NCBI GenBank assembly: GCA_003173915.1
Contig: PPGL01000092.1
Coordinates: forward strand, 1-44,628
Origin: Candidatus Levyibacteriota bacterium
GTDB taxonomy: Bacteria; Patescibacteria; Microgenomatia; Levybacterales; UBA12049
Reading direction: 5' to 3'
DNA: 44,628 nt
The position numbers and the translations under genes are program-made. Shown here one piece after another: positions 1 through 44,628 of the stretch. How positions within the stretch are numbered: position 1 is the stretch's first letter; every line of letters begins with the position of its first letter. Below the pieces are notes generated by a model that was given only the letters and a program-made list of their open reading frames with translations, was not told the origin of the DNA and did no database searches.

Positions 1-271
1 TGAGGGGACACTCCAGAATCGATTTAGATTTGATATTACAAAATCAACCTATGTAACGAGTCACGAGCCACTAACGCTTGGTTGTGATTGTTATGCTTGT
101 ACTCATTTTACCCGTGGATATGTCAATCATCTCTTTCGTGCAAAAGAAATGCTGGGAGGACATGTGGCAACCTACCATAATGTGTATTTTATGGTCAGGC
201 TGGTAAAAAACATCAGAGAATCAATTCTTAGTGGAACATTTTCTCAATTAAAAAAGCAGTGGCTTGAATAG
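1..271 (+). CDS. tgt: tRNA-guanine transglycosylase, C-terminal end (partial)
   Basis: The 89 C-terminal residues are read from base 2 to the TAG at 269-271; the start lies outside the window. The enzyme exchanges guanine-34 for a queuine precursor in tRNAs with GUN anticodons. The fragment carries the zinc-site signature of the family: CDCYAC (C-x-C-x2-C) followed about 26 residues later by the histidine of TYHN, and the conserved FTRGYVNHLFRAKE helix. The GTFSQ region near the end is also typical. The next gene overlaps the end by 8 bases. Identity is clear from the zinc motif; nothing can be said about the N-terminal catalytic half. Confidence 0.93.
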   Translation, partial: EGTLQNRFRFDITKSTYVTSHEPLTLGCDCYACTHFTRGYVNHLFRAKEMLGGHVATYHNVYFMVRLVKNIRESILSGTFSQLKKQWLE

Positions 272-752
272 TCTTTCTTATCTATTACTCTTTTTTGTTT
301 TCTTAGTCATTTTGTATTCGTACGCTTTCTTCATGTCGCAAGAGCGTTTTTCTCCTTTTCAAAATGTTCGAAGAAACTTACATACCATGTCTTCTGCTGT
401 TCGTGAAGTATCTAAGGACTTCGTAGCGGGTGGAGGAATAAAAACAGTAGCACGTCGGGGGTTAAAAAGTGTTTCAGCAGGTATTGTTTTTGGCGGAGGA
501 GTGGGATTTGTTGGAGGAGAATTAATTCCGGCAATTTTTTGGGCTTTTAGCTCCCAAACTGTTGATGCTCCGGAATATGGAATTCCTGCTGCTGTTGGGG
601 GAGCACTCATTGGCGGCATTATTGGGCTTATTGACGCCCTGACATATCCTATTCGTGAAGAGCGTACGGGAAGCGCAGCAATAAAACTTGCTGATACACG
701 CATGCAAGGTTTTACTCGGCAGATTGATTCTCCACGAGATTTTCGGGAGTAA
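264..752 (+). CDS. Small glycine-rich membrane protein, unknown function
   Basis: The 162-residue protein is not recognised. The TTG start at 264 is chosen because it preserves a strong N-terminal membrane helix (about residues 4-23); the first ATG (333) would remove it. Two more hydrophobic, glycine-rich stretches lie at about residues 70-95 and 106-128 and contain GxxxG-like spacing, as in glycine-zipper membrane proteins. The C-terminal 35 residues are charged and probably cytosolic. It overlaps the end of tgt by 8 bases, suggesting cotranscription, and is followed directly by the trp promoter. An ATG-333 start is the main alternative. Confidence 0.7.
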   Translation: MNSLSYLLLFFVFLVILYSYAFFMSQERFSPFQNVRRNLHTMSSAVREVSKDFVAGGGIKTVARRGLKSVSAGIVFGGGVGFVGGELIPAIFWAFSSQTVDAPEYGIPAAVGGALIGGIIGLIDALTYPIREERTGSAAIKLADTRMQGFTRQIDSPRDFRE

Positions 753-758
753 ACCCTC

Positions 759-787
759 TTGACAAAATACTAGTGTACTAGTATACT
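759..787 (+). promoter_or_regulatory. Promoter of trpR and the trp operon
   Basis: TTGACA (759-764) and TATACT (782-787) are separated by exactly 17 bp, a near-perfect sigma-70 promoter. The predicted transcription start is about 794, which is the GTG start codon of trpR, so the mRNA would be leaderless. The trp operator palindrome fills the spacer. No other comparable promoter is seen before trpE, so this promoter probably drives the whole operon. Confidence 0.88.
768..783 (+). promoter_or_regulatory. TrpR operator (CTAG-N4-CTAG palindrome)
   Basis: TACTAGTGTACTAGTA consists of two 7-bp perfect inverted arms around a 2-bp centre. The E. coli trp operator core as I know it, TACTAGTTAACTAGTA, differs at only two central bases, and the diagnostic CTAG boxes have the same 4-bp spacing. 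The site lies between the -35 and -10 boxes and overlaps the -10 by two bases, so bound repressor would block RNA polymerase. I saw no second CTAG-N4-CTAG site in the window. Confidence 0.88.
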
Positions 788-793
788 GATATA

Positions 794-1039
794 GTGAGTT
801 CAGTGGATGAGGTTGTTTGGCAATTATCGCAAGCAAAAACAAAAACGCAAATAGAGAATTTAGTTCTTGGACTATTTACAGAAGGAGAAATAGAAGAATT
901 TGCACAAAGGCTTAAGCTTGTAAAAATGCTCAAACAAGGGATACCCCAACACGAGATTGCAAAAAAGCTTGGTATTGGTGTTGCAACTGTCACACGAGGT
1001 TCTAAAGAAATAAAAATGGGGAGATTTAAATATGTATAA
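794..1039 (+). CDS. trpR: Trp operon repressor TrpR-like protein
   Basis: The 81-residue protein matches the TrpR fold family. Its helix-turn-helix, residues about 50-72, contains GVATVTRGS followed by K-x-I-K, very close to E. coli TrpR GIATITRGS-N-S-L-K and unlike the YerC type (TATISR). The FTEGE turn and the QRLKLVKML helix correspond to the regions holding the tryptophan-contacting Thr and Arg of E. coli TrpR; the recognition-helix Arg is also kept. The start is GTG at 794, coinciding with the predicted transcription start, so translation is leaderless. It is the first gene of the trp operon and has its own operator in its promoter, implying autorepression by Trp-bound repressor. It is shorter than E. 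coli TrpR, lacking the N-terminal arm and last helix. Confidence 0.88.
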   Translation: MSSVDEVVWQLSQAKTKTQIENLVLGLFTEGEIEEFAQRLKLVKMLKQGIPQHEIAKKLGIGVATVTRGSKEIKMGRFKYV

Positions 1040-1112
1040 AAATAACGTTACGGGTTTAGAGTATAAGGTTCAGAGCTTGTGGTGGAATGACTTCTCTTTC
1101 TTGAGAGGGTAG
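1032..1112 (+). CDS. trpL: trp leader peptide with tandem Trp codons
   Basis: A 26-codon ORF starts at ATG 1032, inside the end of trpR (8-base overlap, +1 frame), and ends at TAG 1110-1112. Residues 17 and 18 are both Trp (TGGTGG, 1080-1085), followed by NDFSFLRG. A Shine-Dalgarno sequence GGGGAG (1018-1023) sits 8 bases upstream. Adjacent Trp codons are very improbable by chance, and the ORF ends exactly inside segment 2 of the downstream attenuator. By analogy with E. coli trpL, ribosome stalling at these codons when charged tRNA-Trp is scarce would let the operon be transcribed. Confidence 0.9.
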   Translation: MYKNNVTGLEYKVQSLWWNDFSFLRG

Positions 1113-1145
1113 TTCAACCTGGCTTTTTTTGAATAACCTCTCAAG
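1092..1145 (+). promoter_or_regulatory. Attenuator segments 1, 2 and 3: pause hairpin and antiterminator
   Basis: Segment 1 (1092-1097) can pair with segment 2 (1104-1109) in a 6-bp hairpin with loop TTCTTG. Segment 2, CTTGAGAGG (1100-1108), is a perfect 9-bp complement of segment 3, CCTCTCAAG (1137-1145); inside this, TTCAA (1113-1117) pairs with TTGAA (1129-1133). A ribosome stalled at the Trp codons (1080-1085) covers segment 1 and frees 2 to pair with 3, which blocks the terminator. A ribosome reaching the stop codon covers segment 2 and allows the terminator. Confidence 0.87.
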
Positions 1146-1161
1146 CACGAGAGGTTTTTTT
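1135..1161 (+). terminator. Attenuator terminator of the trp operon (segments 3:4)
   Basis: AACCTCTC (1135-1142) and GAGAGGTT (1149-1156) form an 8-bp perfect stem with loop AAGCAC, followed by T residues to 1161. It lies 14 bases before trpE. Its left arm is shared with the antiterminator, so the two structures exclude each other. Confidence 0.9.
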
Positions 1162-1175
1162 GTGCTTAAAAACAT

Positions 1176-2534
1176 ATGAAAACAATTTTATTACCTAAAA
1201 AACCAATCTATATTCCATCACGGGATAATGAGGATATATACGAGCTTTTCCTTCGTATGGAAGAGGAGTGTGAATCATGTTTTCTCTATGAATCACTTGG
1301 AGAATATGGGGATTTGGCGCGTTATACTATTTGTGGCTTTGATCCACAAGAAACAGTTTTGGGTAATCCTGGCAAGTTGCAGGTAGGTTCAAAAGTAATT
1401 CAAACAAAGAATCCATATACACCTCTTTCAAAACTTATCCCGCAGGATATTTTGGCAAAAGAATACGCAGGAGGATTAGTTGGATATTTAGGTTATGATT
1501 GTGTTTCCTTATTCGAGCCGTCACTCTCGATAAAACATCATCCGCTTTTTCCTCTGTTTCAATTTGGTATGTATACTGATGGCGTCATTTATGACAAGTT
1601 TACTGGGGAATTAACCTATTTTTACTTTACAAAAAATCGTTTGCCACGCATTCTGGAATTTCTTGCAAGACCTGCAAAAAAGAAAAAAGTAAGAGTTAAA
1701 AATCTCCGGCCAAACACCACCAAGCAAGAGCATGCAGCAATGGTCAGTAAAGTTCAAGATGAGATAAAAAAAGGTAACACATTTCAAACGGTTATTGGAA
1801 TGCAAGAAACATTTGATTACACGGGTGATGCGATTGTTTTGTATGACAGGCTGAGAAAAGTTAGTCCTGCACCATTTATGTACTACATCAAGTTTGGTCC
1901 TTCGGCAAGCTCAGGATCACATGTAATCATTGGTGTTTCTCCAGAACTCTTATTTAGTATGCGGGATGGTTTGATGCATACCTTTCCTCTTGCTGGAACA
2001 CGATCTCGAGGACAAACAGCACAAAAGGACAAAGAGCTTGCTTACGATCTTTTGCATGACATAAAGGAAAAAGCGGAACACACGATGCTTGTTGATTTAC
2101 ACAGAAATGATATGGGGAAAGTTGCACGGTTTGGGACGGTAAAGATTCAGAACGTAATGGACATAAAGAGGTTTTCTCATGTGCAGCATCTTGGTAGTGA
2201 AATAACAGGCATTATTCGCTCAGATGAAAATATGTTTACTGCACTGGCAAGTAATTTTCCAGCAGGTACGCTTTCTGGTGCGCCAAAAATTGAATCAATG
2301 AAAATTATTGATCGTTTGGAAAAAGCTCCTCGAGGTCCATATGGCGGAGCAGTTGGACATTTTGGGTTTAACGGTGATGCAACATTTGCTATTTCTATCC
2401 GAACGATTTTTATTTCAGGCAATACGGGTTTTATTCAAGCAGGTGGGGGTATTGTTGCTGATTCTGTTGTGGAAGACGAATACGGAGAAATTCAGAGAAA
2501 GCTACAAGGAATAAAGGAGGTATTGAGAATGTAA
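1176..2534 (+). CDS. trpE: Anthranilate synthase component I
   Basis: The 452-residue chorismate-binding enzyme converts chorismate to anthranilate with ammonia from TrpG. Conserved blocks are YLGYDC (about 110), PLAGTRSRG (about 271-279, with Ala273 where PabB has Lys), a DLHRNDMGKV block, the FPAGTLSGAPK block and GAVGHFG, then the C-terminal IQAGGGIVADS. Ala273 separates it from the PabB of this window (Lys278). The N-terminal YES element corresponds to the LLES Trp-feedback site of the family. It is the first enzyme gene after the attenuator. No Shine-Dalgarno sequence is visible before ATG 1176; the upstream region is the terminator and an A-rich stretch. Confidence 0.97.
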   Translation: MKTILLPKKPIYIPSRDNEDIYELFLRMEEECESCFLYESLGEYGDLARYTICGFDPQETVLGNPGKLQVGSKVIQTKNPYTPLSKLIPQDILAKEYAGGLVGYLGYDCVSLFEPSLSIKHHPLFPLFQFGMYTDGVIYDKFTGELTYFYFTKNRLPRILEFLARPAKKKKVRVKNLRPNTTKQEHAAMVSKVQDEIKKGNTFQTVIGMQETFDYTGDAIVLYDRLRKVSPAPFMYYIKFGPSASSGSHVIIGVSPELLFSMRDGLMHTFPLAGTRSRGQTAQKDKELAYDLLHDIKEKAEHTMLVDLHRNDMGKVARFGTVKIQNVMDIKRFSHVQHLGSEITGIIRSDENMFTALASNFPAGTLSGAPKIESMKIIDRLEKAPRGPYGGAVGHFGFNGDATFAISIRTIFISGNTGFIQAGGGIVADSVVEDEYGEIQRKLQGIKEVLRM

Positions 2535-2542
2535 TCGCTTGA

Positions 2543-2595
2543 AACAAAATTTTCTTCGAATCGGACTTCGCCTTTCATCCTGAGAAAAATTTGTT
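2543..2595 (+). repeat. Imperfect inverted repeat in the trpE-trpG spacer
   Basis: AACAAAATTTTC (2543-2554) and GAAAAATTTGTT (2584-2595) are complementary at 11 of 12 positions and enclose about 29 bases containing TTCGAATCGGACTTCG and CATCCTGAG, motifs shared with the dispersed GTCAT-type repeats. This 85-bp gap is unusual in an otherwise compact operon and is probably an inserted repeat. Confidence 0.6.
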
Positions 2596-2619
2596 CCTGC
2601 GCTTTTTCAACTATTTATT

Positions 2620-3351
2620 ATGAAGACTTTAATTATTGATAACTATGATTCGTTTACCTACAACTTATATCAGGCAGTGGGGGAGATATTGGGAAGCGTA
2701 AAGGGGGAAGCGTTAAGCGAAAAGAGTTCAGTGGATGTGATGAGAAATGATCAGATAAAACTCAAGGAAGTTATTAAAAGACAGTATGATCGGATTATTC
2801 TTTCTCCTGGACCTGGAGATCCTTCGGACAGAGCATATTTTGGTGTATGTACAGATATTTTACAAAGAATAACAACAATTCCTATTCTTGGGGTGTGTCT
2901 TGGGATGCAAGGAATGGCATACATATTTGGTGGGAAAATTGTTCGAGCAGAAAAACCAATGCATGGGAAAACAAGTAGTATTTCCCATGATGGAAAAGGA
3001 GTTTTTGTGGGAGTTCCTCAGAGCATAGAAGTAATGCGGTATCACTCGCTAATTGTAGAACAAAAAAGTTTGCCAGAATGTTTGGAAGTAAGTGCTGTTG
3101 TATATGATAGTCGGGGTCCTGCCGCTCATCACCCCCGTTCGACGGCTTCATTCGTTTCACTCACTGCAGGCGGTCAACGGGGGACCCCCACTCGCGTCAC
3201 CCCTTACGTTGATCATCAAGAAGTCATGGGATTGAGGCACAAAACATTTCCAATTGAAGGAGTGCAGTTTCATCCTGAGTCCTTTGCAACAGAAGCCGGA
3301 AAAAAAATTCTTGAGAATTTTCTTTTTAATCAAAAAGGAGGAGAAATATGA
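2620..3351 (+). CDS. trpG: Anthranilate synthase component II (glutamine amidotransferase)
   Basis: This class I glutamine amidotransferase gives ammonia to TrpE. The start IIDNYDSFTYNL, the oxyanion strand SPGPGDP, the nucleophile elbow GVCLGMQG (Cys93) and the triad partners in VQFHPES (His218, Glu220) are all present, so it should be active. At 243 residues it is about 50 longer than usual. The excess is explained by two in-frame repeat-like inserts: about residues 27-37 (bases ~2690-2722, AAGCGTAAAG/AAGCGTTAAGCG motif) and residues 165-196 (a GC-rich element, 3111-3206). It ends in an ATGA overlap with trpD. A separate pabA lies in the folate operon, so this copy is probably trp-specific. 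Confidence 0.95.
   Translation: MKTLIIDNYDSFTYNLYQAVGEILGSVKGEALSEKSSVDVMRNDQIKLKEVIKRQYDRIILSPGPGDPSDRAYFGVCTDILQRITTIPILGVCLGMQGMAYIFGGKIVRAEKPMHGKTSSISHDGKGVFVGVPQSIEVMRYHSLIVEQKSLPECLEVSAVVYDSRGPAAHHPRSTASFVSLTAGGQRGTPTRVTPYVDHQEVMGLRHKTFPIEGVQFHPESFATEAGKKILENFLFNQKGGEI
3111..3206 (+). repeat. GC-rich in-frame repeat, family B, copy in trpG
   Basis: A GC-rich block inside AT-rich trpG begins TCGGGGTCCTG and ends CACCCCTT. The same termini and a similar length occur in serC (22271-22362). It adds about 31 residues (RGPAAHHPRST... to RVTP) just before the His/Glu part of the active site, in a region where TrpG proteins have a surface loop. Confidence 0.7.
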
Positions 3352-4376
3352 CAGTTAATTATTATCTTAACAAGTTTGTTCAGAAACAAAGTCTCTCACA
3401 AGAAGAGGCGAGTGATCTACTACAGATTTTGCTACATAAAGAAACAACTCCTGCACAAATTGGAGCGATTCTTTCGGCTCTGACAATAAAAGGAGAAACA
3501 ACAGATGAAATTGCTGGATTTATTGGAGGAATGAGAGAGAAGATGATAACGATTCAGGTTCCAAAAGGAACAATAGATGTTTGTGGAACAGGAGGAGATG
3601 GAAAACACACCTTTAATATTTCAACTGCTGCGAGTTTTGTGTTGGCAGGTGGAGGAGTTTTTGTTGCAAAACACGGAAATCGTGCAGCATCTAGTTTGTG
3701 TGGAAGTGCGGATGTACTAGAGGCATTAGGAGTCAATATTCAGTTGACTGTTAAGCAAGCAGAAAAGGTGTTACAAAAAACAGGATTTGTTTTTTTATTT
3801 GCTCCACTGTATCACGGTGCATTTAAAGAGGTTGGAAGTGTTCGAAAAAGCTTAGGTTTTCCGACAATCTTTAACTACCTTGGTCCATTTGCAAGCCCTG
3901 CACAAGTAAGGCGACAAGTGATTGGAGTTCCAAACAAACAAATTGCGCATATTCTTGCTGTAGTTGCAGCAACACTTTCGTATGAGCATCTTTTTATTTT
4001 GACAAGTGAAGATGGAATGGATGAAGCAAGTATTTTTGCTCCAACACACGTGTTTGATATTCAAGGGGAAAATATTCGCGAATACAGTATTATTCCAAAA
4101 CAGTTTAGTGGGTCTGATATATCAGAAATTATTGGTGCAGATGCGAAGACAAATGCTCAAATAATTGAAAAAGTTTTGCAAGGGGAAAAAAGTTACTTCG
4201 GCAAGCTCAGCATGAAAGCAGCACGAGATATTGTTGTTTTAAATAGCGCTGTGGGATTTGTTGTTGCAGGGAAGGCAGCGACAATTAAGAAAGGGATTGA
4301 TCTTGCAAAAAAATCTATTGACACAGGTTCTGCGTTACGCGTATTGACACAGGTGAAAAAGGAGACAAACAAATGA
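3348..4376 (+). CDS. trpD: Anthranilate phosphoribosyltransferase
   Basis: The 342-residue protein transfers phosphoribose from PRPP to anthranilate. Diagnostic motifs are VCGTGGDG (PRPP/pyrophosphate loop, about residues 78-85), NISTAASFVLAGGG, KHGNRAASS (anthranilate and PRPP site) and GSADVLEALG. Length is normal. AAGGAGGAG lies a few bases before the start, which overlaps trpG as ATGA; the end overlaps trpC in the same way. No repeat insert is seen here. Confidence 0.97.
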   Translation: MTVNYYLNKFVQKQSLSQEEASDLLQILLHKETTPAQIGAILSALTIKGETTDEIAGFIGGMREKMITIQVPKGTIDVCGTGGDGKHTFNISTAASFVLAGGGVFVAKHGNRAASSLCGSADVLEALGVNIQLTVKQAEKVLQKTGFVFLFAPLYHGAFKEVGSVRKSLGFPTIFNYLGPFASPAQVRRQVIGVPNKQIAHILAVVAATLSYEHLFILTSEDGMDEASIFAPTHVFDIQGENIREYSIIPKQFSGSDISEIIGADAKTNAQIIEKVLQGEKSYFGKLSMKAARDIVVLNSAVGFVVAGKAATIKKGIDLAKKSIDTGSALRVLTQVKKETNK

Positions 4377-5170
4377 AAAAATCAAAATTAAAAATGCAAA
4401 AATCAGATGAATTTCTTTCATTGCTTCTAAAGAAGAAGCGAGAAGAAGTACAAACGAAGCAGAGATTGCCGCGGTCGCTAAAGCTCCCTCGCAATGACAA
4501 GTTCTTAAATGCAATAAGACAAGCAAGTGATATTGCCATTATTGGAGAACTTAAATTTGCATCTCCATCTGCTGGTGTGCTTGGTTCACCTGATGAACTG
4601 GAAATAAAACTTAAAGAATATGAAAAAGCAGGTGTTGATGCAATTTCAGTAATTACCGAAAGACATTTTTTTAAGGGGAATACTGAATATGTTAAAAAAG
4701 TCAAAAAATTGACAAATCTCCCTGTTTTGCAAAAAGATTTTGTTATTGATGAATCTCAAATTTATGAAGCAAAGATGCTAGGACCAGATGCACTTCTTCT
4801 TATCGCACGAATTATTTCGGCACAGCAACTTAATTTGTTTGTTGATATGTGTTTTGCACAAGGAATAGAGCCGATAGTTGAAGTTTTTGATTCTAAAGAT
4901 TTACAAAAAGCATGTAGCACAAATACACGGATTATTGCTGTCAATGCAAGAGATTTGAACACTCTTACGGTCGATATTCAAAAAGCATGTAGACTTATTC
5001 AAGATATTCCTGTAGGATATCTCAAGTTGGGTTTTTCGGGGATACATGGGGAGAAAGAAGTAGCGTTGTATAGAAAAGCTCATACAGATGGAATTTTAAT
5101 TGGTACAGCGCTCATAAAGGAGGTGAATGTTGATGCATTTCTTTCATCACTCAGAACCAAAAAAAGATAA
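4373..5170 (+). CDS. trpC: Indole-3-glycerol phosphate synthase
   Basis: This (beta/alpha)8-barrel enzyme closes the indole ring from CdRP. Recognisable elements are IGELKFASPSAG (catalytic Lys strand), VDAISVITERHFFKG, LPVLQKDFVIDESQIYEAKMLGPDALLLIARI, the IIAVNARDLNTL strand and the C-terminal phosphate site around SGIHGEKEV and DGILIGTALI. At 265 residues it is of normal size. An 11-residue stretch (about 31-42, LPRSLKLPRND) is encoded by a GTCAT-family repeat remnant (4463-4498) in the N-terminal extension. It overlaps trpD (ATGA) and trpF. Confidence 0.96.
   Translation: MKKSKLKMQKSDEFLSLLLKKKREEVQTKQRLPRSLKLPRNDKFLNAIRQASDIAIIGELKFASPSAGVLGSPDELEIKLKEYEKAGVDAISVITERHFFKGNTEYVKKVKKLTNLPVLQKDFVIDESQIYEAKMLGPDALLLIARIISAQQLNLFVDMCFAQGIEPIVEVFDSKDLQKACSTNTRIIAVNARDLNTLTVDIQKACRLIQDIPVGYLKLGFSGIHGEKEVALYRKAHTDGILIGTALIKEVNVDAFLSSLRTKKR
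4463..4498 (+). repeat. GTCAT-family repeat remnant inside trpC
   Basis: GAGATTGCC...CTCGCAATGAC matches the right half of the intergenic repeat at 27810-27902 (GGGATTGCCACGTCGC...CTCCTCGCAATGAC). It is in frame and encodes LPRSLKLPRND. Confidence 0.6.
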
Positions 5171-5789
5171 TGGCCGGACAAAAGTAAAAATTTGCGGAAT
5201 CCGCAGGTTTGAAAGTGCGGAAGTAGCAGTAAAAGCAGGTGCGGATTTATTAGGATTTAATTTTGTTAATGAGTCTCATCGATATGTGAATCCCATTACT
5301 GCAAAAGAAATTATTGAAAAAGTTCATAAACACGCAGAAGTTGTTGGTGTATTTAAAGACATGGAAGTAGAGGAGGTTAACGAACTTGCTCATTATCTTA
5401 AGCTCCATTATGTTCAGTTGCATGGATCAGAAGACCCGACATTTATTAAAAAAATTAAAACAAAGGTATTAAAAGCAGTATCTCTTTCAGGGGATTTTGC
5501 TTTAGACAATACCATTCCAGCTCTTCAAAAATATGATGCACACCATATTCTTTTAGATCGTGAGACACAAGGACAAGGTGCACCTGTTAATTTTGAGAAG
5601 GCTCGAGAAATTGCTTCACATTTACCGATATTTCTTGCAGGAGGGCTTCATCCTGAAAATGTTGCAGATGCTGTATTTACCGTTAATCCATACGGTGTTG
5701 ATGTTGCAGGCGGAATAGAAACAAATAACTACGAAGACCCTCAAAAAATTGCTGCATTTATTCAAAACGCGAAAGGAGTTTTCCAATGA
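5133..5789 (+). CDS. trpF: Phosphoribosylanthranilate isomerase
   Basis: TrpF performs the Amadori rearrangement of PRA to CdRP. The N-terminal VKICGIRR (catalytic Cys), LLGFNFVNESHRYV, the QLHGSED strand, LLDRETQGQGAPVNF (catalytic Asp strand), FLAGGLHPENV and GVDVAGGIETN are present. ATG 5133 is preferred to ATG 5127 because the strong Shine-Dalgarno AAAGGAGGTG (5116-5125) is too close to 5127. About 17 residues precede the usual start and overlap the trpC end by 38 bases, implying translational coupling. It ends in an ATGA overlap with trpB. Confidence 0.95.
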   Translation: MHFFHHSEPKKDNGRTKVKICGIRRFESAEVAVKAGADLLGFNFVNESHRYVNPITAKEIIEKVHKHAEVVGVFKDMEVEEVNELAHYLKLHYVQLHGSEDPTFIKKIKTKVLKAVSLSGDFALDNTIPALQKYDAHHILLDRETQGQGAPVNFEKAREIASHLPIFLAGGLHPENVADAVFTVNPYGVDVAGGIETNNYEDPQKIAAFIQNAKGVFQ

Positions 5790-7006
5790 AATCACATTTT
5801 GCGCAGTATGGAGGAAGGTATGTTCCCGAACTTCTTATGCCAGCTCTCATAGAGCTTGAAGAGGCATACAAGCTAGCAAAAAAAGATCCTACATTTAAGA
5901 AGGAATTTACAGGACTTCTTAAGAATTTTTCTGGTCGTCCCACACCATTAGTCTTTGCTAAAAATCTTACAGAAAAGCTTGGTGGAGCAAAGATTTATTT
6001 GAAAAATGAAGGACTTAATCACACAGGAGCGCATAAAATCACGCATTGTATTGGTCAAGCATTTGTTGCAAAGAGAATGGGTAAAACGCGTCTTATTGCC
6101 GAAACAGGTGCAGGCCAACATGGTGTCGCGACGGCGACAGTTGCTGCAAAACTTGGGTTTTCTTGTACCATTTATATGGGAGAAGTCGATATCGCAAGAC
6201 AGAGACCAAATGTATTCCTTATGGAACAACTTGGCGCAAAGGTTATTCCAGTGAGCTTTGGTCAGAAAACTCTGAAAGATGCAGTCAATGCTGCACTTAA
6301 AGACTACATTGAGAATGTTTCGACAACCCATTATGTACTTGGTTCGGCACTTGGTCCGCATCCATACCCTACAATGAATCGAGATTTCCAGAAAATTATA
6401 GGGAGAGAAATTCGTTCACAATTAAGAGAACAAGAGAAAGCATTGCCAGATTATGTTATTGCTTGTGTTGGAGGAGGGAGTAATGCCATTGGTGCATTTT
6501 ATGAATTTTTGAAATTCCCTGGAGTTCAATTAATGGGAGTAGAAGCAGGAGGAAAGGGCTCTAAAATTGGTGAACATGCTGTTAGGTTTGATGGCTTAGG
6601 TAAAGTGGGAGTTATTGAAGGATACAAATCATACTTTTTACAAGATAATGATGGTAATTTACTTCCAACACACAGTGTTTCGGCAGGACTTGATTATCCG
6701 GGCATTGGTCCAGAGTTAGCATCTCTTCGAGATAAGAAGCGGATACAATTTGTTTCAGCACTGGACACAGAAGTTCTTAATGCAGTGCAACTTTTGGCAA
6801 AAACAGAAGGGATAATTCCCGCACTTGAGTCAGCTCATGCTGTTGCATATGCGCTTACACTTGCTCCTACACTCTCAAAAGATAAGATTATTGTTGTCAA
6901 TCTTTCAGGACGAGGAGACAAGGATTTATTTATTCTTGCAAAAGCGTTTAGAGATGAGAAGTTTTTTGAATTTTTAGAAAACTATGTGAAAGGAGGTCGA
7001 GTATGA
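5786..7006 (+). CDS. trpB: Tryptophan synthase beta chain
   Basis: The PLP enzyme joins indole and serine to give tryptophan. The N-terminus GGRYVPELLMPAL, the PLP-lysine motif NHTGAHKI (Lys84), AETGAGQHGVATA, the phosphate-cup GGGSNAIGAF and the GLDYPGIGPE segment are canonical for TrpB1, and 406 residues is normal. AAAGGAG lies 8 bases before ATG 5786. It ends in a ...GGRV tail followed by a 126-bp gap before trpA that forms a large inverted repeat, unlike the ATGA junctions elsewhere in this operon. Confidence 0.97.
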   Translation: MKSHFAQYGGRYVPELLMPALIELEEAYKLAKKDPTFKKEFTGLLKNFSGRPTPLVFAKNLTEKLGGAKIYLKNEGLNHTGAHKITHCIGQAFVAKRMGKTRLIAETGAGQHGVATATVAAKLGFSCTIYMGEVDIARQRPNVFLMEQLGAKVIPVSFGQKTLKDAVNAALKDYIENVSTTHYVLGSALGPHPYPTMNRDFQKIIGREIRSQLREQEKALPDYVIACVGGGSNAIGAFYEFLKFPGVQLMGVEAGGKGSKIGEHAVRFDGLGKVGVIEGYKSYFLQDNDGNLLPTHSVSAGLDYPGIGPELASLRDKKRIQFVSALDTEVLNAVQLLAKTEGIIPALESAHAVAYALTLAPTLSKDKIIVVNLSGRGDKDLFILAKAFRDEKFFEFLENYVKGGRV

Positions 7007-7011
7007 AGCTC

Positions 7012-7139
7012 GTTGCATATCCTTTGTGAAACAGACGCTTACTCCAAGTTCGCGTAGTGAAATTTGCTTACCAATCGTTTTGAAAATTGAAATGCAAGAA
7101 CAAGCAAATTTCAAAGCTATTTCAAAAGGACAATGCAAC
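7012..7139 (+). repeat. Large inverted repeat covering the trpA ribosome binding site
   Basis: The outer arms 7012-7031 (GTTGCATATCCTTTGTGAAA) and 7120-7139 are complementary at most positions; the inner arms GAAATTTGCTT (7059-7069) and AAGCAAATTTC (7102-7112) are perfect over 11 bp. The right outer arm contains the probable Shine-Dalgarno AAAGGA and the ATG of trpA, so the folded RNA would hide the trpA start. It may be a mobile palindrome, a translational control element, or both. Confidence 0.65.
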
Positions 7140-8077
7140 TCGCTTTGAGTGCGCAGTATATGAAACTTATGACACATGTCGTTGTTGGGTATCCAACTTT
7201 AGAAGCAACTGTTCAATTAGTCAAAACAATGGTGAAACAAGGAGTAGATATGGTAGAACTCCAAATTCCATTTTCTGATCCACTTGCTGATGGCCCAACG
7301 ATTATGAAAGCGTGTGAAGAAAGTTTGAGAAATGGTACTACAGTTGCTGATGCTTTTAGAATCATGGAAGAATTAACAGAATATTTTAAGTGTCATCAAC
7401 ATGTCATTCTGGGGATGACCAAAGGGAGGACTCCAGAATCAAGGAAAGATTCTGGACGCGTTCGTTCCTCACTTGCCAGAATGACAAATGAAAAAGAAGT
7501 AAGTACAAACAATCCAAGGCTTCTTTTTATGTGTTACTACAATACTATTTTCAATTTCGGCACTGAAAAGTTTATCAAAAAAGCAAAAGAAGTAGGGTGT
7601 GATGGACTAATTGTTCCAGACATGCCACTGGAGGAGGAAGCACAAGAAAATTTTTATGCATATTGCAAAAAATACGAGATGTCTGTTATTTTTGTTGTTT
7701 CTCCTGTTAGTTCTGACACGCGTTTACAAGCAATTGCCCGTTCGTCAGGCTCAGGGCAAGTTCATTCAGTTAGCTCAGAACAAGCAAGCTTTGTGTATGC
7801 GACAGCTCGGCAAGGGACAACAGGAGTACAAAGAGAAAATCAAGAATCACGAATTAAGAATCAAGAATTACTTATGTTTCTTAAAAGAGTTAAAAAATAT
7901 TTTGATATTCCCATTGCTGTTGGGTTTGGGATTTCAACGAAAGAGCAGATTGAGGTAATTCAAGGATATGCAGATATCGCTGTTGTTGGAAGTGCAATTA
8001 TTGAGGTTGTTAATAGTTCTGAAAATATACAGAAAGGAGTGGAGGATTTTCTAAGTAAGTTAAAGATGGTAGAATAA
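7133..8077 (+). CDS. trpA: Tryptophan synthase alpha chain, with in-frame repeat inserts
   Basis: TrpA cleaves indole-3-glycerol phosphate to indole for TrpB. The catalytic Glu (Glu42 in VELQIPFSDP) and Asp (Asp53 in PLADGP), the IVPDMPLEE loop and the phosphate-binding VGFGIS are present. The protein begins about 10-15 residues later than E. coli TrpA, lacking most of the N-terminal helix. It is nevertheless long (314 residues) because of inserts: residues 91-121 (palindromic repeat 7403-7495), a short one near residues 203-215 (bases ~7740-7775), and RENQESRIKNQELL (repeat 7838-7870) directly after the TTGV loop. All keep the frame. ATG 7133 follows AAAGGA, which lies in an inverted repeat. 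Confidence 0.94.
   Translation: MQLALSAQYMKLMTHVVVGYPTLEATVQLVKTMVKQGVDMVELQIPFSDPLADGPTIMKACEESLRNGTTVADAFRIMEELTEYFKCHQHVILGMTKGRTPESRKDSGRVRSSLARMTNEKEVSTNNPRLLFMCYYNTIFNFGTEKFIKKAKEVGCDGLIVPDMPLEEEAQENFYAYCKKYEMSVIFVVSPVSSDTRLQAIARSSGSGQVHSVSSEQASFVYATARQGTTGVQRENQESRIKNQELLMFLKRVKKYFDIPIAVGFGISTKEQIEVIQGYADIAVVGSAIIEVVNSSENIQKGVEDFLSKLKMVE
7403..7495 (+). repeat. GTCAT-family palindromic repeat inside trpA
   Basis: The 93-bp unit starts GTCATTCTGG and ends CCAGAATGAC, inverted termini shared with many other copies in the window. The length is exactly 31 codons. It encodes a basic peptide ending ARMT; the same RMT frame recurs in mutY, the glycosyltransferase (twice) and fpg. Confidence 0.85.
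7838..7870 (+). repeat. AGAATTAAGAATCAAGAATTA-type repeat inside trpA (family C)
   Basis: An A/T-rich tandem of AATCAAGAAT and GAATTA units, in frame, encodes ESRIKNQEL. Near-identical copies occur in nnrD (34134-34168) and the ligase (40270-40301), always read as SRIKN. Confidence 0.75.
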
Positions 8078-8082
8078 TAGTT

Positions 8083-8175
8083 GTCATCCTGAGCGTAGTC
8101 GAGGGATCTTCTCATCAGAGTTCAAAAAATTTGATGTGTGAGATTTCTCCACTCACGTTGTTCGGTCGAAATGAC
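8083..8175 (+). repeat. GTCAT-family repeat between trpA and the tRNA-binding protein
   Basis: It starts GTCATCCTGAGCG and ends TCGAAATGAC, the same end pattern as the in-frame copies, here intergenic. It extends the downstream reading frame upstream without a plausible start, so that apparent extension is not coding. Confidence 0.75.
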
Positions 8176-8190
8176 AAAAGTTTTACATAT

Positions 8191-8583
8191 ATGATTACTC
8201 TTGATGAATTTAGTAAAGTCGAAATACGAATTGGAACAGTACTGACTGTTGAGCCAGCAGAGGGAGCAGACAAACTCTTAAGAATTGTTTTTGACTTTGG
8301 GCCACTTGAAGAAGGGGTTTCACTAGAAATAGAATTATTGCCAGAGCTTACAGAAAAATATCCAGGAAGGCATGTGAGGCAAGTGATGAGTGCTATCAGA
8401 CCCTTTTTTGAAGATCCACAAGTTTTGGTTGGCAAGCAAATCTGCGTTGTCACAAATTTGGAGCCTCGTACATTTAGAGGGTATATTTCTCAAGGAATGA
8501 TTACTGCAGTTGGGGATAAAGAAACAGGAGTGACATTTATTGTTCCGGAAAATCCAGTGAAAGCGGGCACAAAGCTTTTTTAA
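8191..8583 (+). CDS. tRNA-binding (CsaA/Arc1p-like) OB-fold protein
   Basis: The 130-residue protein is a stand-alone tRNA-binding domain as found in CsaA, EMAPII/Arc1p and the MetRS C-terminus. It begins FSKVEIRIGTVLTVEPAEGADKLLRI, the standard first strands of the fold, and ends with VLVGKQICVVTNLEPRTFRGYISQGMI, matching the G-K-x-V/I-x-V-V-x-N-L and S-x-G-M signatures. The middle (about 65-85) is more divergent than in CsaA. ATG 8191 is chosen because upstream sequence is a repeat. It lies 4 bases before the TrpRS gene at the end of the trp operon, so it may help deliver tRNA to that enzyme, as Arc1p does; this is inference. Confidence 0.85.
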   Translation: MITLDEFSKVEIRIGTVLTVEPAEGADKLLRIVFDFGPLEEGVSLEIELLPELTEKYPGRHVRQVMSAIRPFFEDPQVLVGKQICVVTNLEPRTFRGYISQGMITAVGDKETGVTFIVPENPVKAGTKLF

Positions 8584-8587
8584 CACT

Positions 8588-10066
8588 ATGGTAGAAGAAT
8601 TAATACAACAATATAGTGAATCTCTAAAAAATCTTGGTGTTGACAACAAAATTGTTGAACATCCACTCTTTAAGGAAGTGGAAGAAGTATTGGGATATTT
8701 AGGACTTAATTTCTCAGATGCAGCATCAACAATGATTTTAAAAACAGGTGATAGGTATGTTGCTATAATCCGTCGTGATGATTGCAAACTCAATTTTGAG
8801 AAAGTGAAAAACGAATTACAAGTTTCTGATGTTCGTATTGCAACAGCGGAGGAGTTTGTATCCGTTACCCATGTGCCTGTTGGTGCTGCACGAATGTATA
8901 CTCCTGGACTTGAAACATTTTTTGACAAGAGAATCTTTGAAAAGGAATTTATCATGGGTGGATCAGGTTCATTTACTGCGACAATTAAACATAAAACTTC
9001 ACATCTTCTTAATATTCCAGGCAGCAAAATTGTTGATGTTGCAGATGTGGGTCGAACAGATGTTGAGATAGCAGCTGTCGAGAGTACAGGAAAGCGAGTG
9101 TATTCAGGAGTGCGGGCAACAGGAAGACTTCATTTGGGTAATTATTTAGGAGCAGTAAAGGGAATGCTTGCACTGCAAGAAAGTTATGATTGCACATTCA
9201 GTGTTGTTGATATGCATGTTATGACAACGCCCTATGATGCAAAAACCCTTAAAGATTCTGTTAGAAGTGTTATTCTTGATTATTTAGCTGCAGGACTTGA
9301 TCCAAAAAAATGTAGACTTGAAATACAAAGTAGACAACCTCATGCCGAACTCTCTTATTATCTTGCAACAATCTATCCACTTGCTCCACTTGAAGATTTA
9401 CCAACCTTTAAAGAGAAAAAGGCGCAATATCCAAAGCATGTAACAACAGCTTTGTTATATTATCCAATTCTTATGGCAGCAGATGTGCTCTTGTATAAAG
9501 CAGAACTTGTGCCAGTTGGTATCGATCAAGAACCGCATTTGGAAGTGATGCGAGAATGTGCAAGAAAGTTTAATAGTTTGTATGGAGACACATTTCCAGA
9601 ACCACGCAGATTTAGAACAATGGGGGAGTATGTTCCGTCCCTTTTGGGAAAGGGCAAAATGAGTAAGACCGTTGAAGGAAGTTTTATTAACCTAGCAGAT
9701 GATGTGGATACTATAAAAAGAAAATTGGCAAAAGTTCCAACAGACAGTGGGACAACTGGTGGAGATATACCAAAAGAAGGGGGAGTTTCTAGTTTATTCA
9801 GTTTATTGGCGTTATTTAATCAAAACGATATGCACAAAAAATTCAAACAGGATTATTTCGAGGGAAAGATTCGTTATGGAGACTTAAAGAATTATCTTTC
9901 TGAAGCAATTGCCGCTGAATTACAACCAATTCAGGAAAAGAGAAAGTATTATGAAGAAAATCCAACAATAGTTGATGACATTTTAGAAAAAAGTAATGAG
10001 GAGTGTACAGCTATTACTTCGGCAACCATGCGAGAAGTTAAAGAAAAAATGGGACTTTCGTTGTAA
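8588..10066 (+). CDS. trpS: Tryptophanyl-tRNA synthetase with N-terminal YbaK-like domain
   Basis: The 492-residue protein is a two-domain fusion. Residues 1-155 resemble the YbaK/ProX trans-editing deacylase fold (LKTGDRYVAIIRRDD, PVGAARMYTPG, GGSGSFTATIKHKTSHLL). By eye, Ser47 stands where the catalytic Lys of YbaK (FKTLL) is expected, so deacylase activity is uncertain. Residues 168-492 are a class I TrpRS: GVRATGRLHLGN (HIGH box 182-185), VVDMHVMT, GIDQEPHLEV and GKMSKT (KMSKS box, Lys357). Length of the synthetase part is normal. Being the last gene of the attenuated trp operon, it makes the charged tRNA that the leader senses. No Shine-Dalgarno sequence is seen. Confidence 0.93.
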   Translation: MVEELIQQYSESLKNLGVDNKIVEHPLFKEVEEVLGYLGLNFSDAASTMILKTGDRYVAIIRRDDCKLNFEKVKNELQVSDVRIATAEEFVSVTHVPVGAARMYTPGLETFFDKRIFEKEFIMGGSGSFTATIKHKTSHLLNIPGSKIVDVADVGRTDVEIAAVESTGKRVYSGVRATGRLHLGNYLGAVKGMLALQESYDCTFSVVDMHVMTTPYDAKTLKDSVRSVILDYLAAGLDPKKCRLEIQSRQPHAELSYYLATIYPLAPLEDLPTFKEKKAQYPKHVTTALLYYPILMAADVLLYKAELVPVGIDQEPHLEVMRECARKFNSLYGDTFPEPRRFRTMGEYVPSLLGKGKMSKTVEGSFINLADDVDTIKRKLAKVPTDSGTTGGDIPKEGGVSSLFSLLALFNQNDMHKKFKQDYFEGKIRYGDLKNYLSEAIAAELQPIQEKRKYYEENPTIVDDILEKSNEECTAITSATMREVKEKMGLSL

Positions 10067-10067
10067 T

Positions 10068-10181
10068 ATCATGCTGAATTTAGTTCAGCATCTTTCCTGT
10101 AGAGATTCTGAAACCCGTTCGGCAAGTCATTCGATCATGAGCTCAGACAGAATCGGCTCAGGGCGAACAAATTCAGAATGA
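10068..10181 (+). repeat. GTCAT-family composite repeat before mutY
   Basis: The block contains ATCATGCTGAATTTAGTTCAGCAT, AGATTCTGAAAC, CAAGTCATTCGATCATGAG and ends GGCTCAGGGCGAACAAATTCAGAATGA, all pieces of the dispersed repeat. Its last bases supply the ATG of mutY. Confidence 0.65.
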
Positions 10182-11158
10182 TAGTAACACTTTCTCCACA
10201 GAAAATTAAAACATTTCAAACACAGATTCTTACGTGGTATAAAACGCACAAAAGGGATCTCCCGTGGCGACACACACGAGACCCATACAAAATTCTTATC
10301 TCTGAAGTGATGTCTCAACAAACACAAATTAGCAGAGTTGTCCCAAAATATCATGAATGGCTGCAAGCATTTCCAACACTCGAAGATTTGGCAAAAGGAT
10401 CTGTTCGAGATGTTTTACAACATTGGTCTGGACTTGGATATAATAGGCGAGCGTTGTATTTGAAGAAGTGCGCAGAGGAATTGGTGAAGTGTTTTCAGAA
10501 AACTCAGAAGTCCAGAAAATCAGACAATCTGAGATTCAGAAATTCTGAATCACCGAGTTTTCCGAGTAGTCTGAAGAGCTTGTGGCCACAGACAGAAGAA
10601 GAACTCATGAAACTTCCCGGAATTGGCAAATATACTGCTCGGGCAATTCTTTGTTTTGCATTTAACAAACAAGTTGCTGTTGTAGATACAAATGTAAAGA
10701 AAGTAATTCTAACAGACTTTTTATTTCGTCATTCTGGCTTGTCCAGAATCCCATCAAGCTCGGGAAAAGATTCTGGAGTCGCTTCCTGCCTGCCGGCAGA
10801 CACGGCGTTCCCCAGAATGACGGAGAAGGAAATTGAAAGCATTGCTGGTCAGCTATTACCTAAAGGCCGTGCATATGAATGGAATCAAGCACTTATGGAT
10901 TATGCCTCGCTTATGCTTAAAAAAGAAAAGATTGTTATTCCAAAACAATCAAGATTTAAAGATTCGGATAGATACTACAGGGGGAAAATTATTCGCTATC
11001 TTTTATCTCATCTCCATACAACGGAAAATGAGTTATTAGAGTGGTTTGTGACACAACATATTGTTATAGATCGTAACCGGTTAATTTCCATATTAGCGGG
11101 ACTAGAGAAAGATAGAATTTTGATAAAAAAAGGAAATAACCTTTTTATTACTGAGTAG
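10178..11158 (+). CDS. mutY: A/G-specific adenine glycosylase, clusterless
   Basis: MutY removes adenine mispaired with 8-oxoguanine. LPWRHTRDPYKILISEVMSQQTQ (Glu43 catalytic), the helix-hairpin-helix LPGIGKYTARAI and VVDTNVKKVI (Asp170) identify it. The C-x6-C-x2-C-x5-C iron-sulfur loop that should follow NQALMDYASL is absent: the region reads LKKEKIVIPKQSRFKDSD with no cysteine. Two repeat-derived inserts occur, about residues 107-140 and 184-215, the second directly after the catalytic Asp helix. The 8-oxoG-recognising C-terminal domain is reduced to a short winged-helix-like tail. The ATG comes from the preceding repeat; the end overlaps a convergent gene by 11 bases. Confidence 0.9.
   Translation: MIVTLSPQKIKTFQTQILTWYKTHKRDLPWRHTRDPYKILISEVMSQQTQISRVVPKYHEWLQAFPTLEDLAKGSVRDVLQHWSGLGYNRRALYLKKCAEELVKCFQKTQKSRKSDNLRFRNSESPSFPSSLKSLWPQTEEELMKLPGIGKYTARAILCFAFNKQVAVVDTNVKKVILTDFLFRHSGLSRIPSSSGKDSGVASCLPADTAFPRMTEKEIESIAGQLLPKGRAYEWNQALMDYASLMLKKEKIVIPKQSRFKDSDRYYRGKIIRYLLSHLHTTENELLEWFVTQHIVIDRNRLISILAGLEKDRILIKKGNNLFITE
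10728..10821 (+). repeat. GTCAT-family palindromic repeat inside mutY
   Basis: It starts GTCATTCTGGCTTGTCC and ends CCCCAGAATGAC. In frame it encodes HSGLSRIPSSSGKDSG... to PRMT. A second likely insert lies at about 10495-10570 and contains short inverted pieces (AAACTCAG, CCGAGTTTTCCGAG, GATTCAGAAATTCTGAATC). Confidence 0.8.
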
Positions 11159-12161
11159 GCTGGGGAGGTGGAATAACGAGTGTTTGTCGGACAACCTCTG
11201 CAGTTGTCTTAAACAGCAGATTATAAAATGTGCCGTATCCATTATCTCCTTGTGGTGGTATAAGGCCAAGTTCTTCTGCAAAAGAGTCAGTAGCAAAAAT
11301 AATACAACCAAAAATACTTTGCTTGGGAATGTTATGCGTACTAGCTGTAATTGGCTGTCCAAAAGGATTAAGTAGTCTATGAAGTTCCTCTAAAGATAGA
11401 GTCCAACCACGGCGTGAACGTTGAAAGTGATGTGGGCTGAATCCAGGATGTACTTGTCCCAATTCGTCCGTGCGAAGTGCAGTTTGTACGGCGTCAACTT
11501 GCTGTGGGGGAAGATTGCGAGCAAGGGTTTGAGGAATCATAGCGTCTCCAAGATCTCTTATAAACTCATCAATTGTTACTGGAGCTCCATCTTCATTTTG
11601 TGCCAGGACTGGAAGTATACTATCGAGTACTGTTGGAAATGTTCCTGCTGCTGTATGCATAGCGTCAATCACGGATGCAGTATCGATTGCCCCAGAAGCT
11701 TCTCCTGCGCGTTGTATGGCTGAGGCGAGTTCATAAAACTCACGAGCTGGTTCTGAAGCATGTGCTTGTTTACGAATAGTCTGAATTCCTTCATCGAGTG
11801 CATTACTCACATGTCCAATACGACGTCGAACCTCATTAAGAAATTTGGGAGTTACGAGATCTGTTCCGTTATACTGCTGTCTGTGTGGATATTGAAATGC
11901 ATGCTCCTGAAAGGTTGGAACTGCCAATTGAAGAAGGGCGCCTTGTAGCACAATACGTGTGCCTTTAACATCGTCGCTGTTAAACCATCGCTTGGTATCT
12001 GCTCTTTCGCTGCTGCCGTCTCTGCTTTGTGTGAATGCATCATTGATACTTTTGTATCTTCTTGTAGCCTCTATAAGAAGTGCTTTACGGTAATCTGAAC
12101 TTCTCAGAGCTTGACGTGCTCTATGTACTCCTGCAAGTTCGAATGCTCCATGTTCGTGCAT
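11148..12161 (-). CDS. Hypothetical protein
   Basis: The 337-residue protein is not recognised. ATG 12161 is preferred over farther upstream codons, which run into the ftsH promoter region and give a sequence of unrelated character. The protein is mostly helical in appearance, Ala/Gln/Arg-rich, with no signal peptide or membrane helix and a proline-rich C-terminus (VIPPPQPTQ). No catalytic motif is evident. It is convergent with mutY (11-base overlap) and divergent from ftsH. Codon use looks like its neighbours. Confidence 0.75.
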   Translation of the reverse strand: MHEHGAFELAGVHRARQALRSSDYRKALLIEATRRYKSINDAFTQSRDGSSERADTKRWFNSDDVKGTRIVLQGALLQLAVPTFQEHAFQYPHRQQYNGTDLVTPKFLNEVRRRIGHVSNALDEGIQTIRKQAHASEPAREFYELASAIQRAGEASGAIDTASVIDAMHTAAGTFPTVLDSILPVLAQNEDGAPVTIDEFIRDLGDAMIPQTLARNLPPQQVDAVQTALRTDELGQVHPGFSPHHFQRSRRGWTLSLEELHRLLNPFGQPITASTHNIPKQSIFGCIIFATDSFAEELGLIPPQGDNGYGTFYNLLFKTTAEVVRQTLVIPPPQPTQ

Positions 12162-12213
12162 AGCGTCTGATATTATAGGATAAAATTGTAAGATTTGCAA
12201 GTTTCGGCTTTCG

Positions 12214-12242
12214 TTGCATACCCACTCTGTGTTTGCTATACT
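12214..12242 (+). promoter_or_regulatory. ftsH promoter, near-leaderless
   Basis: TTGCAT (12214-12219), 17 bp, TATACT (12237-12242); the ATG is 9 bases beyond the -10 box, so the transcript should begin about 3 bases before the start codon. Confidence 0.75.
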
Positions 12243-12251
12243 ACTTTGCAC

Positions 12252-14186
12252 ATGGCAGGAAACGGGAAAAAACAAAACCACAAACGAAAAATTGTAAAAG
12301 TAAAGGTTAACCTCTCTTGGAAAAACATTTTACTCTACGGTGTACTTCTGTTGTTTACTATTTTTCTTCTCAGTGGATTTAGCTCGTCATTTGAGCCCAA
12401 ACAAACTGTTCCTCTTTCTCAAGTTATTACTGATGTAAAAGAAGGAAAAGTACAAAAGCTTGATGTTTCTGATACAAAAATTACTGCAACAACAAAAAAT
12501 GGTCAGGTTGTTGAAACAACAAAAGAGTCAGGCTCAAGCGTCTATACACTTTTTAAAGATGCAGGTGCGCCGCTTGATAAGACTCAAGTAACAGTTGAGG
12601 ATACGTCAAGTGTTGGAAACTGGATAAATATTATTTCCTCTGTTTTACCGATTGTTCTTATGGTAGCATTTTTCTATTTTTTATTTCGTCAAGCAAGAGG
12701 AGCCCAAGAAAATATTTTCTCTTTTGGACAATCAAAGGCGCGAGTTTTTAGTAAGGATACACCAAAAATTAGTTTTAATGACGTTGCTGGGGTAGACGAA
12801 GCAAAACAAGAGTTGACAGAAATTGTTGATTTTTTAAAGCATCCAGAAAAATATCATAGCATGGGAGCTAGGACACCAAAAGGAGTACTGATGGTGGGGC
12901 CAGCAGGGACGGGAAAAACGCTTCTTGCTCGGGCAACAGCAGGTGAAGCAGGAGTTGCATTTTTCTCTATGGCAGGGTCTGAATTTATGGAAATGTTGGT
13001 TGGTGTTGGGGCAAGCCGTGTTCGAGATCTTTTTAATACAGCAAAGAAAAATCAACCAGCAATTATTTTTATTGACGAAATTGATGCAATTGGAAGACAA
13101 CGAGGTATGGGGCTTATGGGAGGACATGATGAGCGTGAGCAAACCCTCAATCAGATTTTAGTCGAAATGGATGGATTTACTCCAAACGAACAGTTGATTG
13201 TTATGGCGGCAACAAACAGGCCTGATGTACTCGATCCAGCGCTTGTTAGACCGGGGCGCTTTGATAGAAAGGTAATGCTTGATATGCCTGATGTGGAGGG
13301 CAGAAAAGCAATTCTTAGTATCCATGCAAAAGGAAAACCGTTTGCTCCATCAGTTGATTGGGAAAAAGCATCAAAACGGACAGTTGGATTTTCTGGTGCA
13401 GATCTTGAGAATATGCTTAACGAAGCAGCAATTCTTGCAGCAAGGCTTAATAAAAAGGCAATTGATATGAAAGACCTTGAGGAAGCTGCAACCAAAGTGA
13501 AACTTGGTCCAGAGAAGAAGAGACTGCAATCAGATGAAGATCGACGTATGACAGCCTATCACGAAGCAGGACATGCGCTTGTGAGTTGGTATATGCCACA
13601 TGTTGATCCGCTTCATAGAATCTCTATTGTTAGTCGTGGGATGGCGCTTGGACACACGATGGTTGAGCAAATTGAAAGGTCTCACGAAACCAAAACTCGA
13701 CTCCTCGAAATGATTGCAATGATGCTTGGTGGACGAGCAGCAGAAGAACTCATCTTTGCTGAAATGACAACAGGTGCAAGCAACGATATCGAAAAAGCAA
13801 CAGATGTTGCACGGGATATGGTTATTTCTTATGGCATGAGTGGTCTTGGGCCAATCAACTTTAACGAAGAACGTCGAACTATGTATGAATCCCGAGAAAT
13901 CTCTCCTGAAATGCAAGCAAAAATTGATTCTCAAGTGAAAGAAATTCTTGACACAGCATACGAAATTTCCCTAACAGTGCTCAAGGATCTTCGTCCACAA
14001 ATGGACAAAGTGGTTGACGTATTGTTACAAAAGGAAACCATTGAATCAGATGAATGGATTGAAATTGTTGGAGCAAAACAAGACCGTCCATCACCATTTG
14101 TGAATGGGTTTCTTAAAACAATTGGTACAAAACATGTAGAGAAAAAGAGTTCATCAAAGCCTCTTAGTCCAGCAAAGGCTTCATAA
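12252..14186 (+). CDS. ftsH: ATP-dependent zinc metalloprotease FtsH
   Basis: The 644-residue membrane-anchored AAA+ protease degrades membrane and regulatory proteins. After a basic start, there are membrane helices at about residues 24-43 and 118-138 flanking an extracytoplasmic domain. Walker A GPAGTGKT is at 216-223, Walker [12 protein letters not shown] follows, then the second region of homology [18 protein letters not shown] and the zinc site HEAGH (437-441), with the third ligand in the MTTGASNDI region. ATG 12252 is used because the promoter -10 box lies just upstream. Length and order are normal for the family. Confidence 0.97.
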
Positions 14187-14269
14187 AAAGTACTATAATT
14201 GTTTCATTGTCATTGTTGATTTTAAAGACTGAGGTAATGTAATAATAGCAATCTTAAGAAACCAATAGT

Positions 14270-15205
14270 ATGCAAAAACTTCTTGTTATAGATGGAAATG
14301 CAATTGTTCATAGAGCCTACCATGCATACCCACCAACGCTCACAGACAAAACTGGCGAGCCAATTAATGCAGTCTATGGATGGTTTGCCATGCTTATTAA
14401 AGTTTTGGAAGAAGTCAAACCAGATTATTTAGCAGTCTGTTTTGATAGACCAGCACCTACTTTTAGAAAGCAATTATATGCAGGGTACCAGGCACAGCGT
14501 CCACAAATGGCAGATGGACTTTCAGGACAGATTACCAAGCTTCAGAAAGCACTTAAAGAGATTGGTATTCCTGTGTTTGGAATCGATGGATATGAAGCAG
14601 ATGATTTGATAGGGACAATTACGGTTCAGGCAAAAGAGAAAGAACTTGATACCGTTATGCTTTCAGGAGATAGGGATTTATTGCAACTGGTTAACGGTCA
14701 GGTAAAAATGCTTGCGCCAATTACCGGAATTACAAAGTTTATTCTTTTTGACGCACAAACAGTAAAAGAAAAATATGGAGTAAAACCTTCTCAAGTGAGA
14801 GACTACAAAGCTTTAGTGGGAGATAACTCCGATGGTTATCCAGGAGTGTCTGGAATTGGTCCAAAAACAGCGATTGGTCTTCTTGAAACCTATGAATCAC
14901 TAGAATCTTTATACGAGCATTTAGGAGATTTGCCACAAAAAGTTCAGCTCAAATTGGCAACAGATGCAGAGCAAGCAGCACTGGCAAAAAAACTTGCTAC
15001 AATTCTGATAGATGCACCACTTTCACTTAATCTAAAAGAGTGTGATATGCAACAGTTTACAAGGGAGAAAGTGATTGAGGTATTTGATGGATTTGGATTT
15101 AACTCAATTAAGCAGAGGCTAGGAGTATTTAAAGAAGAGAACAAACCTCAAAAGAACAAGAACACGCCAAAAAAATCTTCTGAGAATCAACTTGAACTCA
15201 TATGA
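14270..15205 (+). CDS. Stand-alone 5'-3' exonuclease (PolI N-terminal-like flap nuclease)
   Basis: The 311-residue protein matches the 5'-nuclease domain of DNA polymerase I without the polymerase. Metal-binding acidic motifs are visible: LLVIDGNAIVHRAYHA, LAVCFDRPAPTFRKQLY, the DGYEADDLIGT helix and LSGDRDLLQLV, followed by the helix-3-turn VGDNSDGYPGVSGIGPKTAI. A lysine-rich tail (about 290-305) follows. It should remove RNA primers and flaps. The end overlaps the convergent orphan gene by 19 bases. Confidence 0.93.
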   Translation: MQKLLVIDGNAIVHRAYHAYPPTLTDKTGEPINAVYGWFAMLIKVLEEVKPDYLAVCFDRPAPTFRKQLYAGYQAQRPQMADGLSGQITKLQKALKEIGIPVFGIDGYEADDLIGTITVQAKEKELDTVMLSGDRDLLQLVNGQVKMLAPITGITKFILFDAQTVKEKYGVKPSQVRDYKALVGDNSDGYPGVSGIGPKTAIGLLETYESLESLYEHLGDLPQKVQLKLATDAEQAALAKKLATILIDAPLSLNLKECDMQQFTREKVIEVFDGFGFNSIKQRLGVFKEENKPQKNKNTPKKSSENQLELI

Positions 15206-15546
15206 CGTTCACTAGCAGCTATATGACGTCTATTAGTAGCGCCTTTAAGAAAATTACCTAATGTTTGTGCTTCATTTTTTGCCTCTGCAGTACCAAGTTC
15301 TCTTAAAGCTGTAATTCTTGCTTTTGTTGCAGCAATAAATTTTTCTCTAATTGCAGGATCAGTTAACACCATTGTTCTGTCTGGAGTTGTAATGTCCCCA
15401 TTTCCATACATTCTGCATTGTTCTCCTTCTGAAGTTGTATATTCTAAGTGGCGACCAACATCTTTACGGCGACGACTGCCAGTTACAGATCGCTTTTTTA
15501 CCCTCTCATCGTAACCTAAAATAACTCTTTCTTGTCCTGCTGTCAT
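15187..15546 (-). CDS. Hypothetical protein, basic
   Basis: The 119-residue protein is not recognised. It is rich in Arg, Lys and Glu with no membrane segment; the N-terminal 35 residues are strongly basic and might bind nucleic acid. A clear promoter ends 9 bases before the ATG, which supports a real gene. It converges with the 5'-3' exonuclease and its -35 box overlaps the stop region of the reductase gene. Confidence 0.7.
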   Translation of the reverse strand: MTAGQERVILGYDERVKKRSVTGSRRRKDVGRHLEYTTSEGEQCRMYGNGDITTPDRTMVLTDPAIREKFIAATKARITALRELGTAEAKNEAQTLGNFLKGATNRRHIAASERHMSSS

Positions 15547-15555
15547 AGTTTGCAG

Positions 15556-15584
15556 ATTATATGAAGTGTCAATTAAAAAGTCAA
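15556..15584 (-). promoter_or_regulatory. Promoter of the 119-residue orphan gene
   Basis: On the minus strand, TTGACT (15584-15579), 17 bp, TATAAT (15561-15556), then 9 bases to the ATG: a near-leaderless arrangement. Confidence 0.72.
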
Positions 15585-16111
15585 ATAATCCGATATTTTA
15601 AAAGCAGTGTGCCTTGATCATTGAGTGTTTTTATACTCGTAAGCTTTAGATTGACATCCAATTCTTCATTTTCAACAACAGAAGTCCCTTGACCAAATAT
15701 TTTCGGCTCAATTGTAAGTATTAATTCGTTAACAAGGTTGGCTTTTAAAAATGCAGTATTGAGTGTTGCACCACCAACCAGAAGGGCACTCGTGTAACCT
15801 TTTTGTTCTAGGCGTTTTATCAGTTCTGTAGGTTGCTCGTTGGTAAACTCCAATTGGCCAGGGATTGCTTCATGCATATTCCACTCGTGAGGTTTGCTTG
15901 TAACAACAATACGAAGTCTTCCTGGGGTATGTTTCATTTGAGGTTTGGCAATTGCATAGGTTTTTCTTCCCATGATAATAAGGTGAGCACTATCAATAAG
16001 TCCTGAAAAATACTCCTGATCTTCTTTTGATGTCCAGGTAGGAAGTACTGATGTATTCCCCTGTGTGGTTTTTCCATCAACACTAGCAACCATAACAAGG
16101 GTGATTTTCAT
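15581..16111 (-). CDS. Dihydrofolate reductase / RibD C-terminal family protein
   Basis: The 176-residue protein has the DHFR-like RibD_C fold: KITLVMVASVDGKTT, LIIMGRKTYAIAKP, LRIVVTSKP, ALLVGGATLNTAFLKANLVNELILTIEPKIFGQG. It should be an NAD(P)H-dependent reductase of a pterin or a related deaminated pyrimidine. Because it is divergent from a complete folate operon and no classical folA is in the window, it may serve as the dihydrofolate reductase; this is inference from context. A TATAAT (minus strand, 16123-16118) lies 6 bases before the ATG, so the mRNA should be leaderless. Confidence 0.82.
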   Translation of the reverse strand: MKITLVMVASVDGKTTQGNTSVLPTWTSKEDQEYFSGLIDSAHLIIMGRKTYAIAKPQMKHTPGRLRIVVTSKPHEWNMHEAIPGQLEFTNEQPTELIKRLEQKGYTSALLVGGATLNTAFLKANLVNELILTIEPKIFGQGTSVVENEELDVNLKLTSIKTLNDQGTLLLKYRII

Positions 16112-16139
16112 ATGTGTATTATAAAGAAAAGATTGTGTT

Positions 16140-16168
16140 TTGGCTATGAACGTTCAATTTAGTATAAT
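16140..16168 (+). promoter_or_regulatory. Promoter of the folate operon
   Basis: TTGGCT (16140-16145), 17 bp, TATAAT (16163-16168), then 9 bases to the folP ATG at 16178. It is divergent from the reductase promoter. Confidence 0.75.
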
Positions 16169-16177
16169 TGGCAGGCT

Positions 16178-17008
16178 ATGACCAAAAAGAAAACAATCCT
16201 CATGGGAGTTTTAAATGTTACTCCAGACAGTTTCTCAGATGGGGGAGTGTGGTTTGGGAGTGTTGAGAAAGCTGTCTTTCATGCCAAACAGATGCTTGAG
16301 GATGGTGCACAGATTATTGATGTTGGAGGAGAATCTACAAGACCTGGAGCCGAAAAAGTAATAGTTGAAGAAGAACTTTCTCGGACAATTCCTGTTATTG
16401 AGAAAGTTCGTACACTTGGGACCTCTTTTGATATCTCAATTGATACGTATAAATCAGAAGTTGCAAAAGAAGCAGTGAAAGCTGGTGCAACCATTATTAA
16501 CGAGGTTAGTGGGTTACAAATGGATAAAAACATGCCTGCCGTTGTTGCAGAAACAGGGGTTCGAGTTGTTATTAATCATATGCGGGGTACACCGCAAACC
16601 ATGCAGCAGGGAGAGATAGTTTACAAAGACGTTGTTGCAGATATTGTCGCGTTTTTTGAGAAGCAAATAACATTACTTATAGAGCGTGGAGTTTCTCAAG
16701 ATAGAATTATTCTTGATCCAGGGTTTGGGTTTGGCAAAACAGTAGAACAGAATTTAGAGTTAGTTAAAAGACTCGGAGAGTTCGAAATATTAGGATTGCC
16801 AATTCTTATTGGTGTTTCAAGAAAAAGTACCTTTGGGAAAATATTACAAGAAGAGTTTGGGCTTTCCGTGCCTGCATCAACAACAGATAGGTTGGAAGCA
16901 TCCCTTGCTGCAACTGCAGTTGCAGTGCTTAATGGCGCATCTATTGTGAGGACGCATGATGTCTTGGAGACGCGAAAGTTTTTATCGGTAATAGATAGAA
17001 TAAAGTAA
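16178..17008 (+). CDS. folP: Dihydropteroate synthase
   Basis: The 276-residue TIM-barrel enzyme joins the pterin pyrophosphate to p-aminobenzoate. LMGVLNVTPDSFSDGG, DVGGESTRPGAE, NEVSGLQMD, INHMRGTPQTMQ, DPGFGFGKTVEQN, LIGVSRKSTFG and the C-terminal VRTHDV are all canonical. It begins the folate operon and shares one base with folB (TAATG). Length is normal. Confidence 0.97.
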   Translation: MTKKKTILMGVLNVTPDSFSDGGVWFGSVEKAVFHAKQMLEDGAQIIDVGGESTRPGAEKVIVEEELSRTIPVIEKVRTLGTSFDISIDTYKSEVAKEAVKAGATIINEVSGLQMDKNMPAVVAETGVRVVINHMRGTPQTMQQGEIVYKDVVADIVAFFEKQITLLIERGVSQDRIILDPGFGFGKTVEQNLELVKRLGEFEILGLPILIGVSRKSTFGKILQEEFGLSVPASTTDRLEASLAATAVAVLNGASIVRTHDVLETRKFLSVIDRIK

Positions 17009-17367
17009 TGAGAAAAACAAATATTATCATAAAAGATATTGCAGCTTCATGTATCCTTGGGGTTTCTGAGGAGGAGAGAAGTCAAAAGCAGGTAGTTTTG
17101 GTAAGTGTTGTGCTAACTATTGATGGTGAAAAGGCTTCACTGTCAGATACTGTGTCCGATACAGTCAATTATAAAGATATATATCTAAAAGTCATTGAGA
17201 CAGTTGAAGCTTCTCAGTTTCAGTTACTCGAGGCATTATGTAGACATTTATGCTCGGTTTGTTTACAATACCGAGGTGTTTTGCAAGTAAAAATTTCGGT
17301 CACCAAACCCTATCGATTGCTAAAAGCACAAGGAGTGACTGTAGAAATGGAGGAGGGAAATGAATAA
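17008..17367 (+). CDS. folB: Dihydroneopterin aldolase
   Basis: The 119-residue protein cleaves dihydroneopterin to 6-hydroxymethyldihydropterin. The [19 protein letters not shown] start, [15 protein letters not shown] (substrate Tyr region), the [11 protein letters not shown] helix carrying the substrate-binding Glu, and the late [10 protein letters not shown] strand match FolB. It overlaps folP by 1 base and folE by 8 bases. Length is normal. Confidence 0.93.
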
Positions 17368-17926
17368 ACAAAAAGTAGAAAAACTTATTGAAGAATTACT
17401 TGTTGAATTCGGAGAAGATCCAAAACGAGAAGGGTTGGTAAAAACTCCAGATCGCGTTGCAAAAGTATTTGAGTTTATTACCTCAGGCTACATAGAGAAG
17501 CTTAAAACAGTTGTTAACGATGCAATTTTTACCACAAGCGAAGTCAACAGCATGATTGTTGTGAAAGATATCGAACTCTACAGTACATGTGAACATCATA
17601 TGCTGCCGTTTTTTGGCAAATGTCACATTGGATATATTGCTCAAGGAAAAGTGCTGGGAGTAAGTAAACTTGCGAGAATTGTGGACATGTTTTCAAGACG
17701 GTTGCAGCTTCAGGAGAGATTGACCGAACAAGTAGCTCAGGCTGTTATGGAAGCAGTTGATCCTGCAGGAGTTGGTGTTGTTATTGAAGCACAGCATTTG
17801 TGTATGATGATGCGCGGAGTTGAAAAACAAAACTCTGTCATGATGACATCTGCGCTTCGAGGGACATTTAAAACAAGTCTTGCAACCCGCGAAGAATTTC
17901 TGTCCATGATTAGGAAGCGTGGATAG
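17360..17926 (+). CDS. folE: GTP cyclohydrolase I
   Basis: FolE converts GTP to dihydroneopterin triphosphate. The zinc ligands Cys77 and His80 in [12 protein letters not shown] and Cys148 in [12 protein letters not shown] are present, as are the [11 protein letters not shown] helix and the SALRG end motif. The 188-residue length is normal for the zinc-dependent type IA enzyme. The start overlaps folB, and pabC starts 2 bases after its stop. Confidence 0.97.
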
Positions 17927-17928
17927 GT

Positions 17929-18687
17929 ATGCGACAACTTTTTCCTTTTGCACATAACGGTCTGGAAATTACTCCTACTACAGATCTTCCTATACCACAG
18001 AGTGAGAAGGGAGTATTTACCACACTAAAAGTGGTTAATGCTACTCCACTATTTCTGGAAAAACACCTGCAAAGACTTACAGAGCATGCAAAACGTATTG
18101 GGATATCGGTTTCACTTTCTGATGTTCCAAACCATATTCAAGAAGTATTGGCAGCAAATAAGACAACTACTGCTGCAGTGAGAATTAGTGTGTTGGAAGA
18201 CACCGTATTGATTCATGTAACAACCCTTCCGCAAGCTGGAGAGAACGTCTCAGCTGTTACTTATAAAACAAACAATACATTACCAACAATAAAACAGATT
18301 GATAGAACAATCTATACAAAAGCACAAGAGTATGCAAAGCTTCATGGAGCAGAGAGTGCTTTGTTTGTAGGAGATAATTTTTTTTTGGAATCTTCAATTA
18401 GTAATATTGTTTCAATTGATGCAGATGGACAACTAATTACGCCACCTCTTACAATACAAGGATTAAAAGGAATCATGCGGCAGGTACTTCTTGCAAAAGG
18501 AGTGCTTGTAGAAAAAGAGATTCATGTAACAGAGAATTATCCATTGGTGCTTATTAACAGTTTACGGGTACAGGCTGTTACCTCTTTAAATGAAAAAGAA
18601 CTTCCTGATCCGTCAAAGTTGTTACATAAGATTCAGCAATATATTGCAGAGGAAGAAAAAGTATATGAAGATTCTTATCATAGATAA
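17929..18687 (+). CDS. pabC: Aminodeoxychorismate lyase (class IV PLP aminotransferase fold)
   Basis: The 252-residue protein fits fold-type IV PLP enzymes: an N-terminal GVFTTLKV with the LFLEKHLQRL helix, a Lys in VTYKTNNTLP at the PLP-lysine position, the ALFVGDNFFLESSISNIVSI strand pair and LKGIMRQVLL. Lying directly before pabA and pabB it should release pyruvate from aminodeoxychorismate to give p-aminobenzoate. A D-amino acid or branched-chain aminotransferase is the alternative from sequence alone. The end overlaps pabA by 23 bases. Confidence 0.87.
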   Translation: MRQLFPFAHNGLEITPTTDLPIPQSEKGVFTTLKVVNATPLFLEKHLQRLTEHAKRIGISVSLSDVPNHIQEVLAANKTTTAAVRISVLEDTVLIHVTTLPQAGENVSAVTYKTNNTLPTIKQIDRTIYTKAQEYAKLHGAESALFVGDNFFLESSISNIVSIDADGQLITPPLTIQGLKGIMRQVLLAKGVLVEKEIHVTENYPLVLINSLRVQAVTSLNEKELPDPSKLLHKIQQYIAEEEKVYEDSYHR

Positions 18688-19243
18688 TTACGATTCGTTT
18701 ACCTACAACTTGTATCAGCTTGTTGGGGAGGTGGGAAAAACTATTCCTACGGTTGTCTACAATGACAAACTCTCTTGGGAGCAGTTTGAAAAACTAGCAC
18801 AAGATGGTGTTATTATTTCCCCAGGGCCTGGTAATCCAACAAATACAAAAGATTTTGGGATTTCCCGTGAAGTTATTCTCAAGGCAAGGATTCCAGTACT
18901 TGGAGTGTGTCTTGGACATCAGGGAATTGGAGCATTATTTGGATCAAAGGTTGTCCACGCGCCTGAAGTGATGCATGGAAGAATAAGTAACATTTTTCAT
19001 ACAGGAAAAGGGCTTTTTAAAGGAATTCCTCAGGGATTTGAGGCAGTACGGTATCATTCTCTTATGCTTACCGGCGTTCCTGATGTTTTTAAAAAAACTG
19101 CTTGGACAAAAGACAACATACTTATGGGAATAGCACACAATACTCGGCCATTATGGGGAGTACAGTTTCACCCGGAATCCATTGGAACAGCTTTTGGAAA
19201 ACAACTTCTCTCAAACTTTATCCATGCAGTTAAAAACGTATGA
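18665..19243 (+). CDS. pabA: Aminodeoxychorismate synthase component II (glutamine amidotransferase)
   Basis: The 192-residue protein has the compact amidotransferase domain: ILIIDNYDSFTYNL, SPGPGNP, nucleophile GVCLGHQG, and FHPESIGT with the His/Glu pair. ATG 18665 is used because it begins the conserved first strand and overlaps pabC for translational coupling. Unlike the trpG of this window it has no inserts. Its place between pabC and pabB assigns it to folate rather than tryptophan. It joins pabB through an ATGA overlap. Confidence 0.94.
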   Translation: MKILIIDNYDSFTYNLYQLVGEVGKTIPTVVYNDKLSWEQFEKLAQDGVIISPGPGNPTNTKDFGISREVILKARIPVLGVCLGHQGIGALFGSKVVHAPEVMHGRISNIFHTGKGLFKGIPQGFEAVRYHSLMLTGVPDVFKKTAWTKDNILMGIAHNTRPLWGVQFHPESIGTAFGKQLLSNFIHAVKNV

Positions 19244-20646
19244 AAAAACTTTCTTTGTATTATCGAAAACTTACTGGTTGGTATAATCCCGAATCTGTTT
19301 TTGTACAAATTTTTGGAGGGAAAGATACTGTATTTTGGCTTGATAGCAGTAGGGTAGAAGAAGGTTTATCAAGGTTCTCTTATATGGGAGAAGCAGCGGA
19401 AACAATTTCTTATTCCATAAACAAAAAAAAAGATATATTCTCAATTCTTTCCGAAAGATTGGAAGAGATGGGTTCTCAGAAAAGTGCGTTACCATTTGAT
19501 TTTGTTGGTGGGTTTGTTGGTTACTTTGGGTATGAGCTAAAGGCTTTTTGCGGGGCGCAAAATAGTTTCTCCTCAGATTATCCGGACAGTCTCTGGTTTT
19601 TTGTTGACAGATTTTTGGCTTTTGATCATGAAGAGAAAGAAGTATATGCAGTATCTTTGGCAGAAAATAAGAAAGAGGCAGATGATTGGTTTGAAAAGAT
19701 ACAAGTAGTAGTCTGTCATAATGAAACAAGTTCAGGACCCCAAGATATTGATACAAGCGAGAAGATGCCGAACTCGTTTCGGCATGGAAATATTATTTTT
19801 GCTCTTCAGAGAAACCATAATCAGTACCTCAAAGACATTGCTCGTTGTAAAGAGTATTTGAGAGACGGAGAAAGCTATCAGATTTGTCTGACAAATACAC
19901 TTACTACTCATGTAAACGTGGAGTCTTTAGCGTTGTATAGCGCACTTCGCCGCATAAATCCTGCACCATATTCGGCATATTTTAAATATAAGGATTTTGC
20001 AGTACTTTGTTCGTCTCCTGAAAGGTTTTTAAAAGTAGATACAGAAGGGTGGATCGAATCAAAGCCAATTAAAGGGACCCGTAATCGTTCACAAGATGTA
20101 AAGGAAGACAATAGATTGGCAGCGGAGCTTTTGGCAAGTGAAAAAGACCGAGCAGAAAATCTTATGATTACAGATTTACTTCGTAATGACCTGGGGAAAG
20201 TCTGCGAGATTGGTTCTGTCTCTGTGCCAAAGCTTATGGCAATCGAAAGCTACGCTACCGTGCATCAGCTTGTCTCAACAGTACGCGGGAGATTACGAAA
20301 GGAAGTTTCGGTTCTGGAAGCGATAAAGGCGTGTTTTCCAGGTGGATCAATGACTGGTGCTCCAAAGCTTCGGACTTTGGAGATTCTTGAAACACTTGAG
20401 AAGCAAGCACGTGGTGTGTATTCTGGAGCCTTGGGATTTCTCAGTGTTAATGGAACAGTAGATTTAAATATTGTGATTAGGACCATTGTGCAAAACGGGA
20501 ATACTCTATCTATTGGAGCGGGTGGGGCAATTCTTATGCAATCAGAAGCAGAAAAAGAATATGAAGAAATGATGCTTAAAACATGCGCTCTTTTACAGGC
20601 AGTAAAAGAAGCTGCTGGTGCGACGTTTGTGAGTGTGAAAGAATAG
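19240..20646 (+). CDS. pabB: Aminodeoxychorismate synthase component I
   Basis: The 468-residue chorismate-binding enzyme makes 4-amino-4-deoxychorismate with PabA ammonia. Lys278 in SKPIKGTRNRS is the PabB-specific nucleophile position (Ala in the local TrpE), supporting the assignment. LITDLLRNDLG-like and FPGGSMTGAPK blocks and the C-terminal IGAGGAIL are present. Residues about 159-182 (CHNETSSGPQDIDTSEKMPN...) are encoded by a GTCAT-family repeat in the linker between the two halves. It starts with an ATGA overlap with pabA. Confidence 0.95.
   Translation: MKKLSLYYRKLTGWYNPESVFVQIFGGKDTVFWLDSSRVEEGLSRFSYMGEAAETISYSINKKKDIFSILSERLEEMGSQKSALPFDFVGGFVGYFGYELKAFCGAQNSFSSDYPDSLWFFVDRFLAFDHEEKEVYAVSLAENKKEADDWFEKIQVVVCHNETSSGPQDIDTSEKMPNSFRHGNIIFALQRNHNQYLKDIARCKEYLRDGESYQICLTNTLTTHVNVESLALYSALRRINPAPYSAYFKYKDFAVLCSSPERFLKVDTEGWIESKPIKGTRNRSQDVKEDNRLAAELLASEKDRAENLMITDLLRNDLGKVCEIGSVSVPKLMAIESYATVHQLVSTVRGRLRKEVSVLEAIKACFPGGSMTGAPKLRTLEILETLEKQARGVYSGALGFLSVNGTVDLNIVIRTIVQNGNTLSIGAGGAILMQSEAEKEYEEMMLKTCALLQAVKEAAGATFVSVKE
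19714..19785 (+). repeat. GTCAT-family repeat inside pabB
   Basis: TGTCATAATGAAACAAGTTC...ATGCCGAACTCGTTTCGGCAT closely parallels the intergenic copy at 43366-43431 (TGTCATCCTGAAACAAGTTC...CCGAAATAAATTCGGCATGAC). It is in frame and falls between conserved blocks. Confidence 0.72.
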
Positions 20647-20650
20647 CATT

Positions 20651-21139
20651 ATGCATACAGTATATTTAGCAATTGGAGCAAATGTCGGAGATAAAAAAGG
20701 TAATATTGCAAAGGCTGTGAGTTTGCTGCAAGAGAAAATTTACAGCATTGTTCTTGCTCCTTTGTACGAAACAACTCCTTGGGGATTTGCCGAGCAGGAA
20801 AATTTTCTAAATACTGCACTTAGAGGGGAAACAGACCTTTCTCCAGAAAACTTACTGACATTTGTGAAAGAAATAGAAGAGGAAATCGGAAGAGTGAAGC
20901 GGTTTACGAACGGTCCACGGGAAATTGATATTGATATCATTTTGTATGAGAGCCTTGTCTACAGTTCGGAGATATTAACTATTCCTCATCCTCGTATGCA
21001 GGAAAGAGATTTTGTTTTGCAGCCACTTTCTGATATTGCATCTGAGGAAATTCATCCAGTTCTCAAAAAAAGTATGGAAGAGCTGCTTAAAGAAGTGCCT
21101 TCAGAAAACCTTTTTGTGGTGAGAAAAGTTAACGAATAG
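20651..21139 (+). CDS. folK: 2-amino-4-hydroxy-6-hydroxymethyldihydropteridine pyrophosphokinase
   Basis: HPPK transfers pyrophosphate from ATP to the pterin alcohol before FolP acts. AIGANVGDKKGNI, YETTPWG, NTALRGET, GRVKRFTNGPREIDIDIILYE (two catalytic Asp in DIDII) and IPHPRMQERDFVLQPL are classic motifs. Length 162 is normal. It ends the folate operon and overlaps a convergent transporter gene by 11 bases. Confidence 0.96.
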   Translation: MHTVYLAIGANVGDKKGNIAKAVSLLQEKIYSIVLAPLYETTPWGFAEQENFLNTALRGETDLSPENLLTFVKEIEEEIGRVKRFTNGPREIDIDIILYESLVYSSEILTIPHPRMQERDFVLQPLSDIASEEIHPVLKKSMEELLKEVPSENLFVVRKVNE

Positions 21140-21563
21140 CAATAATTAGACCTACTGCCATTACTGCCAGTCCGATAAAAAGTTTGGCTTGTACTGGTTC
21201 GCCTAAAATAAAAAATGCAGCAATACTTGCAACAATTGGTGTGAGAAGAGAAAACAGTGTGTATTCACTAACAGAAACATACTTTAGTCCTACAAGCTCG
21301 AGCCAAAATGCGAATACATTTACTGCACCAGCAACAAGGAGAAACGTAATGCCTGTTTTGATTGTTGAAGAAGTTATTTTCAGCTGTAGACCATGCTCAA
21401 AAACAATACTGAGAAGAAGCGAAATGCCAAACAGTACAAACATTGAAATTGCCATTGCAGTAAATGGTTGGATTTTTTCACTACCCTTTTTAAAGAAAGG
21501 GAAAATAATTGCATAACTTATTGTTGCAAGAGAAACAATAAATGGTCCGAAGATTTGGTTCAT
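21129..21563 (-). CDS. EamA/DMT-family small transporter-like membrane protein
   Basis: The 144-residue protein is a single EamA repeat with about five membrane helices (about 5-23, 37-57, 70-88, 98-117, 122-142). The end FSLLTPIVASIAAFFILGEPVQAKLFIGLAVMAVGLIIA is the signature half of drug/metabolite transporters. Full DMT carriers have two repeats, so this one should act as a dimer, like EmrE-type proteins. It shares one base with serC (TAATG) and is the last gene of the serine operon; a role in serine or metabolite export is possible but unproven. Confidence 0.82.
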   Translation of the reverse strand: MNQIFGPFIVSLATISYAIIFPFFKKGSEKIQPFTAMAISMFVLFGISLLLSIVFEHGLQLKITSSTIKTGITFLLVAGAVNVFAFWLELVGLKYVSVSEYTLFSLLTPIVASIAAFFILGEPVQAKLFIGLAVMAVGLIIAIR

Positions 21564-22735
21564 TATGTATAATTGTGAAGTAATGAAATAAGATTTTCAA
21601 TATCTTTTTTTGAAAGTGAAGGAAAATTTGCAATGCGAATTTGTGTGTCTTTGTATGTTCCATAGCCTTTGCCAAGAATCATTCCATGAGTTTTTAGCTG
21701 TTCCATTAACGCTGTTTGATCTTCTCCAACATCTGCAACAATAACCGTTGGAGACCTAAAGGTTTTTTCTTTTACAAAAGCGTTCCATTTCTGATGTGTG
21801 TCAAAAAAATCATACAGAAGTGTTGCTTTCTCATCTGTTTGTTTTCTTATTCTATTAATTCCAATTGCGAGCAGATCTTCAAGTATTTTGTTTAAAAGGT
21901 ACAGGTGGAGAACTGAGGGTGTTTCAGGAGTTTGGTTTTTTTCTGCATAGAATTTTAATGTTGGGAAGTTATGATAGCTGCCGATGCTCACTCCTTTCTT
22001 TTGTAGGTATTTTGCTTTTTCAAGTGCTTGAGGACTAACAACCATTACACCAAGTCCTGCAGGAAGACCAAAGAGTTTTTGGACAGAGAAAAAAACAATA
22101 TCTGCAAATGAAAAATCAATATTTCCGTACGGAACAGAAGAGACCATGTCGATTGCAATAAGTTTGTCAGGATGGTGTTTTTTTATCATTGCAATTTCTT
22201 TTGAGGGAAGCATAACTCCTGTTGAGGTTTCGTTGTGTGTAAAGCAGAGGAGTTCGGTTTCTTGAGGAATTCGGGGTCCTGTCGGTCGTTTCCCTCCCGT
22301 GAGTGCTCCCTCACGTAGTTCGGTCCGCGCACCCGGGAGCCCTTCCTCTCCCGCCACCCCTTTTTGCATAGATGTTAAGTCAAATCCTTCTCCTAATGGT
22401 GCTTCTATTTTTTGTGCGTGTTTTCCAAGCTCAATTGCTGTATCAAAAAGCCTCTGAGAAAATGCCCCATTTACAAAATGGAAAGATTCTTTTTCCACAA
22501 CATTTTCAATTGTTCGTTCCATTGCCTCTGTTCCCGAACTAACAAAAAAGATGAAGTAATCTTCGGGAATAGAAAGTAGCGTTTTTAGTTGTAAAACAGT
22601 TGAGGAAAAGATGTTTTCAAAAGCCTTACCTCGATGAGACATCGAACCAATTTGCTGTTCGATAGCCTCGTGTATATGCTGCTCTAGAGTTGGAAAAAGT
22701 TGACTAGGGCCGACGGTAAAGTAAGTATTTTTCAT
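21563..22735 (-). CDS. serC: Phosphoserine aminotransferase (class V PLP)
   Basis: The 390-residue protein starts MKNTYFTVGPSQL, with the fold-type I class V pattern: IGSMSHRGKAFE, FFVSSGTEAME, CFTHNETSTGV, IAIDMVSSVPYG and the PLP lysine in FFSVQKLFGLPAG (Lys220). Its place in an operon with SerB-SerA supports phosphoserine aminotransferase; alanine-glyoxylate-type activity is the alternative. Residues about 124-155 come from a GC-rich inserted element (22271-22362). ATG 22735 is used rather than ATG 22747, which belongs to an upstream repeat. Confidence 0.88.
   Translation of the reverse strand: MKNTYFTVGPSQLFPTLEQHIHEAIEQQIGSMSHRGKAFENIFSSTVLQLKTLLSIPEDYFIFFVSSGTEAMERTIENVVEKESFHFVNGAFSQRLFDTAIELGKHAQKIEAPLGEGFDLTSMQKGVAGEEGLPGARTELREGALTGGKRPTGPRIPQETELLCFTHNETSTGVMLPSKEIAMIKKHHPDKLIAIDMVSSVPYGNIDFSFADIVFFSVQKLFGLPAGLGVMVVSPQALEKAKYLQKKGVSIGSYHNFPTLKFYAEKNQTPETPSVLHLYLLNKILEDLLAIGINRIRKQTDEKATLLYDFFDTHQKWNAFVKEKTFRSPTVIVADVGEDQTALMEQLKTHGMILGKGYGTYKDTQIRIANFPSLSKKDIENLISLLHNYT
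22271..22362 (+). repeat. GC-rich in-frame repeat, family B, copy in serC
   Basis: On the plus strand it begins TCGGGGTCCTG and ends CACCCCTT, the same termini as the trpG copy, but serC is on the minus strand, so the element is translated from the opposite strand (KGVAGEEG... to GKRPTGPR). GC content is far above the surroundings. Confidence 0.7.
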
Positions 22736-22742
22736 ATTTCTT

Positions 22743-22818
22743 GTCATCCTGGAGGGAGGCGAAGCTGACCGATAGGATCTATTACTAATGGGATGCTATC
22801 GCTTCGCTCCAGCATGAC
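22743..22818 (+). repeat. GTCAT-family palindromic repeat upstream of serC
   Basis: GTCATCCTGGAGGGAGGCGAAGC...GCTTCGCTCCAGCATGAC has complementary ends (CTGGAG/CTCCAG, GCGAAGC/GCTTCGC) and forms a long hairpin in the 88-bp serC/dehydrogenase gap. Confidence 0.78.
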
Positions 22819-22823
22819 AATTC

Positions 22824-24200
22824 TCAATCAGGAAACATTTTCCCTGGATTTAATATGCCTTTTGGATCAAATAACTCTTTAAGTTGCTTCATCAGTGGAA
22901 GAGAAGTGGGATGTTCTTTGTGCAAAAACTTACGTTTACCAATGCCAAGACCGTGCTCGCCAGTAATTGTGCCACCAAGTTTGAGAGCGAAAAGAATGAG
23001 GTCTTCGTTAAGTTTGGTGACTTTTTCAATAGACTTTTTATTACCAAGAGTGTAGAGTGCCCATCCATGGAAATTACCATCTCCCATATGTCCAAACATT
23101 ACTGTTTGGAGTCCATATTTTTGAGACACTTGTTCGGCTTTTTCCAAAAAGTTTGGAATTTGAGAAATTGGTACTCCTATTTCTGCAGATAAAACCCCTA
23201 TTCCTGGAAGAAGTGTTGAGATAACTGGTCTAACTGCTCGGCGATATTCCCATAAGCGCTTAAGATCTGCTTCTGTTGTATATGTTTCACACGTTATAGC
23301 CTGATTATTTTTGCAAAGCCGTTCTATATATTGTATTTGTATCGCAAGAACGTCTCTATCGCCATGGAGTTCGATAAGCAGTGTTGGTTCTTCACGAAGT
23401 GATGTCTGTTTGGCTTTATTAACAAGTCCGACATATGTTTTGTCCATAAATTCAATCGAGGCAGGCTTGATGTTTGTCATAAGTACATTAAGATTTGTTT
23501 TTGCAGCCAATGCATCGGTTGGAAATGATGCCATAAGTGCAATTTTTGCTTGTGGAAGTGGAGTAAGCTTGAGAACTGCCTCGGTAATAATTGCGAGGGT
23601 TCCTTCAGAACCAACAAGTAAATCTTTGAGGTTATATCCTGAAACAGATTTAAATGATGTGCTGCCAGTTTTAATAATCTCTCCATTTGCCAATACAGCC
23701 TCAAGTGCAAGAACAGAATCTTTAACCACGCCATATTTTACAGCATGCATACCGCCTGCGTTGTTTGCAATCATGCCGCCAATGGTTGCTAAGTGTTTAC
23801 TTCCTGGAGCTGCTGCAAACCACAAATTGTATGGCTCTAATTGTCTATCTAATGCTTCACCAATAATTCCTGGTTGCACTTTGACTTGCAGATCGTCAGA
23901 GAAAACTTTGATAATTTTGTTCATCGTTGTCATGTTGAGAACAATACCGCCTTTGACTGGAATTGGATTTCCTTCAAGACTCGAGCCACCTCCCCAAGCA
24001 GTAACAGGAATTGCATATTTGTATGCGAGTTTGAGAATTTCCGAGACTTCTTTTGTTGTTTTCGGCCAGACAACAACATCGGGAAAAGCAGGGGAGTGAA
24101 AAGATGCATCTTTACTATGCTTTTTTAGATCGGCTTCTTTGACTGATACGCGCTTTGGGTTAAGGATTGTTTGTAGTGATGTAATAATGCTTTTGTTCAT
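22824..24200 (-). CDS. FAD-linked D-2-hydroxyacid dehydrogenase (GlcD/D2HGDH/D-lactate type)
   Basis: The 458-residue flavoenzyme has an N-terminal PCMH FAD domain (PVTAWGGGSSLEGNPIP, about 70-86; AAPGSKHLATIGGMIANNAGG) and a C-terminal oxidase domain with GHMGDGNFHGW and GTITGEHGLGIGKRKFL. This is the GlcD/D-lactate/D-2-hydroxyglutarate dehydrogenase family. It lies 4 bases after the SerB-SerA gene and before serC. Because SerA enzymes can form D-2-hydroxyglutarate from 2-oxoglutarate, and this coupling is known from Pseudomonas, a D-2-hydroxyglutarate dehydrogenase role is attractive; the sequence alone does not fix the substrate. No signal peptide. Confidence 0.86.
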   Translation of the reverse strand: MNKSIITSLQTILNPKRVSVKEADLKKHSKDASFHSPAFPDVVVWPKTTKEVSEILKLAYKYAIPVTAWGGGSSLEGNPIPVKGGIVLNMTTMNKIIKVFSDDLQVKVQPGIIGEALDRQLEPYNLWFAAAPGSKHLATIGGMIANNAGGMHAVKYGVVKDSVLALEAVLANGEIIKTGSTSFKSVSGYNLKDLLVGSEGTLAIITEAVLKLTPLPQAKIALMASFPTDALAAKTNLNVLMTNIKPASIEFMDKTYVGLVNKAKQTSLREEPTLLIELHGDRDVLAIQIQYIERLCKNNQAITCETYTTEADLKRLWEYRRAVRPVISTLLPGIGVLSAEIGVPISQIPNFLEKAEQVSQKYGLQTVMFGHMGDGNFHGWALYTLGNKKSIEKVTKLNEDLILFALKLGGTITGEHGLGIGKRKFLHKEHPTSLPLMKQLKELFDPKGILNPGKMFPD

Positions 24201-24204
24201 ATGT

Positions 24205-26094
24205 TTAATAGAGAACTCGTACCCGTATTGTTCCAGGAATACTTTTTAACTCGTCAACAGCTTCTTTACTATAATTGATATTAACGTCAGTAATAACATA
24301 TCCGATTTCTTCATTTGTTTTTAAATATTGACCTAATACATTGATAGAATGTTTGGCCAAAAGATTATTAATGTGTGCTAAGATGCCAGAAACATTTTCA
24401 TGAAGATGAATAAATCTGTGTGCTTGTCCTTGTGGAGGAAGGCTGAGTTCTGGAAAGTTAACACTAAGAATGGTATTTCCGGTATTAATAAATTGCATTA
24501 GTTTGGTGCTAACAAATTCTCCAATATTTCGTTGAGCTTCTTCTGTACTGCCGCCAATATGAGGAGTTAAAATAACGTTTGATAGGTTTTGAAGAGGGGA
24601 GACAAATGGATCGGTATTACTTTTTGGTTCTTCTGGGAATACATCAACAGCTGCGCCTGCAATATGGTTAGTTTTAAGAGCATTTACAAGTGCATCAATA
24701 TCAACAATATGTCCGCGAGAAAGGTTAAGAAACAGTGATCCTTTTTTCATTGCATCAAATTCTTTTTTTCCGAAGAGATTTTTGTTTGTTTTACTTCCAT
24801 CCACATGAATACTGACAACATCAGAAATATGCAGTAGTTCTTCAAGCGAATTGCACTTTGTTACATTTCCAAGTGCAAGTTTATCTGTGACATCGTAAAA
24901 ATACACATGCATTCCCATACTCTCTGCAACAACAGACAGTTGTGTTCCAATATTTCCATATCCAACAATCCCTAAGTTTTTCCCGCGAATTTCAACTGCT
25001 CCGGTTGCACTTTTTCCCCATACGCCTGTATGCATCTGTACAGATTTATCAAACACTTTTCGGGCAAGCATAATAATTTCTCCCATTGCAAGTTCTACAA
25101 CACTCCTTGTATTGCTATACGGCGCATTAAATACAGCAACGCCATATGTACCTGCAGCAGAAAGATCTATCTGATTTGTCCCAATACAAAATGCACCGAT
25201 TGTCAAAAGTTTTGACGCTTTTCTAAGGACTTTTTCTGTAATTTCGGTTTTGGATCGAATACCCAAAATAGAAATATCTTCAATTTTTTCAAGAAGTTCG
25301 GTTTCTGTGAGTGCTGCTTTTTCTGTCTCAACAGTAAACCCTTCGTCTGTAAATTTTTTTATTGCTTCTTCACTAATATTTTCTAAAAGCAAAACTTTCA
25401 TCTTTGATTTTGGATAGGATTGTGCACGGGGGAGATTGAGAGCATGGAGGAGTTCGTCAAAGTTTTTTATTACCTTATCAGCTTTTGCAATAATGCCTTT
25501 TCTTGCAACATTTTCTGTGAATGCAAAAAATGTATCTGCTTGTCCTTGCTCTTTAATTTGATAATCAGTAATACCATCGCCAACAACGCAGATTGTTCCG
25601 AGAAGTTTTAATTTTTTTACCACAAGTGGTTTGCCATTTTTTTGTGCCAGGGGATTTTTCGGGTCAAAACCAATAATGTCTCCGTTTTTATTTTTTAAGA
25701 AACTATTTGCCAACACATGATCTTTTTTAATGCCAAATGTCTGGACAATAGGAATAATATATTCTGTAAATCCTCCAGAAATAATATAAATTTTATCGGC
25801 AAACTTTGTAAAAAACTCTTTGTTTCTTATGACAGAGGGGGAAATATGTTCTTGTAAAAAAGATACAAGTTCTTCAATGTGTTCGTCATTTGGAGTAAAG
25901 AGGGCAAGGCGTTTCGCAAGAGATGTTGGAAAATCTATTTTTCCCTCCATTCCGGCTCTTGTGATTTCGGCGATTTCGCGCGTTATGGTTTCTTTTTGAG
26001 GATGATGTATAAGAGCGATGCGAGAAAGCTCATCTAAAGCTTCGACTGTAACAAACGTGCTATCAAAATCAATAATGAAGTACGTGTTTTCTAT
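24205..26094 (-). CDS. Phosphoserine phosphatase - phosphoglycerate dehydrogenase fusion
   Basis: One open frame joins a HAD-type SerB domain to SerA, the last and first enzymes of serine synthesis. SerB: DFDST (Asp9, Asp11), ITRAGMEGKIDF, IISGGFTEY (about 106) and VVGDGITDYQI (about 172). SerA from about residue 232: NAD motif VGYGNIGTQL, then RGH, EEP and PHIGGST, and a C-terminal ACT domain (HENVSGILAHINNLLAKHSI). The first ATG (25950) would delete the essential DFDST motif. No ATG, GTG or TTG is in frame between the upstream stop (26167-26169) and that motif; AUA at 26094 would give an N-terminus IENTYFIIDFDST and lies 6 bases after a promoter -10 box. A mutated or mis-assembled ATG is the alternative. 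Confidence 0.88.
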   Translation of the reverse strand: MENTYFIIDFDSTFVTVEALDELSRIALIHHPQKETITREIAEITRAGMEGKIDFPTSLAKRLALFTPNDEHIEELVSFLQEHISPSVIRNKEFFTKFADKIYIISGGFTEYIIPIVQTFGIKKDHVLANSFLKNKNGDIIGFDPKNPLAQKNGKPLVVKKLKLLGTICVVGDGITDYQIKEQGQADTFFAFTENVARKGIIAKADKVIKNFDELLHALNLPRAQSYPKSKMKVLLLENISEEAIKKFTDEGFTVETEKAALTETELLEKIEDISILGIRSKTEITEKVLRKASKLLTIGAFCIGTNQIDLSAAGTYGVAVFNAPYSNTRSVVELAMGEIIMLARKVFDKSVQMHTGVWGKSATGAVEIRGKNLGIVGYGNIGTQLSVVAESMGMHVYFYDVTDKLALGNVTKCNSLEELLHISDVVSIHVDGSKTNKNLFGKKEFDAMKKGSLFLNLSRGHIVDIDALVNALKTNHIAGAAVDVFPEEPKSNTDPFVSPLQNLSNVILTPHIGGSTEEAQRNIGEFVSTKLMQFINTGNTILSVNFPELSLPPQGQAHRFIHLHENVSGILAHINNLLAKHSINVLGQYLKTNEEIGYVITDVNINYSKEAVDELKSIPGTIRVRVLY

Positions 26095-26100
26095 AAGCTT

Positions 26101-26129
26101 ATTATTATGAAAGTAAAATCGTTTTACAA
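26101..26129 (-). promoter_or_regulatory. Promoter of the serine operon, leaderless
   Basis: On the minus strand, TTGTAA (26129-26124), 17 bp, AATAAT (26106-26101), then 6 bases to the AUA codon at 26094. The geometry equals that of the leaderless promoters of other genes in the window. It is back to back with the divergent promoter at 26132-26160. Confidence 0.65.
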
Positions 26130-26131
26130 GC

Positions 26132-26160
26132 TTGTACGAAGATAGCAGTTCTGGTATACT
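26132..26160 (+). promoter_or_regulatory. Promoter of the leader RNA and small Pro/Gln-rich protein
   Basis: TTGTAC (26132-26137), 17 bp, TATACT (26155-26160). The predicted start near 26167 gives a leader of about 115 bases, unlike the leaderless genes elsewhere, consistent with a regulated 5' region. Confidence 0.72.
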
Positions 26161-26171
26161 AGGATATTATA

Positions 26172-26229
26172 GAGACAGCGACGTCTCCTTTTTTATTCCC
26201 AAAAAGGGAAAGAAAAAGGAGATTTTTTT
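26172..26229 (+). terminator. Candidate attenuator: terminator with competing upstream hairpin
   Basis: TCTCCTTTTT (26184-26193) pairs with AAAAAGGAGA (26213-26222), enclosing an inner TTCCC/GGGAA stem, followed by seven T: a strong intrinsic terminator before the coding region. GAGAC (26172-26176) can instead pair with GTCTC (26183-26187), which overlaps the left terminator arm, so two mutually exclusive folds exist. Confidence 0.72.
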
Positions 26230-26236
26230 GTTTTCA

Positions 26237-26275
26237 TCCTCCTTCGCGTAAAGCTTTGGAGGACAAAGAAGGAGG
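26237..26275 (+). promoter_or_regulatory. Bistable Shine-Dalgarno hairpin
   Basis: CCTCCTTC (26238-26245) is a perfect complement of GAAGGAGG (26268-26275), which holds the Shine-Dalgarno site of the next gene. TCCTCC (26237-26242) can alternatively pair with GGAGGA (26258-26263), leaving the Shine-Dalgarno free. The two states would switch translation off and on. Confidence 0.6.
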
Positions 26276-26282
26276 TGAAAAT

Positions 26283-26483
26283 ATGAGTCAACCAAAAGAA
26301 GGACAAAGACCAGGACAAGGACAAAAACCTGTTTTGCCATCCTGGCTACAAAATACAGAACAACCTCCAGTAGGTATAGGAGGACAACCATTTCAAGATT
26401 CTCGTAGAGACGTGCAACGTGAACAACTTCCTCCATATTTACGGAATACCGTTGGAAATAGGCCAGTGAAAACTAGCAAATAA
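26283..26483 (+). CDS. Small Pro/Gln/Gly-rich protein, unknown function
   Basis: The 66-residue protein is not recognised. It is hydrophilic and probably disordered, rich in Pro, Gln and Gly, with two related segments, LPSWLQNTEQPP and LPPYLRNTVGNRP (LPxx-L-x-N-T), which may be short binding motifs. ATG 26283 follows AAGGAGGTG at a 7-base spacing. It has no membrane segment. The long leader with a terminator and a sequestered Shine-Dalgarno site indicates tight regulation. It is divergent from the serine operon. Confidence 0.7.
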   Translation: MSQPKEGQRPGQGQKPVLPSWLQNTEQPPVGIGGQPFQDSRRDVQREQLPPYLRNTVGNRPVKTSK

Positions 26484-26506
26484 GACAAAATGATGAGAAT
26501 CATAAT

Positions 26507-26535
26507 TTGTTTTAGCTTGGTGAAAAAGCTATACT
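26507..26535 (+). promoter_or_regulatory. Leaderless promoter of the glycosyltransferase
   Basis: TTGTTT (26507-26512), 17 bp, TATACT (26530-26535), then 6 bases to ATG 26542, so transcription should begin at or next to the start codon. Confidence 0.72.
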
Positions 26536-26541
26536 TAGCTC

Positions 26542-27828
26542 ATGGCTAAAAAAATTGCCTTGGTTCATGACTATATTAAGGAATATGGTGGGGCAGAACG
26601 TGTTTTGGAAACACTTCATGAAATGTATCCAGATGCACCGGTATTTACACTTGTCTATGCGCCACAATTTTTAGGACCACACAAAGCAAGGTTTGCAAAC
26701 TGGGATATTCGCTCGTCTTTTTTACAAAACGTTCCATTCAGTTATAAATTTATCAGTCTGTATCGACTGATTGCTCCTTTGGTATTTAAAACATTTAATT
26801 TTTCCGGATTTGATGTTGTGATTGTCAGTGCGACAGGAGCGTATTGTCCGAATGTAATTCGGACAAAGAGAGATTCTGGACAAGTCCTTCAGCAAGTTCA
26901 GGATAGTGAGCGAAATCGAACTGCCAGAATGACGAAGCATATTTGCTATTGTCACACGCCGCCGAGATATTTATATGGATATGCAACTGCGAGAGAGAAG
27001 AGTCAAAATGTTGTTATACAAGCTCTTACTGCAATTATGGTTCATATTTTGAGGATCGTTGATTACTATTCTTCTAAAAATGTCGATGTATTTATTGCAA
27101 ATTCGGAGAATGTAAAGAAAAGAATTGAAAAGTTTTATAGAAAAGATGCGATTGTTGTGTATCCACCGGTCGATGTTCCACGTTTTGAAAAAAAAGATTC
27201 TTCGACTTCACTTCGTTTCGCTCAGAATGACACGAGAGAATATTTTCTTGCTGGGGGAAGACTTGCCCGGCCGAAACACATTGATCTTATTGTGAAAGCG
27301 TGTACAGAGTTAGGAGTTGAGTTAAAAGTATTTGGGAAAAGCTTTGCAGGGTATGGAGAAGAGTTAGAGAATATAGTTGATAGCAGTTACCGTCATTCTG
27401 GTAAGCGAGAGAATCGAGCGAATCCAGAATCTTTAAGAGATCCTGGACAAACCAGGATGACGAGGTCCTCTATAGAATTTCTTGGGGAAGTGAGTGATGA
27501 GGAGAAGTTACAGCTTATGAAAGGGGCGAAAGCATTTATTTTTGCTGCAGAAGATGAGGATTTTGGGATTGTTCCTGTTGAGGCAATGGGACAAGGAATA
27601 CCAGTTATTGCTTATCGTTCAGGAGGAGTTTTAGAGACTGTAGTTGATGGGAAAACAGGAGTATTTTTTGACGAGTTAACAGTTGAGAGTTTAAAAAGTG
27701 CTCTTAAAAAGTTTGAAAAAATGCAGATTAGCAAAGAAGCATGCTACAATCAGGCAAAGAAATTTGGAAAAGAGGAATTTGTGAAAAAGATAAATAATAT
27801 TATTGCATTGTCATTGCGAACAAAGTGA
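26542..27828 (+). CDS. GT4-type glycosyltransferase with several repeat inserts
   Basis: The 428-residue protein is a GT-B fold family 4 glycosyltransferase: ALVHDYIKEYGGAERVLETL at the N-terminus, HICYCHTPPRYLYGY, FIANSENVKKRIEKFY and the C-terminal donor site EDFGIVPVEAMGQGIPVIAYRSGGVLETVVDGKTG. It probably adds a sugar to a cell-envelope glycan or lipid; acceptor unknown. Three in-frame GTCAT-type inserts are seen: residues about 110-131, 219-230 and 284-307. The final LSLRTK and the stop codon also come from a repeat (27810-27902). No signal or membrane segment is seen. Confidence 0.9.
   Translation: MAKKIALVHDYIKEYGGAERVLETLHEMYPDAPVFTLVYAPQFLGPHKARFANWDIRSSFLQNVPFSYKFISLYRLIAPLVFKTFNFSGFDVVIVSATGAYCPNVIRTKRDSGQVLQQVQDSERNRTARMTKHICYCHTPPRYLYGYATAREKSQNVVIQALTAIMVHILRIVDYYSSKNVDVFIANSENVKKRIEKFYRKDAIVVYPPVDVPRFEKKDSSTSLRFAQNDTREYFLAGGRLARPKHIDLIVKACTELGVELKVFGKSFAGYGEELENIVDSSYRHSGKRENRANPESLRDPGQTRMTRSSIEFLGEVSDEEKLQLMKGAKAFIFAAEDEDFGIVPVEAMGQGIPVIAYRSGGVLETVVDGKTGVFFDELTVESLKSALKKFEKMQISKEACYNQAKKFGKEEFVKKINNIIALSLRTK
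26871..26933 (+). repeat. GTCAT-family repeat in glycosyltransferase, copy 1
   Basis: AGATTCTGGACAAG...CTGCCAGAATGAC, in frame, read ...DSGQVLQQVQDSE...ARMT. Confidence 0.75.
27196..27232 (+). repeat. GTCAT-family repeat in glycosyltransferase, copy 2 (short)
   Basis: GATTCTTCGACTTCACTTCG...CTCAGAATGAC, in frame, read DSSTSLRFAQND. The reading frame differs from the RMT copies. Confidence 0.7.
27392..27461 (+). repeat. GTCAT-family repeat in glycosyltransferase, copy 3
   Basis: GTCATTCTGGTAAGCG...ACCAGGATGAC, in frame, read HSGKREN...TRMT. Confidence 0.78.
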
Positions 27829-27902
27829 AGCAATCTCTTTTGAATTCTTTATGGGATTGCCACGTCGCCCTAAGTTTATCGAATGGGCTCCTCGCAATGA
27901 CA
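27810..27902 (+). repeat. GTCAT-family repeat at the glycosyltransferase/fpg junction
   Basis: GTCATTGCGAACAAAGTGAAGCAATC...CTCGCAATGAC. It supplies the last codons and stop of the glycosyltransferase and fills the gap to fpg. Confidence 0.78.
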
Positions 27903-27913
27903 GAGGAAAACAT

Positions 27914-28780
27914 ATGCCTGAATTACCAGAAGTAGAAACTCTCAGACGTGGACTTGAGCACTATCTTGTTGGACACACGATAGAATCTGTCGAGCTTCTC
28001 CAAACCAAACAGCTGCATGGACTCCCAAAAGACATTGAAGGGGGGAAAATTGTTTCGGTTGAACGTTTTGGAAAAGGGCTTGTCATAACACTTAATAACG
28101 GCAAGTCAATTGCCATTCATATCAAACTTACTGGTCAGCTTGTATATCGGGGACCTGATCAGCCAAAACACATTGCCATATCACCAACGCGGGTTGGGGA
28201 AGTGCCCAATAACCACACGCACATTATTTTTCATTTAGATAAAGATGCAACATTGTATTACAATGATATTCGTCAGTTTGGATGGTTAAAAGTCATAAAG
28301 ACAGATGAAGTTAAGGAGCTTTCATTCTTCAAAGAACTCGGCCCTGAATTTCCTTTGGTTTCATATTCTGGACAGGCCAGAATGACGAAGGAGAGGTTTG
28401 GTGAAATTCTTGCAAAAGCAAGAACAGCGATTAAACCCCTTATTATGGATCAGAAGAAAATGGCAGGAGTGGGAAATATTTATGCAAATGACAGTTTGTA
28501 TTTGGCAAAAATAGATCCACGAAGACAAGCAAATTCTTTATCTGACAAAGAAAAAGAAGAACTTTTTGACGCTATCATGAAAGTTTTGAAAAAAGGCTTA
28601 GAAGAAGGGGGAGCGAGTGAATTGACATTTGTAAATGCGTTGGGAGAAGAAGGAAATTACCAAAATCATTCACTTGTCTATGGCCATCAAGGGCAGAAAT
28701 GTAAAAGAGACGGGACAATGATTAAAAAATTTATGCTTGCAGGTCGAGGAACCTACATGTGCTCTTCGTGTCAAAAATAG
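27914..28780 (+). CDS. mutM: Formamidopyrimidine-DNA glycosylase
   Basis: Fpg excises 8-oxoguanine and cleaves the AP site. ATG 27914 gives MPELPEVETLRRGL, with the catalytic Pro2 and Glu3; RFGKGLVI (beta-lysine) and the H2TH segment QKKMAGVGNIYANDSLYLAKIDP follow. The C-terminal zinc finger VYGHQGQKCKRDG...YMCSSCQ has Cys263, Cys283 and Cys286, but position 266, normally the second Cys, is Asp. A short repeat insert (28365-28386, SGQARMT) lies in the linker. The 288-residue length is near normal. The upstream open frame is a repeat and is not included. With mutY, it belongs to the 8-oxoguanine defence. Confidence 0.95.
   Translation: MPELPEVETLRRGLEHYLVGHTIESVELLQTKQLHGLPKDIEGGKIVSVERFGKGLVITLNNGKSIAIHIKLTGQLVYRGPDQPKHIAISPTRVGEVPNNHTHIIFHLDKDATLYYNDIRQFGWLKVIKTDEVKELSFFKELGPEFPLVSYSGQARMTKERFGEILAKARTAIKPLIMDQKKMAGVGNIYANDSLYLAKIDPRRQANSLSDKEKEELFDAIMKVLKKGLEEGGASELTFVNALGEEGNYQNHSLVYGHQGQKCKRDGTMIKKFMLAGRGTYMCSSCQK
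28365..28386 (+). repeat. Short GTCAT-family remnant inside fpg
   Basis: ATTCTGGACAGGCCAGAATGAC is a near-perfect palindrome with the family's right end, read SGQARMT in the same frame as the trpA, mutY and glycosyltransferase copies. Confidence 0.7.
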
Positions 28781-28789
28781 GCCTATAAC

Positions 28790-28818
28790 TTTACTTTTCT
28801 CCAATTTTATCCTATAAT
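28790..28818 (+). promoter_or_regulatory. Promoter of the 355-residue orphan
   Basis: TTTACT (28790-28795), 17 bp, TATAAT (28813-28818), then 8 bases to ATG 28827. Confidence 0.68.
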
Positions 28819-28826
28819 ATCCCATT

Positions 28827-29894
28827 ATGATGAGTGGGGTAGAAACAGGAAATCGAAAAATTACTATTGTTAATCCAACGCGTCAAACATTGGCACTTTT
28901 GGCAGATTGGAATGGGAAACGAGATTCTCTAAAAAAATCAGATCCTCTTTATGCAATGATGCAATCAGGATTTCTTGGTGATGGGTATAAGCCAGAACCT
29001 TTGCCACCTGTCCCAGGGGACAGAAGAACAAGCCTTTTTGCTACAGACTATTATGTAAATCCGCATAGTGAAGAGAATACGAGAATGTTGAGAGTAGGGA
29101 TAGGAGTATTGGTGAACTTAGCCTCAGTATACTTAGGAGCGCAGCCAGAAGATATACGCATGTATGACGACTCACGAGCGATACTTACTTCTATTGGATT
29201 GTCTCCTCGAAATCTTGTTCAACCACTTGTTCCATTTACTCATTTTCAGTCTGGAGATATGTCCGAAGAAGGATATTTTGCCGATATGAAAGAAGTAGGG
29301 AAAGCAGCGAATATTGTGCTTAATAAAGGGATAGACGATATATGTATGGCTATAGAGCGTCTTTCTCCACAATCGCCACTGAGGGGAATGTATGATAAGA
29401 TGACGTCTTTACTTACCATGATTGAAAATCACTACGGAATAACTTACGAAACGCGGTACATTAGGAGTTCTTCAAAAGTTGCAAATTTTTTAAATACAGG
29501 AGTGAGTACATCAGATGACACATATATGCTTGCTTTACGAACCGCATATCGTCAGGCTAATGGAGATATATCAGAAACTGAACGATTCTTTGAGGAGACA
29601 ACTATTCCTTCTCAGTTGGCAACATTGTTTGTAGGAATTTTTAATCCAACAGTAGCAGAAATTACAGGCGAAGGGGATACTGTTCTTCCTGAATATGTTG
29701 AATTTAATGCACATGGGAAGATGGCAATTGAGAGAACTCGATGGCAAAAAATTTTAGATAGACAAGGAGCAATTTTAAAAAGCACGGATAGGTATCGAAC
29801 CGGTTGCCCTGCTTTCCCAGAAACAATTCTTTTTATTCAACGATATCTTGCTGCAAACTCTCGCGCAGGAAGACAAACACAACAAGCAGCATAA
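28827..29894 (+). CDS. Hypothetical protein
   Basis: The 355-residue protein is not recognised. It is soluble-looking, with no signal peptide or membrane helix and no recognised catalytic motif. The second half is helical (about 150-270); the C-terminus ends with an Ala/Gln/Arg-rich tail (AANSRAGRQTQQAA). A promoter 8 bases upstream supports ATG 28827 (ATG 28830 is possible). It stands alone between fpg and the permease. Orphan proteins with similar Gln/Ala tails occur elsewhere in the window, but no homology can be claimed. Confidence 0.75.
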   Translation: MMSGVETGNRKITIVNPTRQTLALLADWNGKRDSLKKSDPLYAMMQSGFLGDGYKPEPLPPVPGDRRTSLFATDYYVNPHSEENTRMLRVGIGVLVNLASVYLGAQPEDIRMYDDSRAILTSIGLSPRNLVQPLVPFTHFQSGDMSEEGYFADMKEVGKAANIVLNKGIDDICMAIERLSPQSPLRGMYDKMTSLLTMIENHYGITYETRYIRSSSKVANFLNTGVSTSDDTYMLALRTAYRQANGDISETERFFEETTIPSQLATLFVGIFNPTVAEITGEGDTVLPEYVEFNAHGKMAIERTRWQKILDRQGAILKSTDRYRTGCPAFPETILFIQRYLAANSRAGRQTQQAA

Positions 29895-29901
29895 TTTTTT
29901 C

Positions 29902-29930
29902 TTGCAAAGCCAAGCGAGAAATATTATAAT
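29902..29930 (+). promoter_or_regulatory. Promoter of the permease gene
   Basis: TTGCAA (29902-29907), 17 bp, TATAAT (29925-29930). The leader is about 60 bases long, unlike the leaderless genes around it. Confidence 0.75.
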
Positions 29931-29939
29931 ACATAGTAC

Positions 29940-29964
29940 ATCCGAGTTCTTCGGATTTTCTTTT
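29940..29964 (+). terminator. Hairpin with U-rich tail in the permease leader
   Basis: ATCCGA (29940-29945) and TCGGAT (29951-29956) form a 6-bp stem with a 5-base loop, followed by TTTCTTTT. It sits just after the predicted transcription start and could act as a weak attenuator or a 5' stabiliser. Confidence 0.5.
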
Positions 29965-29975
29965 GAAAATTTTTT

Positions 29976-30006
29976 GTGAGTCACATGTGAGTCACCTATG
30001 AGTCAA
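29976..30006 (+). promoter_or_regulatory. Three TGAGTCA repeats at 11-bp period before the permease
   Basis: GTGAGTCAC (29976-29984), GTGAGTCAC (29987-29995) and ATGAGTCAA (29998-30006) repeat every 11 bp, one helical turn. The first two are near-palindromes (GTGA-N-TCAC); the third overlaps the start codon. This could be an operator array or a translational element. Confidence 0.5.
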
Positions 30007-31770
30007 CAAAATCCCGGAAAAGTAAAACAACATACACGTCTTGGACAATGGTTTGCTACTGCAATTTGTGGAAATGATATTCTCAGTTCTACATTTTATG
30101 TGTCTGGCATTGCCATTGTGTATGCAGGAGTACTTGCACCAATTGTACTAGCAGTTATTGGTATTGTTTTGTTTTTCTACAAAGCAGTCTATACAGAAGT
30201 CGTTGAAGCATTGCCAACGAATGGAGGAGCATACAATTGTCTGTTAAATGCAACAACAAAAAATGTTGCTGCTATTGCCGGAACAACAACCATTCTTTCT
30301 TATATTGCAACAGCTGTATTGTCGGGAGAATCTGCAATCAATTATTTGAATTCGTTAATTCATATTCCAATCATTCCAGTAACAATTATTCTCCTCGCAA
30401 TTTTTGCAGCACTTGTTATTTCTGGCATTAAAGATTCTGCAAAAGTAGCATTCACAATTTTTTCATTTCATGTTGTTGTTCTGACAGCATTTGTTGGACT
30501 TGGTGGATGGTATATCTTTCATGGAGGACAAGTATATTTACTCAGTAACATTACCGCATCAGTCCCGATTGTTCAGCGGCTTGGAGGAATTATCCCTGCA
30601 CTCTTTTTAGGATTTGCTGCATCACTTCTTGGTGTTTCGGGATTTGAGTCATCGGCAAATTTTGTCGAAGAACAACAACGCGGAGTATTCAGAAAAACGC
30701 TTCGAAATATGCTTATTGGTGTTGCTATTTTTAATCCACTCATTGCGTTTATTGCGCTTTCTGTTTTGCCGTTTCATGCAATTTTGGCATCTCGGGATTT
30801 TTTACTCTCCGATGCGGCGCATGTGTTGGGAGGAGCATGGTTTCAAACACTTGTGGTAATTGATGCAGTGGCTGTGTTGGCAGGAGCAGTTCTTACCGCA
30901 TTTGTTGGTGTGAGTGGACTTATTTTCCGTATGACAACAGATGGATGTTTTCCAGATGCTTTGGCAAAAGAAAATAAAAATGGATCATATCCATATATTG
31001 TTATCGCGTTCTTTTTATTATGCTCGTCAATTCTTCTTGCTACAAAAGGAAATCTTTTGTCACTTGCAGGAGTGTATACAATTGCTTTCCTTTGCGTTAT
31101 GACACTGTTTGCTTTTGGAAATCTTATTATGAGGGAAACCAGAAAAGATTTAAAACGAACCTTTCATGCGCCACTTGTTTTTGTCATATTAGCATTTCTT
31201 TCAACAGCAGCAGGAATTATTGGCAATATCAAACTTAGTCCTGAGAATCTTGGATACTTTTTATCTTATTTTCTTCCTTCAATTTTACTTGTATTTGCAA
31301 CAATTTATTTAGATTATGTACTGCAATTTATGATGAGAATTACAGAAAAAATTCCCTTTGTTTACAAAAAAATATCTCAGTGGTATCAAGATATTACAGG
31401 GGAGGGAACATTTGTTGTTTTCTTCCATCATTTGAACCGTCTTCATGAAATTTTAAAATACATTGATACCAATGAGGTAGGAAAACACATTTATTTAGTA
31501 CACTGCAATAATAATGAGGAAGATAGACCAAATAGAAATATTGAGAAATTTGAAGAATTACAAACAATCCTTCCTGTGCTTAAAAGAGCAGGGGTCTATC
31601 CAGAGTTTACTATAGATCCTGTATTTTTGGATGAACCTTTTGGCCCTGAAGCAATAACCAAAGCAGCAAAAAAATTCAAAGTGCGAAAAAATAGAATTCT
31701 GATTGGTTCTATCCACCACGAGCACCCATTTGATTATGATGATTTGGGCGGCGTAAGAATTATTTTCTAA
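29998..31770 (+). CDS. APC-superfamily permease with C-terminal soluble domain
   Basis: The 590-residue protein begins like amino acid/polyamine permeases (LGQWFATAICGNDILSSTFYVSG) and has about 12 membrane helices up to about residue 440, including VEALPTNGGAYN and FESSANFVEEQQRG, typical of the family. The last 120-140 residues are soluble and resemble a universal-stress-protein-like alpha/beta domain (VVFFHHLNRLHEIL, HIYLVHCNNN, RILIGSIHHEH), probably a cytosolic regulator. The substrate cannot be fixed. ATG 29998 is supported by the conserved start; regulatory repeats lie directly upstream. Confidence 0.86.
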   Translation: MSQQNPGKVKQHTRLGQWFATAICGNDILSSTFYVSGIAIVYAGVLAPIVLAVIGIVLFFYKAVYTEVVEALPTNGGAYNCLLNATTKNVAAIAGTTTILSYIATAVLSGESAINYLNSLIHIPIIPVTIILLAIFAALVISGIKDSAKVAFTIFSFHVVVLTAFVGLGGWYIFHGGQVYLLSNITASVPIVQRLGGIIPALFLGFAASLLGVSGFESSANFVEEQQRGVFRKTLRNMLIGVAIFNPLIAFIALSVLPFHAILASRDFLLSDAAHVLGGAWFQTLVVIDAVAVLAGAVLTAFVGVSGLIFRMTTDGCFPDALAKENKNGSYPYIVIAFFLLCSSILLATKGNLLSLAGVYTIAFLCVMTLFAFGNLIMRETRKDLKRTFHAPLVFVILAFLSTAAGIIGNIKLSPENLGYFLSYFLPSILLVFATIYLDYVLQFMMRITEKIPFVYKKISQWYQDITGEGTFVVFFHHLNRLHEILKYIDTNEVGKHIYLVHCNNNEEDRPNRNIEKFEELQTILPVLKRAGVYPEFTIDPVFLDEPFGPEAITKAAKKFKVRKNRILIGSIHHEHPFDYDDLGGVRIIF

Positions 31771-31883
31771 AAGCTTCTGATCTGCATTTTTCCACTTTTA
31801 CGACGTGTATTTCACAAAAATCTGTTGCTCCTCTTGTTTGGGAAGGTCAAAATATTGTACAATTACAGATAACGCAAAAGCCT

Positions 31884-32591
31884 ATGGGAACAAATTACAA
31901 AGATCGAATTATTATGTCTATTGGTGGGTCTCTTATTGTTCCCAATGGAGGAATTGCAACACAATTCCTTACCAAGCTCAATAGCTTTGTGAGAACACAA
32001 CTGGCGGAGAAACCCTCTCGCCAGTTTTTTTTAGTTGCAGGAGGTGGCGCAACAGCAAGACACTATATTGATGCGGGACGAGATGTTGTCCATCACGAAC
32101 TTTCTCGCGACGACTTAGATTGGCTTGGCATTCATTCGAGTCGCCTCAATGCTCATCTTATCCGCACGATTTTCCGAGACATCGCCCATCCATATATTAT
32201 TAAACACTACGAAATTATCCGAAAAGTCACAGAGCCTGTTGTTGTTGCGGGAGCCTGGAAGCCAGGATGGTCTACAGACTATGATGCAGTGCTTTTGGGA
32301 GAGGATTATGACGTGCCAACAGTACTTAATTTAAGTAATATTCCCCAAGTCTATGATAGTGATCCAAATAAAAATGCAGATGCAAAACCAATCGATAGAA
32401 TGACATGGACAGAATTTAGAAAAATGGTAGGAGATGAATGGATTCCGGGAATGAATGCACCTTTTGACCCAATTGCTGCAAGAAAAGCACAGGAAGTAGG
32501 TATTAAAGTTGTCGTTATGAGCGGAGAAAATTTTGAAAATGTAGAAAATTACTTTCAAGGAAAAACCTTTGTTGGGACAGTGATAGAATAG
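31884..32591 (+). CDS. pyrH: UMP kinase, archaeal-type amino acid kinase fold
   Basis: The 235-residue protein phosphorylates UMP. IIMSIGGSLIVP, FLVAGGGATARHYIDAG, DWLGIHSSRLNAHLI, AGAWKPGWSTDYDAVLLGE, and NIPQVYDSDPNKN resemble archaeal UMP kinases more than E. coli PyrH (no LKLSGEAL start). A possible promoter, TTGTTT (31834)-N18-TACAAT (31858), lies 20 bases upstream. It is a single gene here, followed by a repeat and recF. Confidence 0.88.
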   Translation: MGTNYKDRIIMSIGGSLIVPNGGIATQFLTKLNSFVRTQLAEKPSRQFFLVAGGGATARHYIDAGRDVVHHELSRDDLDWLGIHSSRLNAHLIRTIFRDIAHPYIIKHYEIIRKVTEPVVVAGAWKPGWSTDYDAVLLGEDYDVPTVLNLSNIPQVYDSDPNKNADAKPIDRMTWTEFRKMVGDEWIPGMNAPFDPIAARKAQEVGIKVVVMSGENFENVENYFQGKTFVGTVIE

Positions 32592-32669
32592 CAGTATGAA
32601 TAATGAATTATGCAGTATGCAGGCGTAGTTTTCTTGCATAATTCTTAATTCTTATTGCATAATGCAATA
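32592..32669 (+). repeat. Family D repeat before recF
   Basis: GCAGTATGAATAATGAATTATGCAGTATG...CTTGCATAATTC...TTGCATAATGCAATA: AT-rich repeats of GAATTATGCAGTATG and TGCATAAT. A related copy fills 33746-33822 after recF. It contains a plausible recF promoter (TTGCAT 32634-32639, N18, CATAAT 32658-32663) 6 bases before the ATG. Confidence 0.65.
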
Positions 32670-33743
32670 ATGTTACGCACTTTGGTTCTTCAACACTTTC
32701 GAAGTTACACTCAAAAGAGCTTTTCATTCAATCCACAAATGACTGTTATTGTTGGTCCTAATACAGCAGGAAAAACGAATTTAGTTGAGGCTATTATGCT
32801 TTTGTCCACAGGAAAAAGTTTTCGCGCAGAAAAAGATATGCATATGATTTCATTTGGGCAGGATGTTGCACATGTGCAGGGACTTGTTACGGAAGAAGTA
32901 GAGGAGACTTCAGGAAACAAAGTGAAACTTGAAGTAACAATTGCACAAGGAGAAGCAGCAGGAGGAAGATTTATCAAAAGATTTAGTGTCAATGATGTTG
33001 GAAAGTCGAGAAATCACTTTGTTGGCAATTTACCTGCAGTGCTTTTTCGCCCGGAAGAACTCGATATTATTGTTGATGGACCATCGCTTCGTAGGAATTT
33101 TTTGGATAGCATTCTAGAACAAGTGGATGCAGACTATAGAGTTGCGAAATTGTTGTATGACAAAGCGCTTCGGCAGAGAAATGCACTGCTTGGGATTGCG
33201 AGGGAAACAGGTATTCGAAATACCGAACAATTTAGCTATTGGGATAATTTGCTTATTACCAATGGACAAATCATTACACAAAAACGGCAAGAAGTTATTG
33301 ATAGTATAAATATTGCTCCAAAAGATATTTTTTCCTTTACACTTCATTATGATAAGAGCACAATTTCGCAGGAAAGATTGTGGCAATACAAAGATGCAGA
33401 AATAGGTGCAGGGGTAACACTTGTTGGTCCGCAAAGAGATGATTTTTACGCTACGATGCCAACATCTGCTGGAGAGCAAGACGCACGAGAATTTGGCTCT
33501 CGTGGACAGCAGCGGTTAGTTATTTTACAACTAAAATTGCTCCACCTTTCTTTTGTTGAGTCTCGTCTTGGAAAAAAACCACTGCTTCTGCTTGATGATA
33601 TTTTCTCAGAGCTTGATGAGTCGCATATTCGTCTAGTGCTAGAAAAAGTTTCTGGGCGCCAAATTATTCTGACAACAACACATAAGGAGTTTGTTGAGAA
33701 TTTGCCTCTTAAAAAATCTGCTATGATAGAGTTACATAAATAG
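32670..33743 (+). CDS. recF: DNA replication and repair protein RecF
   Basis: The 357-residue SMC-like ATPase helps load RecA at gaps. LVLQHFRSY start, Walker A GPNTAGKT, the ABC signature GSRGQQRLVILQLKL, Walker B PLLLLDDIFSELD and the D-loop/H-loop end ILTTTHKEF are present. ATG 32670 is chosen over TTG 32655 because it gives the usual RecF N-terminus and lies 6 bases after a -10-like CATAAT. Length is normal. The gene is flanked on both sides by family D repeats. Confidence 0.94.
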   Translation: MLRTLVLQHFRSYTQKSFSFNPQMTVIVGPNTAGKTNLVEAIMLLSTGKSFRAEKDMHMISFGQDVAHVQGLVTEEVEETSGNKVKLEVTIAQGEAAGGRFIKRFSVNDVGKSRNHFVGNLPAVLFRPEELDIIVDGPSLRRNFLDSILEQVDADYRVAKLLYDKALRQRNALLGIARETGIRNTEQFSYWDNLLITNGQIITQKRQEVIDSINIAPKDIFSFTLHYDKSTISQERLWQYKDAEIGAGVTLVGPQRDDFYATMPTSAGEQDAREFGSRGQQRLVILQLKLLHLSFVESRLGKKPLLLLDDIFSELDESHIRLVLEKVSGRQIILTTTHKEFVENLPLKKSAMIELHK

Positions 33744-33745
33744 CA

Positions 33746-33822
33746 ATCTTGCAGTAGGAATTATGAATTATGCAGTATGGTTTCTTGCGTAATTCGTAGC
33801 TGCATATTGCATACAGCATTAT
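33746..33822 (+). repeat. Family D repeat after recF
   Basis: AGGAATTATGAATTATGCAGTATGGTTTCTTGCGTAATTC..., the second copy of the unit at 32592-32669, fills the gap before the dehydratase gene. Confidence 0.65.
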
Positions 33823-33824
33823 TT

Positions 33825-34709
33825 ATGAAGTATTTTGACGAAAACGATCTAAAACAACTTTATATTCCATCAGAAAATTCGCATAAGGGTCAGAATGGCA
33901 AACTGCTAATTATTGGAGGATCAACGCTTTTTCATGCAGCATCATTGTGGGCTCTTACTATTGCATCTCGTGTTGTTGATATGGTGTTTTATGCATCCAT
34001 TCCTGAAAACAATGCAATTGTTCATGAAGCAAAGAAAGAATTTCGAAATGGTATTGTAATTCCGCGCGAACACATAGAAGACTACATTGAGGAAGCAGAT
34101 GCAATTCTTATTGGTCCAGGAATGGTACGATCGGAATCAAGAATTAAGAATCAAGAATTAAGAATTAGTAATCTTTCACAAGTGGAAAAAATAAAAGATG
34201 AGGGGGCACAAACGTATTTTATTACCGAGTATCTTCTTCGGAAATACCCCAACAAAAAATGGGTGATTGATGCAGGAGCACTCCAAATGATGGATCAACA
34301 GTGGCTTTTGCAGGTTGGACCAACAAGTATCCTGACACCACATCCAAAAGAATTCTTCCGACTTTTCCATATGGAAGCAACGCCAGAAACAATTCTTTCA
34401 ATGTCTCAGATGTACAAAACAACAATTTTGGTAAAAGGACAAACAGATATTATTTGTTCTGGTACTGAATCTGTTGCAATTAGTGGGGGAAATGCAGGAA
34501 TGACAAAAGGAGGAACAGGGGATGTATTGGCAGGACTTGTGGCAAGTATCTATACAAAAAATGATGTTTTTCTTTCTGCAACAGCAGCAAGTTTTTTTAA
34601 CAAAAAAGCAGGGGAGAAGTTATTTGAAAAAATGGGATTGTATTTTAATGCTTCGGATTTGGCCCTGGAAATACCTGCGGTGATGAAGCAGTATTTGCTG
34701 GAGTGTTAA
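33825..34709 (+). CDS. nnrD: ADP/ATP-dependent NAD(P)H-hydrate dehydratase
   Basis: The 294-residue ribokinase-fold enzyme repairs hydrated NAD(P)H. It begins with GQNGKLLIIGGSTLFHAASLWAL, followed by AILIGPGM, WVIDAGALQMM, ILTPHPKEFFRL and the ATP-site GGNAGMTKGGTGDVLAGLVAS, all typical of the YjeF C-terminal family. The YjeF N-terminal epimerase is not fused. An in-frame family C repeat (34134-34168) encodes SESRIKNQELRIS directly after GPGM. ATG 33825 is chosen since upstream sequence is a repeat. Confidence 0.93.
   Translation: MKYFDENDLKQLYIPSENSHKGQNGKLLIIGGSTLFHAASLWALTIASRVVDMVFYASIPENNAIVHEAKKEFRNGIVIPREHIEDYIEEADAILIGPGMVRSESRIKNQELRISNLSQVEKIKDEGAQTYFITEYLLRKYPNKKWVIDAGALQMMDQQWLLQVGPTSILTPHPKEFFRLFHMEATPETILSMSQMYKTTILVKGQTDIICSGTESVAISGGNAGMTKGGTGDVLAGLVASIYTKNDVFLSATAASFFNKKAGEKLFEKMGLYFNASDLALEIPAVMKQYLLEC
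34134..34168 (+). repeat. Family C repeat inside nnrD
   Basis: GAATCAAGAATTAAGAATCAAGAATTAAGAATTA-type tandem, in frame, read ESRIKNQELRI, like the trpA and ligase copies. Confidence 0.75.
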
Positions 34710-34753
34710 GGGTTAAGCCGGTCGGTCGGCAGGCATTAAGCGTAAAGAGAATT

Positions 34754-34849
34754 GTCATTTCGAGTGAGTGTAACGAATCGAGAAATCTCATACAAAGTGG
34801 TTTGGGAGTAGGCTTGTGTATCAGATCCCTCGGCTTGGCTTGGGATGAC
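34754..34849 (+). repeat. GTCAT-family repeat after nnrD
   Basis: GTCATTTCGAGTGAGTGTAACGAATCGAG...GGCTTGGCTTGGGATGAC, intergenic. The preceding bases 34709-34748 hold another small repeat (TTAAGGGTTAAGCC, CATTAAGCGTAAAG) also seen inside trpG. The 164-bp gap to the next gene contains nothing else recognisable. Confidence 0.68.
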
Positions 34850-34872
34850 AAACATTACAGTTTGGCGCTTTT

Positions 34873-35151
34873 TTATTGTTCAAACTTTTCTAAAATCTTG
34901 GAGAGTTGAAGGGTTACTGCAACAGCAAGGGAGGTTACAATAATTGCATACAAGAAGAGTGAATACAGTCCTCCTGCAGGGAAATATTTTCTAATATAGT
35001 CATTCACAAATGCTTGAATAACATTATTCCATGCTAGGGCAGCGACAAGTCCTAGACCACTTGTTGCAAGGCTAAGCATTTGTCGAATTACTTCGACTGT
35101 AAAGCGTTTTTGTTCTCTTTTTACATTTTCTCCAATCGTTTTTGAAGCCAT
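34873..35151 (-). CDS. Small membrane protein, DUF5654-like
   Basis: The 92-residue protein has two membrane helices (about 25-48 and 62-83). The segment GLVAALAWNNVIQAFVNDYI resembles the AALAWN signature of DUF5654 proteins, common in archaea and CPR bacteria; function unknown. A TGCTATAAT extended -10 box (minus strand, TATAAT 35163-35158) lies 6 bases before the ATG, indicating a leaderless mRNA. Confidence 0.78.
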   Translation of the reverse strand: MASKTIGENVKREQKRFTVEVIRQMLSLATSGLGLVAALAWNNVIQAFVNDYIRKYFPAGGLYSLFLYAIIVTSLAVAVTLQLSKILEKFEQ

Positions 35152-35228
35152 GGTATAATTATAGCATGTCTAGGAATTAGGCACGAGTGATCCATTCATT
35201 ATTTGTTATTTATTATTAATTATTTGAG

Positions 35229-36299
35229 ATGTATAGTCCGCAATTTACCATTACCAACACAGTTCTCAAACATATTGGTATTGTTGAGGCAGCGCGCGAA
35301 GTGATTCAACATGCTCCGCTTCTTCCTTTTTACGAAAAGAAATTTCAAACAGAGGCACTTGTCAGGTCTGTCCATTTTGGAACCCACATCGAGGGAAACG
35401 AGCTGAATTTATCTCAAGCAGAACGCGTCATTTTAGGCCAGCAAGTTGTTGCACGGGAGCGTGATATTCAGGAAGTCATTAATTACCGTAAGGTTATGGA
35501 ACAAATTGGCGAGTGGGGAAAGCCTGTGAAAGAGAAAGATAAAAAAGAAAAAATGGAAGTAACAGAAGAGCTGATTAAAAAAATGCACGCAGCAACTGTA
35601 GATAAAATTCTTCCTCACGAAACATCTGGAGTATATCGCAAAACACAAGTTGTTATTAAAAACAGCAAAACAGGGGAGGTAACGTTTCGTCCACCACTCC
35701 CGCTTGCTGTTTCGTACCAGGTAACCGATTTAGTTGACTATATAAACAATACAAATAAAGAAGATATGCATCCTGTGCTCAAATCTGGGACAGTCCATTA
35801 CGAGCTGGTGCGTATCCATCCATTCATCGATGGAAATGGTCGGGTAGCACGGGCGCTTTCAACCCTCATTCTTTTTAGCGAAGGGTATGACATTAGAAAG
35901 TTTTTCTCTCTTGAAGAATATTTTGATTCGGACGCTGCACGCTATTACGAAGCGCTACAAAGTGTTGAAAAAAACGATGGCAACCTGACTTCTTGGCTTG
36001 AATACTTTACAGAAGGTTTGGCTGTAGAACTTACTCATATTAAAGAGAAAATAGAGTCTGTATCAGTTGATGCAAAAATAAAACAAAAGCTTGGTGGAGA
36101 ACCTCTGATGCTTTCTGATAGGCAACTGATGATTGTTGAATACATTCAAAAAAATGGGTATTTGGAGAATAAAGCATTTAAAAGTATGTTTCCAATGCTT
36201 TCAGAAGACAGCGTGCTTCTTGAAATCAAGCAGCTTATTACAGGAGGAATTATCCGAAAGCAGGGTGTGACAAAGGGTGTTAAGTACGTGATGGCATAG
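35229..36299 (+). CDS. Fic-domain protein (probable AMP transferase) with winged helix
   Basis: The 356-residue protein has an N-terminal inhibitory-helix-like motif (THIEGNELNLSQAE, about 59-72), the Fic core with HPFIDGNGRVARAL (His197; full H-x-F-x-D-G-N-G-R-x-x-R), and a C-terminal winged-helix domain (LSDRQLMIVEYIQKNGYLENKAF...). Fic enzymes usually transfer AMP to a protein hydroxyl, restrained by the inhibitory Glu. This class with wHTH is often a regulator rather than a toxin; no antitoxin gene is adjacent. It is preceded by an AT-rich gap of low complexity. Confidence 0.9.
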   Translation: MYSPQFTITNTVLKHIGIVEAAREVIQHAPLLPFYEKKFQTEALVRSVHFGTHIEGNELNLSQAERVILGQQVVARERDIQEVINYRKVMEQIGEWGKPVKEKDKKEKMEVTEELIKKMHAATVDKILPHETSGVYRKTQVVIKNSKTGEVTFRPPLPLAVSYQVTDLVDYINNTNKEDMHPVLKSGTVHYELVRIHPFIDGNGRVARALSTLILFSEGYDIRKFFSLEEYFDSDAARYYEALQSVEKNDGNLTSWLEYFTEGLAVELTHIKEKIESVSVDAKIKQKLGGEPLMLSDRQLMIVEYIQKNGYLENKAFKSMFPMLSEDSVLLEIKQLITGGIIRKQGVTKGVKYVMA

Positions 36300-36318
36300 A
36301 TCTTCTTTGTTTACAGTA

Positions 36319-36735
36319 CTATAGATTTCCAACAAATGTATACTCGTCGGGTTGTTCGAGAATACCTCCAAGTCTATTGATAAGTTCAAAAATATCTGCT
36401 TGAGATAATATGTTAGAAGGAGCGTATAAGTATGAAGTCCGAATAGGTTTTGGTTGTCCGTCGTTCCACTGAGCACTTCCTAACGCACGAATTCTTGCAT
36501 TTCTTCTATATTGTATGTCAACTTGGAGCTGCTCTGGATACTCCTTACTATCTGTACTTTGTGTAATTAAATGAATTGTTTGAAATTGCTCTTGCGATTG
36601 AAATCTTACATATCTTCTTGGTTTGTATAGAGGTGGATATACATTTACTCTTTGTGATGCAGTAACGAAACCTTTAAAAAGTCCTTGCCATACCTTATGT
36701 TCTGCGCGTCCAAGACCAAGATGGAGTACTTCCAT
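36319..36735 (-). CDS. Hypothetical protein
   Basis: The 138-residue protein is not recognised. It is soluble, rich in aromatic residues, Gln and Arg (for example YKPRRYVRFQSQEQFQTIHL), with no membrane segment. It converges with the Fic gene (20-base gap) and is divergent from the 171-residue orphan. Evidence for expression is only the intact frame and fitting position. Confidence 0.62.
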   Translation of the reverse strand: MEVLHLGLGRAEHKVWQGLFKGFVTASQRVNVYPPLYKPRRYVRFQSQEQFQTIHLITQSTDSKEYPEQLQVDIQYRRNARIRALGSAQWNDGQPKPIRTSYLYAPSNILSQADIFELINRLGGILEQPDEYTFVGNL

Positions 36736-36800
36736 AAGAGTTGAGTAAACCTAAAGAATGTTAAAGCTGTGTGATATCTTGTTTGTATTTTATTGAGAAT

Positions 36801-36829
36801 TTGACAAGGCAAGCAGTGAGTGGTATTAT
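36801..36829 (+). promoter_or_regulatory. Promoter of the 171-residue orphan
   Basis: TTGACA (36801-36806), 17 bp, TATTAT (36824-36829), then 12 bases to ATG 36842. Confidence 0.72.
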
Positions 36830-36841
36830 AGGCTTTCTAAT

Positions 36842-37357
36842 ATGCCTAATCCGGAATTTACATACCCCGATGGAAGCTATGACTTATTAGCCTTTCAGAA
36901 GGCTTATCATGAGCCAGAAACTTTCACTGATCAGACTCTTCAAACTGAGGAAGATAAAAAAATTAGGTTTATGCGGTTTCATCTCTCTGGAGAAGAAAGA
37001 CTCATATTGTGGGGAAATTTAGATGGGATAGACCATGATGAAATGTATGGTTTATTAAAAGAACGAGCTGGGGGTCAAGCATTTGCAGTTGATGATGCTG
37101 GATATGTAGAGTTATTAGGCGCTCGAAGAGGTAGAGATGGAGTTCTTGCGGAATTTAATGAGATTGATTTTGTAGATAAATCTAAATTGTTAGTGGATTT
37201 TCGTAAACTATTAAAGCCGTTAGGCACTCAAGAAGGAGATGCAGCTCGGGATAGAACATTTGCATTTGCCAATGAAATAATTCAAAAAGTACCTCTAGAT
37301 GCTGGTAGTCGTCGGAAACTTCGCATTGCCGATCCGAGAAGAAGTAGAAGAGGATAA
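36842..37357 (+). CDS. Hypothetical protein
   Basis: The 171-residue protein is not recognised. It is acidic in its first two thirds and ends in a short basic Arg/Ser tail (RRKLRIADPRRSRRG). No signal peptide or membrane helix. A good promoter just upstream supports the start. It is the first of three consecutive plus-strand genes (orphan, kinase-like, methyltransferase-like) each with its own promoter. Confidence 0.72.
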   Translation: MPNPEFTYPDGSYDLLAFQKAYHEPETFTDQTLQTEEDKKIRFMRFHLSGEERLILWGNLDGIDHDEMYGLLKERAGGQAFAVDDAGYVELLGARRGRDGVLAEFNEIDFVDKSKLLVDFRKLLKPLGTQEGDAARDRTFAFANEIIQKVPLDAGSRRKLRIADPRRSRRG

Positions 37358-37397
37358 TTCGTCCGCACATGGCTCCTCAACAACCTATAAGCCTATA

Positions 37398-37426
37398 TTG
37401 TAAACTCTAAAGACTTCCTGTATACT
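37398..37426 (+). promoter_or_regulatory. Leaderless promoter of the kinase-like gene
   Basis: TTGTAA (37398-37403), 17 bp, TATACT (37421-37426), then 7 bases to ATG 37434. Confidence 0.72.
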
Positions 37427-37433
37427 CGTCCAT

Positions 37434-39080
37434 ATGCCAGCGGAACGAGGAGATGGTGGGAAAGATAAAACACCAAAAAAACAAAAACCAGCGGAGGGAG
37501 TACACAGGATATCTGTATTAGGAGCAGGGGGCTCAGCTGATACAGGGGCAGTGGAAAGTCCAGAAAAACGTACAGAAATTGAAAGTCGTACAAAAATTAC
37601 AAGTCCTTGGATTACCTTATCTATATCTGAAGCAGTCCATTTGGAGCGGCACGATGTCCTAAGATGGCAAGCGTTACTTAATGGAGCATATGCATTAAAA
37701 TCTTTTACAGAGGAATTTCTACATATAGAACAGCGTCACCTAAATCGTGAGATATTGAAGGATCGATTGAGTAAAAGAAGGGACAGAAAGGTCAGAGGGC
37801 TACCATACGAAGAAGTAAAGCTATTCGGAGAGGCATCCAAAGCATATCGTGCGAAGTATATCACAGAAGTACAAAATACAGATGGGGTATCACTTGCAAC
37901 AATAATGGCTCAGACTGCCTTAAATTTAACGGCTATATACAAAGATTTTGCTGATATTTGTTCGGGAACACATAGTGTTAGTACATACAACAAAGAATTA
38001 GGAAAAGAATTAACAGCAGATGAAAAATTTGATCCTGAAGCCTGGTCTGCTATTGCTGCAAAAATGAGTGAATATGCGAGTAGACGACAAGCTTCAGATG
38101 ATGGAAAATCAGCAATGGAATTGTTTGAAGATTTACAATCGCGCACAGATATTTCTGTGCCTTTTTCAGGTAATACTATTGCCACTTCACCAGACAAACA
38201 AGTTACAGTTACCGTAGATTCAGTAAAACAATTACAAGTGATTGAGGATTTGTTTGCCAGTATCGCACATGATATGAAAGGTCCCATAGGAACAGCAAGG
38301 CTGAATGCTCCAAGGATTATACAAGGACGCGTTCCTAGTGCAGAGAAGATAAGTGAGATATTAGGCGGGGGATATAGAGTAGGAAAAGAAAGATGGGAAG
38401 AAAAACCGGGAATTTTTGAACATCTAGAAAACGCGTTAGGAATTTTTGAAGATGTCAGTAGACTTGTTATTGACTCATTCCGGCCACAGCTTTTAACGAA
38501 AGAGCAACTTAAGGAAATGATAGAAAGTTGGGGAACTTTCCAAATTTTTTTTGCTGCACACGGTGAAGAAGTAGTAAACCCTGAAGAAGTAGAGAGTAAG
38601 AAAATTCCAGGTTCTGTGAGGATTTCTTATGAAACTATGCGTAGGTTATTTCTGAACCTTATGCTTGATGTTGCTCATTCTCATAGTGAAAAGACACGCA
38701 GTGAAACAGAAGTAAAGCCGCCAAAGGAAGTAACCAAGAAAACATTGAAATATGAGATTCGTATGGCAACAAGGCAAGAATTACATGCTTTAAAAGAAAA
38801 AAAACAAGAAGAAGAGGAACCTGTTACAGGACCACATATGGTTATTGTTTTGAGCGATAATGGTATTGGGTTGCCTAATAAATTATTAGAACTTGGTCGA
38901 TTTACGCGGGGAGTTGGTGGATATGGTACAAACTCTACAATTTCTTCTGGGAAAATGGGATTGGCATTACAACAAGAACTCTTTGAAGCACAAGGTGGGA
39001 AAATTAGATTTCAGAATATTGAGAAGAATGGAGTGGTAATTGGAGCACAAATTAAACTCTTTATTCCAATTGCTGCCTAG
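37434..39080 (+). CDS. Soluble histidine-kinase-like protein
   Basis: The 548-residue protein has the core of a sensor kinase but no membrane segment. An H-box-like SIAHDMKGPIGTAR contains His279, followed by a helix and a long linker. The ATPase has an N-box-like FLNLMLDVAHSHS (Asn408, but the second Asn of the usual NLxxNA is Asp), the G1 box LSDNGIGLP (Asp475) and a G2-like SSGKMGLALQQEL, ending with the usual GGKIRFQN and GAQIKLFIPI strands. The N-terminal 270 residues are helical with no PAS or GAF domain seen. No response regulator is in the window. Catalytic competence is uncertain. Confidence 0.8.
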   Translation: MPAERGDGGKDKTPKKQKPAEGVHRISVLGAGGSADTGAVESPEKRTEIESRTKITSPWITLSISEAVHLERHDVLRWQALLNGAYALKSFTEEFLHIEQRHLNREILKDRLSKRRDRKVRGLPYEEVKLFGEASKAYRAKYITEVQNTDGVSLATIMAQTALNLTAIYKDFADICSGTHSVSTYNKELGKELTADEKFDPEAWSAIAAKMSEYASRRQASDDGKSAMELFEDLQSRTDISVPFSGNTIATSPDKQVTVTVDSVKQLQVIEDLFASIAHDMKGPIGTARLNAPRIIQGRVPSAEKISEILGGGYRVGKERWEEKPGIFEHLENALGIFEDVSRLVIDSFRPQLLTKEQLKEMIESWGTFQIFFAAHGEEVVNPEEVESKKIPGSVRISYETMRRLFLNLMLDVAHSHSEKTRSETEVKPPKEVTKKTLKYEIRMATRQELHALKEKKQEEEEPVTGPHMVIVLSDNGIGLPNKLLELGRFTRGVGGYGTNSTISSGKMGLALQQELFEAQGGKIRFQNIEKNGVVIGAQIKLFIPIAA

Positions 39081-39186
39081 GCAGGTATAGAATTGATAAA
39101 ATAATTTCCCCAAACAACAGAAAGATTATTTGTTTTTCACATACCTCTAATTAAAGATTCACGGAAAAACTTATAGAGCCTATAAT

Positions 39187-39215
39187 TTGACAAATTGTCT
39201 ATTCGATTGTAGACT
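39187..39215 (+). promoter_or_regulatory. Leaderless promoter of the methyltransferase-like gene
   Basis: TTGACA (39187-39192), 17 bp, TAGACT (39210-39215), then 6 bases to ATG 39222. Confidence 0.74.
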
Positions 39216-39221
39216 TTTGCT

Positions 39222-39929
39222 ATGACAGGTCCGCAAGTAGAAAGACAATTGACCCCGGATCAATCAAAAAGACTTGAAATTCCTCAAGTAGCTCGAGATA
39301 TTAATATCCTAGCTAGGACTATTACACAATATGTTACTCCACATCTTCCAGTGCTTCCAAGAAGAAATACGAAAAGAGATATTGCTATTCTTGGAATTGG
39401 GACTAGAGGGGTACTTGAGATAGGAGCGGTAAGTCTAGCTATAGGGCCAGCTAGAATAACTGCAAATGATATTGATACAATTGCTCTTCGGTTCTCTTCT
39501 GGTTTGTGGAAGGACGCTGTTGACTCTTTTGGGGAAGAGACTCCTACGCAAATTGCAAATTCAAAAATTACGTTTGTAGGCAACAGTATTTTTTTTCTTC
39601 CCTTAAAAAATCAGGATGTTGTGTTTGCATTTGGGGTACATCCAAAGGATATTGTCGAAGGTACTTCTCAAGAACAACAAGCAGATGGTTCGTGGAAAAG
39701 TATTGGGGGAGTAGAGAGAATTATTAATATGGCCAAAGAAGATGGGGGTGTTGTTGTTTTTACAAAAGATAGCATTGGAACAACAGTTGATGCATTAAGA
39801 GAAAAGTTAGCTCCAATGGTACAAAGTGGAGACATAGTAATTGAACATGATATACGTTTACAAAAAGGTCCACGCGATGGAGTTGTTCATGATCAGTGGC
39901 TTTTTGTTGTGCGTAGAATAAAAAAATAA
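39222..39929 (+). CDS. Rossmann-fold, methyltransferase-like protein
   Basis: The 235-residue protein is not assigned to a known family. Its centre looks like a SAM-dependent methyltransferase: DIAILGIGTRGVLEIGAVSLA (a G-x-G-x-x-G nucleotide loop), TANDID (acidic residue after strand 2), FVGNSIFFLPLKNQDVVFAFG (a motif-IV-like strand) and EDGGVVVFTKDS. The C-terminal strands VIEHDIRL and DQWLFVVRRI fit the fold. It has its own leaderless promoter. Small-molecule or protein substrate cannot be told. Confidence 0.6.
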   Translation: MTGPQVERQLTPDQSKRLEIPQVARDINILARTITQYVTPHLPVLPRRNTKRDIAILGIGTRGVLEIGAVSLAIGPARITANDIDTIALRFSSGLWKDAVDSFGEETPTQIANSKITFVGNSIFFLPLKNQDVVFAFGVHPKDIVEGTSQEQQADGSWKSIGGVERIINMAKEDGGVVVFTKDSIGTTVDALREKLAPMVQSGDIVIEHDIRLQKGPRDGVVHDQWLFVVRRIKK

Positions 39930-39930
39930 G

Positions 39931-39959
39931 TGCACAAATAGCCATATCTTTGCTACAAT
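39931..39959 (+). promoter_or_regulatory. Promoter of the ligase gene
   Basis: TGCACA (39931-39936), 17 bp, TACAAT (39954-39959), then 9 bases to ATG 39969. Confidence 0.62.
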
Positions 39960-39968
39960 TAGGCGGAT

Positions 39969-41753
39969 ATGACTTTTGCAAAACTAGCCTCATTTTTTGA
40001 ACGCTTAGAAGCGACATCCTCAAGACTTTCTCTTATCGAAATCCTCTCTGAGCTTTTTAAATCTGTTGAAACCCCAGAAGAAATAGAAAAAATTTGTTAT
40101 TTAGTCCAAGGGAGAATTGCACCGTTTTTTGAAGCACTAGAGATTGGTATGGCAGAGCGTACTGCTGCATCAGCAGTAGCGCAAGCCTTTGGAGTCGACA
40201 GAGAGGATGTTTTAGTTGAGTTTGATAGACTTGGAGACTTAGGTTTGGCAACACAGAAGCTTGCGAAAGAATCAAGAATTAAGAATCATGAATCAAGAAT
40301 TACATTGACGGAGGTTTTTCAAGTGCTTAAGGCAATTGCAATGACATCTGGAGATGGAACTGTTGAAAAGCGTGTGAATCTTCTTGCTGACTTACTGAAA
40401 AAACTCGATCCAATTTCTGCAAAACATCTTGTTAGAATCCCTCTTGGCAATTTGCGCCTTGGGATTGGTGACCCGACAATTTTAGATGCACTTGCTGTTG
40501 CAAGACTTGGGGATAAAAAACAGCGTCCGTATTTGGAAGGAGCATACAATCGTACGTCGGATTTGGGACTAATTGCGAAAACGCTGTGGTCTGTCAAAAA
40601 TCCAATTACTGCAGTTGATCATGTTGAGAAACTTGAAATCACTGTGGGTAAGCCAATCAGAGCAGAGTTATGCGAAAGACTTCCAAATCCAGAAAAAACA
40701 ATTGAGAAAATGGGGGAAGTTGACGTGCAGTATAAGTACGATGGATTTCGTGTACAAATTCATAAAAATGGGAAGCATGTGTCTATGTTTTCTCGAAATT
40801 TAGAAAACATGACACATATGTTCCCAGAACTTATTGAAGGAACACTTTCTCAGGTGCATGCAGAAACAGCAATTTTAGATACAGAGGCTTTGGCGTACAA
40901 TCCAGAATCAGAAGAATTCTTGCCGTTTCAAGAGACGACAAAAAGGCGTCGTAAACATAACATTGAAGAAACTGCAAAGCAGCTGCCACTGAAGGCATTT
41001 GTTTTTGATATGTTGTATAGAAATGGGAAATCGCTTATTGACGAGCCACTGACCAAACGTTTGGAGATTCTCAAAGAGACTATCAAAACAGATCCTTCGG
41101 CAGATTCAGGACAAGTTCTTATTCCTGCACAAACAAAAACAATCAAGGATGCAAAACCTTTAGCACTCATGCTTGATGATGCAATTACCAAAGGTCTTGA
41201 AGGAGTTGTTGTAAAAAAACTCGCGAGTCCTTACGAAGCAGGTGGGAGAAATTTTAATTGGGTTAAGCTGAAAAGACATCAGGCAGGGGAGCTGAAAGAC
41301 ACGATAGACTGTGTTATTTTAGGCTACATTTACGGAAAAGGAAAACGAACAGCATTTGGCGCTGGCGCGCTTCTTGTTGGCGTGTATGACAAGAAAAAGG
41401 ATGTTTTTGTAACGGTCAGTAAAATTGGCACAGGTCTTTCTGATGAAGAGTGGAAAAGTATTAAAGAGCGAACGCATGGACTGGAAATAGATCACAAACC
41501 TGCTCGTGTTGATTCATTAATTACGCCATCTGTGTGGGTAAAACCAGAAATTGTCATAGAAGTGTTGGCAGATGAAATTACCAGAAGTCCGATTCATACT
41601 GCTGGATCAGTCATAAATAGTGAGGTCAAGGAACCAGGATATGCGCTTCGATTTCCCCGATTAGTAAGTTTTAGAGATAAAGATAAGCAGGCGGAGGATG
41701 CAACAACAGTTTCGGAATTGATAGAAATGTTTGAGTCTCAAGGAAAGAAATAG
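39969..41753 (+). CDS. lig: ATP-dependent DNA ligase (archaeal type)
   Basis: The 594-residue protein has the three-domain layout of archaeal/eukaryotic ligase I: an N-terminal DNA-binding domain (TFAKLASFFERLEATSSR..., SAKHLVRIPLGNLRLGIGDPTILDAL), adenylation motif I YKYDGFRVQIHK, motif III ILDTEALAYN, motif IV EGVVVKK, motif V NWVKLKRHQ and the OB-fold end. Most bacteria use an NAD-dependent LigA, so this is archaeal-like. In-frame repeats: 40270-40301 (SRIKNHESRIT, in the N-terminal domain) and a short GTCAT-type remnant near 41091-41115 (DPSADSGQ). Next to endonuclease Q. Confidence 0.95.
   Translation: MTFAKLASFFERLEATSSRLSLIEILSELFKSVETPEEIEKICYLVQGRIAPFFEALEIGMAERTAASAVAQAFGVDREDVLVEFDRLGDLGLATQKLAKESRIKNHESRITLTEVFQVLKAIAMTSGDGTVEKRVNLLADLLKKLDPISAKHLVRIPLGNLRLGIGDPTILDALAVARLGDKKQRPYLEGAYNRTSDLGLIAKTLWSVKNPITAVDHVEKLEITVGKPIRAELCERLPNPEKTIEKMGEVDVQYKYDGFRVQIHKNGKHVSMFSRNLENMTHMFPELIEGTLSQVHAETAILDTEALAYNPESEEFLPFQETTKRRRKHNIEETAKQLPLKAFVFDMLYRNGKSLIDEPLTKRLEILKETIKTDPSADSGQVLIPAQTKTIKDAKPLALMLDDAITKGLEGVVVKKLASPYEAGGRNFNWVKLKRHQAGELKDTIDCVILGYIYGKGKRTAFGAGALLVGVYDKKKDVFVTVSKIGTGLSDEEWKSIKERTHGLEIDHKPARVDSLITPSVWVKPEIVIEVLADEITRSPIHTAGSVINSEVKEPGYALRFPRLVSFRDKDKQAEDATTVSELIEMFESQGKK
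40270..40301 (+). repeat. Family C repeat inside the ligase gene
   Basis: AATCAAGAATTAAGAATCATGAATCAAGAATTA, in frame, read ESRIKNHESRI; third copy of the unit in trpA and nnrD, in the same frame. Confidence 0.75.
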
Positions 41754-41828
41754 TTCATACTTCAGATAACCAACAGATATCTTTATTCTCATAGTTTTTC
41801 TCAATCTATTTGTGCTACAATTTTGTCC

Positions 41829-43274
41829 ATGCAGGTTGTTGCAGATTTACATCTTCACTCAAAATATTCTCGTGCAGTATCTCCAAATATGATGCCACCA
41901 ATTATGGCATCTGTTGGCAAACAAAAAGGCATTGATTTACTGGCAACTGGAGACTGGACCCATCCGCTATGGCTTCGAGAAATAAAAAATTATCTGACAG
42001 AAGCAGAAGAAGGAGTGTATAAAATCAAAAACCCAGGACTAAACCAAGAAAAAACACGCTTTCTTCTTTCTGTTGAAATTGCGAGTATTTATTCGCAAGG
42101 AGGAAAGGGAAGAAGAATTCATAATCTTGTGTTTGTCCCTTCATTTGAAACCGCAGAAAAAGTAAATAAAGAGCTTATTAAAAGAGGATTTAACCTTACA
42201 TCAGATGGTCGTCCAATTCTTGGCATGTCTTCAAAACACCTTCTCGAGCTTATTCTTTCCATAGACGAGCGCTCGCTTCTTATTCCAGCACATATTTGGA
42301 CGCCGTGGTTTGGAATGTATGGGATGCAGTCAGGGTTTGTGTCTTTAAAAGAAAGTTTTGAAGAGCTTGCTGACTATGTGTATGGGATTGAGACGGGTCT
42401 TTCTTCAGATCCAGAAATGAATTGGGAAATTGATGAGTTAAATACTCGCTCGATTTTGTCTTTTTCAGATGCACATTCTCCTGCAAAAATGGGAAGGGAA
42501 GCAACAGTATTTGAGCTTGAAGATTTGAGTTATGAGAATATTCGCCAGGCAATTATGAGACCATCGATGGTTAATGGTTTAGGGTTACGGGTTCATAGTA
42601 AAAATAATGAACAAATTGCTACTCTTAACCATAAACCATCAACTACGAACCGTGTTTTATATACCATAGAATTCTATCCAGAAGAAGGGAAGTATCATTA
42701 TTCAGGACATAGAAATTGTGGTGTGACCATGACTCCAGACGAGCAAAAAGCAACACATGGCATTTGTCCTGTGTGTACACGGCATGTTACCGATGGTGTC
42801 ATGAGGCGCGTGCAAGAATTAGCAACAGAAGATCCACGAGCACAGTCCAAACAGAATACCGTAGGACTGAAATGGTATGTTGATCCAAAAAAAGTACACC
42901 CGCCATTTGTAAAAATAGTTCCATTGAATGAGATTATTGCAGAAGCAATCGGAAGCCCTGTCACAAGTCCTAAGGTAAAGGTTGCATTTGACGCTCTGGT
43001 CAGCGAATTAGAATCAGAATTTTTTGTTTTGCTCAAAGCGCCTATTGATGCAATTGCCAAAATTGCAGGCAGTAAAGTTGCAGAAGGAATTGAACGCGTT
43101 CGGACAGGATCAATTGTCATCTCGCCAGGATATGATGGTGTGTATGGAGTGGTAAAGATTTGGAATGAAAAAGGAGAAGAGGGTTTAGGGAAGAGTGAAG
43201 AAGGTAAAGAGCAGGGTGCAGAGAATAAAGAAGAAACAACAGATAAAAAATCACAGCTGGGGTTTGACATATAG
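41829..43274 (+). CDS. Endonuclease Q-like PHP-family repair nuclease
   Basis: The 481-residue protein belongs to the PHP-domain family known as TIGR00375, to which the archaeal/Bacillus repair enzyme endonuclease Q belongs. It begins VVADLHLHSKYSRA (metal His pair), with ATGDWTHPLW, LIPAHIWTPWFGMYG, FSDAHSPAKMG further metal sites. A zinc finger HRNC...CPVC has His294, Cys297, Cys313, Cys316 (the first ligand His rather than Cys). EndoQ nicks DNA 5' of deaminated bases or AP sites. ATG 41829 lies 7 bases after TACAAT (41816-41821); TTG 41823 is less likely. The tail is charged and low in complexity (about 455-475). Confidence 0.88.
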   Translation: MQVVADLHLHSKYSRAVSPNMMPPIMASVGKQKGIDLLATGDWTHPLWLREIKNYLTEAEEGVYKIKNPGLNQEKTRFLLSVEIASIYSQGGKGRRIHNLVFVPSFETAEKVNKELIKRGFNLTSDGRPILGMSSKHLLELILSIDERSLLIPAHIWTPWFGMYGMQSGFVSLKESFEELADYVYGIETGLSSDPEMNWEIDELNTRSILSFSDAHSPAKMGREATVFELEDLSYENIRQAIMRPSMVNGLGLRVHSKNNEQIATLNHKPSTTNRVLYTIEFYPEEGKYHYSGHRNCGVTMTPDEQKATHGICPVCTRHVTDGVMRRVQELATEDPRAQSKQNTVGLKWYVDPKKVHPPFVKIVPLNEIIAEAIGSPVTSPKVKVAFDALVSELESEFFVLLKAPIDAIAKIAGSKVAEGIERVRTGSIVISPGYDGVYGVVKIWNEKGEEGLGKSEEGKEQGAENKEETTDKKSQLGFDI

Positions 43275-43365
43275 TAGCAGATAGCCATCAGCCAATAGTT
43301 AATAGCGATTATCCATTCTCCTCTTGTGTTTTCTTCACTTGTCTTGCAATAATAAAATTAGAACT

Positions 43366-43431
43366 GTCATCCTGAAACAAGTTCAGGATCTTCCAAGGGG
43401 TAAGAAGATACCGAAATAAATTCGGCATGAC
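43366..43431 (+). repeat. GTCAT-family repeat upstream of the small membrane protein
   Basis: GTCATCCTGAAACAAGTTCAGGATC...CCGAAATAAATTCGGCATGAC contains two hairpins (CCTGAA/TTCAGG and CCGAA/TTCGG). It resembles the in-frame pabB copy. Confidence 0.78.
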
Positions 43432-43454
43432 AAATCTGAAGGAGGTGAATACAC

Positions 43455-43892
43455 ATGGCTAAAAAATCACAAGGATGGATTATGACAATGGAGGAATGGT
43501 TTACCAAGCTCCCTCCACTTCCAAAAGGAGGAAAAGAGGGAATTGTAATGATAACTCCATGGGTAGCACTTATTTTTGGAATCCTTGGAGTTTTGGGTGG
43601 TCTTGCAGGATTTGGATTCCTCGCAGCAGTTTCACCACTTATTGCAATGGGAAATGGGCTTAACGGCGCTGCGGGTTCGCTTGTTGGGGCAGCACTGGGT
43701 CTTGTTGCAAGTGCAATGCTTTTAGCAGCATTTCCTGGAACCAACAAAAAGCAAATGCGCGGATGGGTTCTGTTATTCTGGTCAGAAGCAATCAGTGTTG
43801 TTGCAGCAGCTGTTTCGTATAGCTTGACTGGGATACTTGTTTCTCTTATTGGATTTTATTTATTATTCCAAATTAAGTCGTATTACAAATAA
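43455..43892 (+). CDS. Small membrane protein, unknown function
   Basis: The 145-residue protein has about four membrane helices (about 32-50, 54-70, 78-95, 107-140). The N-terminus contains TMEEWFTKLPPLPKGGKEGIVMITPWVALIFGILG, a soluble amphipathic lead-in. A very strong Shine-Dalgarno GAAGGAGGTG precedes ATG 43455, one of the few strong sites outside operons here, suggesting abundant expression. It is rich in Gly and Ala. No family recognised. Confidence 0.82.
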   Translation: MAKKSQGWIMTMEEWFTKLPPLPKGGKEGIVMITPWVALIFGILGVLGGLAGFGFLAAVSPLIAMGNGLNGAAGSLVGAALGLVASAMLLAAFPGTNKKQMRGWVLLFWSEAISVVAAAVSYSLTGILVSLIGFYLLFQIKSYYK

Positions 43893-43953
43893 GAGGCAAG
43901 TTCTTGTATATAAATACTCGTGCAATTATTTGCACGGATATTTTTTGTGACTT

Positions 43954-43982
43954 TTGTCATATCTTTATTTGTGTTATATACT
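43954..43982 (+). promoter_or_regulatory. pth promoter
   Basis: TTGTCA (43954-43959), 17 bp, TATACT (43977-43982); a second TATACT is at 43982-43987, 6 bases before ATG 43994. Confidence 0.7.
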
Positions 43983-43993
43983 ATACTAACTCT

Positions 43994-44608
43994 ATGAAGC
44001 TACTTGTTGGGCTTGGAAATCCTGGAAAACAATACGAAAAAACTCGCCACAATTTGGGATTCATGGTACTCGAACAATTCCTCAAAGATTACGAACCTCT
44101 CAAAGACACTGTTTGGGAAGACAATAAAAAATTTAAAAGCGATATTGCAGAAATTACGTGGCAACCAAGACACGGTGACTCAGAAACAATACTCCTTATC
44201 AAACCAAAAACATTCATGAATAACTCTGGTATGGCAGTCAAGCTTGCTGCAGACTATTATAAAATTTTGCCTGAGGATATTTGGGTAATTCATGATGATA
44301 TTGATTTGCGCTTGGGAGTGTTGAGAATTCGAAATGGTGGAGGGTCAGGCGGGCACAGGGGTATAGAATCTTTACTTCAGATATTTCCTGCAGGAAATTT
44401 TTGGCGTGTGCGTTGTGGGATTGGCAGGCCACTTGATGTATACGAAGATGTCAAAGATGCAAAGGGAATAGATGACTATGTTTTGGGAAATTTTCAACAC
44501 GAAGAACAAGGGAAAATCCGTGACCTGATTAGTCATGCTTCTAAAGCGCTTCAGATGGGCCTTGAAGAGGGTCTTGAGGCGGCAATGAACAAATACAATA
44601 CAAAGTAA
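43994..44608 (+). CDS. pth: Peptidyl-tRNA hydrolase
   Basis: The 204-residue esterase frees tRNA from dropped-off peptidyl-tRNA. VGLGNPGKQYEKTRHNLGF holds the catalytic His19 and the peptide-binding Asn9; KPKTFMNNSGMAV, IHDDIDLRLG (Asp101) and GGSGGHRGIESL are all conserved, followed by FWRVRCGIGRP. ATG 43994 is used because it starts the first conserved strand and the promoter overlaps any earlier start. Length is normal. Confidence 0.97.
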   Translation: MKLLVGLGNPGKQYEKTRHNLGFMVLEQFLKDYEPLKDTVWEDNKKFKSDIAEITWQPRHGDSETILLIKPKTFMNNSGMAVKLAADYYKILPEDIWVIHDDIDLRLGVLRIRNGGGSGGHRGIESLLQIFPAGNFWRVRCGIGRPLDVYEDVKDAKGIDDYVLGNFQHEEQGKIRDLISHASKALQMGLEEGLEAAMNKYNTK

Positions 44609-44628
44609 ATCTCCTTCTTGCCCGTGAG

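What the first reader, a model, noticed from the sequence alone, without database searches (positions are those of the whole stretch)
1032..1161. Complete trp-type ribosome-mediated attenuator with a tandem-Trp leader peptide
Seen: a 26-codon ORF with Shine-Dalgarno GGGGAG, Trp codons 17-18 (1080-1085), stop at 1110-1112 inside segment 2, a 6-bp 1:2 hairpin, a perfect 9-bp 2:3 antiterminator (1100-1108 with 1137-1145) and an 8-bp 3:4 terminator plus T-run, all within 130 bases before trpE. Each part is where the E. coli trp mechanism requires it. Established: such attenuation is best known in Proteobacteria. Inference: this bacterium, likely a CPR member, regulates trp by ribosome stalling. 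The leader ORF overlaps the end of trpR, so the attenuator sits inside the repressor-led transcript.
Basis: partly seen in the sequence, partly recalled or inferred. Interest (0 to 1): 0.95.

Follow-up and report, generated by a model that had tools for sequence, protein, structure and literature searches.

The report
Tryptophan attenuator in a Patescibacteria operon
In front of the tryptophan genes of an uncultivated, probably Patescibacteria, bacterium lies a short RNA leader with every sequence part of the classic E. coli-type switch, and it is predicted to stop or allow transcription depending on whether a ribosome stalls at two tryptophan codons.

Summary
Between trpR (794-1039) and trpE (1176-2534) there is a 26-codon ORF with tandem Trp codons, a 9-bp perfect antiterminator, and an 8-bp terminator with a T run. 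My scan finds no other terminator of this strength on either strand of the window, and no WW-leader attenuator in 797 shuffled windows. Folding with a ribosome boundary gives the expected switch: 2:3 pairs for boundaries 1084-1094 (p >= 0.99), the terminator forms for a ribosome at the stop codon (p = 1.00).

The surroundings fit. E. coli-identical TrpR half-sites lie in the promoter ahead of trpR. The nine genes from trpE to trpS encode no tryptophan in 2,884 residues. The nearest named TrpE and TrpRS relatives are nearly all Patescibacteria.

Not shown: conservation (no Patescibacteria DNA could be fetched) and any transcript data. The untranslated leader does not clearly fold into the terminator.

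Verdict: a trpL-type attenuator by anatomy, a known kind, in a group where my capped paper searches showed no report. Its place downstream of the repressor gene is already predicted in Chlamydia felis.

The parts
759..787 (+). sigma-70-type promoter ahead of trpR, TTGACA-N17-TATACT
   Evidence: 11 of 12 consensus positions, the best of 27 promoter-like sites in 1-12400; consensus match only, and the total of 27 is no more than shuffles give (31.2)
769..782 (+). predicted TrpR operator ACTAGT-GT-ACTAGT inside the promoter
   Evidence: 0 mismatches to the half-sites and spacing of E. coli trpO (sequence, match); unique in the window, none in 100 shuffles
794..1039 (+). trpR-family repressor gene (GTG start, likely leaderless)
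   Evidence: Pfam Trp_repressor 64.6 bits, cut-off 27; NCBIfam TrpR 44.6 bits, below its 67.25 cut-off
1018..1023 (+). Shine-Dalgarno-like GGGGAG of the leader ORF, 8 nt from its ATG
   Evidence: sequence
1032..1112 (+). leader peptide ORF, 26 codons, overlaps the trpR end by 8 nt
1080..1085 (+). tandem Trp codons 17-18 (predicted stall site)
1091..1096 (+). segment 1
   Evidence: pairs with 1103-1108; 1089-1096 can also pair with segment 4
1100..1108 (+). segment 2 (antiterminator 5' arm)
   Evidence: 9-bp perfect complement of 1137-1145
1124..1130 (+). T7 run directly after the extended 1:2 hairpin; possible pause site
   Evidence: function inferred
1137..1145 (+). segment 3 (shared by antiterminator and terminator)
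1135..1161 (+). intrinsic terminator: 8-bp stem 1135-1142/1149-1156 (segments 3:4) and T run 1155-1161
   Evidence: only terminator of this strength found in the window
1176..2534 (+). trpE, first structural gene, no Trp codon
   Evidence: Pfam PF00425 and PF04715; best NCBIfam models are TrpE, below their cut-offs; 0 Trp
2620..8077 (+). trpG, trpD, trpC, trpF, trpB, trpA
   Evidence: NCBIfam: trpG (subfamily), trpD, trpB, trpA over cut-off; trpC and trpF named by best family, below cut-off; gaps -44 to 126 nt
8131..10066 (+). tRNA-binding-domain protein and trpS (TrpRS with an N-terminal tRNA-editing-type domain), probable end of the operon
   Evidence: a 9-bp hairpin with a weak T tail follows at 10071-10091

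Best explanation
The stretch 1032-1161 has all the sequence parts of a trpL-type transcription attenuator between trpR and trpE, and it is predicted to let RNA polymerase into trpE only when a ribosome stalls at the two Trp codons. Inferred working: transcription starts at the operator-promoter ahead of trpR, and TrpR with tryptophan would repress it. Ribosomes finishing trpR could start the leader ORF, whose ATG overlaps the trpR end. When charged tRNA-Trp is scarce, the ribosome would stop at codons 17-18, leave 1100-1108 free, and 2:3 would form before segment 4 is made, so transcription continues. When charged tRNA-Trp is plentiful, the ribosome would reach the stop at 1110, cover segment 2, and the 3:4 hairpin with its U tract would end the transcript after trpR. 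The genes beyond, probably including trpS, would thus be under both controls while trpR is under the operator alone. Shown: parts, positions, statistics and equilibrium folds. Inferred: every step in the cell.
For: Anatomy. Chance controls: z -3.45; 1 full attenuator in the window, 0 in 797 shuffles; (pattern unique, 0 in 100 shuffles). Ribosome-boundary folds: first free base 1084-1094 gives p(2:3) >= 0.99 and p(3:4) <= 0.01 at transcript end 1163; first free base 1103 or later gives p(3:4) >= 0.99. The same kind of sweep on E. coli trpL gives p(2:3) 0.90-1.00 for boundaries 60-80 at nascent length 120, and p(3:4) 1.00 for boundaries 83-92 at full length. No sigma-70-like site on the + strand between 787 and 2523, so trpE transcription should cross the terminator. 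Operator identical to E. coli half-sites. 0 Trp in 2,884 residues from TrpE to TrpS against 23.6 expected from the other 28 ORFs counted, trpR left out; this low cognate bias is known in general (PMC4209129, passages read).
Against: Conservation within Patescibacteria is untested: no DNA of that group could be fetched. With no ribosome at all, the leader from 1032 to 1163 at equilibrium prefers 2:3 plus 1:4 (p 0.93) over the terminator (p 0.04), so termination of an untranslated leader rests on 1:2 forming first (p(1:2) 0.69 at 1146); the E. coli control from +1 gives p(1:2) and p(3:4) of 1.00. The minimum-energy fold of the longer 1025-1175 does show 1:2 and 3:4. With the ribosome edge at 1095 or 1096-1100, 3:4 competes once segment 4 is made: p(3:4) 0.41 and 0.37-0.78 at 1163, 0.42 and 0.71-0.98 at 1157. 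A stall at codon 18 may fall there, so read-through would then rest on 2:3 forming first. My strict antiterminator scan missed E. coli's own attenuator. Five distinct gammaproteobacterial trpR-trpE cassettes have no WW leader (0 of 5). Low Trp content is also seen in E. coli TrpE (0 of 520), so it supports starvation adaptation, not attenuation as such. No Rfam family matches. The numbers of promoter-like and terminator-like sites in 1-12400 are near shuffle expectation (27 against 31.2; 10 against 7.8).
Confidence: 0.87

Rival explanations
1. It is only the terminator of trpR; the WW codons and the antiterminator are coincidence, and trpE has its own promoter.
For: A terminator after a repressor gene is ordinary; the gammaproteobacterial trpR-trpE cassettes manage without a leader.
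Against: No sigma-70-like + strand site between 787 and 2523 and only 14 nt between the T run and the trpE ATG. Chance of a >=9-nt antiterminator given the terminator is 0.97%, of an in-frame WW 0.43%; terminator, antiterminator and WW leader together never arose in 797 whole-window shuffles.
Confidence: 0.06
2. The leader works by another sensor: a T-box, TRAP, or a nascent peptide that senses free tryptophan as TnaC does.
For: Eight (G/U)AG triplets lie in 1024-1175; any terminator-antiterminator pair can be driven by another ligand.
Against: No Rfam match at gathering cut-offs in the window, and only 6 weak matches, all far below their gathering scores, in 700-1300. The triplets are unevenly spaced, and B. 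subtilis TRAP binds 11 such repeats (PMC4027176, abstract in the listing). The stop-codon and Trp-codon geometry is what tRNA-charging control needs.
Confidence: 0.04
3. A decayed attenuator: once functional, no longer used.
For: No expression data; conservation not tested.
Against: The elements are intact: open ORF, SD, both Trp codons, perfect 2:3 and 3:4 stems, U tract.
Confidence: 0.03

Closest known systems
E. coli trpL attenuator of trpEDCBA (sequence, fold)
   Same: Short leader ORF with tandem Trp codons, four-segment RNA, stop codon placed so that a finishing ribosome covers segment 2, U-tract terminator ahead of trpE, combined with a TrpR operator with the same ACTAGT-N2-ACTAGT core.
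   Different: Leader is 26 rather than 14 codons and starts inside trpR. trpR heads the operon instead of lying elsewhere (recalled for E. coli). 2:3 holds a perfect 9-bp helix. In the equilibrium fold segment 1 can also lock segment 4, so the antiterminated state is stable for boundaries 1084-1094; in E. coli the terminator stays at p >= 0.98 at full length for all 16 boundaries tried. The untranslated E. coli leader folds into the terminator; this one does not clearly do so.
Chlamydia trpR - intergenic region - biosynthetic gene operons; potential trpL in C. felis (PMC3937554, passages) and disputed trpL in C. trachomatis (PMC7755916 and PMC6504234, passages)
   Same: Repressor gene first, a proposed leader peptide (tandem Trp in C. 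felis) between trpR and the biosynthetic genes.
   Different: Chlamydial cases are experimentally unproven (no attenuator structure reported for C. felis; C. trachomatis judged a poor attenuator) and lead partial pathways; here the leader precedes a full trpEGDCFBA set plus trpS with clean alternative stems.
Gammaproteobacterial trpR-trpE cassettes (L001 Oceanospirillaceae, L002 Halomonas, L003 Psychrobacter, unnamed L088, L089)
   Same: TrpE 49-51% identical to the window's by tblastn, TrpR-type motif directly upstream, operator-like sites with 1 to 3 mismatches.
   Different: No WW leader in the 5 gaps; in L001 and L002 the trpE ATG overlaps the trpR stop.
WW(W) short ORFs upstream of trpE in Ignavibacteria (L034), Deltaproteobacteria (L028), Clostridium viride (L036)
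   Same: Short ORF with tandem Trp codons; a strong terminator before trpE in L028 and L034 by script, in L036 by eye only.
   Different: No clear trpR in front (L028 had one weak TLTRG motif hit only); different sequence and spacing; alternative stems not tested.

Membership tests
Ribosome-mediated (trpL-type) transcription attenuator | Short translatable leader ORF with start codon and ribosome-binding site | tested here: met
Ribosome-mediated (trpL-type) transcription attenuator | Run of codons for the amino acid made by the operon | tested here: met
   TGG TGG 1080-1085, followed by trpEGDCFBA
Ribosome-mediated (trpL-type) transcription attenuator | Intrinsic terminator before the first structural gene | tested here: met
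   1135-1161
Ribosome-mediated (trpL-type) transcription attenuator | Mutually exclusive antiterminator using the terminator 5' arm | tested here: met
   1100-1108/1137-1145
Ribosome-mediated (trpL-type) transcription attenuator | Stalled ribosome frees segment 2, ribosome at the stop masks it | tested here: met
   boundary sweep; footprint recalled, in silico only; clean for edges up to 1094, mixed at equilibrium for 1095-1100
Ribosome-mediated (trpL-type) transcription attenuator | Untranslated leader terminates through 1:2 plus 3:4 | tested here: inconclusive
   p(3:4) at 1163: 0.04 from 1032, 0.76 from 1060, 1.00 from 1070; p(1:2) 0.69 at 1146 from 1032; MFE of 1025-1175 shows 1:2 and 3:4
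Ribosome-mediated (trpL-type) transcription attenuator | Codons and stems conserved among relatives | not tested
   no Patescibacteria DNA reachable
Ribosome-mediated (trpL-type) transcription attenuator | Termination controlled by tRNA-Trp charging in cells | not testable with these tools
   needs RNA or reporter data
Rfam curated families (a trp leader family among them is recalled) | Match over the curated score | tested here: not met
   no gathering match in the window; no trp leader among 6 weak matches in 700-1300
TrpR repressor, NCBIfam equivalog TIGR01321 | Score over the curated cut-off | tested here: not met
   44.6 of 67.25 bits; Pfam PF01371 is met
T-box riboswitch | Rfam match | tested here: not met

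The most novel reading that the evidence does not exclude
A Patescibacteria lineage runs its whole tryptophan economy from one transcript: a TrpR-operator promoter, the repressor gene, a ribosome-sensed attenuator started by ribosomes leaving that repressor gene, the full Trp-free biosynthetic set, and the tRNA-Trp charging enzyme itself. The attenuator is a two-state fold (1:2/3:4 against 2:3 inside 1:4) whose antiterminated state is locked, not merely kinetic. It would be the first amino-acid attenuator described in this group and would imply tight transcription-translation coupling on its unusual ribosomes.
Probability: 0.35. Interest if true: 0.62.

Novelty: new member of a known kind. Interest (0 to 1): 0.47.

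Why it matters
Patescibacteria are described as having reduced genomes that lack many typically essential pathways (PMC11665869, passages), and little is known of how they control genes. A complete, doubly controlled tryptophan operon would mean that this lineage makes its own tryptophan and meets a changing supply. It would also give a concrete, reporter-ready test of whether ribosome and polymerase are coupled in this group. Finding the E. coli layout, down to the operator core, in such a distant group bears on whether the pairing of repressor and attenuator is old, repeatedly invented, or moved between lineages. The similar trpR-trpE cassettes in Gammaproteobacteria hint at transfer.

Tried and rejected
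Conservation test: the window's own genome is not held. A taxon name as search centre is not accepted.

Gammaproteobacterial cassettes as a source of leaders: a TrpE search in 274 genomes of the class of G001 gave 4 matches at E <= 1e-80. Three have a TrpR-like motif just upstream (L088, L089, L090), L091 has none, and none of the 4 has a WW leader.

WW screen of the 90 loci with a TrpE match (some are the same place; 84 with at least 350 nt upstream): 4 had a WW short ORF. L031 showed no terminator, L036 none by the script though one is visible by eye. The screen works from the start of the TrpE match and did not flag E. coli L087, so it undercounts.

Strict antiterminator scan as a general detector: E. 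coli trp is missed, so absence by that scan means little.

TRAP and T-box readings: rejected. Chance reading: rejected.

Papers: of ten searches, those aimed at Patescibacteria or Microgenomates showed none describing a leader-peptide attenuator there. Searches list only the top 12 to 20 of 166 to 426 papers; one search found 0 with all three terms; one search found 3, of which I looked at passages of one. Open-access papers only; one key review is not held.

Odds changed slightly (best explanation 0.88 to 0.87, decayed rival 0.04 to 0.03): the mixed folds at transcript end 1157 had been left out, and the odds now sum to 1.

Full report
What is there. The stretch 1032-1161 lies between a trpR-family gene (794-1039; Pfam Trp_repressor 64.6 bits; NCBIfam TrpR 44.6 bits, under its 67.25 cut-off) and trpE (1176-2534). 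A 26-codon ORF, MYKNNVTGLEYKVQSLWWNDFSFLRG, starts 8 nt inside the trpR end, 8 nt after GGGGAG. Trp codons 17 and 18 are 1080-1085 and the stop is 1110-1112. Segment 2 (1100-1108) is the perfect complement of segment 3 (1137-1145). Segment 3 also forms most of the 5' arm of an 8-bp hairpin (1135-1142/1149-1156) that ends in a T run at 1155-1161. Only 14 nt separate the T run from the trpE ATG.

Is it chance? The region folds better than all 200 shuffles, z = -3.45. A scan of both strands for perfect stems of at least 7 bp with at least 4 G-C pairs and a T tract finds exactly one in the window, this one. It carries the 9-nt antiterminator and the WW leader. In 797 shuffled windows there were on average 0.22 terminators, 0.0025 with an antiterminator, and none with a WW leader. 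With the terminator held fixed, 0.97% of 1,166,909 shuffles of 1040-1134 gave a 9-nt antiterminator and 0.43% an in-frame WW. No WW occurs in the 38 window ORFs that I took by hand as genes, 12,724 residues with 81 Trp. The same strict scan misses the E. coli attenuator, so it is specific but not sensitive.

Does it switch? I swept the first base left free by a ribosome and computed pairing probabilities. When transcription has reached 1146, 2:3 is at 0.99-1.00 for every boundary from 1084 to 1103. At 1163, boundaries 1084-1094 keep 2:3 (p(3:4) <= 0.01), 1095-1100 are mixed (p(3:4) 0.37-0.78), and 1103 or later give the terminator (p >= 0.99). At 1157 the terminator does better in the mixed zone (0.42 at 1095, 0.71-0.98 for 1096-1100). 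A ribosome with codon 17 or 18 in the A site should leave the RNA free from about 1092-1096, and one at the stop from about 1119-1123 (footprints recalled). So a stall at codon 17 favours read-through even at equilibrium. A stall at codon 18 does so mainly because 2:3 forms first. Completion favours termination. E. coli trpL under the same treatment shows the same nascent-stage switch, while at full length its terminator stays at p >= 0.98 for all 16 boundaries tried. Here segment 1 can also pair with segment 4 outside 2:3 (p(1:4) 0.92-1.00 for boundaries 1084-1091), which would lock the antiterminated state.

Against the simple picture, the untranslated leader 1032-1163 settles at equilibrium into 2:3 plus 1:4 (p 0.93; p(3:4) 0.04), so basal termination would depend on 1:2 forming first (p 0.69 at 1146). 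The E. coli control does not have this weakness: p(1:2) and p(3:4) are 1.00 from +1. The minimum-energy fold of the longer 1025-1175 does show 1:2 and 3:4.

Surroundings. The best promoter-like site of 27 in 1-12400 is TTGACA-N17-TATACT at 759-787. It contains ACTAGT-GT-ACTAGT (769-782), which has the half-sites and spacing of the E. coli trp operator read. The -10 ends 7 nt upstream of the trpR GTG, which suggests a leaderless trpR message (inferred). No sigma-70-like + strand site lies between 787 and 2523. After the leader come trpE, trpG, trpD, trpC, trpF, trpB, trpA, a tRNA-binding-domain gene and trpS, with gaps of -44 to 126 nt. These nine proteins hold no tryptophan in 2,884 residues, where 23.6 are expected from the other 28 ORFs counted, trpR left out. 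Low cognate bias is a known trend (PMC4209129, passages), and E. coli TrpE has none either, so this speaks for adaptation to tryptophan starvation in general.

Whose is it? The nearest listed TrpE proteins are 65% identical or less. Of the 8 listed with an organism name, 7 come from Levybacteria, Daviesbacteria, Roizmanbacteria or the Patescibacteria group and 1 from Acidoferrales. The 7 TrpRS relatives so named are Levyibacteriota or Patescibacteria group. Levyibacteriota is placed in the Microgenomates group. This suggests that trpR-trpE linkage is kept, but their DNA could not be read.

Relatives that could be read. Gammaproteobacteria carry a trpR-trpE cassette (trpG next in L001-L003) with TrpE 49-51% identical to the window's and operator-like sites with 1-3 mismatches: L001, L002, L003 (the same place as L085 and L090), L088 and L089. 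None of the 5 has a WW leader. In 274 genomes of the class of G001, 4 had such a TrpE at E <= 1e-80, 3 of them with a TrpR-like motif upstream. WW(W) short ORFs occur upstream of trpE in 4 of 90 loci, with a strong terminator in L028 and L034 and, by eye, in L036.

What is known. TrpL-type attenuation in E. coli is textbook (recalled; also described in PMC7755916, passages). The layout trpR - leader - biosynthetic genes has been proposed in Chlamydia: a potential WW peptide in C. felis (PMC3937554, passages), and a disputed one in C. trachomatis that PMC7755916 judged a poor attenuator (also PMC6504234, passages). My paper searches, capped and limited to open-access papers, showed no leader-peptide attenuator reported in Patescibacteria. 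The one Microgenomates genome paper with 'leader peptide' uses it for bacteriocin precursors (PMC7143001, passage). A review of Patescibacteria biology mentions riboswitches only as future tools (PMC11665869, passages).

Conclusion. This is a trpL-type attenuator by anatomy, statistics and folding, with high confidence. What remains open is its conservation and any proof in cells. As a kind it is known. What is new, if it works, is its presence in this group and its place inside a repressor-led transcript that probably ends with the tRNA-charging enzyme.

Noticed in passing
8588-10066: TrpRS with an N-terminal tRNA-editing (YbaK / ProRS insertion type) domain fused to a canonical TrpRS. 61 of the 120 listed proteins, the query included, are over 440 aa, as expected for the fusion. 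What it would edit is unknown.
   Followed up: partly
7833-7871, 34130-34168, 40265-40303: A 39-nt repeat (74-85% identical to the first copy; a fourth weak copy at 22088, 67%) lies inside three different genes, trpA and two others, and reads in frame as ESRIKN-like inserts.
   Followed up: partly
10725-10749 and 28365-28389: A 25-nt inverted repeat, 96% complementary, lies inside two other genes (10178-11158, MutY-like, and 27803-28780, Fpg-like; names by eye). It resembles repeat elements that insert into proteins in Rickettsia (recalled).
   Followed up: no
L001, L002, L003, L088, L089: Gammaproteobacterial trpR-trpE cassettes have TrpE 49-53% identical to the window's, whereas the other 77 loci are at 33-39%; transfer between the groups is possible but no tree was built.
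   Followed up: partly
1124-1130: A second T7 run directly follows the extended 1:2 hairpin; it may be a pause site or a weak terminator for untranslated leader RNA.
   Followed up: partly
16178-21139: Folate-type cluster (names by eye) with second trpE/pabB-like (19240-20646) and trpG/pabA-like (18590-19243) genes; 67 nt of the two glutaminase genes are 82% identical.
   Followed up: no
1-44628: The attenuator is the only hairpin found on either strand with a perfect stem of at least 7 bp, 4 G-C pairs and a T tract, so this genome may rarely use such terminators.
   Followed up: no
L028, L034, L036 upstream of trpE: WW(W) short ORFs ahead of trpE in Deltaproteobacteria, Ignavibacteria and Clostridium viride, candidate attenuators.
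   Followed up: partly
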